Source: Herpetosiphon giganteus (GTDB taxonomy: Bacteria > Chloroflexota > Chloroflexia > Chloroflexales > Herpetosiphonaceae). From it: a stretch of 64,000 bases of DNA. The DNA lies in NCBI RefSeq assembly GCF_016907925.1, contig NZ_JAFBCZ010000002.1, forward strand, positions 1-64,000. Reading direction: 5' to 3'. Under the pieces are notes generated by a model. That model searched no databases. It had not been told where the DNA came from and saw only the letters and a list, made by a program, of their open reading frames with translations. Below, in pieces: positions 1 to 64,000 of this stretch; position 1 is the stretch's first letter; every line of letters starts with the position of its first letter. The translations under genes were made by a program, and so were the position numbers.

Positions 1-337
1 TCGTTTCGCCACCCTTCCGTCCCTCCGCCGGAGGGAAACGCTGGGGGTTTTCATCCCCCAGCACCCCCTAATAGTTGTTTTGTGGATTGTTTCTGGGTTG
101 TCTCTTCCCCCGATGTCCGCTAGCCAACAGCCAAAAGCCCATAGCCTCACTTTCTCTGCGCCGCTGTGTTAACACTCCCTTTGCGTTCTTCGCGCTCTTC
201 GTGGTTTCATTTTTATTAATCGCTGATTGCTTTAAATTCGTTTCGCCACCCTTCCGTCCCTCCGCCGGAGGGAAACGCTGGGGGTTTTCATCCCCCAGCA
301 CCCCCTAATAGTTGTTTTGTGGATTGTTTCTGCGTTG
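1..337. repeat. Direct repeat of about 95-100 bp, two copies
   Basis: Positions 1-95 and 238-332 are identical, and the match continues with one mismatch to 100 and 337. Each copy contains a short palindrome (ccctccgccggaggg) and a G-run/C-run hairpin (tgggggttttcatccccca). The 140 bp between the copies hold fragments of the dispersed 'ttcgcgctcttcgtggtt' family. No gene is supported here. The copies look like a recently duplicated intergenic element. Confidence 0.85.
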
Positions 338-435
338 TTTTTTTCTGATGTTCTATAGCCAAAAGTCCATAGCCTCATCTTCGCGCTCTTCGTGGATCAA
401 ACCCGATCCCCAACTCCCAACAACCGATCCCCAAT
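151..435. repeat. Degenerate dispersed intergenic repeats (cgaag/cttcg family)
   Basis: 151-209 (ctgcgccgctgtgttaac, then ttcgcgctcttcgtggtttc) and 379-435 (ttcgcgctcttcgtgg, then gatccccaac...ccgatccccaatc) match motifs seen again near 37153, 42968-43304, 57869-58017 and 61231-61294. All copies are intergenic. The 1-470 stretch has no supported gene. A possible -10 (gataat, 450-455) lies before the TPR gene. Confidence 0.7.
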
Positions 436-483
436 CATATAAAATCGTGGATAATAACGCTAAGTCTTGTTGTGGAGGCGTAT

Positions 484-1878
484 GTGGCACGGATTTGGCG
501 TTGGCTTGGGCCAAGTTTAATTATCACTCTCGGGTTGGCATGGCTGGTGCAGCAACCACCAAGTTTGGTGCGCCAAGCGGCTCAAGCACGTTTAGCTGGC
601 AAATGGCATCAAGCAACCCACTTCTATCAGCAATTGATCGCAACCCAGCCCAGTGTTCCCAACCAACTGCTACTTGCTGAATTGTATTTGACTCGTGGCG
701 AGTGGCAAGCAGCGCACGATCAACTGATCGCCGTGTTTCGCCAGCCATTGAGCCTCGAACAACATCAACAAGCTTGGCAATTCTACGGGTGGGCTGGCTT
801 GCAACGCGGCGATCAAGCGTCAGTTCAATCAACCCTTAAAACCTTGGCAGTCACGCCATGGAGCCATGTGCTACGGGCAGAAATAGCGTTACGTAGCGGC
901 GATCTCATTAGCGCAACCAACCAATTGAATCAAGCCCAAGGTTTGCAGCAGCCATGGCACAATTGGGCTTGGTTGCGGAGCGCTGAACTGGCATTGCCCA
1001 ATGATCCGCAGCTTGCCCAAAGCCTCGTTGCCCAAATTCAGCCCCAAGCCAACGGCCTGCAATTGGCAAATCCATGGCAATTGCAGCAACGATTTGATCG
1101 ATTGAAGCAACTTGCGACCCAAAATTCAGCCCAACGCATGCTTGGGGTGGCCAGTTTATGGAGCGAACAAGGTCTCTGGCAGGCTGCCGACATCTTGCTG
1201 AGCCAAATTCCTGCCAACGATTCCATGGCGAGTTTTGCAGCCAATCAACGGGCCTTACTCCATTGGAGCGCTGGCGATAGTGCAACTGCGTTGGCTTTGA
1301 TTGAGGCTGCTCAAGCTCAATGGCCCAACGTTGCAACCTTACCGCGAACTCAAGCCAAAATTGCCGCCAGTAGTGGCCAGCCCGATTTGGCCGTTGCCGC
1401 CTTGCAGCAGGCAGTTAATTTGGAGCCAGGCAGCAGCGAAAATTACCTTGTTGCGGCAACGCTTAGCCTAAGCCAAGCTGATTTTAATGGCACTGCCGCC
1501 GCCTACGATCAAGCAATTGCCACGGGGCCAATGAGTGGTACGTTGGCCTTAGAAGCTGCCAATTTTTATATCAACACGCCGTTGCGCCGCTGTAGCAGTG
1601 GCCTGAAGTATGCGCGCCAAGCCTTGAAGAGTGCGGTTGATGATTTAGCGCGGCGGGTGGTGGCCAGCGTTGCTTTGCAATGTGCGCTGCCTGCAGAAGC
1701 CGAGCAACTAATTGCTCCACTCTATCAGGCAACCTCAGCTGAGCCACAATTGGCCTATCTCTATGCGCTTGCGCGCTGGCAACAAGCTAAGCCCGATGGC
1801 CAACTATTGTTGGAACAAGCAGCAGATCAGGCGATTCAAACGCCATGGCTGGCCCAGCTCGAATTTTACATAAAATGA
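484..1878 (+). CDS. TPR-repeat protein with N-terminal membrane segment
   Basis: A 464-residue protein built mainly of degenerate tetratricopeptide-like helical pairs, rich in Ala, Gln and Leu. One hydrophobic segment near the N terminus (LGPSLIITLGLAWLV) suggests a membrane anchor or signal with the repeats outside. The GTG at 484 is preferred because GGAGG (474-478) sits 5 bases upstream; the GTG at 472 would put that RBS inside the gene. TPR domains scaffold protein-protein contacts. No partner or enzymatic motif is visible, so the function is unknown. The gene is monocistronic: its 3' end is followed by a new promoter. Confidence 0.75.
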   Translation: MARIWRWLGPSLIITLGLAWLVQQPPSLVRQAAQARLAGKWHQATHFYQQLIATQPSVPNQLLLAELYLTRGEWQAAHDQLIAVFRQPLSLEQHQQAWQFYGWAGLQRGDQASVQSTLKTLAVTPWSHVLRAEIALRSGDLISATNQLNQAQGLQQPWHNWAWLRSAELALPNDPQLAQSLVAQIQPQANGLQLANPWQLQQRFDRLKQLATQNSAQRMLGVASLWSEQGLWQAADILLSQIPANDSMASFAANQRALLHWSAGDSATALALIEAAQAQWPNVATLPRTQAKIAASSGQPDLAVAALQQAVNLEPGSSENYLVAATLSLSQADFNGTAAAYDQAIATGPMSGTLALEAANFYINTPLRRCSSGLKYARQALKSAVDDLARRVVASVALQCALPAEAEQLIAPLYQATSAEPQLAYLYALARWQQAKPDGQLLLEQAADQAIQTPWLAQLEFYIK

Positions 1879-1922
1879 AGCTCAATCAGATGAAAAATTA
1901 ATAAGATGCAGCTATCTACGTT

Positions 1923-1951
1923 TTGGCATAATCCAAAAAGCGTGCTATAAT
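1923..1951 (+). promoter_or_regulatory. Sigma-70-type promoter of the DEAD-box helicase gene
   Basis: TTGGCA (1923-1928), 17-bp spacer, TATAAT (1946-1951). The predicted start near 1957 gives a leader of about 165 nt before the ATG at 2125. Confidence 0.75.
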
Positions 1952-1976
1952 CAGATCTAACGCTAAGCAGAGAACG

Positions 1977-2008
1977 AAAACGCGGGCGGTATAGCCCCCG
2001 CGTTTTTT
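1977..2008 (+). terminator. Promoter-proximal intrinsic terminator (possible attenuator)
   Basis: aaaacgcggg (1977-1986) pairs with cccgcgtttt (1997-2006), and a six-T run lies at 2003-2008. It begins only about 20 nt after the predicted transcription start of the helicase mRNA. It could therefore act as an attenuator as well as ending readthrough from the TPR gene. Confidence 0.75.
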
Positions 2009-2041
2009 GTGTCGTGCGCGTCGCTTGCTTGCCAATTCGGG

Positions 2042-2096
2042 GGGTTAGGGCGACTCCGCACGCTGCGGGACGGTAACAGCAAAGGGCTGTTAACCC
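2042..2096 (+). promoter_or_regulatory. Predicted three-way-junction RNA in helicase leader
   Basis: gggtta (2042-2047) can pair with taaccc (2091-2096). Inside it are two hairpins, ccgca/tgcgg (2056-2060/2064-2068) and aacagc/gctgtt (2075-2080/2086-2091); the outer and third helices compete for base 2091. The RBS gaaagga follows at 2106-2112. I do not recognise a known riboswitch class. Confidence 0.5.
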
Positions 2097-2124
2097 TACA
2101 TTCACCGAAAGGATATTCTTTTTA

Positions 2125-3870
2125 ATGACTACGTTTACGGAACTTGGGCTAGGCGAAGCGACGTTGCGGGCAATTACTGAACTTGGCTATGAAGAACCAA
2201 CCCCAATCCAAGCCCAAAGTATTGGTTTGATGCTCAGTGGCAACGATATTATCGCCCAAGCTCAAACAGGCACTGGCAAAACAGCAGCTTTTTCGTTGCC
2301 AACAATTGAACGGATTGACACCAAGGCCATGGGTGTTCAAGCCTTGATTTTGACCCCAACTCGCGAATTAGCCGTCCAAGTCTCGGATGCTATTTCAGCG
2401 TATGGCAAATATTTGAACATTCGCGCCTTGCCAGTCTATGGTGGTCAACCAATTGATCGCCAATTGCGAGCTTTGAAGCGCGGCGTTAATATTGTGATTG
2501 GCACGCCTGGCCGTTTGATGGATCACATGGAGCGTGGCACGCTTGATCTTTCAACCGTGCGCACCGTGGTGCTCGACGAAGCCGACGAAATGCTCAACAT
2601 GGGCTTTGTTGACGATATTGAATATATTTTGGAACGCGCGCCCAAAGATCGCCAAACTGCACTTTATTCGGCAACCATGCCTGATGAAATCGCCCGTTTG
2701 GCGCGCAAATACTTGAAATCACCTCAAATGGTGACGATTGAGCGCGAACAATTGACCGTGCCCCAAATTCGCCAAGTCTATTACGAAATTGGCGCACGCG
2801 ATAAATTTGAAGTTTTGACCCGCATCCTCGACCTTGAAATGCCAACCTCGGCGATTATTTTCTGCCGCACCAAGGCGATGGTCGATGAGCTTGGTGAAAA
2901 ATTGTTGGCTCGTGGTTATGGCGCTGAATTGTTGCACGGCGATTTGAGCCAAGCAATGCGCGATCGCGTGATGAAACGCTTCCGCGAAGAACAAGTTGAA
3001 ATCTTGGTTGCAACCGACGTAGCTGCTCGTGGTTTGGACATCGAACACGTCAGCCACGTAATTAACTACGATATTCCGCTTGATCCAGAAGCCTATGTAC
3101 ACCGCATTGGCCGGACTGGTCGGGCTGGCCGTTCAGGGGTTGCCGTTACCTTGGTAACGCCTCGCGAACGCCGCCAATTGCGCACGATTGAGCGCATGAC
3201 TGGCTCGCCAATTCAACGCTTGCGCTTGCCAACGATTGCCGACGTGGTGGCTCGCCGCCGCGAAGCCTTCAAGGACAACTTGCGCGAGTTGATTGAGCAA
3301 CACAACGAGCATGGTGGTTTGGAGCAATACTTGGTTTTGGCCGAAGAATTGGCCGAACAATATTCGCCAACCGATTTGGCCGCTGCCGCCTTCAAAATGA
3401 TGCTCGGCGAACCAGATTTGACCGCCGAAGATCCATTGGAAATGGTCGAAGACGAATCAACCTTCGATGCCCGCCGTGGCGATCGCCGCGATAGCCGCGA
3501 TAATGGTCGTCGTGGCGACCGCCGCGAACGTGGCGGTGAACGGCCTGGCGATCGCGGTGGCGATCGTGCAGCCCGTGGCCCACGCAATGGCGATCGCAAC
3601 AGCGGTGGCCGCTCGTTCCGCGAAGAAGGCATGACCCGCTTGTTTGTGGATATTGGCCGCGAACAAGGCGTGCGTCCTGCTGATATTGTGGGCGCAATTG
3701 CCAACGAATCTGGCTTGCCAGGCCGCGCAATCGGCGCAATCGACATTTTCGATAACTTCACTTTTGTCGATGTACCAGACGATGCCGCCAACCGCGTGTT
3801 GGCTGCGCTTGGTCGCACCCAAATTCGGGGCGTGAAAATCACCCCAACTTTGGCTCGCCCACGTCGCTAA
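2125..3870 (+). CDS. deaD: DEAD-box ATP-dependent RNA helicase (CsdA/DeaD-like) with DbpA-type RNA-binding domain
   Basis: A 581-residue cytoplasmic RNA helicase that unwinds structured RNA, probably in ribosome assembly, mRNA decay or cold adaptation. The motifs appear in order: Q motif (EPTPIQAQSI, about 25), motif I AQTGTGKTAAF (about 46), PTRELAVQ, GTPGRLMDH, VLDEADEML (about 150), YSATMP, ATDVAARGLDI and YVHRIGRTGRAGRSG. A basic RGD/RRG-rich linker occupies about 450-500. A DbpA-like RNA-recognition fold ends the protein (LFVDIGREQGVRPADIVGAI onward). This layout matches DeaD/CsdA. The ATG has GAAAGGA about 12 bases upstream. The structured leader suggests post-transcriptional control. 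Confidence 0.93.
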   Translation: MTTFTELGLGEATLRAITELGYEEPTPIQAQSIGLMLSGNDIIAQAQTGTGKTAAFSLPTIERIDTKAMGVQALILTPTRELAVQVSDAISAYGKYLNIRALPVYGGQPIDRQLRALKRGVNIVIGTPGRLMDHMERGTLDLSTVRTVVLDEADEMLNMGFVDDIEYILERAPKDRQTALYSATMPDEIARLARKYLKSPQMVTIEREQLTVPQIRQVYYEIGARDKFEVLTRILDLEMPTSAIIFCRTKAMVDELGEKLLARGYGAELLHGDLSQAMRDRVMKRFREEQVEILVATDVAARGLDIEHVSHVINYDIPLDPEAYVHRIGRTGRAGRSGVAVTLVTPRERRQLRTIERMTGSPIQRLRLPTIADVVARRREAFKDNLRELIEQHNEHGGLEQYLVLAEELAEQYSPTDLAAAAFKMMLGEPDLTAEDPLEMVEDESTFDARRGDRRDSRDNGRRGDRRERGGERPGDRGGDRAARGPRNGDRNSGGRSFREEGMTRLFVDIGREQGVRPADIVGAIANESGLPGRAIGAIDIFDNFTFVDVPDDAANRVLAALGRTQIRGVKITPTLARPRR

Positions 3871-3892
3871 AATCCTTTACCCGTCCAGTGCT

Positions 3893-3926
3893 CCGGCTCC
3901 TTGGTTGCTGCCAAGGAGCCGGTTTT
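3893..3926 (+). terminator. Intrinsic terminator after helicase gene
   Basis: ccggctcctt (3893-3902) pairs with aaggagccgg (3913-3922), followed by TTTT. Confidence 0.85.
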
Positions 3927-3934
3927 AGTTAACG

Positions 3935-3940
3935 TATAAT
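3935..3940 (+). promoter_or_regulatory. -10 element of PAP2 gene
   Basis: Perfect TATAAT with no clear -35. Transcription from it would start near 3947, giving a very short leader before the ATG at 3969. Confidence 0.5.
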
Positions 3941-3968
3941 TGCACCAATTATGCTAGTGAGGTTGGCA

Positions 3969-4865
3969 ATGCAACTTGATCTGCTCGAACGCTTGCAGCA
4001 ATGGCGTACTCCAGTGCTGGATCAGCTGTTTTTATGGGTAACTAACATTGGCGGCGAGGATTTTTACCTGTTGTTGGGTCCAATTATCTTTTGGTGTGTT
4101 GGCATCAACTTGGGTGTGCGCTTGCTGCTGATGTTGCTTGGTTCGTTTTATACCAATGCCTGGCTCAAAGATATATTTGATACGGTTCGCCCAGCCGCTG
4201 CCTATCCAGAGCGCTTCCCGCTAAGCGAAGCTGCCAAGGAGACCGCGCTTAATCCCGATGGCTCGTGGAGTCCGTCGTTTCCCAGTGGCCATGCGCAACA
4301 TACCTTGGTTTTTTGGTCGTTTGTTGGGTTGTGGCTGCGCCAGCGTTGGGTTTGGGCATTGGCAGGCTTGATGATTGGGTTGGTGAGCTTTTCACGGCTC
4401 TATCTGGGCGTGCATTGGCCAATTGATGTGCTTGGTGGTTGGTTTTTTGGCAGCTTGATTGTGGTTGCCAGTATTTACATTACGCCGCTGATTAGCGCTT
4501 TGCCAACCAAAACCCAAGCACGCTTGGCCTTGGGCTTGGCTGCGATTTGTTTATTGGGCTTATTCTTCGATTCTGGCGCTGATCGGGTCAAAATGCTGGG
4601 CTTTTTGGCTGGCTCGTTGGGTACATTGGGTTTGCAACAGCGCTATGCGCAATTTCAAGTGCGCAGCGTTTGGTGGCGGCAATTAATTAAAATTATTATT
4701 GGTATTAGTGTCGTGTTTGTGCTGCGGGCTGTGCTCAAAAGCATGTTGCCCGAAACGCTCTTGGCTGATGGATTGCGCTATTTGATTATTGGGATGTGGA
4801 CAACGTTTGGCGCGCCATTGGTCTTTCGGCTGACGTTGGCTAAACCTGTGGTAACGCCAGCCTAA
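3969..4865 (+). CDS. PAP2-family membrane phosphatase (phosphatidic acid or undecaprenyl-pyrophosphate phosphatase-like)
   Basis: A multi-spanning membrane protein of 298 residues from the ATG at 3969, chosen because GAGG lies 6 bases upstream; an in-frame ATG at 3951 lacks an RBS. The three-part PAP2 signature is complete: KDIFDTVRP, then SFPSGHAQ, then SRLYLGVHWPIDVLGG. The two His and the Arg residues form the phosphate-transfer site in this family. The substrate is a lipid phosphate, either phosphatidate or undecaprenyl diphosphate; the sequence does not decide. The C-terminal half adds about four more hydrophobic helices. The last 26 bp overlap the 3' end of the histidine kinase gene on the other strand. 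Confidence 0.88.
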   Translation: MQLDLLERLQQWRTPVLDQLFLWVTNIGGEDFYLLLGPIIFWCVGINLGVRLLLMLLGSFYTNAWLKDIFDTVRPAAAYPERFPLSEAAKETALNPDGSWSPSFPSGHAQHTLVFWSFVGLWLRQRWVWALAGLMIGLVSFSRLYLGVHWPIDVLGGWFFGSLIVVASIYITPLISALPTKTQARLALGLAAICLLGLFFDSGADRVKMLGFLAGSLGTLGLQQRYAQFQVRSVWWRQLIKIIIGISVVFVLRAVLKSMLPETLLADGLRYLIIGMWTTFGAPLVFRLTLAKPVVTPA

Positions 4866-6135
4866 TCTGTGCGCCGCCTTCTGGCCGATTCATAAAGTGC
4901 GCAGTGCCACCGTGGAGCATCGCGACATGGCGAATCAAGGGCATGCCCAAGCCACTGCCGCCGATTTTGGTTGTCCAACCCAAGGCCTGATTTAACGATT
5001 GGGCCTGATTCAGATGTTCGAGTAAATCGGCGGAAAAGCCCTTGCCTGTGTCATAAATATCGATTGTGGTTTGTTGCGCAGATTGCTCGACCTGAATAAA
5101 AATTTGGCCTTCGTCGGGGTAGCGCAACAAGGCCTCAATAGCATTTTGTAAAATTGTATGCACTGCTAAGCGTAAAAAAAGTGCATCGCCAATCACAATG
5201 CACTCAGCAGGGCAATCGATCTGAATTGTTGAATTGAGGCCATGGCGTTGCATTTCTGCTTGGCTTTCGGCCTGTTCGCTTTGCAGCAAGGGCAAAAGTT
5301 GAATCGGCATGCGTTGTTGGGGCAGCAATTGGCCTTCGCGGGTCAGCACCAGCAATTCAGTTGTTAGTTGACGAATCGAATCGGCAGTGCTTTGCAGCAC
5401 GCTCACCAATTCTTGCGGCTGAATCGCCGATTGCTCAGGCGTTGGGCGTTCGCTAAGCTGTTGATTGAGCATTGGCAGCAACACATCAAGACTATTGCTA
5501 TATGAACGTAATTCGTGCTGAAAAAAGCGCATAAATTGGCGAACTTGTTGCTCTTTGCTGAGTTGAGCTTCGGTTTTTACCCGCGCTTTGGCAAATTGCA
5601 CAGCTTGCGAGGTTACGCCCCAAAGCATCAAAAACTCCAAAATATTAAATGCAATAATTGCTGGCGTAAACACCTGCCATCCACCAGTATGCAGCGAGGC
5701 CACAATCGTCACGGAGAGCGGATAAAAGGCGATTGGCCACCAGCGTCGGCTAGCTAACATTGCCATCAAAATCGGCAACATGGTCAAAACGACCACTGCC
5801 GCATCTGAAGGAATTGTAGCCAGCACATAAAAACAGGCCAAGGTTAGCACACTCACCACAATCCAGCGCGGCCACATTGCGCTCGGCTGGCGAAACATCC
5901 ACCACGCCAAGCCACCCAAACAGAGCGCCACCCCAAAATCGAGCAAGATAACGCCTGTTGGTGCGCCGCCATAATCCAGATTGAACGCGCCCATAATGCC
6001 AATTAGCCCAGTAAACAAGGCCAAAATTGCAGTTAAGGTCGCAAATGGATCAGCGCCATGGACAATATCCTGCCACCACTGCTTAATCCAGCGCCATCCA
6101 CGGGCTTTCCAGCTGAGGGGTGCTTGCTCAGGCAT
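4840..6135 (-). CDS. Orphan membrane sensor histidine kinase
   Basis: A 431-residue kinase. The N-terminal half has about six hydrophobic segments and no recognisable periplasmic sensor domain. It is followed by a His box (FQHELRS, about residue 207), a four-helix dimerisation segment, an N box (HTILQNAIEAL), G1 (DTGKGF) and G2 (GGSGLGMPLIRH) of a HATPase domain. It should autophosphorylate on His and pass phosphate to a response regulator, but none is encoded nearby. The ATG at 6135 is preferred over the TTG at 6153. It converges on, and overlaps, the PAP2 gene. Confidence 0.85.
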   Translation of the reverse strand: MPEQAPLSWKARGWRWIKQWWQDIVHGADPFATLTAILALFTGLIGIMGAFNLDYGGAPTGVILLDFGVALCLGGLAWWMFRQPSAMWPRWIVVSVLTLACFYVLATIPSDAAVVVLTMLPILMAMLASRRWWPIAFYPLSVTIVASLHTGGWQVFTPAIIAFNILEFLMLWGVTSQAVQFAKARVKTEAQLSKEQQVRQFMRFFQHELRSYSNSLDVLLPMLNQQLSERPTPEQSAIQPQELVSVLQSTADSIRQLTTELLVLTREGQLLPQQRMPIQLLPLLQSEQAESQAEMQRHGLNSTIQIDCPAECIVIGDALFLRLAVHTILQNAIEALLRYPDEGQIFIQVEQSAQQTTIDIYDTGKGFSADLLEHLNQAQSLNQALGWTTKIGGSGLGMPLIRHVAMLHGGTAHFMNRPEGGAQIRLALPQV

Positions 6136-6590
6136 AGCTTTGCTTTCTTGCAATCAGGGTGAGTGCGGCTAAAGGTTTTATTAATGATTAACTCTAACAC
6201 TTTTTAATAGTTTATTAAGCCTATCTTGGGCTAGTTCCTTTTGAAGCGCGTAGAAAGCTTGTTGCGACTACTCAATACCTAGCACTTAGTCCTATCCAAA
6301 ATAAGTCCTTATGGCTACTTGTGACAGCTAAAGAGATCATGATTTAATAGCTCTATCCATAGTAACTGTTATCAATTGTTGCCGTCATTTTGTTCACCAA
6401 TTGTCTTTTGGCTTATTAAAATCATTGAAATAAGGAGCTAGATTATCCCAAATACGCAGTATCGCCGCAGGATTCTTCACGCTCTACCGCCGTGTTCTGC
6501 AATGCATCCTTGCACTACCTTTTGTTATGCAGTACAGCTGTTTCTAGTTATTGAATCCGTTAGTCTTAATGACTAAGACGGGAGCAGTAT
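6136..6590. other. AT-rich intergenic region upstream of sigma-like gene
   Basis: About 450 bp, clearly more AT-rich than the flanks, with no supported gene. Nested inverted repeats TTAGTC/GACTAA (6560-6565/6571-6576) and GTCTTA/TAAGAC (6563-6568/6574-6579) lie just before the RBS of the downstream gene and could be an operator. Confidence 0.5.
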
Positions 6591-7433
6591 ATGAGTATGT
6601 ACGCTGATGCTATTGGAGATATAGTAAGCCAATTGAATCGACACCATGGTTGGCAATTAGATGGGGCAGGATGTCAGCTTCTTTGCCAGCGCAGTTGTGA
6701 AATTTTGCAACGCAACCCCGCCTCAAATCCAGCCAAATATCCTGATATTGTTATCAATGTCTATCACGATTATGCCACCGTTGCCGCTGCTTGCGATCCA
6801 CAACATCCCCATCACGAGTTAATTTGGGTTTCAATTATGGATGAAATCCTCAGCTGGTATCGCTGCAAACGCTTCTCGTTGGGCAATGGCTCACAATTAT
6901 GCGAGCATTCGCCCGATTTGGTAGCCTACGAGAATGTGAAGCGTTCGTTGCCACAGTTTCGTTTTGAAGCCCGCTTACGCAGCTATATCCACACCATTGC
7001 CGAGCGGGCAATTATTCACTGGTGGCGGGCCAAAAACGCCAAAAAACTGGGTGGATCTGGTGGCCGCAGAATTCACGAAAGTCCCAATGTGTATACGCCA
7101 AAACCGCAAGATCAAACCTACTACCTGAGCCAAACCAATGGCCGAGACTGTCAACGTGAGTTAGGCGATACAATTGCCTCACCAGACCTTTTGCCGCATG
7201 AACACGTGGAGCGCTGTGAACTTCAACGGCATATGGCGGCTGAAGTTCACGCGATGGTCGATGATCCGCTGTATCTGATTGCCCAGCAGTATTGGTATGC
7301 CTTGTTGTGCGAGGATAACAACATTACTGCCTTGGCCAAACAGCTTGGGTTGCAAGCCAACGAGCTGTACAATTTGCGTGATCGGCTGCGGCGACGTTGT
7401 AAACCATTTTTGGTGCAGTGGTTTTTAGCCTAA
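6591..7433 (+). CDS. Divergent sigma-70/ECF-like regulator
   Basis: A 280-residue soluble protein. A central stretch (RFEARLRSYIHTIAERAI, then HWWRAKNAK, about residues 124-150) resembles sigma region 2.3-2.4. The C terminus (NNITALAKQLGLQANELYN, then RDRLRRRCK) resembles a region-4 helix-turn-helix that contacts the -35. No anti-sigma gene is next to it. GGGAG lies 6 bases before the ATG. Its stop overlaps the convergent NuiA-family gene by 4 bp. The assignment rests on helix pattern, not exact motifs; a different DNA-binding role is possible. The long AT-rich upstream region suggests regulated expression. Confidence 0.6.
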   Translation: MSMYADAIGDIVSQLNRHHGWQLDGAGCQLLCQRSCEILQRNPASNPAKYPDIVINVYHDYATVAAACDPQHPHHELIWVSIMDEILSWYRCKRFSLGNGSQLCEHSPDLVAYENVKRSLPQFRFEARLRSYIHTIAERAIIHWWRAKNAKKLGGSGGRRIHESPNVYTPKPQDQTYYLSQTNGRDCQRELGDTIASPDLLPHEHVERCELQRHMAAEVHAMVDDPLYLIAQQYWYALLCEDNNITALAKQLGLQANELYNLRDRLRRRCKPFLVQWFLA

Positions 7434-7807
7434 GTTTCAACCAACTGAGTTTTTAGGCCAACCACGTTGCCAGCACTATCCTTGCCCAAAATATAGGCAT
7501 CGATATTAATTTCGCCCACCCGATAGACCTGAATGTCGCTTAATTCGGCCTTGAGCACTTCGACCAACTTCTGAAATTGGCTCACTGTAGCTTTTTCAGC
7601 CTCACCATCCCCGTCTTGGGGAGTAGTAGCATTTTTAAAGAATTGCTCAAGGCTAATGGTTTGGATCGGCTGACCATTAGCGAGTGCTTCGGGGCTGAAT
7701 GGGGTCGCCGCATCCCATGTATAGGGTGTGAAGGGCGCATCGGTTTCGCTCATCATCTGCAAGCCATCGGCTGCGGCAGTAATGTTCTCTAGACTTGTTT
7801 CGGCCAC
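7430..7807 (-). CDS. nuiA: NuiA-family nuclease inhibitor
   Basis: A 125-residue soluble protein resembling cyanobacterial NuiA, which binds and blocks the secreted sugar-non-specific nuclease NucA. The family signature is clear: FFKNATTPQD, then FQKLVEVLKAEL, then QVYRVGEINIDAYILG and the C-terminal GLKTQLVET. The GTG at 7807 is chosen because AAGGAG lies 5 bases upstream; the longer frame to 7870 adds a basic, unconserved tail and would run through a hairpin. No NucA-type nuclease is encoded in the window, so the target is elsewhere in the genome. Its likely role is protecting the cell from its own nuclease before export (inference). Confidence 0.85.
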   Translation of the reverse strand: MAETSLENITAAADGLQMMSETDAPFTPYTWDAATPFSPEALANGQPIQTISLEQFFKNATTPQDGDGEAEKATVSQFQKLVEVLKAELSDIQVYRVGEINIDAYILGKDSAGNVVGLKTQLVET

Positions 7808-7823
7808 AGGAACTCCTTGTTTA

Positions 7824-7852
7824 CGTCGAAGAGGGCTGATCCGCCCTCGACG
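7824..7852. other. Inverted repeat just upstream of nuiA
   Basis: gagggc (7831-7836) pairs with gccctc (7843-7848), extended by cgtc (7824-7827) with gacg (7849-7852). It lies 17 bases before the GTG start of nuiA and could be an operator or an mRNA hairpin. Confidence 0.4.
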
Positions 7853-7933
7853 CGGACGACGAAAGGGCATAGGCTGCTCCAGCGATAATTGGCTGAATGC
7901 GGCTAGTATAGGGCATTTTTCGCGCCAACAAAA

Positions 7934-7959
7934 GCCCCCATCAAGCTCATGATGGGGGC
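7934..7959 (-). terminator. Terminator of clpB
   Basis: A perfect 10-bp stem, gcccccatca (7934-7943) with tgatgggggc (7950-7959), followed by a T-run when read on the minus strand. Confidence 0.85.
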
Positions 7960-7981
7960 GAAGTCGAATTGATTAATTGAT

Positions 7982-10561
7982 TTAGTTGAAAATCAGTTTG
8001 CCTGCATCAACATCGACGCTGACGGTTGTGCCAGCTGGGAAGCGACCTTTGAGCACTTCCAAGGCGAGTGGGTTGAGCAGCTCGCTTTGAACAGCCCGTT
8101 TGAGTGGCCGTGCCCCAAAGACGGGATCATAGCCAACTTGGGCGAGATGTTGGCGGGCTGCTTCACTCAAGACCAATTTGAGTTTGCGTTCGCTCAAACG
8201 CTTGCTCAGCCGATCAACCTGAATATCAACAATATGCTTGATTTCAGCCTGGGTCAATGGTTTGAAGATAATCAAATCATCAATCCGGTTGAGGAATTCT
8301 GGGCGTAGCTCGTCGCGCAGTTCTTCCATCACTGCTTCGCGCATCGCTTCTTCATCATCAACCAAACTTTGAATGCGGCTACTGCCAATGTTCGAGGTCA
8401 TAATCACCACCGAATTGGTGAAATCGACCAAGCGGCCTTGACCATCGGTTAAGCGACCATCATCAAGCAATTGCAACAGCGTGTTGAACACATCGGGATG
8501 GGCTTTTTCAATTTCATCGAACAGCACCACGCTATATGGGCGACGGCGCACGGCTTCGGTCAATTGGCCGCCTTCTTCATAGCCAACATAGCCTGGAGGT
8601 GCACCAATCAGGCGGGCCACGGCGTGACGTTCCATATATTCCGACATGTCGATCCGCACCATGGCTGCTTCGTCATCGAACAAAAATTCAGCCAAGGCCC
8701 GTGCCAACTCGGTTTTGCCAACCCCAGTTGGCCCAAGAAAGAGGAACGAACCAAGTGGCCGATTGGGATCTTGCAAGCCTGCCCGCGAACGGCGCACTGC
8801 ATCGGAAACTGCTTTGACCGCTTCGTGCTGGCCGATAATGCGGGCATGCAGCCGTTCTTCCATCTTGACTAGCTTTTGTAGCTCGCCTTCCAAAAGCTTG
8901 GAAACCGGAATACCCGTCCATTTGGCGACAACTTGAGCAATATCTTCTTCGGATACTTCTTCGTTGAGCAGCATGCCATGTTCTTGCATATCGCGAACTT
9001 TGGCTTCTGCTTCGCCCAATTGTTGCTCTAAGGTATTGAGCGTGCCATATTGCAATTCGGCGGCGCGATTGTAATCGTATTGGCGTTGGGCTTGCTCAAT
9101 TTGGACCTTAGTTTGGTCAATTTTTTCTTTTAATTGAGCGATGGCGTTAATTGCGCCGCGCTCGCTCGAAAGCTTGGTATCCAGCACTGCTTGTTGTTCG
9201 CGCAAGTTGGCCAAATCGCGTTCGAGCCGCTCCAAGCGCTCCTTGGAAGCAGGATCTTTTTCGCGTTTCAAAGCTTCGCGTTCAATTTCCCATTGCATGC
9301 GTTTGCGCTTGATCTCGTCAAGTTCAACCGGATCGCTGGTAATTTCCATGCGCAATTTAGCAGCCGCTTCGTCGATCAAGTCAATTGCTTTGTCGGGCAA
9401 GAAGCGATCGGCAATATAGCGGTTGGATAAGGTTGCGGCGGCCACAATCGCTGCATCGGTAATCCGCACGTTGTGATGCGTTTCGTAGCGTTCTTTCAAG
9501 CCACGCAAAATCGAGATTGTATCTTCGACGGTTGGTTCGCCGACCAACACTGGCTGGAAGCGGCGCTCCAAGGCTGGATCTTTTTCAATATATTTGCGAT
9601 ATTCATCAAGCGTCGTCGCGCCGATGGTGTGCAATTCGCCGCGGGCCAAGGCTGGCTTGAGCATATTCGAGGCATCCATTGAGCCTTCGGCTGCGCCTGC
9701 ACCAACCACGGTATGCAACTCATCGATAAACAAAATCACGCGGCCTTCGGCGTTGGTAACTTCGCTGAGCACTGCTTTGAGCCGTTCTTCAAACTCACCG
9801 CGAAATTTTGCGCCAGCAACCAACGCACCCAAATCGAGCGCGATCAAGCGTTTGTTGCGCAATGCTTCGGGCACATCGCCGCGCACAATCCGTGCAGCAA
9901 GGCCTTCGACGATGGCGGTTTTGCCAACGCCTGGCTCGCCAATGAGCACTGGATTGTTTTTGGTACGCCGCGAAAGCACCTGAATCGTGCGCCGAATTTC
10001 TTCATCGCGTCCGATTACTGGGTCAAGCTTGCCGCGCTGAGCCAAGGTTGTTAAGTCGCGACCATATTTTTCGAGCGCCTGATATTTGCCTTCAGGGTTT
10101 TGGTCGGTAACTCGTTGATTCCCGCGAATGGCAGTTAAGGTTTTGAGAATTGCATCTTTGGTAATGCCAAACGACGTGAGCAAACGCTGAGCTGGGCCTT
10201 TGGCGCGCTCGCCAGCCAGCCCAAGCAACAGGTGTTCGGTCGAAACATACTCATCGCCCATGCCTTTGGCTTCATTTTCGGCTGTCTGCGAAACTTGATC
10301 TAAGCGTTGGCCGATGCCAGGCTGCATTTGCGTGCCACTAACGCGGGGCAAACGCCGAATTTCGTCGTTGAGCGCCGCAACCAAGGCTTGCGGATCGCGA
10401 TCCATTTTTGTGATAATTTGCGGAACCACGCCATCAGCTTGTTCGAGCAAGGCCACGAGCACATGTTCTGGTGTGATTTCGCTTTGGCCGTTGCGAGATG
10501 CGATGCTTTGGGCATCAAAGATAGCCGCACGTGATTTTTCGGTGTAAATATTCAAATTCAT
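7982..10561 (-). CDS. clpB: ClpB protein disaggregase
   Basis: An 859-residue AAA+ chaperone that, with DnaK, pulls proteins out of aggregates after stress. The parts appear in order: N domain ([18 protein letters not shown]), first AAA+ module with Walker [10 protein letters not shown] (about 207) and Walker B FIDELHTV, a coiled-coil middle domain (about 400-530) that marks ClpB rather than ClpC or ClpA, and a second AAA+ module with [10 protein letters not shown] (about 609) and LFDEIEKAH. Length is normal. GGGAGG precedes the ATG. No CIRCE operator was seen upstream. It is divergent from the tsaE operon. Confidence 0.97.
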
Positions 10562-10623
10562 GGTTGCGAAACCTCCCTATTCAGTTGTAACTACGCTAAG
10601 CATAGCAGAGCGATGTTAAAAAT

Positions 10624-10652
10624 ATAGTAGGCCACTATTAGAAGATTGTCTG
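10624..10652 (-). promoter_or_regulatory. Candidate clpB promoter
   Basis: Read on the minus strand: CAGACA (10652-10647), 17-bp spacer, TACTAT (10629-10624). The match is moderate. Confidence 0.35.
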
Positions 10653-10798
10653 AACATAATCGTTGTTTGGTTTCAGCAAAATATCAGCATATGGTTGGTA
10701 TTTTTGCGCTATGCTCAGCTGGGATAAATTGGCTTGAGCAGTGGCATGCAACAGCGCCAGCATGGCAATTGGCATGATGCCCGTTTTCAGCCAGCATA

Positions 10799-10807
10799 TG
10801 CTACAAT
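10799..10807 (+). promoter_or_regulatory. Extended -10 promoter directly before tsaE (leaderless transcript?)
   Basis: TG-c-TACAAT ends at 10807, 7 bases before the ATG at 10815, and no RBS is present. Transcription starting 7-8 bases downstream would begin at the start codon. Confidence 0.55.
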
Positions 10808-10814
10808 TGAGCCT

Positions 10815-11330
10815 ATGAAAGCACGTATTCCTGCCATTTTAGAGCCTGATAGCATCGATGTGGTGAGCCATGGGCCAGCCCACACGGTGCGGATTGGTCA
10901 GCAAATCGGCGCAGCCTTAAATGCTGGCGATTTAGTGCTGTTGTTTGGGACGTTTGGCGTGGGCAAAACCCACTTGACCAAAGGCATTGCCAGCGCGTTT
11001 GGTATCCCTGAAGCAGACGTTACCAGCCCAACTTTTGTTTTAGTCAATAACTATACTGCCGATAAAACCCATGGCCGCACTCGGATTCACCATATCGATC
11101 TGTATCGACTTGAGGGCAATGCCAAGGATTTCGATTCGATTGGGTTGGAAGAATTATGGGACGATAGCGCCATTTGTGTGATCGAATGGGCTGAACGCGT
11201 GGCTGATTCGTTGCCCAGCGAATATTTGGAAATTCGGATCGATCACTTGGCCGAAACCAAACGCATGATGCGGCTCAAACCGCATGGCGAGCGCTATAAG
11301 CAATTAATTCAGCGTTTGCGTGGTAAATAG
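10815..11330 (+). CDS. tsaE: tRNA threonylcarbamoyladenosine biosynthesis ATPase TsaE
   Basis: A 171-residue P-loop protein of the TsaB-TsaD-TsaE complex that makes t6A37 on ANN-decoding tRNAs. It shows LLFGTFGVGKTHLTKGIA (Walker A; usual families read GdLGaGKTt), then SPTFVLVNNY, HIDLYRLEG and VIEWAERV, all typical of TsaE. An in-frame extension to 10734 exists, but the ATG at 10815 matches family length and follows an extended -10 element at leaderless spacing. tsaB comes next, 38 bp downstream. tsaD is not in the window. Confidence 0.93.
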   Translation: MKARIPAILEPDSIDVVSHGPAHTVRIGQQIGAALNAGDLVLLFGTFGVGKTHLTKGIASAFGIPEADVTSPTFVLVNNYTADKTHGRTRIHHIDLYRLEGNAKDFDSIGLEELWDDSAICVIEWAERVADSLPSEYLEIRIDHLAETKRMMRLKPHGERYKQLIQRLRGK

Positions 11331-11368
11331 ATCAGGCTTATTGTCTGTGTTGCTAGATTGAGATTGTT

Positions 11369-12040
11369 ATGTTACTTGCCTTTGATACCGCCACCGACAC
11401 CGCTGGCGTAGCGATTTATGATGCCAATGGATTGCGTGCAGAAGCTAATTGGTTTGCTGGGCGTGGTCATTCAACCCAGCTCTTGCCAATGGCGCAACAG
11501 TTGCTGAGCAACCTTGATCTGACTCCTGCTGAATTAACTGGGGTTGCCGTTTCGGTTGGGCCTGGCTCGTGGAGCGGCATTCGGGTTGGTATGAGCAGCG
11601 CCAAAGGTTTAGCCTTGGCCCACGATTTGCCCTTGCTCGGCATTAGCAGCCTTGAAACCTTGGCCTATCCGCATCAACGGATTGGGCGCAGCGTGGTGGC
11701 GGTGATCAAACTTGGCCGCGATCGCTATGCCATGGCTGAATTTCGCTTGCGCCGCGCTTGGACGCGGATTGGCCAAGAGCGCAATGTTTCGCGCGATGAA
11801 CTGTTGGCGGCGATTCCTGAATTGGCCTTGGTTTGCGGCGATGTCGACCCACGCTTGGCTTTGGCAATCAACGAAGCGCGCGGAGCTGGAGTGGTGATTC
11901 CATCGCCAGCAGTTGGTTTGCGGCGGGCTGGTTTTGTTGCCGAGCTGGCTTGGAATCGGCTGCAAGCAGGCGAACGCGACGATTTGACCAGCTTAGAGCC
12001 TTCGTATTTGGGGGCGGCGGTCAAGGAGCCGACCAAGTGA
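11369..12040 (+). CDS. tsaB: tRNA threonylcarbamoyladenosine biosynthesis protein TsaB
   Basis: A 223-residue ASKHA-fold protein, partner of TsaD and TsaE in t6A37 synthesis. The N terminus LLAFDTATDTAGVAIY and the SVGPGSWSGIRVGMSSAKGL segment are diagnostic of TsaB, which lacks the catalytic metal site of TsaD. It lies between tsaE and a P-loop kinase-like gene whose GTG start overlaps its stop, so the genes are probably co-transcribed. Confidence 0.93.
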   Translation: MLLAFDTATDTAGVAIYDANGLRAEANWFAGRGHSTQLLPMAQQLLSNLDLTPAELTGVAVSVGPGSWSGIRVGMSSAKGLALAHDLPLLGISSLETLAYPHQRIGRSVVAVIKLGRDRYAMAEFRLRRAWTRIGQERNVSRDELLAAIPELALVCGDVDPRLALAINEARGAGVVIPSPAVGLRRAGFVAELAWNRLQAGERDDLTSLEPSYLGAAVKEPTK

Positions 12041-12564
12041 AAAGCATGCAGCGCATCTTGATCTTTGGCTCAATGGGTTCGGGCAAAAGTACGCTAGCCA
12101 AGCGACTTGGCGCTGTATTAAAGTTGCCAGTCATTCATCTTGATAGCTATTTTTGGCGGCCAGGTTGGGTTGAGCCAGATCGCGAAGCGTTCCGAGCGCA
12201 ACAACGTGAATTGGTGCAAGCGTCACAATGGATTATGGATGGCAATTATACGGGCACGCTTGATGAACGCTGGCCGTATGCTGACACCGTGATTTTTCTT
12301 GATCAGCCGCGTTTGCGCTGCTTGTGGCGAGTAATCAAACGCCGCATTATCTATCATGGACGTTCGCGGCCTGATTTGGCGGCAGATTGCCCAGAAAAAC
12401 TTGATTGGGTTGCCTTCGATTTTGTTTGGACGTATCCACGAGTTCGGCGGCCAAGGACGCTGGCGCGTTTGGCTGAAGCCAGAGCAAATAAATTGGTTTT
12501 TCATCTACGTGGTGATGCGGCGATTGAGCAATTGCTCCTTGATCTCTCGCAGATGTCAGCGTAG
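12037..12564 (+). CDS. P-loop nucleoside-monophosphate-kinase-like protein (adenylate kinase/FlaR-like)
   Basis: A 175-residue cytosolic P-loop protein. Walker A is FGSMGSGKSTLAKRLG near the N terminus, followed by PVIHLDSYFWRPGW and WIMDGNYTGTLDERW. This pattern is typical of the FlaR or 'DNA topology modulation protein' group of small kinases, whose substrate is not established. The GTG at 12037 overlaps the tsaB stop (GTGA) and has AAGGAG 8 bases upstream; the ATG at 12046 is the alternative. Downstream are two FHA genes. A link to t6A synthesis is only suggested by position. Confidence 0.8.
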   Translation: MKSMQRILIFGSMGSGKSTLAKRLGAVLKLPVIHLDSYFWRPGWVEPDREAFRAQQRELVQASQWIMDGNYTGTLDERWPYADTVIFLDQPRLRCLWRVIKRRIIYHGRSRPDLAADCPEKLDWVAFDFVWTYPRVRRPRTLARLAEARANKLVFHLRGDAAIEQLLLDLSQMSA

Positions 12565-12591
12565 CAGTCTCCTGCGCACGGAGGATTATCG

Positions 12592-13320
12592 ATGAGTGCA
12601 TTATCACGCTTTGAACAATTTATGGAAGGTATGGTTGAAGGCAATGTGGCGCGCTTGTTTCGCAGCCCAATTCAACCAGCCGAAATTGGCAAGCGCCTTG
12701 AACGGGCGATGGAAAGCCAACAAACGATTAGTATGGATCGGATTTTGGTGCCGAATGCCTATAAAGCACACTTGCACCCTGACGATTACAAAGCGTTTGA
12801 GCCGGTTAAAACCAATTTGCAGCATGAAATGGCTCGCTATTTAGCCGAGCTAGCGCGTGAGCGTGGTTTTACGATGGTGCATCATCCGAATGTGGAGTTG
12901 GTCGCTGATCCGGCGGTGAAGCAACGCTCGATTATGATCGATGGCCAAATCAGCGAAGCGCCAGCCCATCTTGGCGGTAGCACCCAGATGATTGGGCCAA
13001 CCGGTGCAGCGATTAGCGGCCAACCAACCCCGCCGAAAGCCAACTTAATCTTGTATACTGACCAAGGCGAACACCGGATTCCGGTTAAAAAATCGGTGAC
13101 CAATTTGGGTCGCGGCTTGAACAACGATCTGATTCTTGAAGATAGTCGGGTTTCGCGCGAGCATGCCCAACTGCGCTATCGGGCGCGGCGCTTCTGGATT
13201 AGCGATGTGCGTTCGACCAATGGCACGTTTGTCAATGGTGATCCGGTGCAAGAACGGGAACTGCGCAACGGCGATATTGTGTCGCTTGGTGGTTTGGAAT
13301 TGCGTTTTGAGGAGGCCTAA
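12592..13320 (+). CDS. FhaA-like protein: DUF3662 domain plus FHA domain
   Basis: A 242-residue cytosolic protein. Residues 1-125 match the N-terminal domain of actinobacterial FhaA (DUF3662; FEQFMEGMVEGNVARLF). The C-terminal 80 residues form an FHA domain with NLGRGLNNDLIL, SRVSREHAQL and RSTNGTFVNG, the residues that hold phosphothreonine. Such proteins are read by Ser/Thr kinases in cell-wall control. A PknB-type kinase lies 14 kb downstream but is not adjacent. GGAGG precedes the ATG, and the stop abuts the next gene. Confidence 0.88.
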   Translation: MSALSRFEQFMEGMVEGNVARLFRSPIQPAEIGKRLERAMESQQTISMDRILVPNAYKAHLHPDDYKAFEPVKTNLQHEMARYLAELARERGFTMVHHPNVELVADPAVKQRSIMIDGQISEAPAHLGGSTQMIGPTGAAISGQPTPPKANLILYTDQGEHRIPVKKSVTNLGRGLNNDLILEDSRVSREHAQLRYRARRFWISDVRSTNGTFVNGDPVQERELRNGDIVSLGGLELRFEEA

Positions 13321-13797
13321 ATGGGTCAGAGCATCACCAGTGCTACGCTTGATTTTGTGATCTTGCTGTTACGAATTAGCGTGATCTTTTTCTTGTACTT
13401 CTTTTTATATCAGGTAGTACGGGTTATTCGGCGCGAATTGCAGGTCGTTGGCACAGGAACTGGTGGTGCGGGCGTGCTGGCGGGCGCGGCGCAAAATTTG
13501 TATGGCAAACTGATTGTCATGTCGAGCGGCGATACTGGCTTGCAGCGCGGCTATGCCTTTGAGCTTGGCGCAGTGAATATGATTGGGCGGCGGCCTGATA
13601 GTGATGTTGCCCTGAACGACTCATTTTTATCCTCGGAACATGCCTTGTTGGAATGGCGCGGCGATAGTTGGTGGCTGGAAGACCAGCGTTCGACCAACGG
13701 CACCTTTATCAACGACATAGAAGTAGCCGACCCGACCCCGATTGTCTATGGCGACATCATTCGGATTGGTCGGATTGAGCTTAAACTCTCCCGTTAA
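13321..13797 (+). CDS. FhaB-like membrane-anchored FHA protein
   Basis: A 158-residue protein with one N-terminal transmembrane helix (LDFVILLLRISVIFFLYFF) and a cytosolic FHA domain (MIGRRPDSDVAL, then SSEHALL and RSTNGTFIND). It starts directly after the stop of the FhaA-like gene, with its RBS inside that gene. This arrangement matches FhaA/FhaB pairs of Actinobacteria, where FHA proteins bind phosphorylated division and wall proteins; ftsW/rodA and pbpA are absent here. The operon ends with a terminator. Confidence 0.88.
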   Translation: MGQSITSATLDFVILLLRISVIFFLYFFLYQVVRVIRRELQVVGTGTGGAGVLAGAAQNLYGKLIVMSSGDTGLQRGYAFELGAVNMIGRRPDSDVALNDSFLSSEHALLEWRGDSWWLEDQRSTNGTFINDIEVADPTPIVYGDIIRIGRIELKLSR

Positions 13798-13804
13798 GTG
13801 CCTT

Positions 13805-13845
13805 CAGCAGCATTGAGCTTGGCTTGATGCTGCTGCCCCTTTTTT
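13805..13845 (+). terminator. Terminator of tsaE-fha operon
   Basis: cagcagcat (13805-13813) pairs with atgctgctg (13827-13835), followed by cccctttttt. Confidence 0.85.
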
Positions 13846-13969
13846 AGCCCGAAAATCCCCATTGCTGGCTGCTTGCTAACGCCCCAGATGAGAACTTGAC
13901 ATAATTTAATTTTTCAAAAATAGCTGATTATAAAGGGCTAAAAACGACCTCTTGAGGGGTGAAAGTTAT

Positions 13970-13998
13970 TTGTCAGTTTAATCTGCCTGTGATATACT
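13970..13998 (+). promoter_or_regulatory. Promoter of the nuo operon
   Basis: TTGTCA (13970-13975), 17-bp spacer, TATACT (13993-13998). The transcript would begin near 14005, leaving a leader of about 98 nt before nuoA. I see no known regulator site in the 13846-14102 gap. Confidence 0.75.
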
Positions 13999-14102
13999 TC
14001 GCAATGGCTGCACGGTGTTAGTGCAATTGTGTACAGCGAGTACTGGGGCTACCCGTCTCGCTCTTTGTGTGTTTGTAACGGGCATCACTAGGAGACCGAC
14101 CT

Positions 14103-14459
14103 ATGCTTACAAACTATGCGTTTATCGGAATCTTCGCGGTTGCCGCGATTACCTTTCCGCTTTTGCCTCTGGTGCTGTCGTCCTTTTTACGACCAAATCG
14201 CCCAACACAGGTTAAACTTTCGACCTACGAGTGTGGTTTGGAGGCGATTGGCGACATCTGGGTCCAGTTCAAAGTTCAATACTACTTGTATGCTTTGGCC
14301 TTTGTGATCTTCGATATCGAAACGGTCTTTTTGTATCCATGGGCAGTGGCTTATGGGCAACTGGGCTTGTTTGCGCTCTTTGAAATGGTGGTCTTTTTAG
14401 CAATTCTGACCATCGGTTTGGTGTATGCCTGGAAAAAAGGCGCACTTGAGTGGATCTAA
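14103..14459 (+). CDS. nuoA: NADH-quinone oxidoreductase subunit A
   Basis: 118 residues, three membrane helices. It carries the NuoA signature [16 protein letters not shown]-like loop [12 protein letters not shown] and [12 protein letters not shown]. NuoA sits at the junction of membrane and quinone modules of complex I. AGGAG lies 8 bases before the ATG. First gene of a 12-gene operon; 88 bp separate it from nuoB. Confidence 0.97.
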
Positions 14460-14547
14460 ACGACGAATAGGGGCGTGACGGCGCGGAGGCGGCGCGGCTG
14501 CGCTAGGCCTTGGCCTACTTCAATTCACCAATTTGCCCGGAGGGCGT

Positions 14548-15300
14548 ATGTCTGATCTACAAACGCAAATGGATCTTGAGCAGCAGGGGGTGCTGTTTAC
14601 GACCATCAATAAGCTGTACAACTGGGGTCGCCGCTCTTCGGTGTGGCCGATGCAGTTCGGGTTAGCTTGCTGCGCGATTGAGATGATTGCTGCAGCAGCT
14701 TCGCGCTATGATATTTCGCGCTTTGGCTCGGAACTCTTTCGCGCCTCACCCCGCCAAGCTGACGTGATGATCGTTGCTGGAACTGTGACCAAGAAAATGG
14801 TGCCACAGGTTGTTCGTTTGTTTAACCAAATGCCCGAACCGCGCTATGTGATTTCGATGGGAGCGTGTGCGACCTCTGGTGGCCCCTTCCGCGATGGCTA
14901 TAACGTGGTGCGCGGGGTTGATTTATATGTGCCTGTTGATGTGTATATTCCAGGCTGTCCACCACGGCCAGAAGCGTTGTTGCACTCGTTGATGACCTTG
15001 CAAGCCCAAATCGATGTCCAAGCGCTGCAACAAGTGCGCTGGTATGGCGATGACGAAGGCGTGGTCAATGAGTTTCCAATTCCGGTCTTTGGCGCTGAAG
15101 GCTTGGAAGTTGCGGGCATCCCTGGCACTGCCGATCCAGTTGGCGGCACGCCCAGAATGGCACCGTTCGTTAGCCCAGCCTTGGGTGGCAAAGGCGAACG
15201 CGATGCTTCAACCAAGGCCTTGGAAGGCAATCAGCCCAAGCCAATGTTACGTTCAGGCACGGTAACGATCGAGGAGGTAGGCCATGGCATTGCTGGCTAG
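14548..15300 (+). CDS. nuoB: NADH-quinone oxidoreductase subunit B
   Basis: 250 residues. It holds the terminal 4Fe-4S cluster N2 next to the quinone site: the Cys pair in [18 protein letters not shown] and [10 protein letters not shown] supply the ligands. The ATG at 14548 has a GGAGGG-type RBS just upstream; the TTG at 14533 would place that RBS inside the gene. After the conserved domain is a Pro/Gly-rich tail of about 70 residues (from about residue 178), longer than in E. coli. The 3' end overlaps nuoC by 17 bp. Confidence 0.97.
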
Positions 15301-15820
15301 AGGCGAACTGCGCTCGATCCTGCAAACCGAATTGCCCAATGTGCTCGATAGCCGTTGGGATACCCAAGCAACCGACCAAGCAGAAGCCCATGGCGAAGGC
15401 CAAACCGTGCTGCTCGATTTCGACGCAGTGGTTAAGGCTGAGGCGATTGTCGAGGTTGCCCATTTCGTCCGTGATAAATTTGGCTACGATTTGCTTTCCA
15501 ACATCACTGCGGTCGATTACCTCAATCATGGCATCATTGAATTGGTGTATCAATTCTATAACGCTGCTGAGGCAGGCCCCGACCTACGGGTGCGTGTGCG
15601 GATTGGTCGTAGCCCTGAAGAGTGCATTGTTCCATCGCTAACGCCTACATGGCCTGGTGCCGATTTGCAAGAACGCGAAGCCTACGATATGTATGGCGTG
15701 GTGTTTCCTGGCCATCCAAATCTGGCACGGATTTATATGTGGGATGAGTTTAAGGGCTTTCCAATGCGGAAAGACTTCCCCAAGACTGGCGATAAATATA
15801 CCCACGTCACGGGAGAATAG
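15284..15820 (+). CDS. nuoC: NADH-quinone oxidoreductase subunit C
   Basis: 178 residues, separate from NuoD (not fused as in E. coli). It shows the 30-kDa subunit motif [20 protein letters not shown], then [13 protein letters not shown]. It forms part of the hydrophilic connecting module. GAGGAGG lies 6 bases before the ATG, inside the overlapping end of nuoB, so translation is probably coupled. Confidence 0.96.
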
Positions 15821-15823
15821 TCA

Positions 15824-16936
15824 ATGCTAAAGACTGAAGAACTGCAAATTAATATTGGTCCTCAGCACCCTTCAACTCACGGTGTGTTCCGGATGCTTGT
15901 TACTGTCGATGGCGAAACCTTGGTTGACCTTAAACCAGTGTTTGGCTATTTGCACCGTAATCACGAGCAGCTTGGTGAAGTAAATACCTATTTGCAAAAT
16001 ATGCCCTTCACCGACCGCCTCGATTACTTCAACTCGATGGTCAACAACCATGCCTACGCCCGTACGATTGAGACGCTTGCCGGCGTTGAAGTGCCTGAAC
16101 GTGCCCAATATATTCGCGTCATTATGGATGAGCTTTCGCGAATTTTGAACCACGCTACCGCAATGGGCTTTATGCTCGGCGACATGGGCGCGTGGCAAAC
16201 TGCATTGCTCTGGGGTATGCGCGAACGTGAAAAGATTCTCGACATGTTTGAATATGTGTCGGGTGCTCGCATGATGTGTAACTATTGCCGCTTTGGTGGC
16301 GTGGTACGCGACATCGACGATTGGTTCATCACTGAATTGAAGAAGTTGATGCAGGGTCTGCCGCACTACTTCGACGATTTTGAAGGCTTGCTGCTCAATA
16401 GTGAAATTCTTTTGGCGCGCGCGCGCAATATCGGTGTGTTGCCCAAAGATTTGGCGCTGGCCTATAGCGTGACTGGCCCAGTCTTGCGTGGTTCAGGCGT
16501 TGCCTACGATATTCGCAAAGCCGAGCCATACGCCGTTTATGATCGCTTCAAGTTCAAAGTGCCAGTTGGCACAGTGGGCGATGTTTACGACCGCTTCTTA
16601 GTGCGGATCGCCGAAATGCGCGAATCGTACAAAATTTTGGAGCAAGCGCTCGAACAATTGCCCGATGCAACTGGCGGCTTTATCAATCCTAAAGTGAAGC
16701 AACAAAGCCTCAAAGCTCCTGCTGGCGAAGCCTATGCCCGGGTCGAATCACCCAAGGGCGAGCTAGGTTTCTATGTGGTGAGTGATGGCACGGGCAGCGC
16801 CTATCGCTATAAAGTCCGCGCTCCATCATTCATCAACCTCTCGGCTTTGGCCGATATGTGCAAGGGCTACACGATTGCCGACGTTGTGGTTATCTTGGGT
16901 AGTATCGATATCGTGATGGGCGAGGTGGACCGATGA
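15824..16936 (+). CDS. nuoD: NADH-quinone oxidoreductase subunit D
   Basis: 370 residues. It contributes the quinone-binding pocket with NuoB. Conserved features are [33 protein letters not shown] and the C-terminal [10 protein letters not shown]. The His in PSTHG and the Tyr of the quinone headgroup region are in the expected places. It starts 3 bp after nuoC and overlaps nuoI by 4 bp (ATGA). Confidence 0.97.
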
Positions 16937-17931
16937 CGTTGAGCCATTTAGCAACTGAAGACGTGTTTGTTGTTGAACGCAATGACGCGGATTTTCGGGC
17001 TGGTCAGGGCATGACCAAAGGCTTGGGAATTGTGTTTCGCAAATTCCGTAAAGCCTTGTTTGGCAAGCCCAACAGCGACCGCGCCGATACCGAAGGCCAA
17101 TTCAACGTGCAGTATCCCGAAGAGCGCCTGGCAATGCCAGAGGCCTATCGGAATATGCCAATTTTGCTCTACGATGATGCGACTGGCCATGAATTGTGTA
17201 CTTCGTGTTTCCAATGCGAGCGGATCTGCCCTCCTCAGGTGATTCACATTACCCAAGCTAAAGATCCTGCTACCGGCAAGCCAGTGCCAGCCGCCGCCAA
17301 ATTTGTTTTGGAATACGACACCTGTATGTCGTGTGGCTACTGTGCTGAAGTTTGTCCATTTGATGCAATCAAAATGGATCACGATTTTGAATTATCAACT
17401 GCCAACCACCCAGAGCTTGACGTAGACTACAACCGCTTGTTGCGCCCCGTTTCCTATTACGAAACGATTGCGCCAACCATGTGGTCGGATGTCAAAGAAC
17501 AAGCAATGAAGAAGTTGCAAAACAATATCAAACGTCGCCCAGGCGATATTGGTCGCGACCATGGTCAAAAGATCAAGGGTGGTGCACCAGTCGCCGCTGC
17601 TGCAACTCCAGCAGCAGGCGCAGCGCCAGCAGCAGGCGCAGCCAAGCCACGTGGCCCTGTGGCCGCAATTGGCAAGAACATGTCGGAAGACAAAACCGCC
17701 AAGTTGCTGGCAATTCGGGCCGCCAATGCTGCCAAGCGTGGTGGCGGTGCGGCAGATGCTGCGCCAGTCGCCCAAGCTGCACCAGTAGCTGAAGCCGTGG
17801 CCGCCGCGCCAGCAGCAGCAAGCGCTGCCCCAACTGGCCCAGTTGCGGCGATTGGCCAAAACATGTCAGAAGACAAACGTGCCAAACTTGAGGCAATTCG
17901 CGCTGCGAAACGTGCCGAACGAGGAGAATAA
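16933..17931 (+). CDS. nuoI: NADH-quinone oxidoreductase subunit I with duplicated C-terminal motif
   Basis: 332 residues, about twice the usual length. Residues 80-165 hold the two 4Fe-4S clusters N6a and N6b ([13 protein letters not shown] and [13 protein letters not shown]), which pass electrons towards NuoB. The last 130 residues are unusual: an Ala/Pro-rich linker with two copies of a 32-residue motif starting GPVAAIG(K/Q)NMSEDK and continuing AKL-x-AIRAA. The copies begin near residues 238 and 300. The role of this tail is unknown; it may help dock a partner. It overlaps nuoD, and its end carries the RBS of nuoH. Confidence 0.95.
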
Positions 17932-17934
17932 TCG

Positions 17935-19176
17935 ATGGCTGATGCACTAACACAACTAGGCTTTGCATCATGGCTGAGTGTTCTGATTGCCAGCATCATT
18001 AAAGTGACCCTCATTCTCGTGGGCGGTTCAGTTGGCATGATGTTCCTGACGTGGTATGAACGGCGCTCGATTTCGTATATGCAAGACCGCCGCGGCCCCA
18101 ACCGCGTCGGCCCGCAAGGGTTGTTGCAGCCAATTTCCGAAGCCATCAAAACGATGACCAAGGAAGATGCAACGCCACGCGATGCTGATAAAATTGTGCA
18201 CTTTTTGGCTCCAGTCGTGATGCTGGGGGCAACTGTGCTGTCATTTGCGGTCATTCCGTGGGGGCGTATGTTCCCCGTCGATCTGAACGCAGCGGTGTTG
18301 TTTGTGATCGCTACTGGCGGTTTGCACAGCATTGGCATGATGATGGCCGGTTGGGGTTCCAACAATAAATTTGCTTTGCTTGGGGGGATGCGCGGGGTTG
18401 CGCAACTGATCAGCTATGAAATTCCCCAAGTTATGGCGATTATCCCGGTGGTTTTGATGACCGGCTCGATGTCGTTGCAAAAGATTGTCGAAGCCCAAAA
18501 CGATTTTGCTGGCTTGGGCTGGTATGTCTTCTCGCCAGTGGGTTTGTTGGGTTTTGCCTTGTTCTTCACGGCTAGTTTGGCCGAAGGCGAACGGACACCT
18601 TTCGACATTCCCGAAGCAGACTCGGAAATTATTGCAGGCTATATGACCGAATATAGCGGCATGAAGTTTGCGGTCTTCTATCTTTCAAACTACATGAGCA
18701 ACTTGGCCGTCTGTTTTGTCACCGCAACCTTGTACCTTGGTGGCGGCAATGGGCCGGGCGTTGATGCGCTTGGTGGCATTGCTGGCGGTTTGCTCTCACT
18801 CGTCTACTTCCTGCTCAAGTCCTTCGCGCTGTTCTTTGTGATGGTGTTGATCCGTGCGACTGTACCACGCTTGCGGGTTGACCAACTGATGAGCTTTGCT
18901 TGGAAGTTCTTGCTGCCCTTGGTTTTGGTCAACATTTTGAGCGCCTCGTTCTGGGTAGCCTTGCTGCGCTGGGACCAACAATGGCCACAATTGACCGAAT
19001 GGTTTGGCGCACCAAGCACTGCTGATGCGACCAACTGGGGTCGTTTGGCGATTGCAATTGTGCTGACCCTGTTGATCAACGCGGGAGCTGTGGCGCTGAT
19101 TATGCGCCTGACCAACCGCAACGTTCAGAAACACTTATACACAACCGACGAAGAACTTGCTCTTGGATTATCGTAA
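17935..19176 (+). CDS. nuoH: NADH-quinone oxidoreductase subunit H
   Basis: 413 residues, about eight or nine membrane helices. NuoH forms the membrane end of the quinone chamber. Family motifs: YERRSISYMQDRRGPNRVG, LLQPISEAIK and EGERTPFDIPEADSEIIAGY, with the Glu residues that couple to proton pumping. GAGGAG sits in the end of nuoI. A strong hairpin follows before nuoJ. Confidence 0.97.
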   Translation: MADALTQLGFASWLSVLIASIIKVTLILVGGSVGMMFLTWYERRSISYMQDRRGPNRVGPQGLLQPISEAIKTMTKEDATPRDADKIVHFLAPVVMLGATVLSFAVIPWGRMFPVDLNAAVLFVIATGGLHSIGMMMAGWGSNNKFALLGGMRGVAQLISYEIPQVMAIIPVVLMTGSMSLQKIVEAQNDFAGLGWYVFSPVGLLGFALFFTASLAEGERTPFDIPEADSEIIAGYMTEYSGMKFAVFYLSNYMSNLAVCFVTATLYLGGGNGPGVDALGGIAGGLLSLVYFLLKSFALFFVMVLIRATVPRLRVDQLMSFAWKFLLPLVLVNILSASFWVALLRWDQQWPQLTEWFGAPSTADATNWGRLAIAIVLTLLINAGAVALIMRLTNRNVQKHLYTTDEELALGLS

Positions 19177-19186
19177 AGCGCAAGCG

Positions 19187-19216
19187 TGAAGGATGGGGCG
19201 ATTGCTCCATCCTTCA
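19187..19216 (+). other. Intercistronic hairpin nuoH-nuoJ
   Basis: Perfect 10-bp stem: tgaaggatgg (19187-19196) with ccatccttca (19207-19216), 10-nt loop, no T-run. More likely an mRNA stability or processing element than a terminator. Confidence 0.7.
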
Positions 19217-19234
19217 TACGGAAGGACTAGCTTG

Positions 19235-19921
19235 ATGAACCCGATTGCGATAGGTGTTTTTATTGTCATCGCGCTGCTGACGCTCGGTTCGGGCATTATG
19301 GTCGTGACAGTGAGAAACATCATCCACTCAGCATTATGGCTGATTGCCTCGTTTATCGGGGTGGCAGCGCTCTATTTGCTGATGGAAGCTGAATTTTTAG
19401 CAGTTGTTCAGATTTTGGTCTATGCGGGGGCTGTTTCAATCCTCGTATTGTTTGCTATCATGCTCACACGCCAAGTTACTGGTGAAGGTGTGCGCGTGGT
19501 GTTTGAGCGCTGGTGGGTAGCCCTCTTAATTGCTTTGGGGCTATTCGGAGTGATTGTGCCAACCCTCTGGAAGCACGGCGCTACCTGGGAAGAAGCAGCA
19601 AAACTGGCTCAAGTTGGCCCAACTCCGGTTGATGGAGCCGCCAATAGCTTGCAAGTTGCGACCGCGACCGAAATTGGGCGCTCGTTTATGGGCGAATATC
19701 TCTTGCCATTCGAAGTTGTTTCAGTCTTGTTGCTGATGGCTTTGATTGGGGCAGTGGTCATTGCCTATGAAGAACGAACTCGCCGCCGTCGGGTGCTGAC
19801 CTTGGCCGAAGAACTAGCGTTGAAAAAACGCGGAATTGTCGAGCCACGGGATGCTGAAGGCGCGGTTGTGCCTCGCGAAGCCGAAGGCAAGGTTATTCTG
19901 CTCGATTCCGAACAGGCATAA
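19235..19921 (+). CDS. nuoJ: NADH-quinone oxidoreductase subunit J
   Basis: 228 residues with five membrane helices, then a charged C-terminal tail of about 50 residues. The conserved AEFLAVVQILVYAGAVSILV segment marks NuoJ, part of the proton path near NuoK. The ATG at 19235 follows GGAAGGA; the longer frame to 19193 runs through the hairpin and lacks an RBS. nuoK starts 10 bp downstream. Confidence 0.95.
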   Translation: MNPIAIGVFIVIALLTLGSGIMVVTVRNIIHSALWLIASFIGVAALYLLMEAEFLAVVQILVYAGAVSILVLFAIMLTRQVTGEGVRVVFERWWVALLIALGLFGVIVPTLWKHGATWEEAAKLAQVGPTPVDGAANSLQVATATEIGRSFMGEYLLPFEVVSVLLLMALIGAVVIAYEERTRRRRVLTLAEELALKKRGIVEPRDAEGAVVPREAEGKVILLDSEQA

Positions 19922-19931
19922 GGAGAAAACG

Positions 19932-20249
19932 ATGGTTGGTTCTGTCCCATTAGTGTGGGTGCTTACCCTCGCTGCCGGATTGTTCTGCATCGGCCTGTTT
20001 GGGGCGCTCTCGCGGCGCAACATCGTGGGGATGCTGATGGGGATTGAGTTGATGTTGAATTCAGTCAACATTAATTTAGTTGCTTTCTGGCGCTACCTAC
20101 AACCAACTGGCACGGCTGGCTTGATCTTTGCAATTTTTACCATCGCAGTTGCCGCTGCTGAAGTGGCGGTTGGTTTGGCAATGGTGATTGCAATCTATCG
20201 CGCTCGCCTGACGATTAACGCTGACGAAATAGATACACTTAAAGGATAG
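19932..20249 (+). CDS. nuoK: NADH-quinone oxidoreductase subunit K
   Basis: 105 residues, three membrane helices. Typical NuoK sequence: MLMGIELMLNSVNINLVAF with the key Glu of helix 2, and IAVAAAEVAVGLAMV with the second Glu. AGGAG lies 6 bases before the ATG at 19932. It belongs to the MrpC-like E-channel region of complex I. Confidence 0.96.
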   Translation: MVGSVPLVWVLTLAAGLFCIGLFGALSRRNIVGMLMGIELMLNSVNINLVAFWRYLQPTGTAGLIFAIFTIAVAAAEVAVGLAMVIAIYRARLTINADEIDTLKG

Positions 20250-20250
20250 T

Positions 20251-20309
20251 GACGGATTGCAAAGGCCGGCGAGAGTGTGAACCACTTTGACCACCCTTTG
20301 CAATTCGTC
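20251..20309 (+). other. Intercistronic hairpin nuoK-nuoL
   Basis: gacggattgcaaagg (20251-20265) pairs with cctttgcaattcgtc (20295-20309) over 15 bp with a single G-U. No T-run follows. With the nuoH-nuoJ hairpin it may set differential stability of operon segments. Confidence 0.7.
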
Positions 20310-20329
20310 CCGAAGTAGGGGACTGATCA

Positions 20330-22540
20330 ATGCCGTTTTTTGATCTTGCGTGGTTGATTCCGCTGCTGCCATTGGCAGCATTTGTGTTGATCACCCTCGT
20401 GCCACCGATTGGGCGCTCGCGCAAAGCGTCGTATACCACGGCGTTAGTGTTGCTTGGGCTGGCTACGGTGATTGCCTGGGGTGTTTTGGCACAATCGATC
20501 AGCGAAGGATTCCCTAGTGCTCCGTTGGTTACGAGTGTTGCTGCCGAAGCTGGTCAAGAACCAGCGAGTGAAGGTGGCCATGCGGAAACCGCAATTCCAA
20601 CATTTGGGAATTTCTATCATAAATCGTTTGCATGGGCACCAGATGGCTCAGGGTTTTTCAACTTTGGCTATCGCTTAGATGGTGCTACAGTGCTGATGTT
20701 GGCGATGGTCACACTGGCTGCGTGGTGTATTCACCTCTTCTCAGTGGGCTATATGGCTCACGACGAATTCCCCGCCGGCCACCAACGCCAATCGCGTTTC
20801 TTCTCCTATATTGCGTTGTTTACCGCTTCGATGCTGGGAATGACGCTGGCAGATAACTTATTGCTGTTCTTTATCTGCTGGGAGTTGATGGGTCTGTGTT
20901 CGTTCTTGTTGATTGGCTTCTGGTTCTTCAAGCCTTCGGCCCGCGAAGCTGCCAAAAAAGCCTTTATCACCACCCGGATTGGTGATGTGGGCATGATGTT
21001 GGGGATGATGTACATCTACAACAAATCTGGCTCGCTGACCTTCGGCCACGAAGCAGGCCAAATCTACAACGGCGAATTTTTGGAAAGCATCAAAACTGCT
21101 GCGAGCTTGATTCCTGGGGTTAGCGCTGCTTCATTGATGGCGTTTTTGGTGTTCCTTGGCACGGTCGGCAAATCGGCGCAGTTTCCGCTGCACGTTTGGT
21201 TGCCCGATGCGATGGAAGGCCCTACGCCTGTTTCAGCGCTGATTCACGCTGCAACCATGGTTGCGGCTGGGGTGTTCTTGGTCATTCGGACCTTCCCAAT
21301 CTTTGCGGTGAGCGATGTGCTGCCAGTGGTCGCCTTTATTGGTGCATTCACGGCCTTGTTCGCAGCCCTGATTGCGGTGGCGCAATATGACATCAAGCGC
21401 ATTCTGGCCTTCTCGACCTTATCGCAGCTTGGCTTCATGGTGGCGGCGTTGGGGATTGGCGCTTGGGTTGCAGCCTTGTTCCACTTGCTGACCCACGCTT
21501 TCTTCAAAGCGCTCTTGTTCCTTGGCTCTGGCTCGGTCATCCACGGCATGGAAGCAACAGTTGGCCATGATCCTGATAAAGCTCAAGATATTCGTAACAT
21601 GGGTACCTTGCGCAAATTCATGCCAATTACCTTCTTGACCTATATGGCTGGTTTCTTCGCCTTGATTGGGATTCCACCGTTTGCTGGGTTCTGGTCGAAG
21701 GACGAAATTATCCTTGATGCCTTTATCAAGCACCATTACGTGGTGTATGGCGTATTGACCGCTGCTGCCTTCTTGACGGCGTTCTATATGACCCGCCAAA
21801 TTGTCGTGGTGTTCTTTGGCAAGTTCCGTGGCTACGAACCACGTAAAGCTGTTGTGGCTGCCGGGCATGGGCATGATGATCACGGCCATGGCGACCACGA
21901 CGACCATCACCACCATCACGAAGCGCATGATCCCCACGAATCGCCACGTTCGATGACGATTCCGTTGATGATCTTGGGCTTATTTGCGGTGTTTGCTGGG
22001 TTTGTCAACGCAGGCTTCTTGGGCATTCACTGGTTTAGCGACTATGTGAACCCAGGTGGTGAGATTCCTGATCCTAGCTATATGGTGGCAGGGATTGCCA
22101 CGGCGGTTGCTTTGGTTGGGGCTGGCTTAGGTGTCTTGACCTATCGCAACGCCTTCAAAAATGCCAACGATCGCGACCCCTTGGCTGGCGCTTTGGGGCC
22201 AATCTGGACGGCGCTGGAAAATCGCTTCTACATCGACCAGATTTACGATAAAACCTTTATTGCCCTGACCTACGGCGCAGGCTGGTTGCTGAACTGGATC
22301 GACCGCCACGTGGTTGATCGGGTTGTTAACTTGACTGGCTTGGTGACCTTGTTCATTGGCCGCCTCAACTTCATCATCGACGACTTCTCGCTGAATACCG
22401 TCACCGACGATATTGGCGAAGGCACGATTACGGTGGGTGACGGCGTGCGTCAATCGGCCACGGGCAAGATTCAAGACTACGGTGCCTACATCTTTGGTGG
22501 CGTGGTGCTGTTGGCCTTGATTTATATGTATGCCTTCTAG
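20330..22540 (+). CDS. nuoL: NADH-quinone oxidoreductase subunit L with His-rich loop
   Basis: 736 residues. Antiporter-like proton-pumping subunit with about 16 membrane helices and the long lateral helix at the C terminus. Family motifs: FICWELMGLCSFLLIGFW (key Glu), HVWLPDAMEGPTPVSALIHA and KRILAFSTLSQLGFM. A loop at about residues 513-540 is packed with His and Asp (GHGHDDHGHGDHDD, then five His), which might bind metal. The 3' part matches the region that forms the lateral helix. Confidence 0.95.
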   Translation: MPFFDLAWLIPLLPLAAFVLITLVPPIGRSRKASYTTALVLLGLATVIAWGVLAQSISEGFPSAPLVTSVAAEAGQEPASEGGHAETAIPTFGNFYHKSFAWAPDGSGFFNFGYRLDGATVLMLAMVTLAAWCIHLFSVGYMAHDEFPAGHQRQSRFFSYIALFTASMLGMTLADNLLLFFICWELMGLCSFLLIGFWFFKPSAREAAKKAFITTRIGDVGMMLGMMYIYNKSGSLTFGHEAGQIYNGEFLESIKTAASLIPGVSAASLMAFLVFLGTVGKSAQFPLHVWLPDAMEGPTPVSALIHAATMVAAGVFLVIRTFPIFAVSDVLPVVAFIGAFTALFAALIAVAQYDIKRILAFSTLSQLGFMVAALGIGAWVAALFHLLTHAFFKALLFLGSGSVIHGMEATVGHDPDKAQDIRNMGTLRKFMPITFLTYMAGFFALIGIPPFAGFWSKDEIILDAFIKHHYVVYGVLTAAAFLTAFYMTRQIVVVFFGKFRGYEPRKAVVAAGHGHDDHGHGDHDDHHHHHEAHDPHESPRSMTIPLMILGLFAVFAGFVNAGFLGIHWFSDYVNPGGEIPDPSYMVAGIATAVALVGAGLGVLTYRNAFKNANDRDPLAGALGPIWTALENRFYIDQIYDKTFIALTYGAGWLLNWIDRHVVDRVVNLTGLVTLFIGRLNFIIDDFSLNTVTDDIGEGTITVGDGVRQSATGKIQDYGAYIFGGVVLLALIYMYAF

Positions 22541-22552
22541 GAGCGTGAGCGA

Positions 22553-24250
22553 ATGCTGAACGAATTTATCAAATTCAGTGATTGGAGCATCACCACGCTA
22601 ATTGCCCTTTCGCCATTGGTGGGGATGTTGCTGGCCTTGGTATTTCCCAAGCCAGCCGAAAATAGCCGCACCATCGCGTGGGGGGTGTTTGCGTGGAGCT
22701 TGGTGCCACTCGGACTCACGCTCTTTTTGTGGCTAAGCGGCGGTTTTAATCCAGCCCTCGCTTCGGTCACTGGCGATCAAGCCATGATCCAGCAAGTGGA
22801 TCGGGTGCGCTGGGTTCCGTTTTTCAATGCTGACTACTTTGTTGGCCTTGATGGCATGAACTTTCCCTTGGTGTTTTTGACAACTGCCCTAACACCAGTC
22901 TGTATCTTGGCGGCCTTCCGCATCAAACAACGCCAAAACGTCTATTTGGCTTTGATGTTGTTGTTGGAATCGGCGATGTTGGGCTATTTCGTATCGCTCA
23001 ACTTCTTGCTGTTGTTCCTGTTCTGGGAATTCAGCTTGGTGCCAATGTTCTTTATCATCAACAACTGGGGTGGCGAAAACCGCCGCTACTCGGCCTTCAA
23101 GTTCTTCGTGTACACGATGGCTGGTTCAGTTGGGATGTTGATTATTTTCGAATTTATCTACTTGGCAACTGGGACCTTCGATTTGGTAGTGCTCTCGCGC
23201 TTGGCGCAGGGCTTGCCCGTCGATCCAGCTTTGCTTGCGCCAAAATTGGGCGCTGGCTATAGCAATGGCGCAACCCTGCAATCGATGTTGTTCAGCGCCG
23301 TACAAGATGTTGGCTTGACCAGCGTTTTGGGCAATAGCAATGGCACGCCAGCAGCGATTATCTTCTGGTGTATCTTTGTGGCGTTTGCGGTGAAATTGGC
23401 AGTTTGGCCGTTGCACACGTGGCAGCCAGACACCTACGAAAACGCTCCAACCAGTGGCTCGATGATTGTTTCGGCAGTGATGTCGAAAATGGGCGCATAT
23501 GGCATGATTCGCTTGATGATTATGCTGTTCCCCAAACAAACCAATCACTTTGCACCAATCTTGGCAATTTTTGCCTTGGCGAGCATCTTGTTTGGCGCAT
23601 ACGCTGGCTTGGCTCAAACCAACCTCAAGCGTTTGATTGCCTACGCATCGATTAACCACATGGGCTATGTGTTGCTTGGTTTGGCGGCAGCAGCTTCGGC
23701 AGCGCCAGAAAGCTTGGGCAACTTAGACGTGGCTATTCGTACCTCGGCCTTGAACGGGGTCCAAGCCCAGATGGTTGCCCACGGCTTTAGTACCGCTGCC
23801 TTGTTCTTCCTTGCGGGCGAACTCTACGAGCGGACTGGAACCTACCAGCTTGATCAATTTGGTGGCTTGCGTAAAGTTATGCCAATTTTCGCTGGGATTA
23901 TGGGTGTGGCGATGTTTGCCAATCTTGGTTTGCCTGGTTTGGCTGGCTTCGTCGGCGAATTCTTTATTTTCCGTGGCGCGTGGGGTACGCAGCCAGTTAT
24001 CACCACAATTGCCGTCTTGGGCTTGATTGTGACCGCTTTGGTGCTGATCCGCATGTATCAAAAGATTTTCTACGGACCAGTCAACCACAAGCTGACCAAC
24101 TTGCCTGACATTAAAGTTGGTGATTGGGCCTTCAACGTGACCCTACCGTTGATTATTGTGCTGTTGGTGTTTGGGATTTACCCCAAGCCACTGATGGATT
24201 TATCAAACTACGCAGCCACGGTGATGGCTCAGGTCTTTACAAGCCTGTAA
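22553..24250 (+). CDS. nuoM: NADH-quinone oxidoreductase subunit M, first copy
   Basis: 565 residues, about 14 membrane helices. NuoM-type proton pump with FLFWEFSLVPMFFI (key Glu), VKLAVWPLHTWQPDTYENAP and LKRLIAYASINHMGYVLLG. It carries an extra loop of roughly 60 residues (about 210-270) before the HTW motif that the second copy lacks. The two NuoM are clearly diverged, not a recent duplication. It starts 12 bp after nuoL. Confidence 0.93.
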   Translation: MLNEFIKFSDWSITTLIALSPLVGMLLALVFPKPAENSRTIAWGVFAWSLVPLGLTLFLWLSGGFNPALASVTGDQAMIQQVDRVRWVPFFNADYFVGLDGMNFPLVFLTTALTPVCILAAFRIKQRQNVYLALMLLLESAMLGYFVSLNFLLLFLFWEFSLVPMFFIINNWGGENRRYSAFKFFVYTMAGSVGMLIIFEFIYLATGTFDLVVLSRLAQGLPVDPALLAPKLGAGYSNGATLQSMLFSAVQDVGLTSVLGNSNGTPAAIIFWCIFVAFAVKLAVWPLHTWQPDTYENAPTSGSMIVSAVMSKMGAYGMIRLMIMLFPKQTNHFAPILAIFALASILFGAYAGLAQTNLKRLIAYASINHMGYVLLGLAAAASAAPESLGNLDVAIRTSALNGVQAQMVAHGFSTAALFFLAGELYERTGTYQLDQFGGLRKVMPIFAGIMGVAMFANLGLPGLAGFVGEFFIFRGAWGTQPVITTIAVLGLIVTALVLIRMYQKIFYGPVNHKLTNLPDIKVGDWAFNVTLPLIIVLLVFGIYPKPLMDLSNYAATVMAQVFTSL

Positions 24251-24268
24251 CGTGGACGGAGTTAAACG

Positions 24269-25783
24269 ATGCATTTGATCGAAAGTTTGCCAGCGGGCAT
24301 TCCGTACCTGAGCCTCATCTGGTTAGTTCCCTTACTTGGGGCTTTGGTGATTATGTTTTTGCCCAAAGAGCAAAAACAAGCCATGCGGATTATCTCGGCA
24401 GTGGTTGCAACGATCTCGTTTGGCCTCGGCTTGTTGGTCTTCTTTGCCTACGACCCCAACGCAGCGGGCTATATGGGCACGAAGATGCAGTTTGTCGAGA
24501 AGCTCGATTGGGTTCCGCAGCTCGGCATGTCGTATTTGGTCGGCGCTGATGGGATCAGCTTGCCCTTGATTGTTTTGAACGGGCTGGTAATTTTCACTGG
24601 CACGTTCATCTCGTGGAACATTGAAGATCGGGTCAAGGAATATTTCGTTCTGCTGCTCTTGTTGGTGGTGGGCGTGTACGGCGTGTTTATGGCGCTGGAC
24701 TTGTTCCTGATGTTCGTATTCTATGAATTGGCTGTGTTGCCAATGTACCTGCTGATCGGGATTTGGGGTTCGACGCGCAAAGAATATGGCGCGATGAAAC
24801 TTACCATTTACTTGATGGTTGGTTCGGCAGCCTTGATGATTGGGATGGTGGCGATTTACGTTGTGGGCGGGACCTTTAATATGGTCGAGCTTTCACAACG
24901 CGTCTTCAGCCTCGAATTCCAAAAAATCTTCTTCTTGCCAGTCTTTGTTGGCTTCGCGGTCTTGGCGGGGATGTTCCCCTTCCATACTTGGTCGCCGACA
25001 GGTCACGTGGCCGCTCCCACAGCGGTTTCGATGCTCCACGCAGGGGTGTTGATGAAGCTGGGAGCCTATGGCGCGTTGCGGGCAGCGCTCTGGTTGATGC
25101 CGAATGGCGCACAATTCTGGTTGCCAGGGATTGCGGTCATGACTTTGATGAATGTCGTGTATGGGGCATCGATTGCGATGGTTCAGAAAGACTTCAAGTA
25201 TGTGATCGGCTACTCATCGGTGAGCCACATGGGCTTGGTGATGTTGGCCTTGGCTTCGATGAACGAAACTGCCCTCAACGGCGCAGTGATGCAAATGTTT
25301 GCGCACGGCGTGATGACCGCCTTGTTCTTTGCGGTGGTTGGTCGGATGGTCTATGAACGGACCCACACCCGCCAATTGCCCGAACTTGGTGGCTTGATGA
25401 AAGTGATGCCATTTGCCTTCGTGGTCTTTATCATCGCGAGTCTCTCGTCGATGGGGATGCCGGGCACGGCGGGCTTTATGGCAGAGTTCACGATCTTTAC
25501 TGGTGTAATGAATCAATATCCCTTGGTTGCAGTTGTTGCGGCCTTGTCGATTCCGATTACTGCCGCCTATGTCTTGCGGGTTGGCTATATGGCATTTATG
25601 GGCGAGGTCAAAGACCCGCACTACCATGATTTGCCACCGCTGACATGGCAAGAAAAATTCTCAGGCACGGTTTTGGCCATCGTGGTGATTGGGGTTGGTT
25701 TATTCCCAAGCATCATCATGGATTACATTGCAACCGGTGTCCAGCCAATCGCCCAGCGCATGATTGATCTAGCAGGACGTTAG
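24269..25783 (+). CDS. nuoM: NADH-quinone oxidoreductase subunit M, second copy
   Basis: 504 residues, about 14 membrane helices, closer in length to standard NuoM. Motifs: MFVFYELAVLPMYLLIGIWG (key Glu), FPFHTWSPTGHVAAPTAVSM, then VLMKLGAYGALR and KYVIGYSSVSHMGLVML. It retains the Glu and Lys residues needed for pumping. Two NuoM in one operon would give four antiporter-like subunits (L, M, M, N) if both join the same complex. Confidence 0.95.
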   Translation: MHLIESLPAGIPYLSLIWLVPLLGALVIMFLPKEQKQAMRIISAVVATISFGLGLLVFFAYDPNAAGYMGTKMQFVEKLDWVPQLGMSYLVGADGISLPLIVLNGLVIFTGTFISWNIEDRVKEYFVLLLLLVVGVYGVFMALDLFLMFVFYELAVLPMYLLIGIWGSTRKEYGAMKLTIYLMVGSAALMIGMVAIYVVGGTFNMVELSQRVFSLEFQKIFFLPVFVGFAVLAGMFPFHTWSPTGHVAAPTAVSMLHAGVLMKLGAYGALRAALWLMPNGAQFWLPGIAVMTLMNVVYGASIAMVQKDFKYVIGYSSVSHMGLVMLALASMNETALNGAVMQMFAHGVMTALFFAVVGRMVYERTHTRQLPELGGLMKVMPFAFVVFIIASLSSMGMPGTAGFMAEFTIFTGVMNQYPLVAVVAALSIPITAAYVLRVGYMAFMGEVKDPHYHDLPPLTWQEKFSGTVLAIVVIGVGLFPSIIMDYIATGVQPIAQRMIDLAGR

Positions 25784-25794
25784 GGAGGAATGAC

Positions 25795-27414
25795 GTGAAT
25801 TTTCAAATAGCTGATTTTACGCGGCTCATCCCTGAGTTCTTGATCCTGGCGATTGCAGCCTTGGTGTTGCTTGGCGATGTTCTGACGCGCTGGTCGAAGG
25901 GCAAAGAATCCTTAGCTGAACGCACGGGCGAAGCGATTGCCATGACCTTGATGGGCTTGGGCTTAGCTTTCGTGATGGTCTTGATCCAAGGTGGCTTCTT
26001 TAGTTGGGTGCAGATTGGCGATTGGAAATTCTATAATTTCAGTATTTTCCAAAATCTGCGCACCAGCGGCCTTGATGGCAGTATTCTGGGCGGGGCGTTT
26101 GTGGTTGACCCACTGACCCACATTGGGCGCTTGATCTTCATCGGCGCAGCCTTTGTGACGGTGGTGTTGACTGGCAAAGCCAAGCCTTCGAACAACCCAG
26201 CCGAGTTCTATGCCTTGATCTTGTTTGCAACCCTCGGCATGATTTTCATGACCGCTGGCGGCGAATTGATCATGATTTACCTTGGCGTTGAGTTGACCAG
26301 TATTCCGCTGTATGTGTTGGCTGGCTACTTCCGCCGCGACCCTGTGAGCACCGAAGCTGGGGCCAAATACTACATCTTCGGCGCGCTTTCATCGGCAATC
26401 TTGCTGTTTGGCATGAGCTTGCTCTTGGGCTTGACCTTGATGAATGGTCAGACCATGAACGCTACCCCAACCAGTTTAAGCTCGGTGAAAACCGCAGTTG
26501 AGTTGGCATTTGCTAACCCTGAAGGCCCAAGCCAAGGCGTTGCGATCTTAGGCCTGTTGTTTATCCTTGCAGGGATGGCCTACAAGGTAGCGATTGTGCC
26601 GTTCCACGCTTGGTCGCCAGACGTATACCAAGGTGCGCCAACCTCGATGACCGCCTTTATCTCGACGGCATCAAAAACTGCTGGCTTCTTCTTGCTGTAT
26701 AGGGTGCTGGTAACCAGCTTCGATGCGCCAAGTATTATGGGCACGGCAGCGATTGGCGTACCTACGAGCTTTGGCGGTTGGACGAGCTTAGTTGCAATTC
26801 TGGCATCGGTTACGATGTTGGTTGGTAACTTGGCAGCTTTGCCGCAAACCAACGCCAAACGCATGCTAGCCTATTCATCAATTGCCCAAGCTGGCTTCTT
26901 GATGCTGGGCTTGGTTGGTACGCAACGCGATAGCAGCGTCTCGTTCTTGATGTATTTGGTTGCCTACACCGTCACCAACTTGGTAGCCTTCGGGATCTTG
27001 GCCGTGGTCGAAGATAACGTTGGTGGTACCGACTTTAGCAATTTGAATGGCTTGGGTCGACGTTCACCTGGCTTGACCTTGCTCTTGACGGTTGCCGTCT
27101 TGTCGTTGGCAGGGATTCCACCACTCTCAGGCTTCTTTGTGAAGTTCTATGTCTTTATTGCCGCTTGGCAAGAAGGCGCGAAGTGGTTGGTAATCTTCGC
27201 GGTCAGCAACACCGTCATCAGCTTGTACTACTACTTGCGCTTCCTGAAGGCGGTTTATTTCGCGCCTGCGGAAACCGAAGAACCAATCAAAGTTGGTTTT
27301 GGGCCTGGCATTGTCATGACAGCCCTGACCTTGTTGATCTTTGGTTTGGGGATTGTGCCAACTTGGTTGTACGGCGTGCTTGAACAAGCAACAATTCGGA
27401 TTGGCGCACGCTAA
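25795..27414 (+). CDS. nuoN: NADH-quinone oxidoreductase subunit N
   Basis: 539 residues, 14 membrane helices. Third type of antiporter-like pump. Motifs: YLGVELTSIPLYVLAGYFR (key Glu), KVAIVPFHAWSPDVYQGAPT, KRMLAYSSIAQAGFLMLG and AGIPPLSGFFVKFYVF. The start is GTG (25795) with GGGAGG 8 bases upstream. Last gene of the operon; nuoE, nuoF and nuoG are not present in it. Confidence 0.96.
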   Translation: MNFQIADFTRLIPEFLILAIAALVLLGDVLTRWSKGKESLAERTGEAIAMTLMGLGLAFVMVLIQGGFFSWVQIGDWKFYNFSIFQNLRTSGLDGSILGGAFVVDPLTHIGRLIFIGAAFVTVVLTGKAKPSNNPAEFYALILFATLGMIFMTAGGELIMIYLGVELTSIPLYVLAGYFRRDPVSTEAGAKYYIFGALSSAILLFGMSLLLGLTLMNGQTMNATPTSLSSVKTAVELAFANPEGPSQGVAILGLLFILAGMAYKVAIVPFHAWSPDVYQGAPTSMTAFISTASKTAGFFLLYRVLVTSFDAPSIMGTAAIGVPTSFGGWTSLVAILASVTMLVGNLAALPQTNAKRMLAYSSIAQAGFLMLGLVGTQRDSSVSFLMYLVAYTVTNLVAFGILAVVEDNVGGTDFSNLNGLGRRSPGLTLLLTVAVLSLAGIPPLSGFFVKFYVFIAAWQEGAKWLVIFAVSNTVISLYYYLRFLKAVYFAPAETEEPIKVGFGPGIVMTALTLLIFGLGIVPTWLYGVLEQATIRIGAR

Positions 27415-27433
27415 ACGTCGCGACTCAACCCAA

Positions 27434-27474
27434 AATCGCTCGCTCGCCTTGTGCGCAGCGGGCGATTGCTTTTT
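27434..27474 (+). terminator. Terminator of nuo operon
   Basis: aatcgctcgc (27434-27443) pairs with gcgggcgatt (27458-27467, one G-U), then gcttttt. Confidence 0.8.
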
Positions 27475-27541
27475 AAGGGAAACACAACCCGCTATTCAAA
27501 CGTCAATAGTGAAAGAATAGTGATTGCGCATGAGCATTTAA

Positions 27542-27572
27542 TTGATAAACTCTTGCTATGGTGTGCTAAGAT
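27542..27572 (+). promoter_or_regulatory. Candidate promoter of Ser/Thr kinase gene
   Basis: Extended -10 TGcTAAGAT (27564-27572), with TTGATA (27542-27547) at a long 19-bp spacing. Confidence 0.4.
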
Positions 27573-27605
27573 AAATCGGCGTGGTGCAAGCAATAAGAGG
27601 CGATC

Positions 27606-29531
27606 ATGACAGACTTAACCAACACAACCTTAGGCAAATATACCCTTGGCCAACCCTTGGGGGCTGGTGGCATGGGCGCAGTCTATCGCTCCATCCATCC
27701 ACAGCTTGGGCGGGCTGTAGCGATTAAAATTATCTTAGGCAATGCGACTGAAGATGCCCGCCAGCGCTTTTTGCGCGAGGCTCAAGTGGCAGTGCAGCTA
27801 TCGCACTCCAATATTGTGCGGGTGTTTGATGTTGATGAAGATAAAGGTATGCCTTTTATTGTGATGGAACTGATCGAAGGCCCGAGCCTGAGCGATGAGT
27901 TGCGTCAAGGGCGCATGCCCTTAGAAAAAGTCTTGAAAATTACCACCGAATTAGCCGATGCCCTGGAATATGCGCATAGCCAAGGGATTTTGCACCGCGA
28001 TATTAAACCAGCCAATGTTTTGATTCGACCTAATGGCAGCGCCGTGTTGGTCGATTTGGGTTTGGCACGCTTAGCCAATAGCGAATCGCAAGAGCATCAA
28101 TTGACCCAAAGTGGCATGATTATTGGCACGCTCTCGTATATGGCTCCTGAGCAAATTCAAGCTCAGCAGCTTGATGCGCGTACCGATATTTATGCCTTGG
28201 GTGTGTTGCTGTTCCAAATGGTGACTGGGCGTTTGCCATTTGAAGGCGATACGCCGCAAATTATGTTTGGCCATGTGTATACCCAGCCACCTTCGCCAAG
28301 CACCACTGGCGCATTTTTGCCCCCAGCCCTCGATAACTTAATTATGGCAATGATGGCCAAAGCACCGCAACAACGTCCGCCAAGTATGGCCGAAGTTGCG
28401 CGGGTTTTGCGCTCGATTATGCACAATGCGGCGACTCCTGGCGGCTATGCAAATCCTGCTGGGCCAGCGGTTGTGCGCCCGCAACAGCCAATGCCTGCCA
28501 ATTATGCTTCGTACCCGGGCCAAGTAAATTATAATGCTGGCAATCCGAGCCAACCAAGCTATGGCAATTATAGTAATCAGCCAAGCCAAGGTGCAGCGCA
28601 TCCGAGCCAGCCAAGTTATGGTGGAATGCCACCAAGTAGCAATCTCCATACGCTGCCCCAACATGGCTCAATGCCGCCAGCGAACCCAGTGCTGATTGGC
28701 CAGCCAGCCAAACGCGGTATCTCGCCATGGTTTTGGTTGGCCTTGTTATCGGTCTTTATTATTGGTGGCTTGGGCGTTTATACCGTCAATTCAGCCTTCA
28801 AAAAGCAGTCGCCCAGAAATCCAGGGGTTGTGGCCCAAATTCCTGATTTACCAACCGAACGGCCTCCACGCCCAACGAATGGCGGCAATAAAGGCCCAAC
28901 CATAACTCCCTACAAGAAGCCTGAGCCAACCGTTAAGCCAGCGAATCCTGATGCTGCCAATCAGTTCAGTATTTCGAATGTTGGCAAGCGCGAAGCTGGC
29001 TCAACGACCTTGATCTATGGCATGGTTACCAATAATACCGAGATCGCCAAAAGTGCGGTTAAAATCGAAGCTACCTTTTTGGTCGATAATAAAGAGGTAG
29101 AATTTGAGACTGGCTATTCGGTTTTGGGCGTGCTTGGGCCAGGTGAACGCGCGCCATGGATTCTGGTTTTGAATGATGCGCCAGAATATCAAACCGTTAA
29201 GTATGAGATTTTTGGCATGGATAATAGCTATGCTAGCCCGATTGATTATCGTGATTTGCGGATTGACGATTTGGAAATTAAGCCCGATGGCCTGTTTTAT
29301 GAAGCCACTGGCAAAATTACCAATACCGGCAAAAAGCGCACCAAAACCTTGATGATTTATCTTGTGTGCTACAACGAGAAAGATGAAATTATTAGTGTCG
29401 ATACAGTCATGCCTGGCAATAGTAGCTTATCGCCAGATGCAACCGCGCGGTTTGAGGCCAGTGTTCTATTTAGCCCAGAGAAATATAAAATTGCTCGTCA
29501 CGAGACCTTTGTTCGAGGATTAACTGAATGA
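27606..29531 (+). CDS. PknB-type Ser/Thr protein kinase with one membrane helix
   Basis: 641 residues. The cytosolic kinase domain spans about 1-280, with glycine loop LGAGGMGAVYR, VAIK lysine, HRDIKPANVL catalytic loop (about 130), DLG in place of DFG, and MAPEQ. Then come a Pro/Gln/Asn-rich linker, a transmembrane helix (WFWLALLSVFIIGGLGVY, about 375-395), and an extracellular domain of about 240 residues containing FxLYD-like segments (ISNVGKREAGSTTLIYGMV). It probably senses an external signal. Its stop overlaps the start of a lipoprotein gene, a possible partner. Confidence 0.9.
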   Translation: MTDLTNTTLGKYTLGQPLGAGGMGAVYRSIHPQLGRAVAIKIILGNATEDARQRFLREAQVAVQLSHSNIVRVFDVDEDKGMPFIVMELIEGPSLSDELRQGRMPLEKVLKITTELADALEYAHSQGILHRDIKPANVLIRPNGSAVLVDLGLARLANSESQEHQLTQSGMIIGTLSYMAPEQIQAQQLDARTDIYALGVLLFQMVTGRLPFEGDTPQIMFGHVYTQPPSPSTTGAFLPPALDNLIMAMMAKAPQQRPPSMAEVARVLRSIMHNAATPGGYANPAGPAVVRPQQPMPANYASYPGQVNYNAGNPSQPSYGNYSNQPSQGAAHPSQPSYGGMPPSSNLHTLPQHGSMPPANPVLIGQPAKRGISPWFWLALLSVFIIGGLGVYTVNSAFKKQSPRNPGVVAQIPDLPTERPPRPTNGGNKGPTITPYKKPEPTVKPANPDAANQFSISNVGKREAGSTTLIYGMVTNNTEIAKSAVKIEATFLVDNKEVEFETGYSVLGVLGPGERAPWILVLNDAPEYQTVKYEIFGMDNSYASPIDYRDLRIDDLEIKPDGLFYEATGKITNTGKKRTKTLMIYLVCYNEKDEIISVDTVMPGNSSLSPDATARFEASVLFSPEKYKIARHETFVRGLTE

Positions 29532-29998
29532 AACGTGTATGGCTTAGTTTGATCTTGCTCTTTTTGGTAAGCTGTGGCGGAGCAACGCCAACGAGCGTGC
29601 CTGCTACGGCCACAACTGCCGCCACCCCAACCACCGCAGCCAGCCCTGAGGTCTTGCTGACCTTTGCCCAAACCGGTGGCATCGCTGGCATCAACGAAAC
29701 CCTCACTGTGTGGAGTGATGGTAAGTTGGAGCTTGCCAGCGTTAGTGCTGCAAGCACCTTGCGCATCGGCGAGGCCACGCCTGCGCAATTGAGTTCAATT
29801 CAGACGCTTTTGAACGACCCTGAGTTTGCCAGCCTTGCTGCTAGCTATGGCGATTTGGGGAGTTGCTGCGATATGTTTAGCTATACGCTGACCACCGGCA
29901 ACAAATCGATTGCCACCATTGATGGCGCTGAGTATCCAGAAATTCTGGCGAATTTGTTTGGTGAATTGCAAACCCTCAAGCAATCGATTCCGCAATAG
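29528..29998 (+). CDS. Predicted lipoprotein of unknown function
   Basis: 156 residues. Lipobox LVSC near residue 18 after a short hydrophobic signal, then a Thr/Ala/Pro linker, then a compact domain with a CC pair (LGSCCDMFSYTL). I do not recognise the domain; segments such as LTVWSDGKLEL and LLNDPEFASLA are seen in small secreted proteins with a beta fold. ATGA overlap with the kinase gene suggests coupled translation and perhaps a shared signalling role. Confidence 0.7.
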   Translation: MKRVWLSLILLFLVSCGGATPTSVPATATTAATPTTAASPEVLLTFAQTGGIAGINETLTVWSDGKLELASVSAASTLRIGEATPAQLSSIQTLLNDPEFASLAASYGDLGSCCDMFSYTLTTGNKSIATIDGAEYPEILANLFGELQTLKQSIPQ

Positions 29999-30005
29999 AC
30001 TTGTT

Positions 30006-30284
30006 CCCTCACCCCCCAGCCCCCTCTCCCACTGAACGCGGGCGAGGGGGAGCACCCGTGTTTACCAACGAATCATGCTAAAACCACGTAAGTAAAGCCC
30101 CTCGCCCGCTGGGCGGGAGAGGGGTTGGGGTGAGGGGATCGTAACACCTACCCCCGTAAGCCAGCCCCCGCTCCCACGAAAACGCGGGCGAGGGGGAGCA
30201 CCCATTTTACCAACGAATCATGCTAAACCCACGGAATGAAAGCCCCTCGCCCGCTGGGCGGGAGAGGGGTTGGGGTGAGGGGAT
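30006..30284. repeat. Two tandem copies of a G/C-rich palindromic intergenic element
   Basis: Each copy (30006-30140 and about 30160-30284) has arms cagccccctctccca...gcgggcgaggggg and cccctcgcccgctgggcggg...ggttggggtgagg around a conserved core containing caccaacgaatcatgcta-like sequence. Similar elements occur at 36912-37041, 42904-42937 and 54278-54410. It lies between two convergent genes and may also terminate both. Confidence 0.85.
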
Positions 30285-30285
30285 C

Positions 30286-32727
30286 TTACCAACTCACGTT
30301 AACGGTGCCTGTAGCCTTGGTTAGGCGCACTTCGAGGTAGCGGCTTGGGCCAATGCTGCGCTCATGGCCAAATGAGGCTTGCCCGTTAATCGTCAACTTG
30401 ACGTTTGCAGGCGCATCGTTGGGCAAGAATAATTGCAAGGTGGTTTGTTGGCCGCCGCCAGTAAAATCGAGCTGAAACCCATTGGTTTGGCGTTGCCAGC
30501 GATAGCTTACATAGCCTTGCGAGGCTGCATAGCGGGCCGTAACCTGCGCTTGCTGCACTTCTGGCTCAACAATCCAGCGCGGGCTTAATTGAACATGTTG
30601 ATAGAGCGCTGCTTGATCGTTTACCCCAGCCGCGCCTTCGATCAGCGCTGCCAGCATTGCGGTGCTGCCCCAACCATCGGTTGCCAGCGTCTGCGGGCCG
30701 GAAATACCAGGGTTGCCAGCAGGGTAATACCATAAATAGCTGCCGCCTTGGGCTTCGATCATTTGAGCGTAGCGGCGCAGAATATCAAAGCCATAGGCTG
30801 GCTGGCCCCAGCGAAAGGTTCCACGTGCCAACTCGCCGCCAACTAACGGCATCCGCCCACCATTGACATACTCGCCTGGTTGATTGCCCCAGCCCGGTAA
30901 AGTACCAAAGCGTTCTGCTGGAAATGGTGGATCAATGCTGAACCATTCCGAGGAAAGGTTGCTTGAATCAGCAACTCTCCGTTGATAATATTCGTCGATA
31001 ATCGCTAAGGCGCGGCTAGCTTCCATGCCATAGCGATTGAGCGCATACGAGTTGGAGAGCGAAAGTTGGCGCGCCTCGTCAACCTCTGGAATATCAAATG
31101 GCTGCTCTAAAACATTGTGAATGTAGAATTTACCATTCCATGCGACTTGATTAAGCTGCTTGGTCAGTTGTTGTGAGCGAATGAGCCACTCGTTGGCTTG
31201 CGCAAAATTGGCTTGGGTTACTTCAAGTTTGCCAAGCAACGCCAGCGCATGGGCCATGCCGGTATTATCGCCATGCATAATCCCAAAGCGGGTTTTTGCA
31301 TCGATCCAATGGCGCGGTGAGCTTTTGCCATCGGGGGCAATCGTCGGCCCGCCATATTCAAAATCCCATGTATCAATCGTATAGGGGCGGCGAATCAGTT
31401 GCAGGTCTGGATTCCAGCGTTGTGGATCGCTGAGGCTATAGTTGATGCCCCGCAACATGGCTGGCTTTTGCTCAAGCATCCAACTGGTATCGCCAGTTGC
31501 TTGCCACGCCTGATATACGCCTTGCACAAACAGATATTCTAAATCGGCCTCAACCTCGGTACGGCCTTGGACTGGCTCGCCATTGACCATGGCAAAATAA
31601 TCATCAAAGGCTCCATTGGCTTTTTGTTCGCGCCGAAAATAATCAAGCGTGCTGGTCATATCGTGCTCAAAATAGCGATAGCCCAAGCCTTGATGCACAT
31701 GGTCGCGCAGCCAAATCAGGTAGCTGTCGGGCGAGCGATAGCCACGAATCGGGTAGCCCTTGTATTCGTAGCTCGAAACGTCGTTGCGTAGAAATTCTTC
31801 GACTTTGCTGGGCATGGTGTCGTAGGCTGCAACGCCAGTTTGAATGCTGGTGTGCGCATCAAGTTGATAGATGGTGCTATTGATTGCCGCTACTTTGCCT
31901 TCAATCAGCAACACGGCATAATGTTGGCCCAAGGCTCCTTGGGCTTGTAGTTTGAGGCTTTGGCTTTGGCCAGTCAGGTTCAAGTTTTGGCTGGTTTCAA
32001 GCTGGCCAGCACTATCAAATATGCGTAGGCTGGCAGGGCCAACATACGCACCAGCATCGATGTGGATTGTCAATTGCGCAAGTGGGGTTACTGCTGCTTG
32101 TGGCCCGCTTAGCGTGACCCGAATTGGGCTTGCTTGGCGTGTGCCATTCAAGAGCCAACTGGCTTGCCAATGCCCAAGCGGGCTGAGCCGCGTTTGTTGG
32201 CTGGCTGGATCAACGGCCAGCAGCTGTTGCTCAAAATATTGCATCGTGGCGATTTTGCCAGTTAAGGGGTTGGTTTCAGTGACGGTTTCGGTGATGGGAT
32301 TGCCGAGGCTGTTGGCTTCGCCATTGGCTTGCCAAACGCTGAAAAATGGTTCGCAAATTGAGCGTTTGGTGCTTTCAACCCACAAACATTGCTTGGTTGG
32401 CAAATGCTGGCGTTGGTTTTGCCATGTGCGGCGGCTAGCTTGAAACAGCTCAAGCCCAAGCTTGGCGGGCACAACTTGATTGTTGACCAAATGCAGGCGT
32501 TGGTTGGCAAAATATTGCACCAACTGCCCATCGAACCACAGCGCCTCGCTAATTGGCTCGCCAATTAATCCTGCACCACCATTATCCTGCCAATAGCGTT
32601 GAAACTCGGCCTGCACTTGGAAGTTCGTGGTTTGGGCGTTCGCACGCTTGATGCTTGGGTTTGGCACAAAGCTCAAGCCAATTAACAAACATAAACATCC
32701 CAACCAACAAAAAACTCGGCTCATCAT
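30286..32727 (-). CDS. Secreted six-hairpin-glycosidase-like protein
   Basis: 813 residues. A signal peptide (CLCLLIGLSFVPNPSI region) leads into two copies of a short repeat (EFQRYWQDNGGAGLIGEPIS; FFSVWQANGEANSLGNPITE) that resembles surface repeats in other Chloroflexota proteins. Residues 290-760 look like an alpha/alpha-toroid glycosidase, with YLIWLRDHVHQGLGYRYF, TWDFEYGGPTIAPDG and GGRMPLVGGELARGTFRWG containing candidate acidic catalytic residues. The substrate is probably an oligosaccharide or glycan but is not determinable. An acylase gene lies upstream on the same strand, separated by a hairpin. Confidence 0.65.
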   Translation of the reverse strand: MMSRVFCWLGCLCLLIGLSFVPNPSIKRANAQTTNFQVQAEFQRYWQDNGGAGLIGEPISEALWFDGQLVQYFANQRLHLVNNQVVPAKLGLELFQASRRTWQNQRQHLPTKQCLWVESTKRSICEPFFSVWQANGEANSLGNPITETVTETNPLTGKIATMQYFEQQLLAVDPASQQTRLSPLGHWQASWLLNGTRQASPIRVTLSGPQAAVTPLAQLTIHIDAGAYVGPASLRIFDSAGQLETSQNLNLTGQSQSLKLQAQGALGQHYAVLLIEGKVAAINSTIYQLDAHTSIQTGVAAYDTMPSKVEEFLRNDVSSYEYKGYPIRGYRSPDSYLIWLRDHVHQGLGYRYFEHDMTSTLDYFRREQKANGAFDDYFAMVNGEPVQGRTEVEADLEYLFVQGVYQAWQATGDTSWMLEQKPAMLRGINYSLSDPQRWNPDLQLIRRPYTIDTWDFEYGGPTIAPDGKSSPRHWIDAKTRFGIMHGDNTGMAHALALLGKLEVTQANFAQANEWLIRSQQLTKQLNQVAWNGKFYIHNVLEQPFDIPEVDEARQLSLSNSYALNRYGMEASRALAIIDEYYQRRVADSSNLSSEWFSIDPPFPAERFGTLPGWGNQPGEYVNGGRMPLVGGELARGTFRWGQPAYGFDILRRYAQMIEAQGGSYLWYYPAGNPGISGPQTLATDGWGSTAMLAALIEGAAGVNDQAALYQHVQLSPRWIVEPEVQQAQVTARYAASQGYVSYRWQRQTNGFQLDFTGGGQQTTLQLFLPNDAPANVKLTINGQASFGHERSIGPSRYLEVRLTKATGTVNVSW

Positions 32728-32749
32728 ACCTCTTCCGTAGCGTGATTGG

Positions 32750-32779
32750 CGGGCTACTGGTGTTGCAGCCAGTAGCCCG
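32750..32779 (-). other. Intercistronic hairpin between acylase and glycosidase-like genes
   Basis: A perfect 11-bp stem, cgggctactgg (32750-32760) with ccagtagcccg (32769-32779). No T-run follows on the minus strand, so termination is uncertain. Confidence 0.6.
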
Positions 32780-32789
32780 AATTAAGGCT

Positions 32790-35252
32790 CTAGGGTTGTA
32801 ATTGTAACATTTTCACTTCGCCAGTGTTGACCGCGCTACGGCCATAAAGCATCGGAATGTACTCGACTTTCTGCCAGCGTTCAAGCAAATCGTCGTAGTG
32901 CGGCGAGAGAAAATGGCCTGCTTGGCCTGGCGCGTTGATCATGCGGCTGTTGGCAAAATCGCCCAAATCGATAATATGGCGATAAATTGGGCCACGATCT
33001 TGATCAAACGGCGCGTCATCGGCAATATGGCCGACGTTGACCGTGCTGCCATCGCCTTGGCTCTCGATCGCTTTGCTGAAAAAGCTGCGCAACGGGCCAA
33101 TTGCATCAAGTGGATTGTGCGGGAACAAGGCAAGGTGCAATCCTCCCCAACGCCATTGCTCCATCGGCGCATCCTTCTGGCGGAAGTTCAAATCTTTGAG
33201 CGCCACATCGAGCGCTTGAGTCACCATTGCATTACAATTTTCAGTTGCCCCGCTAGTGGTTACGTCGTCGCACCAAGGGTTGTTAGGGTCTTGCAGCATT
33301 GCCGGAATCGCTAGATCGATCAGTTGACGACGTTGGCCATAGCTTTCGAGCAAGGTTTCGCCCAATTCATCACCAACAATTGGTACGGTCAAATAGAAGG
33401 CCCAAGCTTGAAAAATACTGGCTGCTGGTTGATCGCCAGCGGTGCTGTAGTTCCAGTTTTGCAGCATGGCAATTGCTTGGCGTTGCTGATCGGTGGTTGG
33501 TTGCACCAAGTTGAGCAACACAGGCAGAAATTCCTCTGCATAGCTCGAATGCACATCAGCCTGAATCGCTGCCATATCGTCCATGGTTAAGGTTGGTTTG
33601 GCTTCGATCATACTCGTTATGCGGTCGGCGCGAAATGGTGGTGCCCATTCGTGGCTCAGAAAATATGGGTAACTATCGGCCACCACTTTGTTATTGGCGG
33701 TCGCAATATAGCCTTGGGGCGGGTTGTAGCTTTGGGGCAATTGCTCAAATGGAATAAAGCCCGTCCATTCGTACTCGCCAGAAGCGCCATCTGCTGGCAA
33801 GGTGCCATCGCCCTTGGCCCGAATTGGGATATTGCCAGGCGCAATGTAGCCAATATTGCCATCAACATCAGCAAAAACAAAATTTTGCACTGGCGCAACA
33901 TAGCTTGCCAAGCCAGCCCGAAATTCTTGCCAATTTTGGGCTTTGTTAATCGCAATATACGCGTTGAGCGTGCTATCAGTCTGATCAAGTGCTGTCCAGC
34001 GGAAGGCCAAGGCTTCGCGTTGCGGCGCGTCGGGGTCGTCGGCGTTATTGGCATTCAGTGCATCAGAAATCAATGGGCCATGGCGACTAACCCGAATCGT
34101 GAGCGGCAAGAGGCCTTTATCTTTGACCCGAATCGTATCGCTGATGATCGTCAAGGGTTCGTAATTGCCCTTGAACATGGCTTTGGTGCCAGTTGGGTCG
34201 AGCGTTTCGCGATACAGGTCTTGGACATCGGGGCCGGTATTGGTCACGCCCCAGGCGATGCGCTGATTGTGGCCAACAATCACCCCTGGCAAGCCTGGAA
34301 TGGTTGCGCCAACTGAGTGCAACTCGCCGCCTTCAAGCTCGGCCATATACCAAATTGAGGGCGTGCGAAAGCTCAAATGCGGGTCGTCGGCCAAAAGTGG
34401 CTTGCCGGTGGCAGATTTGCTTGGGCCAATCACCCAATTGTTCGAGCCAACTCCTGCAATGTTGCCGCCGCCAATGCCCAACCCTTGCTCTACCCGCCGA
34501 CTGAGCGCCAAGAGTTGTTGGGTTTGGCCGCCAACGGGGGTTGGCAAAATCAGCGGTCCAGTGCTTGGGTAATGAGGCAAGAGATCCTTGGTTTTTTCGC
34601 TGCCTAGTTTGGCCATCAATTCCATGGTCAATAATTCAGTCGAATAATTGCCGCCCAAATCCCACGACATCATCTTGGCCCAGCCGAGCACATCAGCGCC
34701 AACCCATGGCTCTGGCTCAACTCCAATTAAGGTGAATTCAGGTGAAAGCTGGCCGCCGCTATGCTCAGCCAAAAAGCCATTGATCCCACTGACATAACTA
34801 TCAATCACCGCTTTGGCGGTTGCGTCGAGGTTGGCGTAGGCGCTTTCGGCAGCGCGATACACGCCCAGCGTGCGCAAAAAGCGGTCGGTTTCGACCGTGG
34901 TTTCGCCCAAGGCTTCCGAAAGTGTGCCACGGGCGATCCGGCGTTGAAACTCCATCTGCCAGAGGCGATCTTGGGCGTGCACGTAGCCCAAGGCCATCAG
35001 CGCATCGGATTCGGTTTGGGCATAAATATGCGGCACGCCATTGCTATCGCGCAGCACATCGACTGGGGCACTCAAGCCAGCGAGGGTTAATGTGCCCTCG
35101 GTGGTTGGCAACGAACGGCGCAAATAGAGATAGCCGCCGCCACTGGCGAGGAGAAGGACTAGGACAACAATTAACAAAAAGCGCGAAAAGAGAATTAACC
35201 AACGCTGAAAGGGTGGACGATCGCGTAATGAGCGTTTGGCTGGTGTTGCCAC
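32790..35252 (-). CDS. Membrane-anchored penicillin-acylase-family (Ntn) hydrolase
   Basis: 820 residues from a GTG with AAAGGAG 7 bases upstream; a TTG at 35315 would extend it by 21 residues through the RBS. One N-terminal membrane helix (FLLIVVLVLLLASGGGYLYL) anchors the protein. The rest matches the penicillin G acylase/acylhomoserine-lactone acylase family: GVPHIYAQTESDALMALGYVH, then the autocatalytic site GVGSNNWVIG (Ser about 270 becomes the nucleophile), then GHNQRIAWGVTN. The enzyme cleaves amide bonds; the substrate (penicillin, AHL or peptide) cannot be told. Confidence 0.88.
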   Translation of the reverse strand: MATPAKRSLRDRPPFQRWLILFSRFLLIVVLVLLLASGGGYLYLRRSLPTTEGTLTLAGLSAPVDVLRDSNGVPHIYAQTESDALMALGYVHAQDRLWQMEFQRRIARGTLSEALGETTVETDRFLRTLGVYRAAESAYANLDATAKAVIDSYVSGINGFLAEHSGGQLSPEFTLIGVEPEPWVGADVLGWAKMMSWDLGGNYSTELLTMELMAKLGSEKTKDLLPHYPSTGPLILPTPVGGQTQQLLALSRRVEQGLGIGGGNIAGVGSNNWVIGPSKSATGKPLLADDPHLSFRTPSIWYMAELEGGELHSVGATIPGLPGVIVGHNQRIAWGVTNTGPDVQDLYRETLDPTGTKAMFKGNYEPLTIISDTIRVKDKGLLPLTIRVSRHGPLISDALNANNADDPDAPQREALAFRWTALDQTDSTLNAYIAINKAQNWQEFRAGLASYVAPVQNFVFADVDGNIGYIAPGNIPIRAKGDGTLPADGASGEYEWTGFIPFEQLPQSYNPPQGYIATANNKVVADSYPYFLSHEWAPPFRADRITSMIEAKPTLTMDDMAAIQADVHSSYAEEFLPVLLNLVQPTTDQQRQAIAMLQNWNYSTAGDQPAASIFQAWAFYLTVPIVGDELGETLLESYGQRRQLIDLAIPAMLQDPNNPWCDDVTTSGATENCNAMVTQALDVALKDLNFRQKDAPMEQWRWGGLHLALFPHNPLDAIGPLRSFFSKAIESQGDGSTVNVGHIADDAPFDQDRGPIYRHIIDLGDFANSRMINAPGQAGHFLSPHYDDLLERWQKVEYIPMLYGRSAVNTGEVKMLQLQP

Positions 35253-35378
35253 GAGCAGACTCCTTTGTCCAAGCTGAAACCTTTTACGATGATCCTGCGT
35301 CTTACTGCCACGCAAGTTCGTCAGATAGATTGAGATAGTATAAAATTAAACAGTTCGTGTGTGTTTAGGAGCGATAGA

Positions 35379-35675
35379 ATGTCAAATCAATCACGTCCAT
35401 TGGTTCGTCCGACACAAGGTCGGGTTATGGCTGGGGTTTGTGCTGGGCTGGCTAACTATTTTGGCATCGATCCAACCGTTGTACGGGTTGCTTTGGTTAT
35501 TTTCACCCTCTTCGGTGGCTCAGGGATTTTGGCCTACTTAATTGGTTGGGCAGTTATGCCTGATTATACTGGCAAGCGCGCTGGTGCTCCAATTATCATT
35601 GCCTTGTTGCTCTTCGGCATTCCCTTTATGTGTTTCTTGATTTCATTGCCATTCACAATCTTGTTTGGCAACTAA
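35379..35675 (+). CDS. PspC-domain membrane protein
   Basis: 98 residues. PspC domain (RPTQGRVMAGVCAGLANYFG, then IDPTVVRVALVIFTLFGG) plus a second hydrophobic segment at the C terminus. Family members take part in envelope-stress (phage-shock) responses. AGGAG lies 9 bases before the ATG at 35379, and tataaa at 35339-35344 may be its -10. A perfect terminator follows. Confidence 0.85.
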   Translation: MSNQSRPLVRPTQGRVMAGVCAGLANYFGIDPTVVRVALVIFTLFGGSGILAYLIGWAVMPDYTGKRAGAPIIIALLLFGIPFMCFLISLPFTILFGN

Positions 35676-35691
35676 AACTTAACTGGTTCTA

Positions 35692-35724
35692 TGGCGCAGT
35701 TAATCAAAACTGCGCCATTTTTTT
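35692..35724 (+). terminator. Terminator of PspC gene
   Basis: tggcgcagtt (35692-35701) pairs perfectly with aactgcgcca (35708-35717), followed by TTTTTTT. Confidence 0.9.
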
Positions 35725-35844
35725 ATTTAACAGGTGCTAGCGTTTGTCGAGCATTGCCCGATGCGCATGGTTTTGATCCTTATTTGCGATTTCGGTTAAA
35801 ATAGCATAATGCTAATGATCTGTTGGCAACAATAAGGATACAAT

Positions 35845-36849
35845 ATGCCAGTCGTGAATTTGACTGATCGAATAGAGCGGGCGATTGTTGCTCGTGAGAG
35901 TTTGTTTGACGAACGCCATCAAGCTGGTTTGCGCTTGTTTAATGGGTTTCTTGAAGGCGAACCCAAAATTGTGATTGATGTATATGCAACAACCGCCGTG
36001 GTACATAACTACGCAGAGCCTGCTAAGGCTGGCGAGGCCTTGGTTGAGCAAGTGCTGGCTTGGTTGCCAAGTCGCTTGCCATGGCTCGAATCGATTTTGG
36101 TCAAAACCCGCAATACTGATGATGAAACCGCCCAAAACGGGGTTTTGCGCTATGGCGAAAAGCTGGCCACCCGCGTGCGCGAGCATGGGGTTTGGTACGC
36201 GCTTGATCTGACCATGAACCGCGATTCAAGTCTCTACTTGGATACTCGCAACCTGCGCGAGTGGATTTTGGCCAACTTGGCTGATAAAACTGTGCTCAAC
36301 ACCTTTGCCTATACTGGCAGTTTGGGCGTGGCCGCCGTTGCCGCAGGCGCAAAACGAGTGGTACAAACCGACCGCAATCGGCGCTTTTTGAATGTTGGCA
36401 AAACCTCACATACCTTAAATGGCTTTCCGATTAACAAAGCCGATTTTCAAACTGAAGATTTTTGGCTGCAAATCAACAAGTTTAAGCGCAAAGAAGAATT
36501 GTTCGATTGTGTAATTGTTGATCCGCCTATGTTTGCTGCCACCGACCATGGCGTTGTCGATTTGGCCCAAAATTATACCAAGGTGCTAAATCGGGTGCGG
36601 CCACTAATGGAGCATAACGGCACGATTATCGCAATTAACAATGCGCTGTTTTTGAGCGGTGCTGAATATATCGAGTTGCTCGAAAAAATTTGTGCTGATG
36701 GCTATGTCACGATTGATCAGTTTATTGATATTGGCCAAGATTTCACGGGCTATGCTGATACGCGGGTTGGCAAGCCAGTGACCAATCCTGCACCGTTCAA
36801 TCATTCGACCAAAATTGCCGTTTTGAAAACCCGCCGCCGAGGATTTTAA
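35845..36849 (+). CDS. Class I SAM-dependent methyltransferase, RlmI/RlmK-like
   Basis: 334 residues, cytosolic. The C-terminal Rossmann fold has VLNTFAYTGSLGVAAVAAGA (SAM-binding motif I) and CVIVDPPMFA (DPP motif of RlmI-type 23S rRNA m5C or m2G methyltransferases). The N-terminal part resembles the pre-methylase domain (DVYATTAVVHNY). RlmI methylates C1962 of 23S rRNA in E. coli; target here unverified. A PUA domain is not evident. A possible RBS (aagga) precedes the ATG. The gene is followed by intergenic repeats. Confidence 0.8.
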   Translation: MPVVNLTDRIERAIVARESLFDERHQAGLRLFNGFLEGEPKIVIDVYATTAVVHNYAEPAKAGEALVEQVLAWLPSRLPWLESILVKTRNTDDETAQNGVLRYGEKLATRVREHGVWYALDLTMNRDSSLYLDTRNLREWILANLADKTVLNTFAYTGSLGVAAVAAGAKRVVQTDRNRRFLNVGKTSHTLNGFPINKADFQTEDFWLQINKFKRKEELFDCVIVDPPMFAATDHGVVDLAQNYTKVLNRVRPLMEHNGTIIAINNALFLSGAEYIELLEKICADGYVTIDQFIDIGQDFTGYADTRVGKPVTNPAPFNHSTKIAVLKTRRRGF

Positions 36850-36911
36850 AAGGGATGAAGGATGAGGGATGAAGGATGAAGAACCAAATTAGCCATCCAT
36901 AAAACTTTATT

Positions 36912-37041
36912 CCCCTCACCCCAGCCCCTCGCCCGTGGCGCGGGCGAGGGGCTTTAACTTGGTGGTTCTGCCTCAATGCGTGTTAAAAAAGCGTCCGCTC
37001 CCCTCGCCCGCGTCCAGTGGGAGAGGGGCTGGGGGTGAGGG
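36912..37041. repeat. G/C-rich palindromic intergenic element (single copy)
   Basis: Arms cccctcaccccagcccctcgcc (36912 on) and gagaggggctgggggtgagg (to 37040) bracket a T-rich core containing the hairpin cccctcgcccg...cgggcgagggg. Same family as 30006-30284, in the 3' flank of the methyltransferase gene. Confidence 0.8.
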
Positions 37042-37152
37042 CATCCTACCAATTGCCTCACATTCCACAGATTCATTTCCCAATAGCCAATAGCCATGAA
37101 CATTTTTAGCCACGCATTGCATGAATTCCACGAATGATCACTTTTCATCCCT

Positions 37153-37189
37153 CGCTCTTCGCGTGCTTCGTGGCCTTCGTGGTTTCGCT
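37153..37189. repeat. Degenerate dispersed repeat (cttcg family)
   Basis: ctcttcgcgtgcttcgtgg followed by ccttcgtggtttcgc, matching copies near 181, 379, 42979 and 61276. The rest of 37190-37488 is the probable promoter and leader of the next gene; tataat at 37301-37306 is the only visible -10, with no good -35. I see no recognised riboswitch. Confidence 0.6.
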
Positions 37190-37488
37190 ATACAATAGCC
37201 TCATTCTTAGCCATAAAAATATATTAATTGGTTAAAATTGGAACCGCTACTAACTGCAATTTTAATAAATTTTTCCCTAGCAATTGCTATAACCTTGGCA
37301 TATAATCGCCATGCACTTCAGTAGTACCTTAGTCATAACTTACTGCTCCGCTTCGTACTAAGCAGCGGCATAGGTTGGTGATGGCTTAAGCTCGGCTGAA
37401 GCTGTGCTGATCGTCTCCACTTAATTGGCCTCAAGAGTAATGATGCTCGGCGCAGGGTTGCTCTTCGAGAGTCTAGTACGAGGTTTGT

Positions 37489-40400
37489 ATGCTCCAATCC
37501 CCTGATCAAGGGCGAACTTTGCAACCGCAGGTTCGTCGTCGTGCATTGGTGCTTAATTTGGCACTCTTGTTGGCATTATTTGTTGTTCCAATTCAACCAA
37601 CAGCAGCACGCATTGCAGCACCACAGCTTCCTGAAGCCCGTTCTGCCAGCGCGCCAACTGCGGTTTGTGTCGTAACCAACACCAGCGACGCAGCCTCGCC
37701 GCCAGTTGGTTCGCTCCGGGCAGCATTGGCCAACGCAACCTGTTCGCCAATTGTATTCGACCCAAGTTTGACGGGCCAAACGATCACATTAACTGCTGAG
37801 TTGAGCGTTGCGCGGGTGGTTGTGATCGATGGAGCCGCCGCGCCTGGCCTGAAAATCGATGGCAACAATAGCGTGCGCCTCTTCAATGTCACGGCCACAA
37901 CTGCCAATCTTGCAATCTACAACTTGACCTTGCAACGTGGTAAAGCCCCAAATACGGGCATTGCCAACGGTGGTGCTGTGCTTAACCAAGGTGGTACGGT
38001 TGTTATCAGCAATACCGCTGTGCTTTCGAACACTGCTGGCACCAGCGGCAACGGCGGTGCATTGCGCAACCAACGCACCAGCGGCGTTGCTGGGATTTTG
38101 CGGGTCTACAATAGCGTGATTATGGGCAATACTGCGCCCGCCAATGGTGGCGCTTTCAGCACCAGCGGCAGTATCACCACAATCGTCAATAGCGCTGTCT
38201 TGAGCAATACCGTCACCAGCACATCTGGCGGCATCACCAGCGGCTCAGGCTTGGGCGCTGGGATTCACCACGTTAATATTCAAAATCCTCCTGCCAACTT
38301 GACCACGGCAATCACCAACACCACGATTGCCTACAACCGTGGCAAGGCGGGCGCAGCGATTTACAACGATAACAATGGCATCATCGATGTTTACTACAGC
38401 ACAATTGCCTACAATGCAGCCTCGAACAGTACTGGCTCGATTGTTGGTGGGGTTGTTAACGGGTTTACAACTAGCGGCCAGCCTGGTTTACGCGTTAGCT
38501 TGTATAACACGATTGTGGCCAACAATACCCAACGTGCTGCCAACACAGCCTTGACCAGCGCCGATGTTGGGGTTGGCACAGGCCAAACCATCACCTCAAA
38601 TGGCTATAACTTGATTGAAACTGTGCCCAGCGGCGCAGTATTTAGTGGCTCAACCGCCAGCAATATCACTGGCCAAGACCCAGCGCTTGGTGAGGTTCAG
38701 AACAACGGCGGCGGCACACCAACCGCAGCTGTGTTGCAAAATAGCCCAGCCTATAACGCTGGCGATCCTGCGCCAATTGGCTTGCCAGCAACCGACCAAC
38801 GCGGGCCTGGCTTTGTGCGGGTGCGCGAAGGCCGCTTGGATATTGGTGCATTTGAAGCGAGCAATAGCGTCCAAACTTCGCCAATTTTGGTTAGCACCAA
38901 TTTGGATACCAATGATGGAGCATGTACGACGTTCAATTGTTCGTTGCGCGAAGCAATTACGTTGGCGAATAGCACCCCGCAAACCGATACGATTCGCTTT
39001 AATTTGCTTGGCAGCGGCGTGCGCACTATTTCGCCAACTGCCGCCTTGCCAACGATCAGCGCTCCGGTGATTCTCGATGGCTTGAGCCAAGCTGGCGCTG
39101 CATGCAACGCTCCGTTGATCGAATTAAACGGCTCGTTGGCTGGCGCAAACGTCAATGGCCTCGAGGTAACTGGTGGCAATAGCCTTATTCGCGGCTTGGT
39201 GATCAATCGTTTTACTGGCAATGGCGTGCGTTTGGCAACTCTTGGCCGCAACACGCTTGAATGTAATTTCATCGGCACCGATCCTTCGGGCACAGTCGAT
39301 GCTGGCAATGGCCTGTCGGGTGTACGCGTTGAATCTGCAAACACCTTAATTGGTGGTAGCAGCGGCTCGAATGCTCGCAACTTAATTTCTGGCAACGATG
39401 GCGATGGGATTACGCTGGTGGCTGGGGCCAACGCCACAACCATCCAAAATAATTACATCGGCACCAGCCTGAACAGCAACGCAGCACTTGGCAATAGCAA
39501 GAGCGGCGTGCGCATCGGCAGCGATAACAATCAAGTTGGCGGTACGTTTGGCACGTTGGGCAACATTATTTCTGGTAACGTCGAACATGGCGTGCTGGTG
39601 AATGTTAGCTCAGCGCCATTGGGCAACCGCATTCAAGGCAACTTTATTGGCACCAACATTGGCGCAACCCTCGATATTGGCAATAGCCAACGCGGGGTCT
39701 TTATCGATCGCAGCGCCAATACCTTGGTTGGCGGCACAACCGCTGAACGCAACGTCATTTCTGGCAACAACAGCGATGGCGTGGCAATTATCGAGGCTGG
39801 CGCAACCAACAATAAAATTTCTGGTAACTACATCGGCACTAACAATGGCGGTGGCTCGGCCTTGGGCAATAGCTCGGCTGGGGTTTATATCTTCAATGTT
39901 GGCGGCAATACGATTGGTGGCACAACCACCGCTGAACGCAACTTGATCTCAGCCAATAGCAACGGGATTGTGATTGGCGGCGGCTCGGCGATTGGCAATA
40001 TCATCAAGGGCAACTACATTGGCACGACGCTCAATGGCAATGCAGCGCTTGGCAATGTGAGCGATGGGATCAAACTCGACGGCGCGCGCAACACCCAAAT
40101 TGGTGGCTTGACCATCGGCGAGCGCAACGTCATTTCCGGCAACGGCAATAACGGGATCAACATCTTTACTGCAAGTTCGGCAGCGAATGTGATTCAAGGC
40201 AATTACATTGGCACCAATGCCTTTGTTGCACCAGCTAGCCCAACTGGGGTCGCCAACCAATTCAACGGCGTGCGGGTGGCTGCTGGCACAACCACAACTA
40301 TCGGTGGCTCGGCCCAAGGCGCTGGCAACGTGATTGCCTTCAACGCCAAAAATGGCGTGCTGATTACCCAAGGCGCGGCAGTTGCCACGACCCAACGGAT

Positions 40401-42882
40401 TCAGCGCAACAGCATTTTTAGCAACAATCGCTTGGGCATCGACCTTGGACCCGATAATAATGCCAACGGCGATGGCGTAACTGCCAACGATGCCAACGAT
40501 AGCGATACTGGGCCAAACAATTTGCTCAACTATCCAGTTGTTGAATCGACCAGCTCTGGTGGAGGCTTGACTCAAATTGTTGGCTCGTATATTGGCGCAC
40601 CAAATGCTGCCTTGACCCTCGATTTCTATGGCCAAGGTGCGTGCGATCCAAGCAACTTTGGCGAAGGTCAAACCTACATTGGCTCATACGCCATCAACAC
40701 CGGCGCAACTGGCGCAATTTCCTACACCGCCAATTTGACCACGACCGTGGCTTTGGGCCAACGCGTGACTGCAACTGCGGTTGATGCCAATGGCAACACC
40801 TCGGAATTCTCGCGCTGTTCGTCGGTTGGCAACTTGCCAAGCGTCAGCGTCAACGATGTAACGGTGGTCGAAGGCAATAGCGGCACGACCAACCTGAACT
40901 TTACCCTGAGCTTATCGGCGGTCAGTGCCAGCCCCGTGGTTGTGAGCTATGTAACCGCTGATGATACAGCGATTGCGCCAGCAGACTACACCGCTGCCAG
41001 CAGCACCGCCACGATTCCAGCTAATAGCTTGAGCGTGCCAGTCACAATTGAAGTTCATGGCGATACCCAATTTGAACTCAACGAACGCTTCTTTATCAAT
41101 TTGTTGAGCGCCACCAACGCCGCAATTGGCGATGGCCAAGGCATTGGCTCAATTACCAACGACGATAGCGCGCCAACGATTAGCGTGAATGCTGCTAGCG
41201 CAAATGAAGGCAGTGGCACACCTGGCCAAATCACTGTGCCAGTCACGCTTTCGAATGCCAGCTATCTGCCAATTAGCGTTGAATTTGTGACCACCGATGG
41301 CACGGCGAGCGCTCCCAGCGATTACACCACCATTACCGGCACGCTCAATTTTGCCCCAGGCGAAACCAGCAAAACCATCGATATTGCTACGGTTGGCGAT
41401 TTGATCGACGAGCCAGACGAAACGATCAACGTGGCGCTGAGCAACGCAGTCAACACCACGATTAGCAACGATGAAGCGATTGCCACGATTCTCGACGATG
41501 ATGCAACCCCAGTCATCACGGTGGCAAATGGCGAAGTGAGCGAAGGCAACAGCGGCAGCGTAACCGTAACCCTGAATGTGAGCCTGAGCAACCCAAGCAG
41601 CAGCCTGATCACGGTTGATTATGCAACCGTCGCTGGTTCGGCAACCGCCAATGTTGATTTCACCAGCAGCAATGGCTCGCTGAGCTTTGCCCCAGGCGAA
41701 ACCAGCAAAACCATCGATGTCCAAGTTTTGGGCGATCTGCTCGATGAAACTGACGAATCGTTTAGCGTAGAATTGAGCAACCCAAGCAACGCCACAGCTG
41801 GCAGTGCTGGCACAGTCGTGATTCTTGATGATGATGCAGCGCCAATGCTCGATCTTACTGGCTTTCCAGTGCTCGAAGGCAATACGGGCACGAAGCCTTT
41901 GACCGTGACTGCAACCCTTTCAGCAGTGAGCGGCCAAGCTGTGACCGTGCAGTACGCCACCTTCGACAACACTGCAACCGCTGGCAGCGACTACACCGCG
42001 ATCAGCGGAACCTTGACGATTCCCGCAGGCCAGTTGAGCCAAAACATTTTTGTGAATGTTAATGGCGATCTGATCGACGAAAGCAACGAAACCTTTACCA
42101 TTACCGTCAGCAATCCGCAAAATGCCAACTTGTTGAACTCCAATGCAATTGGCACGATTATTGACGACGATGGTGCGCCAACGATCAACGCCAACACCAT
42201 CAGCGTCACCGAAGGCGATGCCAACAGCGTCAATGCCACCTTCACCGTCAGCTTATCCAACCCGAGTGCGACCGCTGTGAGCGTCAACTACTCAACTTTG
42301 GCGGGCACGGCTTTGAGCGGCACTGATTTTACGCCTGCCGCTGGCACGCTCAATTTTGCTCCAGGCGAACTGACCAAAACCGTAACCGTCGTGGTGCTTG
42401 GCGATCTCTTGGATGAGGCCGATGAAACCTTTACCCTCGTACTGAGCAGCGCAACGGGCGGCGCAACCCTCGGCACTGTTGGCACAGCCACAATTGTTGA
42501 TAACGATCCAACGCCAAGTGTGGCTTTGAGCGGTCTCAACAGTGTGATTGAAGGCAGTGGTATCACCACAACCTTGCAATTCACCGTGACCCTTTCGACA
42601 GCCAGCGGTCGCGCAAGCAGTGTGCAAGTAGCCACGACTGCGGGCACTGCCAGCGCAGGCAGCGACTTCGTTGGCCAGAATTTGACCCTCAACTTTGCCG
42701 CTGGCGAAACCCAAAAAGTGGTCAGCATCAGCATTGTTGGCGACCGTGTTAAAGAGCCAAACGAAACCTTTAGCGTTGGCTTGAGCAATCCAAGCAACCT
42801 CACGCTTGGCACTGCCAGCATCGAAGTCACGATTATCGACGATGATGAGTGGCTGGTCTATTTGCCATACGTGGTCAAATAG
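37489..42882 (+). CDS. Giant secreted beta-helix and Calx-beta protein with CSLREA-type domain
   Basis: 1797 residues. Parts: signal segment (LNLALLLALFVVPIQPTAA); an N-terminal beta-helix domain (GSLRAALANATC; NVISGNN-like repeats); a CSLREAITLANS motif at about 484 typical of the CSLREA domain; a long set of right-handed beta-helix repeats with NLISGNDGDGI, NYIGTN and NVISGN units (about 530-1010); then six Calx-beta domains (about 1120-1780; VTVVEGNSGT, DYTAASS, GDLIDEPDET units). The tail ends EWLVYLPYVVK. Such proteins are surface or secreted structures in Bacteroidota, Cyanobacteria and Chloroflexota; role is probably adhesion or matrix. GAGG lies 6 bases before the ATG. A terminator follows. 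Confidence 0.85.
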   Translation: MLQSPDQGRTLQPQVRRRALVLNLALLLALFVVPIQPTAARIAAPQLPEARSASAPTAVCVVTNTSDAASPPVGSLRAALANATCSPIVFDPSLTGQTITLTAELSVARVVVIDGAAAPGLKIDGNNSVRLFNVTATTANLAIYNLTLQRGKAPNTGIANGGAVLNQGGTVVISNTAVLSNTAGTSGNGGALRNQRTSGVAGILRVYNSVIMGNTAPANGGAFSTSGSITTIVNSAVLSNTVTSTSGGITSGSGLGAGIHHVNIQNPPANLTTAITNTTIAYNRGKAGAAIYNDNNGIIDVYYSTIAYNAASNSTGSIVGGVVNGFTTSGQPGLRVSLYNTIVANNTQRAANTALTSADVGVGTGQTITSNGYNLIETVPSGAVFSGSTASNITGQDPALGEVQNNGGGTPTAAVLQNSPAYNAGDPAPIGLPATDQRGPGFVRVREGRLDIGAFEASNSVQTSPILVSTNLDTNDGACTTFNCSLREAITLANSTPQTDTIRFNLLGSGVRTISPTAALPTISAPVILDGLSQAGAACNAPLIELNGSLAGANVNGLEVTGGNSLIRGLVINRFTGNGVRLATLGRNTLECNFIGTDPSGTVDAGNGLSGVRVESANTLIGGSSGSNARNLISGNDGDGITLVAGANATTIQNNYIGTSLNSNAALGNSKSGVRIGSDNNQVGGTFGTLGNIISGNVEHGVLVNVSSAPLGNRIQGNFIGTNIGATLDIGNSQRGVFIDRSANTLVGGTTAERNVISGNNSDGVAIIEAGATNNKISGNYIGTNNGGGSALGNSSAGVYIFNVGGNTIGGTTTAERNLISANSNGIVIGGGSAIGNIIKGNYIGTTLNGNAALGNVSDGIKLDGARNTQIGGLTIGERNVISGNGNNGINIFTASSAANVIQGNYIGTNAFVAPASPTGVANQFNGVRVAAGTTTTIGGSAQGAGNVIAFNAKNGVLITQGAAVATTQRIQRNSIFSNNRLGIDLGPDNNANGDGVTANDANDSDTGPNNLLNYPVVESTSSGGGLTQIVGSYIGAPNAALTLDFYGQGACDPSNFGEGQTYIGSYAINTGATGAISYTANLTTTVALGQRVTATAVDANGNTSEFSRCSSVGNLPSVSVNDVTVVEGNSGTTNLNFTLSLSAVSASPVVVSYVTADDTAIAPADYTAASSTATIPANSLSVPVTIEVHGDTQFELNERFFINLLSATNAAIGDGQGIGSITNDDSAPTISVNAASANEGSGTPGQITVPVTLSNASYLPISVEFVTTDGTASAPSDYTTITGTLNFAPGETSKTIDIATVGDLIDEPDETINVALSNAVNTTISNDEAIATILDDDATPVITVANGEVSEGNSGSVTVTLNVSLSNPSSSLITVDYATVAGSATANVDFTSSNGSLSFAPGETSKTIDVQVLGDLLDETDESFSVELSNPSNATAGSAGTVVILDDDAAPMLDLTGFPVLEGNTGTKPLTVTATLSAVSGQAVTVQYATFDNTATAGSDYTAISGTLTIPAGQLSQNIFVNVNGDLIDESNETFTITVSNPQNANLLNSNAIGTIIDDDGAPTINANTISVTEGDANSVNATFTVSLSNPSATAVSVNYSTLAGTALSGTDFTPAAGTLNFAPGELTKTVTVVVLGDLLDEADETFTLVLSSATGGATLGTVGTATIVDNDPTPSVALSGLNSVIEGSGITTTLQFTVTLSTASGRASSVQVATTAGTASAGSDFVGQNLTLNFAAGETQKVVSISIVGDRVKEPNETFSVGLSNPSNLTLGTASIEVTIIDDDEWLVYLPYVVK

Positions 42883-42903
42883 GCAAATTTAGGTTTACAT
42901 CAA

Positions 42904-42937
42904 CCCCTCGCTCGTAGTACGGGCGAGGGGCTTTTTT
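42904..42937 (+). terminator. Terminator of giant secreted protein gene, of the dispersed palindrome family
   Basis: cccctcgctcg (42904-42914) pairs with cgggcgagggg (42920-42930, one G-U), followed by TTTTTT (42932-42937). Confidence 0.85.
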
Positions 42938-42967
42938 GTGCGATGTACAAAACATACAGATGGGATC

Positions 42968-43304
42968 CGGTTGTTGGGGTCGGATAAACGGGAACCGCGA
43001 AGATCGCGAAGTTTGAGATCGGGGATTGGGCGTTGGAGGTCGGATAAACGGGAACCGCGAAGAGCGCGAAGAGCACGAAGGGGAGAAGGCTCTTGGCTAT
43101 CGGAAAATCATCGGGTTTAGCAACAGATGGTTGGCACAGCACGGGATACTGATCCCCAGCCCCTGACCCCTGACCCCTCGTACAAAACCCCTGCGTTTCC
43201 AGCCTTGAGGCGGGACGGAAGGGTGGTAAAACGAGCGATTAGGTTTCATGGATCAGGAATCGGTTGTTAGGGTCGGATAAACGGGAACCGCGAAGAGCGC
43301 GAAG
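42968..43304. repeat. Three copies of a cggataaacgggaaccgcgaag repeat
   Basis: The unit gtcggataaacgggaaccgc, then gaaga(t/g)cgcgaag, occurs at 42979-43011, 43039-43071 and 43272-43304. Copies are unevenly spaced and embedded in 'ggttgttggggt' and 'ctgacccctgacccc' sequence. The 42938-43416 gap has no supported gene. Confidence 0.85.
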
Positions 43305-43416
43305 TTTGGGTTTCAAAATTACAAATGTTCTTGATTTGTCATCTTCAAGGGTCGCCTTGCGGCGGGTGGCTAGCTATAGTGAAAAGCAGCAACTCACATG
43401 CCGAAGGAGGCATTCA

Positions 43417-43614
43417 ATGAAGATGATCAAAACAGGCCGCTACGAAGATGTGAGCGATTTCGCGACCGAGGCCTTGGTCTGCAAAAAATGCAATCATGAA
43501 ATGCAAATCTCAGGGCCGTTGCCGCATAATGCCAAATGCCATGCCTGTGGCTCAACCAACCTTGCGCGCCGCAATAACCCCAATCGTAGCAAAAATGATC
43601 AACGCGCCGCCTAA
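43417..43614 (+). CDS. Small zinc-ribbon protein
   Basis: 65 residues. AAGGAGG lies 6 bases before the ATG. Two CxxC knuckles (CKKC and CHAC) about 22 residues apart form a likely zinc ribbon, followed by a basic Arg/Asn tail (LARRNNPNRSKNDQRAA). Zinc ribbons of this kind bind nucleic acid or protein; no specific family is recognised. It lies just before the DnaA-box region and ends at its own terminator. Confidence 0.65.
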   Translation: MKMIKTGRYEDVSDFATEALVCKKCNHEMQISGPLPHNAKCHACGSTNLARRNNPNRSKNDQRAA

Positions 43615-43627
43615 ACGACGATGATCA

Positions 43628-43654
43628 ACGGAGACCTTGCAGTCTCCGTTTTTA
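43628..43654 (+). terminator. Terminator of zinc-ribbon gene
   Basis: cggagac (43629-43635) pairs with gtctccg (43642-43648), then TTTTTA. Confidence 0.8.
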
Positions 43655-43659
43655 GGCTG

Positions 43660-43802
43660 TTTTCCACAGCGTTCCACTGCTTATCAACATGCTATTCAAT
43701 AGCGTTGTAGGCAGCAAATAGCCCATTCTAATCATCAGAATCAGGCTATTATTCTAGTGCTAGATCTGGTTTTCCACATATCCACAACTTTGCTTATCCA
43801 CA
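43660..43802. other. DnaA-box cluster, candidate chromosomal origin
   Basis: Five close matches to TTATNCACA on the plus strand: TTTTCCACA (43660-43668), TTATCAACA (43681-43689), TTTTCCACA (43770-43778), ATATCCACA (43778-43786) and perfect TTATCCACA (43794-43802). The 80 bp between the second and third is AT-leaning. Position directly upstream of dnaA supports an origin and/or dnaA autoregulation. Confidence 0.65.
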
Positions 43803-43803
43803 C

Positions 43804-43857
43804 CGTGCTTAGAGCACGCATGCGAGTTTGCCAAGAAACGCTACTATCCGCTATCAT
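43804..43857 (+). promoter_or_regulatory. Candidate dnaA promoter
   Basis: TTGCCA (43828-43833), 18-bp spacer, TATCAT (43852-43857). A palindrome cgtgct-tag-agcacg (43804-43818) lies just upstream between the last DnaA box and the -35. The leader would be about 96 nt. Confidence 0.5.
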
Positions 43858-43959
43858 GCAAGCTACATTTAGGCCTGCATCGATACGATTTACTCTCCTG
43901 TGGGCTGATGAACTCAACGGCGAGTTGGACGACCCACCAGCACAGAGGAGCTTTTAATT

Positions 43960-45378
43960 TTGGATACAAAACAGATTTGGTTGACAACCCTCGGGACTTT
44001 GCAAAACCAAATACTTCGTTACGATTATGATACCTGGCTCAAAACCACGGCCTTGGTTTCGGTTGCCAACGATTTAGCCGTGATTGGCGCGCCGAATGTC
44101 ACCACCAAGCAGGTGATTGAAGATCGTTTTATGAGTGTGTTGCGCCGCGCTTTGGGCGAGGTGTTGGGCTATCAAGTGAATGTGCGGGTGATTATCAGCA
44201 GTGCGCCTGCTGCGCCAAGCGAGCCTGCCACGCCCTCACCAGCCGAACCTAGCCAAGCAGCAGAGGTGGTCGAGCCGAGTTTTGCTAGTTTCAACCAACC
44301 TGCGCCAATGCTCAACCAACTACCCTTGGGCGATCCCAATCGCTCATCGGTGCTCAACCCACGCTATACCTTCTCGTCGTTTATTGTTGGTAGCTCCAAC
44401 CGTTTGGCTCATGCAGCTTGTATGGCGGTGGCCGAACACCCCGCCCAAGCCTATAACCCGCTGTTTTTGTATGGCGGCGTTGGGTTGGGCAAAACCCACT
44501 TGTTGCAGGCAATTGGCAACTATGCCTTGGATCGCAATCCAGAAGTGAATGTGCTCTATGTGTCGTCGGAGAAATTCACCAACGATTTGATCAACGCCAT
44601 TCGTCGCCAACAAACCGAAGAGTTTCGCATTCGCTACCGCAATATCGATATTTTGCTGATCGACGATATTCAATTTATCGCTGGCAAAGAAGGCACGCAG
44701 GAAGAGTTTTTCCATACCTTCAACACCTTGCATGGCGCTGGCAAACAAATTGTGCTCAGCTCCGATCGCCCGCCAAAAGCGATTTTGACCCTCGAAGAAC
44801 GCTTACGCTCGCGCTTTGAATGGGGCTTGATTGTCGATGTGCAAAACCCTGATCTCGAAACGCGGACGGCAATTTTGCGCGCCAAAGGCGAAACCTTGCA
44901 AGTGCCAGTTTCATCTGATGTGATCGACTTCTTGGCTCAGCGCATTCAAAGCAATATTCGCGAGCTGGAAGGTTGTTTGAATCGGGTGATTGCCTATGCC
45001 AATCTTAATCGCACGCCAGTGACGGTTGAGGTTGCTTCTGCTGCCTTGGCCGATTTGCTCGATACCAGTCGGCGCAAACGAGTCACATCTGATGATATTT
45101 TTCGTGAAGTTTCACAACATTATGGCATCGATCAACGGGCAATTCGTGGCCGTGGCCGCTCGCGCAACGTCGTATTGCCGCGCCAAGTTGTGATGTATTT
45201 GCTGCGCGAAGAAACCGATGCCTCGCTAGTGGAAATTGGCGAATTGCTTGGCGGTCGCGACCATACCACCGTGATGCATGGCTACAACAAAATTAACGAC
45301 GAACTGACGAGTGATGCTCGTTTGCGCAACGACATCACCTCGCTGCGCCAACGGCTCTACGGCGAAAACGCCCGCTAA
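43960..45378 (+). CDS. dnaA: Chromosomal replication initiator DnaA
   Basis: 472 residues, normal length. DnaA binds TTATCCACA boxes and opens the origin. Domain I ([21 protein letters not shown]), a Pro/Ala linker, then AAA+ with Walker [12 protein letters not shown] (about 172), Walker [12 protein letters not shown] (about 232), and domain IV with the signature [14 protein letters not shown] (about 433). The start is TTG, with AGAGGAG 9 bases upstream. It is not followed by dnaN, the usual neighbour; instead a convergent peptidase gene is next. Confidence 0.97.
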
Positions 45379-45385
45379 ACGCACG

Positions 45386-45413
45386 AAGGCCACGGTCGAG
45401 CAACCGTGGCCTT
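45386..45413. terminator. Bidirectional terminator between dnaA and M28 peptidase gene
   Basis: Perfect 11-bp stem aaggccacggt (45386-45396) with accgtggcctt (45403-45413), flanked by pyrimidine-rich sequence on the plus strand. Confidence 0.75.
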
Positions 45414-45428
45414 TGGGTTTAATCATGG

Positions 45429-46376
45429 TTAATTTTTGGTCAGCCACTCTTCAAGCGTGCGTCCAACAGCTTCTAAGGCTGTGGCGCTGAGTTTATCGAT
45501 TGTGTCGCTGGTGGTGTGCCAATGCGGATAATCAAAATCGATCAGGTCGGCAGCGCTAAAGCCCCGCTGCAAGAAGGCCGTGTGATCATCAAGCACATGA
45601 TGTTTGGTTTCAGAGATGAAGGTGGTATAGCCTAAATCGGCTGCTTGTTGCCAAATCTCGGCTCGCAACGCTGGCGTGGAGCTTTGCTCAAGGTAGATTT
45701 GCTGGTCGGCATCGCCAATCATATCAACGATCACCACTGCTTTGGGTGCTGTTTCGAGCTTGGGCGCAAGGTCGATTGAGCCAAGCGTCCAGCCCCACTC
45801 GCCAATGATGCCATTATCCTCGGCATCGAAAAACACCAGCCAAACTTCCTCGTTCAAGCGTTCTGGCTTGAGCACCCGCGCCAATTCAAGCAGCACGGCA
45901 ACGCCGCTGGCTCCGTCATTGGCTGCTGGCACTGGCTGCATCCGCTTATTGGGGTCGGGATCATTATCGGCGTAGCGGCGGGCATCGTAGTGCGCGCCAA
46001 GCAACACCAGCGGCCCGGTGCCACGTTTGGCAATAATGTTGCGGCCTTTCTTGTTTTCGGGCACGTTGAAAAATTGCTCTTCAACGTCCCAACCATATTC
46101 AAGCAAGGTTTGGATAATCCAATCGCCGTTGGCTTGCCAGCCAGGCGTGCCAGTGTCGCGGGGAATCCATTGCATCTGGGCTTTGGCAAATTCCATCGCA
46201 TTGGCCCCATTGAATTGCGGGCTATCGGTGAGGCTTGGCTTGGGCAAGGGCACAATTGTTGGCGCGACCGTTTGAACTGGCTCTGCTACTGGCGTGCTGG
46301 CGGTTGCCCCGCAGCCAGCCAAACTAAAGATCATGCCAATTTGCAAGAAGCGTTGTAGCCAAACGCGCTGTCTCAT
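45429..46376 (-). CDS. M28-family metallopeptidase lipoprotein
   Basis: 315 residues. Lipobox LAGC near residue 22, so it is probably an extracellular lipoprotein. Zinc-binding residues of the M28 aminopeptidase/glutaminyl-cyclase family are seen in LLGAHYDARR, PAANDGASG, FFDAEDNG, VIVDMIGDAD and DYPHWHTTSDT. It either removes N-terminal residues or cyclises glutamine; unresolved. Its ATG overlaps the stop of the M20 gene (ATGA), forming an operon of two metallopeptidases. Confidence 0.85.
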   Translation of the reverse strand: MRQRVWLQRFLQIGMIFSLAGCGATASTPVAEPVQTVAPTIVPLPKPSLTDSPQFNGANAMEFAKAQMQWIPRDTGTPGWQANGDWIIQTLLEYGWDVEEQFFNVPENKKGRNIIAKRGTGPLVLLGAHYDARRYADNDPDPNKRMQPVPAANDGASGVAVLLELARVLKPERLNEEVWLVFFDAEDNGIIGEWGWTLGSIDLAPKLETAPKAVVIVDMIGDADQQIYLEQSSTPALRAEIWQQAADLGYTTFISETKHHVLDDHTAFLQRGFSAADLIDFDYPHWHTTSDTIDKLSATALEAVGRTLEEWLTKN

Positions 46377-47572
46377 TCGTTGCCCCCATTGAGATAACGG
46401 GTGGTAGCTTCACATAAAATCGCCACACCCAAGGGCAAAACTCCTTCATCGAAGCTAAATGCTGGGTGATGATGCGGATGTGCGCCCAATTCACGCTCCA
46501 AGGTTTGGCCACCCAAGAAGAAATAGCAGCCAGGCACTTCATTCAACAAGACCGACATATCTTCCGAACCCATGGTGCGGATGCTATCATCGACATTTTC
46601 AGCACCCAAAATTGCTTCGGCTGCGCCGCGTACCAAGGCGGTGGCGGCAGGATCGCAGATCGTCGCTGGGCACATTTCATCGTATTTGAGAACTGCGGTT
46701 GCGCCAAAGGTTGCGGCTACACCTTGTACCACTTCATGCACCCGTTGCTTCAAGCGCTCGCGGGCTTCTGGGTCGTAGCTGCGAATTGTGCCTGTCAGGG
46801 TGGCGCTGTGGGCGATGATGTTGTGGGCTGTGCCTGCTTGCACCGAGCCAACCGACAGCACTGCTGGTTGTTCAGGGTGAATATTGCGGCTGACAATTGA
46901 GTGCAAGGCGACGACCAGATGCGAAGCCACCAAGACCGAATCGACAGTAGTTTCTGGTTGTGCGCCGTGGCCGCCCTTGCCGGTAATTTCCACATTAAAC
47001 GTATCGGCAGAAGCCATAATTGGCCCAGAACGCACATTGGCCGTGCCCAAAGGCATAGGTGCCCAAATATGCAAGCCCAGCGAAATATCAGGCCGAGGAT
47101 TTTCCATCGCGCCAGCCTCGACCATCTTTTGCGCGCCGCCGCCGCCTTCTTCTGCTGGCTGGAACAGCAATTTGATCCCACCAGTGCCAAGGGCTTCGCG
47201 GTTTTGCATCAAGGCTGCGGCAACGCCCAAGCCGATTGCAACGTGGCCATCGTGGCCGCAGGCATGCATTTTGCCATCGATGGTTGAGCGATAATCAACA
47301 TCATTTTGCTCGTGAATTGGCAACGCATCCATATCGAAGCGCAGCATGGCCAATTTGCCGCCTGGCTGAGCAGGAATCACGCCTAAAACGCCGGTTGTGG
47401 CCAGCCCTTCGGTCACCTCGTAGCCCAACTCGCGCAAGCGATCGGCTACAATTTTGGCAGTGCGAAATTCCTCGAAGCCAAGTTCAGGGTGCTGGTGTAA
47501 ATCACGCCGATCAGTGATCAATTGCTCCACCAACGTGTGGGCAACATAGCGAAAATCTGGACGACTAGCCAT
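46373..47572 (-). CDS. M20-family amidohydrolase (hippurate/N-acyl-amino-acid hydrolase-like)
   Basis: 399 residues from an ATG with AAGGAG 6 bases upstream. Metal ligands: MHACGHDGH, LLFQPAEEGGGG and GLHIWAPMP, with RFDMDALPIHE before them. This is the amidohydrolase branch of M20 (hippurate hydrolase, IAA-amino acid hydrolase, N-acetyl-diaminopimelate deacetylase). No signal peptide, so cytosolic. First gene of the M20-M28 pair; may process peptides or amides taken up from outside (inference). Confidence 0.88.
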   Translation of the reverse strand: MASRPDFRYVAHTLVEQLITDRRDLHQHPELGFEEFRTAKIVADRLRELGYEVTEGLATTGVLGVIPAQPGGKLAMLRFDMDALPIHEQNDVDYRSTIDGKMHACGHDGHVAIGLGVAAALMQNREALGTGGIKLLFQPAEEGGGGAQKMVEAGAMENPRPDISLGLHIWAPMPLGTANVRSGPIMASADTFNVEITGKGGHGAQPETTVDSVLVASHLVVALHSIVSRNIHPEQPAVLSVGSVQAGTAHNIIAHSATLTGTIRSYDPEARERLKQRVHEVVQGVAATFGATAVLKYDEMCPATICDPAATALVRGAAEAILGAENVDDSIRTMGSEDMSVLLNEVPGCYFFLGGQTLERELGAHPHHHPAFSFDEGVLPLGVAILCEATTRYLNGGNE

Positions 47573-47618
47573 AGACAACTCCTTCATGCTGAGCTTGGGT
47601 GAAAAGACCACTACCGTC

Positions 47619-47646
47619 ATGCTACACAGATTTTGATCTTTGACAA
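47619..47646 (-). promoter_or_regulatory. Promoter of M20-M28 operon
   Basis: Read on the minus strand: TTGTCA (47646-47641), 16-bp spacer, TAGCAT (47624-47619). Confidence 0.6.
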
Positions 47647-47692
47647 AACCCTTAGTTTACCAAAAATCACCCATAACGCTGAATAATAGGCT

Positions 47693-47721
47693 TTGCCCGC
47701 ATCTAAGGCGTGTGATACAAT
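47693..47721 (+). promoter_or_regulatory. Promoter of TPR membrane protein gene
   Basis: TTGCCC (47693-47698), 17-bp spacer, TACAAT (47716-47721) preceded by TG (extended -10). Confidence 0.6.
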
Positions 47722-47805
47722 AACGCCCAATACCGTTGTATCCCTCTCTTATGGCACAAATTGTGCGCTAGTGCCTGGAACAATACGTGCAGGCAAGGAG
47801 ACCGC

Positions 47806-49248
47806 ATGGCAGACAAAGAGAGCATCCTGCAGCTCGGTATCGAAGCTGCGCGTGCGGGTGACAAAGAAGAGGCGCGGAAACTTTTCCGTTTGCTGACCCG
47901 CGAAACTCCATCTGACCCCCAAGCATGGCTGTGGTTGGCTGGGGTTGCCGAGGATCGCGAGGAAAAGCGTGCTGCGCTGGAGAAAGTCACCGAACTCGAT
48001 CCGTCGAATGAATTGGCCCGTCAAGGTTTAGAGGCGCTTGGTGGCCCAACGGCTAAGCCTGCTGTTCAAACACCGCCGCCTGCTCCAGAACCTGCACCAG
48101 TTTTTGTGGAGCCAGCAACCACTACCGCATTAGATGATTTTGATGTCGATTGGGGGCAACCAAGCCCGCGTGCTGTTGAGCCAACTCCTGCACCTGCTGC
48201 CAAAGCAGAGCCTGCCCGAACCCGCGAACTAACGCCAGATGAAGAATTTGCCATGTCGCTGGATTCGCTGGGCAGTTATTCGAACGCCATGAGCGATCGC
48301 CAAAAGAGTGGCAACGATTCATCGGTCGATTTCGATATTCCCGATTTTGGCGATGATCTCGACCTCGATGCCTACATGAACCGCGAACGGGTCGATGTTT
48401 CGCAAATCGAAGTCAAACCAGAAGAAGCTAAAAAACCAATTCGCCGTTCACCAACCTTGTCGGCTGCAACCGCAGAAAGCAATAATGTTACGCCTCGTGG
48501 CGGCAAACGCAAAACCAACCAAGGCAATAGCGCCTTAATCCGCGCTGTGGTTGGGGTTTTGCTGTTGTTCTTGTTGGGCTTCTTGGCTTGGAAGTTCATT
48601 TTCTCAGGCGATCCTGAACCGGTTGCCAATTTGAACACACCACAGCCAACCGCAATTGGTGGCGGCGTAACCCAGCCAATTTCGCCAACCGCTGATTTGG
48701 CCCAAGCAACGCCAATCGTTGAGCCAACGCCAGATCCAAACGTGCCACAGCCGACCCCAGTCCCACCAATCGTTGATCCCAACACCTTCCCAGTCGATCA
48801 ACAATTGGGCAGTGCTCAACCAGCCTTGTTGCCTTCCGATGGCACGATTCCCTTGAATGTTGATGGTTGGTTCTTCAACTATGCTGGTGGCAATTTGGTT
48901 GCTGATGGCAATGCGATTAACCTCCAGCCTCAAGGCCGCTGGATTGCGGTGCGCTTGTTGATGGCCGACACTGCTGGCGGGCGCAACATTCCTGCCGATT
49001 TGGTTGTGTTGAAAGATGCGCAAGGTCGCGTGTATCGCGCCAACCTTGATGCTTCCGAAGCAGTAACCAATGTCTACCCCGATTTTGTTAATCGTGGTTT
49101 CCCATACATCAACCAAAAACAAACCGCGCCAGGTGGCAACTTCACCACGGCGTTGGTCTTTGATGTGGCTCCTGATGCAACCGATTTGGTGTTGTTCAGC
49201 CCACAATACCTCGACCAAGGCTACTATGTGCGGGCTAACTCGCAATAA
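47806..49248 (+). CDS. Membrane protein: TPR domain, acidic linker, one helix, external domain
   Basis: 480 residues. AAGGAG lies before the ATG at 47806. A cytosolic TPR pair (GIEAARAGDKEEARKLF; DPQAWLWLAGVAEDREEKRA) is followed by a Pro/Ala/Asp-rich linker, a membrane helix (VVGVLLLFLLGFLAWKFIF, about 245-265), a Pro/Thr linker and an outer domain of about 130 residues (LNVDGWFFNYAGG onward) resembling DUF4352-like beta domains. Function unknown. TPRs suggest it links an inner partner to an outer sensor. Confidence 0.75.
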   Translation: MADKESILQLGIEAARAGDKEEARKLFRLLTRETPSDPQAWLWLAGVAEDREEKRAALEKVTELDPSNELARQGLEALGGPTAKPAVQTPPPAPEPAPVFVEPATTTALDDFDVDWGQPSPRAVEPTPAPAAKAEPARTRELTPDEEFAMSLDSLGSYSNAMSDRQKSGNDSSVDFDIPDFGDDLDLDAYMNRERVDVSQIEVKPEEAKKPIRRSPTLSAATAESNNVTPRGGKRKTNQGNSALIRAVVGVLLLFLLGFLAWKFIFSGDPEPVANLNTPQPTAIGGGVTQPISPTADLAQATPIVEPTPDPNVPQPTPVPPIVDPNTFPVDQQLGSAQPALLPSDGTIPLNVDGWFFNYAGGNLVADGNAINLQPQGRWIAVRLLMADTAGGRNIPADLVVLKDAQGRVYRANLDASEAVTNVYPDFVNRGFPYINQKQTAPGGNFTTALVFDVAPDATDLVLFSPQYLDQGYYVRANSQ

Positions 49249-49270
49249 GTAAACCTAAGCAATCAGTGGT

Positions 49271-49309
49271 CCAAAAGCGGTCTTTCGAGGTTCGAAAGGC
49301 CGCTTTTGG
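49271..49309 (+). terminator. Long hairpin terminator after TPR membrane protein gene
   Basis: ccaaaagcggtctttcg (49271-49287) pairs with cgaaaggccgcttttgg (49293-49309) over 17 bp with one G-U. Confidence 0.8.
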
Positions 49310-49332
49310 TTGTGCGAATCAGGCAAGGGCTG

Positions 49333-49341
49333 TGCTATCAT
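49333..49341 (+). promoter_or_regulatory. Extended -10 promoter of CvpA-like gene
   Basis: TG-c-TATCAT, about 40 bases before the GTG start. No -35 at standard spacing. Confidence 0.5.
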
Positions 49342-49380
49342 AGCTCGTAGCAAAACCATCAGCACAAAAGGAAGGTTGTT

Positions 49381-50070
49381 GTGGGTCTAGTCTTCAATGG
49401 ATTGTTGCTGGGTGTCCCGCTGGGTTTGACCATTTTAGGCGCGAGTCGTGGGATTCAGCGCGAGGCCATGACATTAATCGGCATTTTGTTGGGAGCGTTG
49501 TTGGCTGAGCTTTGGGGGCCAATTTGGGGACCAAATAATGCCACCCGCTTCAATCAAGATATTGCCGATACGACTGCGTGGATCTCGATTATTCTGCTGC
49601 TTATTTGCACGATTTTTATCGGCTATGGCGGAGCCTTGCTCTTGCCTTCGCGCAAGCAATTGGCCTTGGGTCGCTCGCGTTGGTTTGGCGCTGGCGCTGG
49701 CTTGTTCAATGGTATCTTGCTGCTCAGCCTGATTTTGCGCTATGGCAATGTTTATAATAATGATCTGATGCTCAGCCCGTGGGCGGCCAGTAGCCGCGTG
49801 GCAATGGTGTTTATCGAGCGCTTTCCCACAATGTTGCTGTTTGGCGTTGTGGCAATTGCCGTGCTAGTCAATTTGCGGCTCTTGCAACGCTTGATTTTCA
49901 AAATCCATGGCAAGGAAACCAAAAAAGAAGAAAAGAAGAAGGTTGAGAAAAAACCAGCAGATCCTCCAAAACCACCAGAACCAAAACCACCAGCCCCCGA
50001 TACGGTCAACAACCCGATCTTGCGCGATTTGATTTTGGCTGAGATCAAAAAAGATAAACCACCTGCCTAA
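49381..50070 (+). CDS. CvpA-like membrane protein
   Basis: 229 residues. Four hydrophobic helices with the CvpA-like layout (GASRGIQREAMTLIGILLGALLAE; IGYGGALLLPSRKQL) followed by a Lys/Glu then Pro-rich cytosolic tail (KEEKKKVEKKPADPPKPPEP). CvpA proteins are linked to colicin V export and envelope integrity in proteobacteria. The start is GTG with AAAGGAAGG upstream. Weakly supported family call; a generic membrane protein is the alternative. Confidence 0.6.
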   Translation: MGLVFNGLLLGVPLGLTILGASRGIQREAMTLIGILLGALLAELWGPIWGPNNATRFNQDIADTTAWISIILLLICTIFIGYGGALLLPSRKQLALGRSRWFGAGAGLFNGILLLSLILRYGNVYNNDLMLSPWAASSRVAMVFIERFPTMLLFGVVAIAVLVNLRLLQRLIFKIHGKETKKEEKKKVEKKPADPPKPPEPKPPAPDTVNNPILRDLILAEIKKDKPPA

Positions 50071-50077
50071 AACGCAA

Positions 50078-50104
50078 CAATGGCCGAAATTGCTTCGGCC
50101 ATTG
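50078..50104. terminator. Bidirectional terminator
   Basis: caatggccgaa (50078-50088) pairs with ttcggccattg (50094-50104) between two convergent genes. Confidence 0.8.
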
Positions 50105-50120
50105 CTGTTTAAGCGTTGAT

Positions 50121-51566
50121 TTAGTAGTTGTTCAAGGCAATTGGCAAGAACACTTGTTGGGTGTAGAGGAAGTCAATCTTGGCTCCACACAAGGCATAGT
50201 CGCTGCTTGCTGATGAAGCATCCCACACCAAGGCTAAGCCTTTATCGGTGTTCTCAATTGGGTAGTTGATGCTGACTGAGTTTTGCGTGCCTGTACCCAT
50301 CACTGGGACGCTGGTGATTTGGGTAAATTCGCCGCTGCCAACAAAGCTATATAAGTTGAGGGTTGGGCCAGCAGCAGCATTTTTGTAGTAGAAGGTCACG
50401 CGGGCGGCCTTCGCACCTTCTGGCGCGGTGACGTTGGTCGTCAAATCTTCGATTTCGTTGCTGACGTTGACACAGCCGTTGGCATCGCTGCTGTAGTTCA
50501 CGTTTGATCGCCGTGGCACGAAGGTGCTGCCGGTGATGAAGCGGCTATCTTGGGTTGGCTCGGTGGTAGGGTTGCTATATTGGAACCGAACTCCACACAA
50601 GCGCAGTTGATTGCTCAAAACCCCAGCAAAATCAGCAACCACGCTCAACGATTCGTTGCTTTCATTGACGGTGTAATTCAAGTTTTGATCGGCATTGACC
50701 AATGCTGTATCGGAAACTGGTCTGGTCAAGGTCGCAAGCGTATTGGTTACGCCTTGGCCATTTGAGGCGATCAGTTTCACCGTCAGGTCAGCGCTATTAA
50801 CATCACGGAAGTAGGTACGCACTGCTGTTAGTTGGCTGCCTTGGGGCAAGTCGACATCAGCATTTAGCGTTCGACCATTGATTTTAACAAAGGTACAGCC
50901 AGCCCCAGCATAACCATGTTCGGTGGCTGAGTTGGTGTTGACCAAGGTGCTACCAACGATAAACAGATAATCGGTTGCTGGGCGTGGCTCTGCTGGCGCG
51001 GTGTAAGCAATCCGTACGCCACACAATTGCATCGAGGCATTGGTCACGCGGGGAAACCATTCCAAGAACAAGCCGCGATTTTGCATGTTGACCACATACG
51101 GAGCATATGGCGCGCGAATTGGCGCATAGGTGTTGGTCAAACCAATCGAGCTTGAAATTTCCACCGTGATCAATTCACGAGGCATAATCATATCGCTGTC
51201 GTTGAGCGTCAACTCAGCCTTGGTTTGGCTGGTGCTCGTGTCGTTGAGATAATAATCCAAGCCTAAGATGGTTGCGCCGTTGGGCACTGCAACCGGAGCC
51301 GTAAATTCGCCACTGCTGGTGGCATAAATACAACCAGTTGGTTGATTATTGGTGTTGCGGGTTGTTTCAAAGGCCGTGGTTGAGTCGCGGGTTTGAAACG
51401 AGCTGCCTGCAATCCAAAGATACTGGGTATCGTTGGGAGTTGCTGCGCTTTGAACTGGGGCTTGAGCTGGGTTCGTTTGGGCACGGGCAACAAAAACAGG
51501 CCCAACCAGGAACAACAGTGCCAATAGAACAATGGCGATACGGAATGAAGCGCGGATTCGCGACAT
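50121..51566 (-). CDS. Secreted protein with three copies of an unrecognised domain
   Basis: 481 residues. Signal peptide (FRIAIVLLALLFLVGPVFV). Three related domains of about 135-145 residues start at about 49, 199 and 341, each opening with (I/F)xGSxF, holding a GC-containing loop, a (V/A)xLPxGA-type turn and a central acidic strand, and closing with LCGV(R/K)(I/F)xY or LCGAKIDF. Each holds two Cys (one early, one in LCG), possibly a disulfide. The tail ends VFLPIALNNY. I recognise no catalytic motif. AAAGGA lies 7 bases before the ATG. Confidence 0.8.
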   Translation of the reverse strand: MSRIRASFRIAIVLLALLFLVGPVFVARAQTNPAQAPVQSAATPNDTQYLWIAGSSFQTRDSTTAFETTRNTNNQPTGCIYATSSGEFTAPVAVPNGATILGLDYYLNDTSTSQTKAELTLNDSDMIMPRELITVEISSSIGLTNTYAPIRAPYAPYVVNMQNRGLFLEWFPRVTNASMQLCGVRIAYTAPAEPRPATDYLFIVGSTLVNTNSATEHGYAGAGCTFVKINGRTLNADVDLPQGSQLTAVRTYFRDVNSADLTVKLIASNGQGVTNTLATLTRPVSDTALVNADQNLNYTVNESNESLSVVADFAGVLSNQLRLCGVRFQYSNPTTEPTQDSRFITGSTFVPRRSNVNYSSDANGCVNVSNEIEDLTTNVTAPEGAKAARVTFYYKNAAAGPTLNLYSFVGSGEFTQITSVPVMGTGTQNSVSINYPIENTDKGLALVWDASSASSDYALCGAKIDFLYTQQVFLPIALNNY

Positions 51567-51712
51567 TGCTACGTCCTTTCCAAGAATACGAATAGCGGTC
51601 GTAAAGATTGACCCTATGCTAGCATAAAGAGATTAAAAAGAAAAACTTTTGGGGGAACCTGCATGGGTGTTCTTTCGGGTGATTTGCGCTCATCCTTGGT
51701 GAGGATGCTTGC

Positions 51713-52339
51713 TTATTGTTCACGTTGTAAATCGCGTGGTTCAGCTCCATACAACCATTGATGGCGGGCTTGCGCCTCCCACCAACTGCTAGGAAATTGC
51801 GACCCTGCGCCATAGACATCCTCGATTGCGGCCCGAATTTGGCGCGCACAAACTTCTGGCGCAACCCGCCCAACTCCCGTTCCCAAGCCAGGAATCGCCA
51901 CAGTTTTGACCAACTCAGCAATTGCTTGGCCAGCGAATGTGCCATGTTTGATCAGCAGTAACACCGCTCGACAAGCCAGATATGGGTTGACCGTGCCTTG
52001 CAAAATCATTGGTACGCGCATGGTTGGCGCGGCAATCACAAATGGAATGTTGGCATGGTCGGTTGGCACCAGCGCCGCCTTACCAATCAACAACTCGCCA
52101 AAATGCTCCTGTTGAATGATTGTTTGCAATCGCTCTTGCACATGCCAGCCAAAAAAGCGACTGTATAGCATATCGATGCCGCCATCCATAAAGCCAAAGC
52201 TATTGGCGGGGCTAACTACTGCATCAGTCGTGCAATCGAGAATTGAGCCATGCTGAATGCTAACATTCGGCAAATCGCCACAAATTTGCTGCCATGCGGC
52301 GACCATAGCTGGTTGCACATCGGCCAAGATAATCTGCAT
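51713..52339 (-). CDS. Macrodomain (ADP-ribose-binding) protein
   Basis: 208 residues. Macrodomain with VVSPANSFGFMDGGID (ADP-ribose loop) and VAIPGLGTGVGRV (second binding loop). Such proteins bind or remove ADP-ribose, or process related metabolites; the FMDGGID loop is like phage-tail-type macrodomains. AAGGAG lies 6 bases before the ATG, inside the end of the hotdog-thioesterase gene, 3 bp downstream of its stop, so the two are co-translated. Confidence 0.85.
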   Translation of the reverse strand: MQIILADVQPAMVAAWQQICGDLPNVSIQHGSILDCTTDAVVSPANSFGFMDGGIDMLYSRFFGWHVQERLQTIIQQEHFGELLIGKAALVPTDHANIPFVIAAPTMRVPMILQGTVNPYLACRAVLLLIKHGTFAGQAIAELVKTVAIPGLGTGVGRVAPEVCARQIRAAIEDVYGAGSQFPSSWWEAQARHQWLYGAEPRDLQREQ

Positions 52340-52342
52340 CGG

Positions 52343-52828
52343 TTACTCCTTAGGATAATTAATAATTGCAAATGTGCCTTGACCCAATGCCAACAAATCA
52401 CCAGCTTCGTTAACTACCCGCCCAGTCAAAATTCCAAAGCGCGTCGTGCGCTCGACCAGTTCGGCGCTAGCAATAATATTGCCGTCAACAATGGGCCGTA
52501 AGTAATTAATTTTCAATTCGAGTGTGGCGCAGCCTAATGGTCGTTCCAGCGCCGTCCAAAATGCGCTGCCCATCGCGGTATCGAGCAAACTGTAGGCAAC
52601 GCCGCCGTGAGCAATGCCAGCGGGATTGTAATGGCCAGGATCGATCTGAATTGAGCAGCGCGAGCGCCCTGGCTGCACATCCTCATAGACCACGCCCAAA
52701 CTCCAAGTAAAGGCCGCGCCATAGCCATGATGCTTGCCAATGCGCTGAATAATGGTCAAGGCCAATTGTTGTTCGCGTTCGTCCATTTTGGCCAAAAGCT
52801 GCTGAGCTTGCTCTAAAAATGTTGTCAT
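52343..52828 (-). CDS. PaaI-type hotdog-fold thioesterase
   Basis: 161 residues. Hotdog fold with IAHGGVAYSLLDTAMGSAFW, GCATLELKINYLRPI and ELVERTTRFGILTGRVVN, matching PaaI-type acyl-CoA thioesterases. It cleaves acyl- or aryl-CoA esters; substrate unknown. GAGG lies 7 bases before the ATG. Pairs with the macrodomain gene downstream. Confidence 0.85.
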   Translation of the reverse strand: MTTFLEQAQQLLAKMDEREQQLALTIIQRIGKHHGYGAAFTWSLGVVYEDVQPGRSRCSIQIDPGHYNPAGIAHGGVAYSLLDTAMGSAFWTALERPLGCATLELKINYLRPIVDGNIIASAELVERTTRFGILTGRVVNEAGDLLALGQGTFAIINYPKE

Positions 52829-52841
52829 TGCACAACCTCAA

Positions 52842-52868
52842 ACAAGCCTATGGCACTCCCATAGGCTT
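52842..52868 (-). terminator. Hairpin between HAD and thioesterase genes
   Basis: Perfect 11-bp stem, caagcctatgg (52842-52852) with ccataggcttg (52858-52868). On the minus strand it is followed by ttgtttg, a weak T-run. Confidence 0.6.
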
Positions 52869-52914
52869 GAAATATTCCAAGATTTGCTGATTAATGTAGC
52901 ATATAATCGGGGGC

Positions 52915-53580
52915 TTAGGCTGCAATATTGAGGGGCACGCCACAACGCTCGTGGATGGCTAAAGTGCCTGCGAGAACGTTTGGCACAATAATATCGGCAA
53001 ATGGATGCTGCGTACCTTCTGGCGCAATTAGCACCGTGGTCATGCCCAAACTTTTGGCCGGCGCAAGGTTGGCCATAGTATCTTCAAACAGCACACATTC
53101 GTGGCCTTGGGCGTTGAGGGCGCGCAAAACCGTATGATAGGCATTCAGATCGGGCTTGGCCAAAAATTCAAAGGCCCGAATATCAAAAATTTGCTCAAAA
53201 TGGTCGTATAAACCAAGTTGATTGAGCACGCGCACCGCATGTTCACGTGGCGAATTGGTGAAGATGATTTTTTGCAATGGCAAAGCTTGCAACGCGACGT
53301 GCAACGTGCCATCATCAGGCAACAACACATCAAGCGTCAATTGATGAATAAACGTCAAATAATCTTCGGTTTCGACCACGCCATGGTGTTTTTGCAAGCC
53401 CGCCAAGGTTGTGCCATATTGCTCATAATAGCTTTGGCGCAAGCGATTGGCTTCGGCGGCATCTAACTGCAAATGTTCCTGAAAAAACAACCCAATCCGA
53501 TCATTAATCTGTTCCATCAGCCCCGATGAGTCAGCGTAAAGGGTGTTATCTAAATCGTACAAAGCAAAACGAAGCGTCAT
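52915..53580 (-). CDS. HAD-superfamily hydrolase (pyrimidine 5'-nucleotidase-like)
   Basis: 221 residues from the ATG at 53580, with AAGGAGG 5 bases upstream. HAD motif I is LYDLDNTLYA (Asp nucleophile and acid), motif II IIFTNSPREH, and motif III/IV AKPDLNAYHTVLR then LFEDTMANLAPAK. The pattern LDNTLY is typical of the SDT1/pyrimidine nucleotidase-like branch. The enzyme removes phosphate from small metabolites in the cytosol; substrate unknown. Confidence 0.88.
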   Translation of the reverse strand: MTLRFALYDLDNTLYADSSGLMEQINDRIGLFFQEHLQLDAAEANRLRQSYYEQYGTTLAGLQKHHGVVETEDYLTFIHQLTLDVLLPDDGTLHVALQALPLQKIIFTNSPREHAVRVLNQLGLYDHFEQIFDIRAFEFLAKPDLNAYHTVLRALNAQGHECVLFEDTMANLAPAKSLGMTTVLIAPEGTQHPFADIIVPNVLAGTLAIHERCGVPLNIAA

Positions 53581-53643
53581 TGGAGCCTCCTTCGACAACA
53601 TCAGTGCTGGTTTCAATACCTCAACGATAAGCGATCATCTACT

Positions 53644-53659
53644 ACCCTCAATTGAGGGT
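53644..53659. promoter_or_regulatory. Perfect 16-bp palindrome upstream of HAD gene
   Basis: accctcaattgagggt, embedded in ctac-t-accctcaattgagggt-ttt-a-gtag. It lies 64 bp before the HAD start and could be a repressor operator. The rest of 53660-53805 shows nothing else. Confidence 0.5.
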
Positions 53660-53805
53660 TTTAGTAGTCTATCACGCAGATCAAGAGGCTTGTGTAAATG
53701 GCATGTTAAGAATTGGCATTGGTTTGACTAAACCTTGCCATGCTTGCGACTGATGAAGCGTGGAGTTGCAGCGGTGCAGAAGATCAACGTCCTACCAAAG
53801 CCGTG

Positions 53806-54102
53806 TTAGGCGGCGCAGTTGCGCTCGCCAAACAAATCGTGGAGAGATTGGGCATCGGTCGCGCAGGGCTGAGGATATTTGGCCAGATAACAATCGGGCA
53901 TGAGCCATGGTGGCAACAATTGCTGCGGCGCTAATTCGGCGTTCCAGCCAGCGCCATATAATTCATCGAGGGTTTCATGATAAGCCTCAACCAACATTGG
54001 GCGACGGGCGATATTTGCAGCGCGCCACCAAGTTGCTAGCTCCGCCAAATGATCGAGCAGATCGTGCTGGCGTTGATAGCTTAAGTCATATTCTTGCATC
54101 AT
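53806..54102 (-). CDS. Small hypothetical protein
   Basis: 98 residues from the first of two ATG codons with AAGGAG 6 bases upstream. The protein is soluble, mainly helical (RQHDLLDHLAELATWWRAA) with a Pro- and Trp-rich middle (LAPQQLLPPWLMPDCYLA) and a C-terminal CATDAQSLHDLFGERNC segment. I do not recognise it. The strong RBS and clean frame support expression. Confidence 0.55.
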   Translation of the reverse strand: MMQEYDLSYQRQHDLLDHLAELATWWRAANIARRPMLVEAYHETLDELYGAGWNAELAPQQLLPPWLMPDCYLAKYPQPCATDAQSLHDLFGERNCAA

Positions 54103-54277
54103 TGGTTGCTCCTTATGCATAGGGTTGAGGATTGGCCAGAGGGTGCAAACGTGTATTGCATTGGGTATAGTAGCCTATTTTTGCCTATCATGGCAACCCA
54201 ATTAACCCTCAATACCAATAATTCAACCTGCAATAGCTATAGCAAGTGCCATTCCGCCAAGCCTACGTGCTCAAACG

Positions 54278-54410
54278 TCCCCTCTCCCCAACCCCTCTCC
54301 CACGCGGCGGGCGCGGGGCTTTAATAGCATGGTTTTGCGCAATTGGTTGGTAAAAACAGGTGCTCCCCCTCGCCCGCGTTCAGTGGGAGAGGGGGCTGGG
54401 GGGTGAGGGA
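54278..54410. repeat. G/C-rich palindromic intergenic element
   Basis: Arms cccctctccccaacccctctccc (54278 on) and gtgggagagggggctggggggtgaggg (to 54409) around a core with gtgctccccctcgcccgcgttc, inverted relative to the copy at 30006. Lies between two minus-strand genes. Confidence 0.8.
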
Positions 54411-54429
54411 ATCACTCACCTAATCCGCA

Positions 54430-54464
54430 CAAAAAAACCTCTCTCCCGTTACAGGAGAGAGGTT
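54430..54464 (-). terminator. Terminator of beta-propeller gene
   Basis: aacctctctcc (54436-54446) pairs with ggagagaggtt (54454-54464); seven Ts follow on the minus strand (54431-54437). Confidence 0.85.
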
Positions 54465-54485
54465 CGGGTTAGAAACGATTCGGGC

Positions 54486-56348
54486 TTATTGGCCCCAAAC
54501 ATTCCAGCGGTCGTCGGCGCTGTTGTTGGTCAATTGCGATTGGCCAGTGCCGTCGGTGTTCATCACATAGATGTTCCAGTTGCCATCGCGGTTGCTATCG
54601 AAGGCGATTTTAGTGCCATCGAGCTTCCACGATGGAGCGCCATCTTCTGCGCTGCTGTTGGTCAAACGGGTCTGGTTGCTGCCATCAGCATTCATCAAAT
54701 AGATTTCGCTATTGCCATCACGGTTTGAGGTGAAGACAATCTTGCTGCCGTCTGGCGAGACCCGTGGGAAACCGTTATCGCTGGTGGTGCTGTTGGTCAA
54801 ATTGACCTTGTTGCGCAATTCCAACGAAAGGTATGGATAATCGTTGGTTGGTTGGTCGGCCAGCCAGTTCAATTCGGCGCGATAGATGTTGTACTTGGCG
54901 CTGGTGCCACAGTTTGCTGCCCAGTAGAGATAGCGGCCATCAGCACTCCAGCTTGGCGTTTCATTAACACAATCATCAAGCGTTACTTGGGTTTGGCTAG
55001 CTCCGTTGGTATAGCTCACAAAAATTTGGGGCTTGCCTGAACGGTCTGAAACAAAGGCCAATTTGCTGCCATCGGGTGAAACCGAAGCATTGTAATCGTT
55101 CGATGGAGTGCCAACATAGCCTTGGTATGGCACACCTGGAGGGGTGGGCGTACCGTCGGTGTAGGTCACGCGGGTCATTGCGCCATCAGCGCCAACCGTC
55201 CAGATTTGGCGATTTGCGCCATTGCCACGGCGTGAATCGACGAACAATTTAACTTTGCTTGGGTCCCACGAGCGTACCCACGAGTATGGCACGGTTTCTT
55301 TGCTATCGTTGCTCCCATACAACAATTGGCTGGTGCCGTCGCCGTTCATGGTGTAGGTATCCCATTCTGCGCCACCATCACGTTTTGAACCAAACGCAAT
55401 TGGCAAGCTTGGCTCTGAGCTATTCCATGGCGTGCCAAGGTGGGTATAGCGCCATTGGAAGTAGTGTTGGCCGACGTTGCCCATTTCAACTTGATAGGCT
55501 GCGTCGTTGGTTGGGGTGTAGGTCAAGATTCTGCGCTCGAACAATTGCACCAAAATATCTTTTTGAACCCCGCCAACCGTTGCTTTGACCCAGTATGGAT
55601 CACTGATTGGCAAGCCCATGGCGCTCGTCCAATCGACGATTGAGCCAGTTGTGCGTTGACCGTTGACCACAATTGGGCCGGTGCGGTTCAAGAAATCCCA
55701 AAAGACTTGGGGAATGTTATGGCCAGTTGTGGCGTTGTAGACCACAAGTTTGGTTTGATCTTTGTAGGCATCGCGCAAATCGTTGCGGGTTGATTTGTTG
55801 CCCGATTTGTCGATTGCATCGGCAACCGATTGATCGCGGCGGTCTGCATCGCGGTAGCCGTTATTGTTGAAGGTCGAAACTGCTGCGAACGATGCATAGG
55901 TTGGCGAATTGCTGTTGGTTTGATAGCCATCGCCGGCAACTGGCACGCGGTCGGCAGCGTTGCGAAAAGCGTTATCATAGGCGTTATCGCCAGTTTTCAA
56001 TTGGCCAGAGACCAATTCAACCACCAACAAGCCATTGGTTACGTCGGTGTTGCCATTGATGCCGTTGATTTCCATGCGGGCTTTATCGAAGTATTGCACG
56101 CGGCGTAAGCCATTTGGCGATTCACGGTAATATTCGTTATAATCAAACCATGGCCCGAAACCCCAATACAACGAGCGTCCATCACGAACCCGTGGATCAT
56201 CCGAACGTCGCCACACTTCTTCGAATTTGGGTGAGACAAAGGCCGAACGATTGGCCCAAGGAGCAGCACTAGCCGTGCCTTGGAATAATGTGCTGACCAT
56301 CACGAAAGCACTAAGCAAACCAGTAAGGCGAACCTTCAATCGAGACAT
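54486..56348 (-). CDS. Secreted PD40/TolB-like beta-propeller protein
   Basis: 620 residues. Signal peptide (LLSAFVMVSTLFQGTASA). Residues about 30-330 form an N-terminal domain (FEEVWRRSDDPRVRDGRS, YWGFGPWFDYNEYYRE) also seen, as a type, in other secreted Chloroflexota proteins. The C-terminal half is a TolB-like propeller with repeated PD40 units (VSPDGSKLAFVSDRSGKPQI; RVSPDGSKIVFTSNRDGNSE). The function is probably binding of a surface ligand. AGGAGG precedes the ATG. Confidence 0.85.
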   Translation of the reverse strand: MSRLKVRLTGLLSAFVMVSTLFQGTASAAPWANRSAFVSPKFEEVWRRSDDPRVRDGRSLYWGFGPWFDYNEYYRESPNGLRRVQYFDKARMEINGINGNTDVTNGLLVVELVSGQLKTGDNAYDNAFRNAADRVPVAGDGYQTNSNSPTYASFAAVSTFNNNGYRDADRRDQSVADAIDKSGNKSTRNDLRDAYKDQTKLVVYNATTGHNIPQVFWDFLNRTGPIVVNGQRTTGSIVDWTSAMGLPISDPYWVKATVGGVQKDILVQLFERRILTYTPTNDAAYQVEMGNVGQHYFQWRYTHLGTPWNSSEPSLPIAFGSKRDGGAEWDTYTMNGDGTSQLLYGSNDSKETVPYSWVRSWDPSKVKLFVDSRRGNGANRQIWTVGADGAMTRVTYTDGTPTPPGVPYQGYVGTPSNDYNASVSPDGSKLAFVSDRSGKPQIFVSYTNGASQTQVTLDDCVNETPSWSADGRYLYWAANCGTSAKYNIYRAELNWLADQPTNDYPYLSLELRNKVNLTNSTTSDNGFPRVSPDGSKIVFTSNRDGNSEIYLMNADGSNQTRLTNSSAEDGAPSWKLDGTKIAFDSNRDGNWNIYVMNTDGTGQSQLTNNSADDRWNVWGQ

Positions 56349-56473
56349 TGCGACTTCCTCCTAAGCAAAAGAACCAGTTTCTCGATCCGTCATCTGCGGT
56401 ATCTGGCTCTACTATACAATGGTCGTCGTGTGAACCAAATTGTACAGATCTGAGATATATGTCATAAATGCTT

Positions 56474-56495
56474 GTTAAACCTGATAAAGTTTAAC
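56474..56495. promoter_or_regulatory. Inverted repeat upstream of lysA
   Basis: GTTAAAC-N8-GTTTAAC, 39 bp before the lysA start in the divergent region. A possible operator; I see no lysine riboswitch. Confidence 0.4.
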
Positions 56496-56534
56496 CGCCT
56501 AAAATTCATCTAACCATGCCACGAGGATTAGCCA

Positions 56535-57866
56535 ATGGAACACGCCGAAGTTCGCCGCATGCCCAATGCCCATATTTGGCCAATGAGTGCCAGCGTTATT
56601 CATGATCGCTTACAGATTGCTGGTTGCGATCTATCGGCGCTTGCTGCCGAATATGGAACCCCGCTCTATGTTTTGGATGCTGAGACGATTCGCACGATTG
56701 CAATGCGCTATAGTGCCGCCTTGCGCCATGCCTATGGTGGCCCTGTCAGCATTCACTATGCCAGCAAAGCTTTATTAAATGTCGGGGTAGCACGATTGGT
56801 GCATTCCTTGGGCTTGGGGTTGGATGTGGTATCTGGTGGTGAGTTGGCGATTGCGCAACGAGCCGGAATGCCGCTCGATCATATTCATTTGCACGGCAAT
56901 GGTACACCACCAGCCGAATTAGCTCAAGCGGTTGAGGCAGGCATTGGCCGAATTGTGGTCGATAATCTTGATCAGCTGAAATTTTTGGCCGAGTTTTGCG
57001 CCAATCGCGCTACACCGCAAACAATCTTATTGCGGATTGCGCCCGATGTGGCTGCTGGCGCGCATGCCCATATTCGCACCGGCGCAGCCAGCGCCAAATT
57101 TGGCTTGCCGCTTGATGATGGAAGCGCTGCCGAAGCTGTGCGTCTAGCCTTGCAAGCACCTGGCTTGAATTTGGTTGGCTTGCACGCCCATATTGGTTCG
57201 CAAATGCGCGATTGGGCAGCCTTGCGCGAGATGATCAGTCGCTTGTTGATATTTGCTGATCAGCAGCGTCGTGAACGGGGTTGGCTATTAACGGAATTAA
57301 GCCCAGGTGGTGGTTTGGCGGTGGCCTACATGCCCAACGAGCAGGCTGGCGATATTGAAACCTACGCCAATACGATTGCTAATGCAGTCCGAACTGGATG
57401 CGAACGCTATCAGATTCCATTGCCAAAACTGATTATCGAGCCAGGTCGATCGTTGGTAGCGCGGGCTGGCGTGGCAATTTATAGCGTTACTGGCCATAAA
57501 ACGGTGGCTGGTGGCAGCAATTATTTGCATATTGATGGCGGAATGGGCGATAATTTGCGGCCTTCGTTGTACAATGCTCAGTATACCGCTGCGTTGGTTG
57601 CTGGTCCGCTTGCTCCGCCGATTGCGCCTGTGCAATTGGCCGGAAGGTTTTGTGAGTCTGGCGATGTCTTAATTCGCGAGGTTGCCTTACCTGCCGCCGA
57701 GGTTGGTGAGCTTGTAGCAGTGCCTGTCGCTGGCGCGTATACCCTAAGTATGGCCAGCGCGTATAATGGAGTGCCACGCCCAGCGTTATTGCTGCTCGAT
57801 CAAGGCCAAGCGACGCTGCTGCAACGCCGCGAAACCTACGCCGATTTGATGGCAAGAGATATTTAA
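56535..57866 (+). CDS. lysA: Diaminopimelate decarboxylase
   Basis: 443 residues. Last step of lysine synthesis: decarboxylates meso-diaminopimelate with PLP. PLP Lys78 sits in SIHYASKALL; GLHAHIGSQ, ELSPGGGLAVAY and IEPGRSLVA follow; the substrate-binding CESGDV is near residue 374. GAGGA lies 7 bases before the ATG. It stands alone and is divergent from the propeller gene. Confidence 0.95.
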   Translation: MEHAEVRRMPNAHIWPMSASVIHDRLQIAGCDLSALAAEYGTPLYVLDAETIRTIAMRYSAALRHAYGGPVSIHYASKALLNVGVARLVHSLGLGLDVVSGGELAIAQRAGMPLDHIHLHGNGTPPAELAQAVEAGIGRIVVDNLDQLKFLAEFCANRATPQTILLRIAPDVAAGAHAHIRTGAASAKFGLPLDDGSAAEAVRLALQAPGLNLVGLHAHIGSQMRDWAALREMISRLLIFADQQRRERGWLLTELSPGGGLAVAYMPNEQAGDIETYANTIANAVRTGCERYQIPLPKLIIEPGRSLVARAGVAIYSVTGHKTVAGGSNYLHIDGGMGDNLRPSLYNAQYTAALVAGPLAPPIAPVQLAGRFCESGDVLIREVALPAAEVGELVAVPVAGAYTLSMASAYNGVPRPALLLLDQGQATLLQRRETYADLMARDI

Positions 57867-57868
57867 TT

Positions 57869-58017
57869 GGGGATCGGTTGTTGGGGGTCGGGGATCAGGG
57901 GCTGGGTTTTAACGCAGAGGCGCAGAGATTATGCGTGGCTGAAATACTTGTTGGGTTTGGCAAGGGATAGTAGGCTAACAGAAGTTACCGACCCCCAACC
58001 CCCAATCCCCGACAACC
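57869..58017. repeat. Dispersed intergenic repeat with inverted arms
   Basis: ggttgttgggggtcgg (57876-57891) is an imperfect inverse of the block ending at 58017 (ccgacccccaacccccaatc, then cccgacaacc). Between them lies taacgcagaggcgcagagatt, related to the 151-172 motif. A tctatg/ctctatgttc run follows up to dnaG. Confidence 0.75.
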
Positions 58018-58063
58018 AAATATTGTTATGTTCTATGCTCTATGTTCTATGCTCTAAATAATT

Positions 58064-60001
58064 ATGAACTCAGTGATTGAAGACATCAAAGAACGCATTG
58101 ATATTGTGTCGTTCATCAGCGATTATGTGCCGTTGCGCAAGGCCGGGCGCAATTGGGTGGGCTTTTGCCCATTCCATTCGAATACCCGCACGCCAGCGTT
58201 TACCGTGTTTGCAGAAAGCAATAGCTATCACTGTTTTGGCTGCAAAGCCAGCGGCACAATTTTTGATTTTTTGATGCAACGCGAGGGCATCGATTTTCCT
58301 GAGGCGCTGAACCAACTGGCGGCGCGGGCTGGCGTGCAGTTGCGCCAACGCACCGTCCAAGATGAGCAAGAAGATGTGCTGCGCTCGCGCATGTTCGAGT
58401 TGAACGCTGCTGCTGCCAAGTTTTGGGGCCATCAACTCTTGCAATCGCCCAAAGCGGCCCATGTTCGCAGCTATATCGAGCAACGCGGGCTGTTGCCGCA
58501 AACCGTCGAGCAATTTCAGTTGGGCTATGCCAGCGACGATTGGTCAGGCTTGTTGGGCTATTTGCACGATCGTCATGGCGCAAAGCCAAGCGAAGTTGCC
58601 GAGGCGGGCTTGGCCTTGGAGCGTGAGAACGGTGGCTATTACGATCGTTTTCGCGGGCGTTTGATGTTCCCAATTCATAATCCCAAGGGCCAAGTTGTGG
58701 GCTTTGGCGGGCGGATTTTGGGCGATGGCCACCCCAAATATATCAATTCGCCGCAAACTTTGCTCTTTGATAAAAGCAGCCTGTTATATGGCCTGTATCA
58801 AGCCCGCGAAACCATTCGTAGCAGCGATAGCGTGGTTGTGGTCGAAGGCTATATGGATGTGATTATGGCTCATCAGGCTGGCTTTCGCAATGTGATTGCG
58901 CCAATGGGCACAGCCCTAACCGATATTCATGCCAGCCAGCTGAATAAAATGACCAAGCGCATTACCTTGGCAATGGATGGCGACGCTGCTGGTCAATCGG
59001 CGGCTTTGCGTGGCCTTGAAACCTTGCGCGAAACCCTTGATACCCATGTGCGGCCTGTGCCAACAGCTTCGGGCTTGCTGCGTTGGGAGCGTGAACTTGA
59101 TGCAACAATTGCGATTGCTCTGCTGCCCGATGGCCGCGACCCAGACGATATTGTGCGCAACAATCCTGATGATTGGCGCGCGCTGATTGCCAATGCTCAG
59201 CCGTTGATGGATTTTTATCTGGCAACCTTAACGCGGGGCTTGGATTTGGGCAGTGCCAAGGGTAAATCGGCAGCAGTTGAGCGGCTTACGCCATTGCTCA
59301 ATCAAATTGCCGACCCAGTTGAGCGCGCCCACTATATTCAGCGGCTCGCCAACCAGATCAAGGTTGATCAGCGGCTCATTGAAGGTACGATTAGCGGCGA
59401 TCAACCAGAGCGGCAGCGCAAGCAGAATCAACGCCAAAGCCGCCCCGCTGCACCGCCGCCAGTGTTTTCAATTCTCGAGCAGGAGGCGCGGCGCGAAGAT
59501 TTTCTCTTATCGTTATTAATTCGCTTTCCCCAAGTACATGCGGTGGTCAGCGAACAGTTACGTGATGATTTAGCCGCAGCGCCAACCCTGCGTGAGTTGT
59601 GGAATGGCGATGTGAGCGAACTATTTGAACGAGTCGAAAATCGTGTATTATGGGATCTGTGGCGCTCAGCCCAGGCGATGGCTACTCCCAATCCTATTGA
59701 ATGGCTTGAAACGGTACCACCCGAATTGCAAGCCCATGGCGAACGCCTACTTAATTGGGATCATGCTCCACCAACCCGTAGTTTCCGTGTGACTCGTGAG
59801 GCCGAGGAATGTTTGCGCCCATTGCGCTACCGATTGGGCAAGCGCTGGAGCGAACGCCTTGGTCAGATGATTGCCGCCGCCGAACCTGGTGAACAGGAAC
59901 GATTGCTGGAGCAAGCCATGGCTTTACAACATTATTTGCGTGCCACATCAGAACCACGCCGTAGCAGCTATTTTCTTGATACCCGTGATTCGCTCAAATA
60001 A
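58064..60001 (+). CDS. dnaG: DNA primase
   Basis: 645 residues. Makes RNA primers for replication. Zinc-binding CPFH...CFGC region (about 40-65), TOPRIM domain with VVVEGYMDVIMA (about 258) and MDGDAAGQSAALRG (about 303), and a C-terminal helicase-binding region. Length is normal. No RBS is visible before the ATG, although dispersed repeat sequence precedes it. rpoD follows 15 bp downstream, the macromolecular synthesis operon order without rpsU. Confidence 0.95.
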   Translation: MNSVIEDIKERIDIVSFISDYVPLRKAGRNWVGFCPFHSNTRTPAFTVFAESNSYHCFGCKASGTIFDFLMQREGIDFPEALNQLAARAGVQLRQRTVQDEQEDVLRSRMFELNAAAAKFWGHQLLQSPKAAHVRSYIEQRGLLPQTVEQFQLGYASDDWSGLLGYLHDRHGAKPSEVAEAGLALERENGGYYDRFRGRLMFPIHNPKGQVVGFGGRILGDGHPKYINSPQTLLFDKSSLLYGLYQARETIRSSDSVVVVEGYMDVIMAHQAGFRNVIAPMGTALTDIHASQLNKMTKRITLAMDGDAAGQSAALRGLETLRETLDTHVRPVPTASGLLRWERELDATIAIALLPDGRDPDDIVRNNPDDWRALIANAQPLMDFYLATLTRGLDLGSAKGKSAAVERLTPLLNQIADPVERAHYIQRLANQIKVDQRLIEGTISGDQPERQRKQNQRQSRPAAPPPVFSILEQEARREDFLLSLLIRFPQVHAVVSEQLRDDLAAAPTLRELWNGDVSELFERVENRVLWDLWRSAQAMATPNPIEWLETVPPELQAHGERLLNWDHAPPTRSFRVTREAEECLRPLRYRLGKRWSERLGQMIAAAEPGEQERLLEQAMALQHYLRATSEPRRSSYFLDTRDSLK

Positions 60002-60016
60002 TTAGAGGAGGAACAG

Positions 60017-61219
60017 ATGGCTCTTGACGATGAAGTCCTCGACTCTGAGCTTGCGGGCGATGAAACGGACGATTTTCCCGCTTTACGCACACTCAGCGAT
60101 CTTTTAGCCACCGGTAAAAAACGCGGTTATGTTACGCCGGGCGAAATTCAACAAATTATCGATTCACAACGTGATGAAGATAAACAACTCGAAGAAATTC
60201 GTGAGAGCTTGCAAAAGGCCAATATTCGGGTCGAGGAAACTGGCGACGATGATGATGAAATCACTGTCAGCGAGAATCCCGAAGTCGATTTTTCCAACGA
60301 GGGCATTAGTGTCAACGACACCGTTCGTTTGTATTTGCGCGAAATTGGCTTAGTGCCGTTGCTCAAGGGCGAGCAAGAGGTCGAGTTGGCCAAGGCCATG
60401 GAAGATGGCGATAAAGCGCAACAGGAATTGATCGAAAACGATCATACGCTTTCCGATGCTGAACGGCTTGCCTTGCGCCGCCGGATTGATCGTGGCCATC
60501 AATCGCGCGAACATCTCACAACTGCCAATTTGCGTTTGGTGGTCAGCGTCGCCAAAAAATATATCGGTCGCGGGCTTTCGTTGCTCGACTTGATTCAAGA
60601 AGGCAATGTTGGTTTGATTCGTGCGGTCGAGAAGTTTAACTACCTGAAGGGCTTTAAGTTCTCAACCTACGCGACATGGTGGATTCGCCAAGCAATTACG
60701 CGGGCCATCGCCGACCAAGCACGCACGATTCGGATTCCCGTCCACATGGTCGAGACGATCAACCGCATGATGCGTACCGCCCGCCGTTTGACCCAAGAGA
60801 ATGGCCGCGAGCCGAGCGATGAAGAACTGGCACAAGCACTAGACTTGACCGTCGAGAAGGTGCGAGCGATTCGTAAAACCTCAATGGAGCCAGTTTCCTT
60901 GGAAACGCCAGTTGGCCAAGAGGAAGATAGCCAGCTTGGCGACTTCTTGCCCGACGAAAAGCTTGAAGCGCCTTCCGATGCGGCCTCGCACCAGATGTTG
61001 CGCGAACAAGTGGCCCAAGTGCTTGATCAGTTGACCGAACGCGAAAAGCGGGTGCTGAAACTACGCTTTGGGCTAGAGGACGGTACTCAACGCACGCTTG
61101 AAGAAGTTGGCAAAGAGTTTGGGGTAACTCGCGAACGGATTCGCCAGATCGAGGTTAAGGCCCTGCGCAAGCTGCGCCACCCCCGCTTTGGCAAAAAACT
61201 GCGCGATTATCTCGAGTAA
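60017..61219 (+). CDS. rpoD: Primary sigma factor RpoD/SigA
   Basis: 400 residues. Region 1.2 [16 protein letters not shown], region 2 [20 protein letters not shown] then [20 protein letters not shown] (-10 binding), region 3, and region 4.2 [19 protein letters not shown] (-35 contact, about 370). Directs basal transcription. AGAGGAGG precedes the ATG. It is shorter than proteobacterial RpoD, with no non-conserved 1.2-2.1 insert, as in SigA of Gram-positive bacteria. Confidence 0.95.
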
Positions 61220-61230
61220 ATTGAAATATT

Positions 61231-61294
61231 AACCACGAAGAGCACGAAGGAACACGAAGATAAGTACTTTGCGTTCTTCGCGTTCTTCGTGGTT
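61231..61294. repeat. Imperfect inverted copy of the accacgaag repeat
   Basis: aaccacgaagagcacgaag (61231-61249) pairs with cttcgcgttcttcgtggtt (61276-61294) at 17 of 19 positions. It lies 11 bp after rpoD and could act as a hairpin at the transcript end. Confidence 0.8.
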
Positions 61295-61401
61295 AATAAA
61301 TCTCGTCGGTTACTCCCAATCCCCAGCCTCCATCAACCAATCCCCAATCCTATGTTCTTTGTTCTATGCTCTTTTGATGGCATAGCGCTTGCATAGCCAA
61401 T

Positions 61402-61430
61402 TTGACATCAACCAAAACTCAATGTAGAGT
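61402..61430 (+). promoter_or_regulatory. Promoter of riboswitch-terC transcript
   Basis: Perfect TTGACA (61402-61407), 17-bp spacer, TAGAGT (61425-61430). Start is predicted near 61437, just before the aptamer. Confidence 0.7.
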
Positions 61431-61456
61431 TGTTGGGTAGCTAAATAACGAACTGC

Positions 61457-61617
61457 ATGGGGAGTAGCCACCCGCCTTTCGGGGCAAATAGTCGTCAGTA
61501 CGGAGCCAAACAGCTCCCGGCTATTTGCACGTGAGCAATCAATGTTCACGTCGGCAAGACCATTACGACACGTTTCTTTTTAACCGTGCCGTGTGGATCT
61601 TGCGCGGCGTTTTTTTT
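61457..61617 (+). promoter_or_regulatory. yybP-ykoY manganese riboswitch with terminator
   Basis: Conserved GGGGAGTAGCC (61459-61469), GTCGTCAGTACGG (61491-61503) and CAAGACC (61555-61561) match the yybP-ykoY aptamer. Outer helix ATGG/CCAT closes at 61457-61460/61560-61563. A terminator (cgtgccg 61585-61591 with cgcggcg 61603-61609, eight Ts) follows. acacg (61568-61572) can pair with cgtgt (61590-61594), overlapping the terminator's left arm. In this class Mn2+ binding favours expression of the downstream exporter. Confidence 0.9.
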
Positions 61618-61659
61618 ATGCCCCGCACCACAGGCTAAAGCAAGCAGCGGAGGACACGA

Positions 61660-62646
61660 ATGGACATTGGAATTTGGCCGTGGGTTGGATTTACCGTCTT
61701 TGTATTCGCGATGTTGGCACTCGACTTAGGCGTGTTCCACCGCAATTCGCACGAAGTCTCAGTGAAGGAAGCAGCAATCTGGAGTGTGGTCTGGATTTCG
61801 TTGGCCCTAAGCTTTAACGTTGGGTTGTATTTCTGGCAGGGCGGCGATGTTGCCCTTAAGTTCTTGACTGGTTATTTGATTGAGAAATCGCTCAGCGTCG
61901 ATAATATCTTCGTCTTTGTGCTGATTTTCTCCTATTTCCAAGTGCCAGCCAAATATCAACATCGGGTTTTGTTTTGGGGCGTGTTCGGCGCATTGGTCAT
62001 GCGCGCAATCCTGATTTTCGTCGGGGCCGCCTTGATCGAACGCTTTGAGTGGATCATCTATATCTTCGGGGCATTCTTGATTTACACTGGGATTAATATG
62101 GCTCGCCAAGGCGAAACCCATATGGACCCCGATACCAACCCCGTGGTTAAATTTGTGCGTAAAATCTTACCTGTTTCTTCTCAATACCATGAAGATCATT
62201 TCTTCACCCGCAATGCTGGCAAATTGATGGCCACGCCATTGTTCTTGGTCTTGGTTTTGGTCGAAGCTAGCGACTTGATTTTTGCCGTTGACTCGATTCC
62301 TGCAATCTTTGCAGTAACAACTGATACCTTCTTGGTCTATACCTCGAACGTATTTGCAATTCTCGGCTTGCGCTCGCTGTACTTTGTTTTGGCTGGGGTG
62401 GTCGATAAATTCTACTACCTCAAATATGGTTTGGCTGTGATCTTGACCTTCGTTGGGGTAAAGATGTTGGTGATTGCCTTGGGCATTCACGTTCCAACCT
62501 ATATTTCGTTGGCGGTGATTATCGGCGTGTTGGTTATTTCGGTTATCGCTTCGTTGCGCCGCGCCAAACGGCTCGAAGGTGTCGATACTCCATTGGATAA
62601 CCCAGTGACCAACAAACCAGTGATCAAGCCCGATAACCAAGTCTAA
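61660..62646 (+). CDS. TerC/Alx-family membrane protein, probable manganese exporter
   Basis: 328 residues, about nine membrane helices. TerC signature: conserved acidic residues in EKSLSVDNIFVFVLIF and EASDLIFAVDSIPAIFAVT. TerC/Alx proteins export Mn2+ or help metallate exported proteins. Controlled by the Mn2+ riboswitch upstream, which strongly supports the role. GGAGGA precedes the ATG. A charged tail (about 300-328) ends the protein. A bidirectional terminator follows. Confidence 0.92.
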   Translation: MDIGIWPWVGFTVFVFAMLALDLGVFHRNSHEVSVKEAAIWSVVWISLALSFNVGLYFWQGGDVALKFLTGYLIEKSLSVDNIFVFVLIFSYFQVPAKYQHRVLFWGVFGALVMRAILIFVGAALIERFEWIIYIFGAFLIYTGINMARQGETHMDPDTNPVVKFVRKILPVSSQYHEDHFFTRNAGKLMATPLFLVLVLVEASDLIFAVDSIPAIFAVTTDTFLVYTSNVFAILGLRSLYFVLAGVVDKFYYLKYGLAVILTFVGVKMLVIALGIHVPTYISLAVIIGVLVISVIASLRRAKRLEGVDTPLDNPVTNKPVIKPDNQV

Positions 62647-62659
62647 ATTGTTTGAATTC

Positions 62660-62692
62660 AAGCCCCCGATCGTACAAGCGATTGGGGGCTTT
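62660..62692. terminator. Bidirectional terminator between terC and DUF418-like gene
   Basis: aagcccccgatcg (62660-62672) pairs with cgattgggggctt (62679-62691, one G-U), followed by T-rich sequence. Confidence 0.8.
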
Positions 62693-62698
62693 GTTGAT

Positions 62699-63817
62699 TT
62701 AGCTGGTTGCCCAACGCAGCAGTGCTTCTAATGGGCCATGATTAAAATGTTTTTTCCACCAAACCGAACAGCCAACTGCTACGCCGAAAAAGCCAAGCGC
62801 CAACCCCAATGCTGTTGCCAAACTGCTATTTTGGTAGAAGCCAAGGCTGGTCAGGCTACCCAAACCAAGCACAATATGCCCAATATACCAGGTCAATGCC
62901 AATTGGCCGGTTGCTGCGAGGCTGTTGATGATGCGGCTGGTGCTTAATCCAAGGCTCAGTTGAATACAGCCCATAATAATTGCTAAGCTCAGGCCAGCTG
63001 CCGAGAGCATGAACAACGGCATTGGCGGAATCGACGCGGTGCTGAACAACATTGCTGCATCGGGCTTACCCAAAATCGGCCATGTTTGGCTGAAAACATG
63101 GGTTAAGCCAATTGATCCAAGTTGGGCTGCAAGCGCCATACCTACCCCAACCCAAAACAAGCGCCAACGAACGTGGGCAACCTGCACATGTTGCCGCCCC
63201 AGCCACATGCCAAAGAAAATCAAGCCCGCCCAAGGAAAAACGCTGCGAAAGCCATCAAACAATAGGTTGCGCACCAAGCCTGCAAGCGTCCACAAATTAT
63301 GATATTCAAGCGTGGCCCAATTCCAGTTTTGGTTAAAATCGAAACGCAGAATCAAGCCTACAAATGCCAGCACAAAGCCAAGTGCTAAGCTAAGCAAAAC
63401 GCGATTTGAGGCTTGAAACAGCCATGCAATCAGCAAAAACGTAACGCCATAGACCCGCAAAATATCGCCTGGCCAGATTGAAAGGTTGATCAAGCCCAAA
63501 ACCAGCAAAAATAAGCCCCGTTTGATCAATGTCCAGCGCTTAGCATGAACTGCCACAGCCTCAGCGTCTGGGTTGATGCGGCCAATGAGGCTCAAGCCCA
63601 CGCCAGCCAACACCACAAATAAGGCTGCCGCCCGCCCTTCGCAAAATGCCACAATTAAGCCCAACCAACCGCTCTGCTGATCGCCTTCCACTAATGTCAG
63701 ACTAAAATGCACGATCACCATGCCTAAAATTGCCAAAGCGCGGGCAACATCATAGCCAATAATTCGCTGCGCTTGATTGACCACATTTGTGGTCTTATAG
63801 GTTGTTGTAACTGCCAT
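62699..63817 (-). CDS. DUF418-like multispanning membrane protein
   Basis: 372 residues, about ten membrane helices. N-terminal YDVARALAILGMVIVHF and the C-terminal ATGQLALTWYIGHIVLGLG match the DUF418 or related acyltransferase-type families (DUF1624/heparan-acetyltransferase-like). Likely a membrane acyltransferase or envelope protein; not demonstrable. A GAGAGG-type RBS precedes the ATG. A probable TetR gene lies just upstream on the same strand (32 bp gap), a possible regulator. Confidence 0.7.
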   Translation of the reverse strand: MAVTTTYKTTNVVNQAQRIIGYDVARALAILGMVIVHFSLTLVEGDQQSGWLGLIVAFCEGRAAALFVVLAGVGLSLIGRINPDAEAVAVHAKRWTLIKRGLFLLVLGLINLSIWPGDILRVYGVTFLLIAWLFQASNRVLLSLALGFVLAFVGLILRFDFNQNWNWATLEYHNLWTLAGLVRNLLFDGFRSVFPWAGLIFFGMWLGRQHVQVAHVRWRLFWVGVGMALAAQLGSIGLTHVFSQTWPILGKPDAAMLFSTASIPPMPLFMLSAAGLSLAIIMGCIQLSLGLSTSRIINSLAATGQLALTWYIGHIVLGLGSLTSLGFYQNSSLATALGLALGFFGVAVGCSVWWKKHFNHGPLEALLRWATS

Positions 63818-63848
63818 AGTACCTCTCCAGCCAGCGCAAATTCCCCGA

Positions 63849-64000
63849 TTAAGCGCTCAGGAGTTGCTTAATCATGGATTTAATGCTCGTGGCATAGCTG
63901 CTTAAATCATCATCAGGGTAAAGCCCTTTGCGCCAAGTTAGGCCATCGATCAGCGCAATGATTAAATTGGCTGTGCTTGCCAAATCAAGCGTTGCGCTAA
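63849..64000 (-). CDS. Probable TetR-family regulator, 3' part only
   Basis: An open frame enters from the right edge and ends at 63849. The 50 visible residues (ATLDLASTANLIIALIDGLT, then WRKGLYPDDDLSSYATSIKS and a short IKQLLSA end) have the look of a TetR-family C-terminal helix with the ALIDGL motif. The DNA-binding N terminus is outside the window. The gene lies 32 bp upstream of the DUF418-like gene on the same strand. Confidence 0.55.
   Translation of the reverse strand, partial: SATLDLASTANLIIALIDGLTWRKGLYPDDDLSSYATSIKSMIKQLLSA

Follow-up and report, generated by a model that had tools for sequence, protein, structure and literature searches.

The question raised by this locus is whether the short C-terminal tail shared by two exported proteins is a sorting signal and, if so, which enzyme could read it. 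Within the window (the whole stretch of 64,000 nucleotides analysed here), P0001 ends in IIDDDEWLVYLPYVVK and P0002 in FLYTQQVFLPIALNNY, each directly followed by the stop codon (Table 1). The initial annotation had described VYLPYVVK and VFLPIALNNY as the last residues beyond the folded domains of two unrelated proteins. Both tails were indeed present as placed when read from the ORFs, the two carriers fell in separate BLAST clusters, and in P0002, the one protein modelled, the tail lay outside the domain. Of all stop-to-stop frames spanning 80 aa or more in the window (239), only those of these two proteins presented [VIL][FYW]LP in the last 15 residues, and our own script called signal-peptide-like N-terminal segments on both.

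The tail of P0001 comes after the end (DDD) of a Calx-beta-like repeat, at a point where the earlier repeats continue into the next one; this protein also carries a CSLREA motif at residues 473-494. P0002 consists of three repeats of about 140 residues each, and the third runs on into the tail, whereas the first two stop at the corresponding point. The model of this third repeat with its tail (mean pLDDT 80, from a three-row alignment) resembles CBM6 carbohydrate-binding modules and shows the tail outside the predicted fold, with the final residues at a pLDDT of about 50. The window tails end four (P0001) and six (P0002) residues past the proline, and no helix follows the box. The P0002 tail, a variant form, lacks the basic residue described below.

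Table 1. Positions in the window of the two tailed proteins, their tails and the adjoining domains.
Feature	Position	Strand	Basis
P0001, exported, 1797 aa: choice_anch_Q, CSLREA motif and six Calx-beta stretches, then tail	37489..42882	+	ORF, domain scan
YLP-box tail VYLPYVVK and stop (P0001)	42856..42882; tail codons 42856-42879	+	
choice_anch_Q domain NF041518, P0001 residues 397-457	38677..38859	+	domain scan
P0002, exported, 481 aa: three repeats (third modelled as CBM6-like beta-sandwich), then tail	50121..51566	-	
YLP-box tail VFLPIALNNY (P0002)	50124..50153	-	
P0002 third repeat and tail	50124..50564	-	structure model: final strand stops at residue 134 of 147; tail beyond it without secondary structure

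The tail and its carriers in the genome

From the genome of the window, we collected 43 tailed proteins, the two window proteins among them, which fell in 28 BLAST clusters and gave the consensus [QKRH]-[VI]-[YF]-L-P-(hydrophobic)-[VTA]-x-[KR]-stop. The set includes paralogues and three proteins without a visible N terminus, and 11 candidates had been dropped before this count. Since the 40 hit-centred stretches were hand-picked from 75 hits, mostly with a true stop, the residue frequencies in this set of 43 are biased towards the consensus: the residue after LP was hydrophobic or aromatic in 36/43 tails, V, T or A stood five residues past the start of the box in 41/43 (V 18, T 15, and A 8), and Q, K, R, or H directly preceded the box in 28/43, with Y, H, and W enriched at -2. 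The initial annotation had spoken of aromatic-Leu-Pro followed by a hydrophobic stretch, which captured the core and missed the usual end, a Lys or Arg four residues past the proline (36/43). The stop came after that fourth residue in 34/43 tails, after the fifth in 5/43 and after the sixth in 4/43, with three to six allowed in the search. Row L117:84-422, which was kept, may be a false ORF.

The tailed proteins belong to kelch, cadherin-like, SdrD_B, subtilase, thermolysin, Calx-beta, and C25 families, among others. A further membrane-like segment was seen in only one of the 43, and a Thr/Pro/Ser-rich linker stands just before the tail in 9/43. In three proteins (L101, L102, and L213) a choice_anch_Q domain ends six residues ahead of the tail. 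The NCBI 'choice-of-anchor' domains, choice_anch_Q included, precede various known anchors in other lineages.

For gene counts, we used a grid of 40 systematic stretches of 20 kb from the window's genome (0.8 Mb), which together with the window gave 623 called genes. A tail was defined as [VILFMWT][YFW][LIVM]P plus three to six further residues to the stop, and both gene and signal-peptide calls came from simple scripts of our own. The tail was found on 11/104 exported non-lipoproteins vs. 3/519 of the rest: 0/26 lipoprotein-like proteins, 0/33 proteins with one later membrane segment, 1/118 membrane proteins, and 2/342 others. Besides the one classed as a membrane protein, these three exceptions were a protein whose N terminus was cut by the stretch end and the end of a histidine kinase. 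Leaving out the window, the counts were 9/91 –about a tenth of the sampled non-lipoprotein exported proteins– vs. 3/488 (Fisher p 6e-6). Enrichment on exported proteins over the genome background had been fixed beforehand as the comparison that could refute a sorting signal, and the proposal survived it.

Three further counts bear on chance and on lipoproteins. The four-residue core occurred 15 times in 42,738 positions inside exported proteins, which predicts 0.18 occurrences for the tail positions of 130 proteins, compared with 11 observed when the window is counted. At the DNA level, the least constrained pattern presented a modest excess over the whole genome (68 matches vs. 49 for the reversed control), and the pattern also requiring V/T/A-like and K/R-like codons gave 26 vs. 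2. A correctly placed lipobox was seen in 0/40 tailed proteins with a visible N terminus, vs. 26/130 exported proteins in the sample. In the 13 grid and window tails, which were not selected by locus and were read by eye, V, T, or A was present in 13/13 and K or R in 8/13.

Conservation, taxonomic range and prior record

Five more genomes of the genus keep the P0001 tail as VY[LM]PYVVK. P0002 has a match in 8/9 genomes of the family; its full-length relatives within the genus end in VFLPIALNNY or close variants, and farther out the tail is kept in relatives at 35-44% identity, reading VYMPLILK in G203 (44%) and AYIPLLLK in G053 (37%). Proteins of G053 that share the P0002 repeat end in LFLPTVIK and in RILLPAMLK, the latter lacking the aromatic residue.

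We scanned one genome per named species (84,980 species) for VY[LF]P[LF]V[VIM]R-stop and obtained 42 matching stretches. Of these, 36 bore a Chloroflexota title, from Chloroflexales and Anaerolineae relatives to unspecified Chloroflexi, with one labelled Ktedonobacter. The match ended an ORF of at least 150 aa in 32 of these 36 (in the other four, two were cut by the stretch end and two were short frames), and in 0/6 of the remaining stretches. Within the phylum, a strict pattern found the tag in 79/399 genomes, including most of the window's order, and gave no match in families f5, f11, f14, f21, and f23 of this set. The tag, so far found in Chloroflexota, looks phylum-specific, which agrees with the lineage signal suggested at first. 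The box is common to many exported families, kept across species, C-terminal and absent from the lipoproteins seen.

As a catalogue entry, the tag is not new. NCBIfam release 20.0 holds NF050076 (sort_motif_YLP, 'YLP-box putative sorting motif') and NF053834 (ultrashort_CTERM), which describe the identical box on exported proteins, at the C-terminal position also found here. On NF050076, L213 scores 16, above the cut-off of 15 bits, and L088 reaches 13.3, under it; the two window tails and the other tails of this genome given to hmmscan went unreported, partly because the HMMER filters drop matches so short. Standard profile scans miss most copies of so short a tag. A six-frame search with NF050076 placed four sites of the window's genome over the cut-off, one of them only together with its neighbours. 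With E allowed up to 10, the same search also matched 12 of the 14 well-known genomes used as controls, two of them over the cut-off, so a match to this model counts for little by itself. With the last 24 residues as query, nine tails had no NCBIfam match, and the tenth –the kinase end, used as control– had only histidine-kinase-type matches.

Among the matches listed in our literature search, mostly of freely accessible literature, there was no study of the tag and no enzyme attached to it. In the literature searched, the tag is unstudied rather than unrecorded, because NCBIfam already lists a putative sorting motif. The initial annotation had proposed an uncharacterised sorting or anchoring signal. 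This reading is supported by the enrichment on exported proteins, the phylum range, the position outside the fold, the 0/40 lipobox count and a candidate enzyme; the sorting or anchoring itself is what we infer.

Among known C-terminal tags, PEP-CTERM, GlyGly-CTERM, and MYXO-CTERM are similar in being lineage-wide and present on many different exported proteins. MYXO-CTERM and similar tags are described as tripartite, combining a signature with a transmembrane helix and a basic end (PMC11980579), whereas the YLP tail is limited to the box, whose last residue is mostly basic.

Peptidase_C25 as a candidate partner

The approach taken here has a precedent in MYXO-CTERM, for which phylogenetic profiling indicated the enzyme (PMC11980579). 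Our attention was first drawn to Peptidase_C25 because one tailed protein belongs to this family. It is also the family of PorU, the sortase of type IX secretion.

From a set of 201 genomes we hand-picked 38 on tail count and on how the listed matches looked, and C25 was present in 17/18 tail-rich vs. 0/17 tail-poor genomes (the match in G198 was weak). The tail-rich set includes two genomes with no real excess, G095 (11 vs. 14 reversed) and G177 (3 vs. 2), and three low-tail members of the order (G069, G125, and G133) stand in neither group. Over the whole 201-genome set, a full C25 was found in all 14 genomes whose tail excess was 10 or more and in 15 of the 16 where it was 6 or more. This first, looser pattern was noisy, with 264 matches vs. 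228 reversed in genomes without a full C25, and the C25 association outside the window's order was not significant with it (p 0.09); we therefore replaced it with a stricter pattern whose controls were nearly empty.

With the strict pattern, 60 of the 399 genomes had both tail and full C25 (best E near 1e-20 or lower), 19 only the tail, 16 only C25, and 304 neither. Thus, C25 was present in 60/79 tagged vs. 16/320 untagged genomes, and the co-occurring processing enzyme that the initial annotation had proposed to look for has a candidate. Since the genomes are related, p-values overstate this association. Outside the order, the corresponding counts were 23, 16, 12, and 299 (odds ratio 36) for C25 and 11, 28, 37, and 274 (odds 2.9) for Calx-beta, a control cargo domain. 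C25s often bear the tail themselves, so single-tail genomes are partly circular and some may score only through their own C25; requiring at least two tails, the counts outside the order were 13, 3, 22, and 312 for C25 and 8, 8, 40, and 294 (odds 7) for Calx-beta. Subtilases, a control family that is also cargo, are too widespread to follow the tag (166/201 genomes). Within the order, tail and C25 were both absent from five of the six genomes of the small-genome genus g6, and the sixth had C25 and no tail. The tagged genomes without a full C25 include G031, G120, and G309, with three tails each.

The ten C25s examined presented a signal-peptide-like start and a PorU-like region. The His and Cys that align with those of PorU (in the GH...W and TC motifs), which we take to be the catalytic pair, were invariant in 10/10. 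For one C25, PorU (6za2) was the sole PDB sequence match up to E 1, with an E of 3.6e-7. On the NCBIfam PorU model, four C25s scored 152-205 bits vs. a cut-off of 420, so they are relatives of PorU rather than PorU itself. Nine of the ten had a YLP-like end, seven of them with the aromatic residue, and the tenth was partly masked; C25s may therefore be cargo. On some copies the tail was worn (VDVPLLQR, VTLPLVQR).

In the window's genome, the C25s are encoded outside the window. One C25 open frame starts 28 bases past a giant tail-bearing frame, and another C25 adjoins a sortase gene; the gene on the far side of that sortase gene ends in a conventional IPATG-helix-basic signal. Among the 11 C25 loci examined, five had C25 after the gene of an LP-x-(T/A)-(G/A/N)-helix protein (G147, G196, G101, G293, and Chloroflexales bacterium ZM16-3, L203), and a tail-bearing gene lies ahead of the helix-protein gene in G101 and L203.

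Proposed role of the tag and alternatives

We read the tail as the Chloroflexota YLP-box, an ultrashort C-terminal tag without membrane helix for sorting to, or retention on, the surface after export, and give this a probability of roughly 0.78, a figure that excludes any C25 step. Tagged proteins would be exported by Sec, and the tag would then be read outside the membrane, retaining the protein on the cell surface. A third and weaker step would have a PorU-like Peptidase_C25 cleave at or near the box and transfer the protein to an envelope acceptor.

By analogy with PorU in type IX secretion, the reader that cleaves and transfers could tentatively be this cysteine peptidase, a candidate to which we give somewhat less than even odds. 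In Porphyromonas, the cargo C-terminal domain is cleaved and A-LPS attached through a PorU transpeptidase reaction (PMC8545088). Type IX secretion in Bacteroidota and the Chloroflexota case are alike in having exported cargo with a C-terminal signal and a co-occurring C25 cysteine peptidase with PorU-aligned motifs. They differ in the signal, an eight-residue box here vs. a beta-sandwich domain there, and in the enzymes, since the four C25s scanned lie far under the PorU cut-off. To our knowledge, no outer membrane is expected in Chloroflexota.

A complete version, in which Chloroflexota would have a putative PorU-like sorting system without the type IX translocon and a C25 transpeptidase would join YLP-box proteins to an envelope acceptor, seems to us possible and rather doubtful. 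The acceptor could be a scaffold fixed to the wall by ordinary sortase, on which C25 would hang the tagged proteins, because C25 follows an LPxT(G/A/N)-like helix protein in 5/11 loci, with tagged cargo ahead in two of them. Cleavage and anchoring of the tagged proteins are themselves putative. If the C25 link is true, a tag so far only catalogued would gain a named, testable enzyme, and PorU-type sorting would extend to bacteria thought to be without an outer membrane.

An unlikely alternative, though the strongest one, is that the tail remains uncleaved and serves as a non-covalent docking strand for a surface receptor or sheath component, with C25 as mere cargo. It would fit the nine C25s that keep YLP-like ends themselves and the lack of an evident fixed scissile residue, as before the box only the preferences at -1 and -2 are enriched; against it, C25 tracks the tail outside the order far better than Calx-beta does, and subtilases, likewise cargo, do not follow the tag.

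Compared with the retention tag, it is improbable that the tail has no sorting role and either caps the last domain, shields the C terminus from exopeptidases or arises by chance. The tail is short and worn on some C25 copies, as such a reading would have it, but it lies beyond a complete domain in the P0002 model, follows Thr/Pro/Ser-rich linkers in some proteins, is common to different folds, was seen on none of the lipoproteins sampled and, in the 84,980-species scan, ends no real ORF found outside the phylum.

Sortase as the partner of the tag was rejected on co-occurrence, being present in 17/18 tail-rich and 15/17 tail-poor genomes of the hand-picked sets, with one of these 15 matches under the cut-off. 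The YLP-box resembles LPXTG signals in that exported proteins carry an LP core close to their C-terminal end, at times after a TP-rich linker; it differs in having neither helix nor conserved T-G. That it is a degenerate LPxT signal processed by the genome's own sortases is very improbable, even with tails reading LPxT(S/T/G)K (VYLPWTGK, LYLPYTSK) and six sortase matches in G000, given that V and A also take the position of T, that no membrane helix follows the box, and that tail-rich G156 (19 tail matches vs. 5 reversed) had no PF04203 match in an assembly 97% complete, which makes the absence of sortase likely, not certain. Conventional IPATG, LPETG, LPQTA, LPITN, and LPNTG proteins, with helix and basic end, do adjoin sortase or C25 genes.

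Gene neighbourhoods of the C25 peptidase

At the gene level, one locus of the H. giganteus genome (L314, C1:274001-294000) places a C25 peptidase, the PorU-like candidate enzyme for the YLP box (a putative C-terminal sorting tag of Chloroflexota), beside a sortase gene (see table). The 818-aa exported protein encoded there ends in IPATG, a helix and basic residues. In five further loci (L317, L318, L320, L322, and L203 from Chloroflexales bacterium ZM16-3), the C25 gene is preceded by a gene for a small exported protein with an LPGAG-, LPETG-, LPQTA-, LPITN- or LPNTG-like signal plus helix; DUF11 was found in three of the four scanned.

Range of the tag

One comparison genome (G156, 97% complete) carries many YLP tails, and a sortase search of this assembly gave zero matches. 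The C-terminal region of its C25 consists partly of masked bases. A contig assigned to Ktedonobacter racemifer by title only (L213) has a YLP box above the NCBIfam cut-off; the tag may genuinely occur in the class of Ktedonobacter, or the bin may carry a wrong label.

Architecture of tailed proteins

The exported protein P0001 looks like a junction of two proteins, since CSLREA, an N-terminal motif judging by its NCBIfam name, comes after choice_anch_Q. The three LPYTSK genes of L082 grouped in one BLAST cluster and look like a tandem family. For the exported protein P0002, the Pfam scan detected no domain above cut-off, and in a Foldseek comparison (best E 8.6e-6) the predicted fold of repeat 3 resembles that of CBM6 or a related carbohydrate-binding module.

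Coordinates of the features discussed
Sequence	Position	Strand	Feature
L314	4445-11241	same for all	C25 peptidase with YLP tail, then sortase, then 818-aa exported protein
L082 (own genome)	1627-10869	same for all	three adjacent genes, every C-terminus LPYTSK
Window	37489-42882	+	P0001
P0001	residues 397-457		choice_anch_Q (NCBIfam profile scan)
P0001	residues 473-494		CSLREA motif (NCBIfam profile scan)
Window	50121-51566	-	P0002
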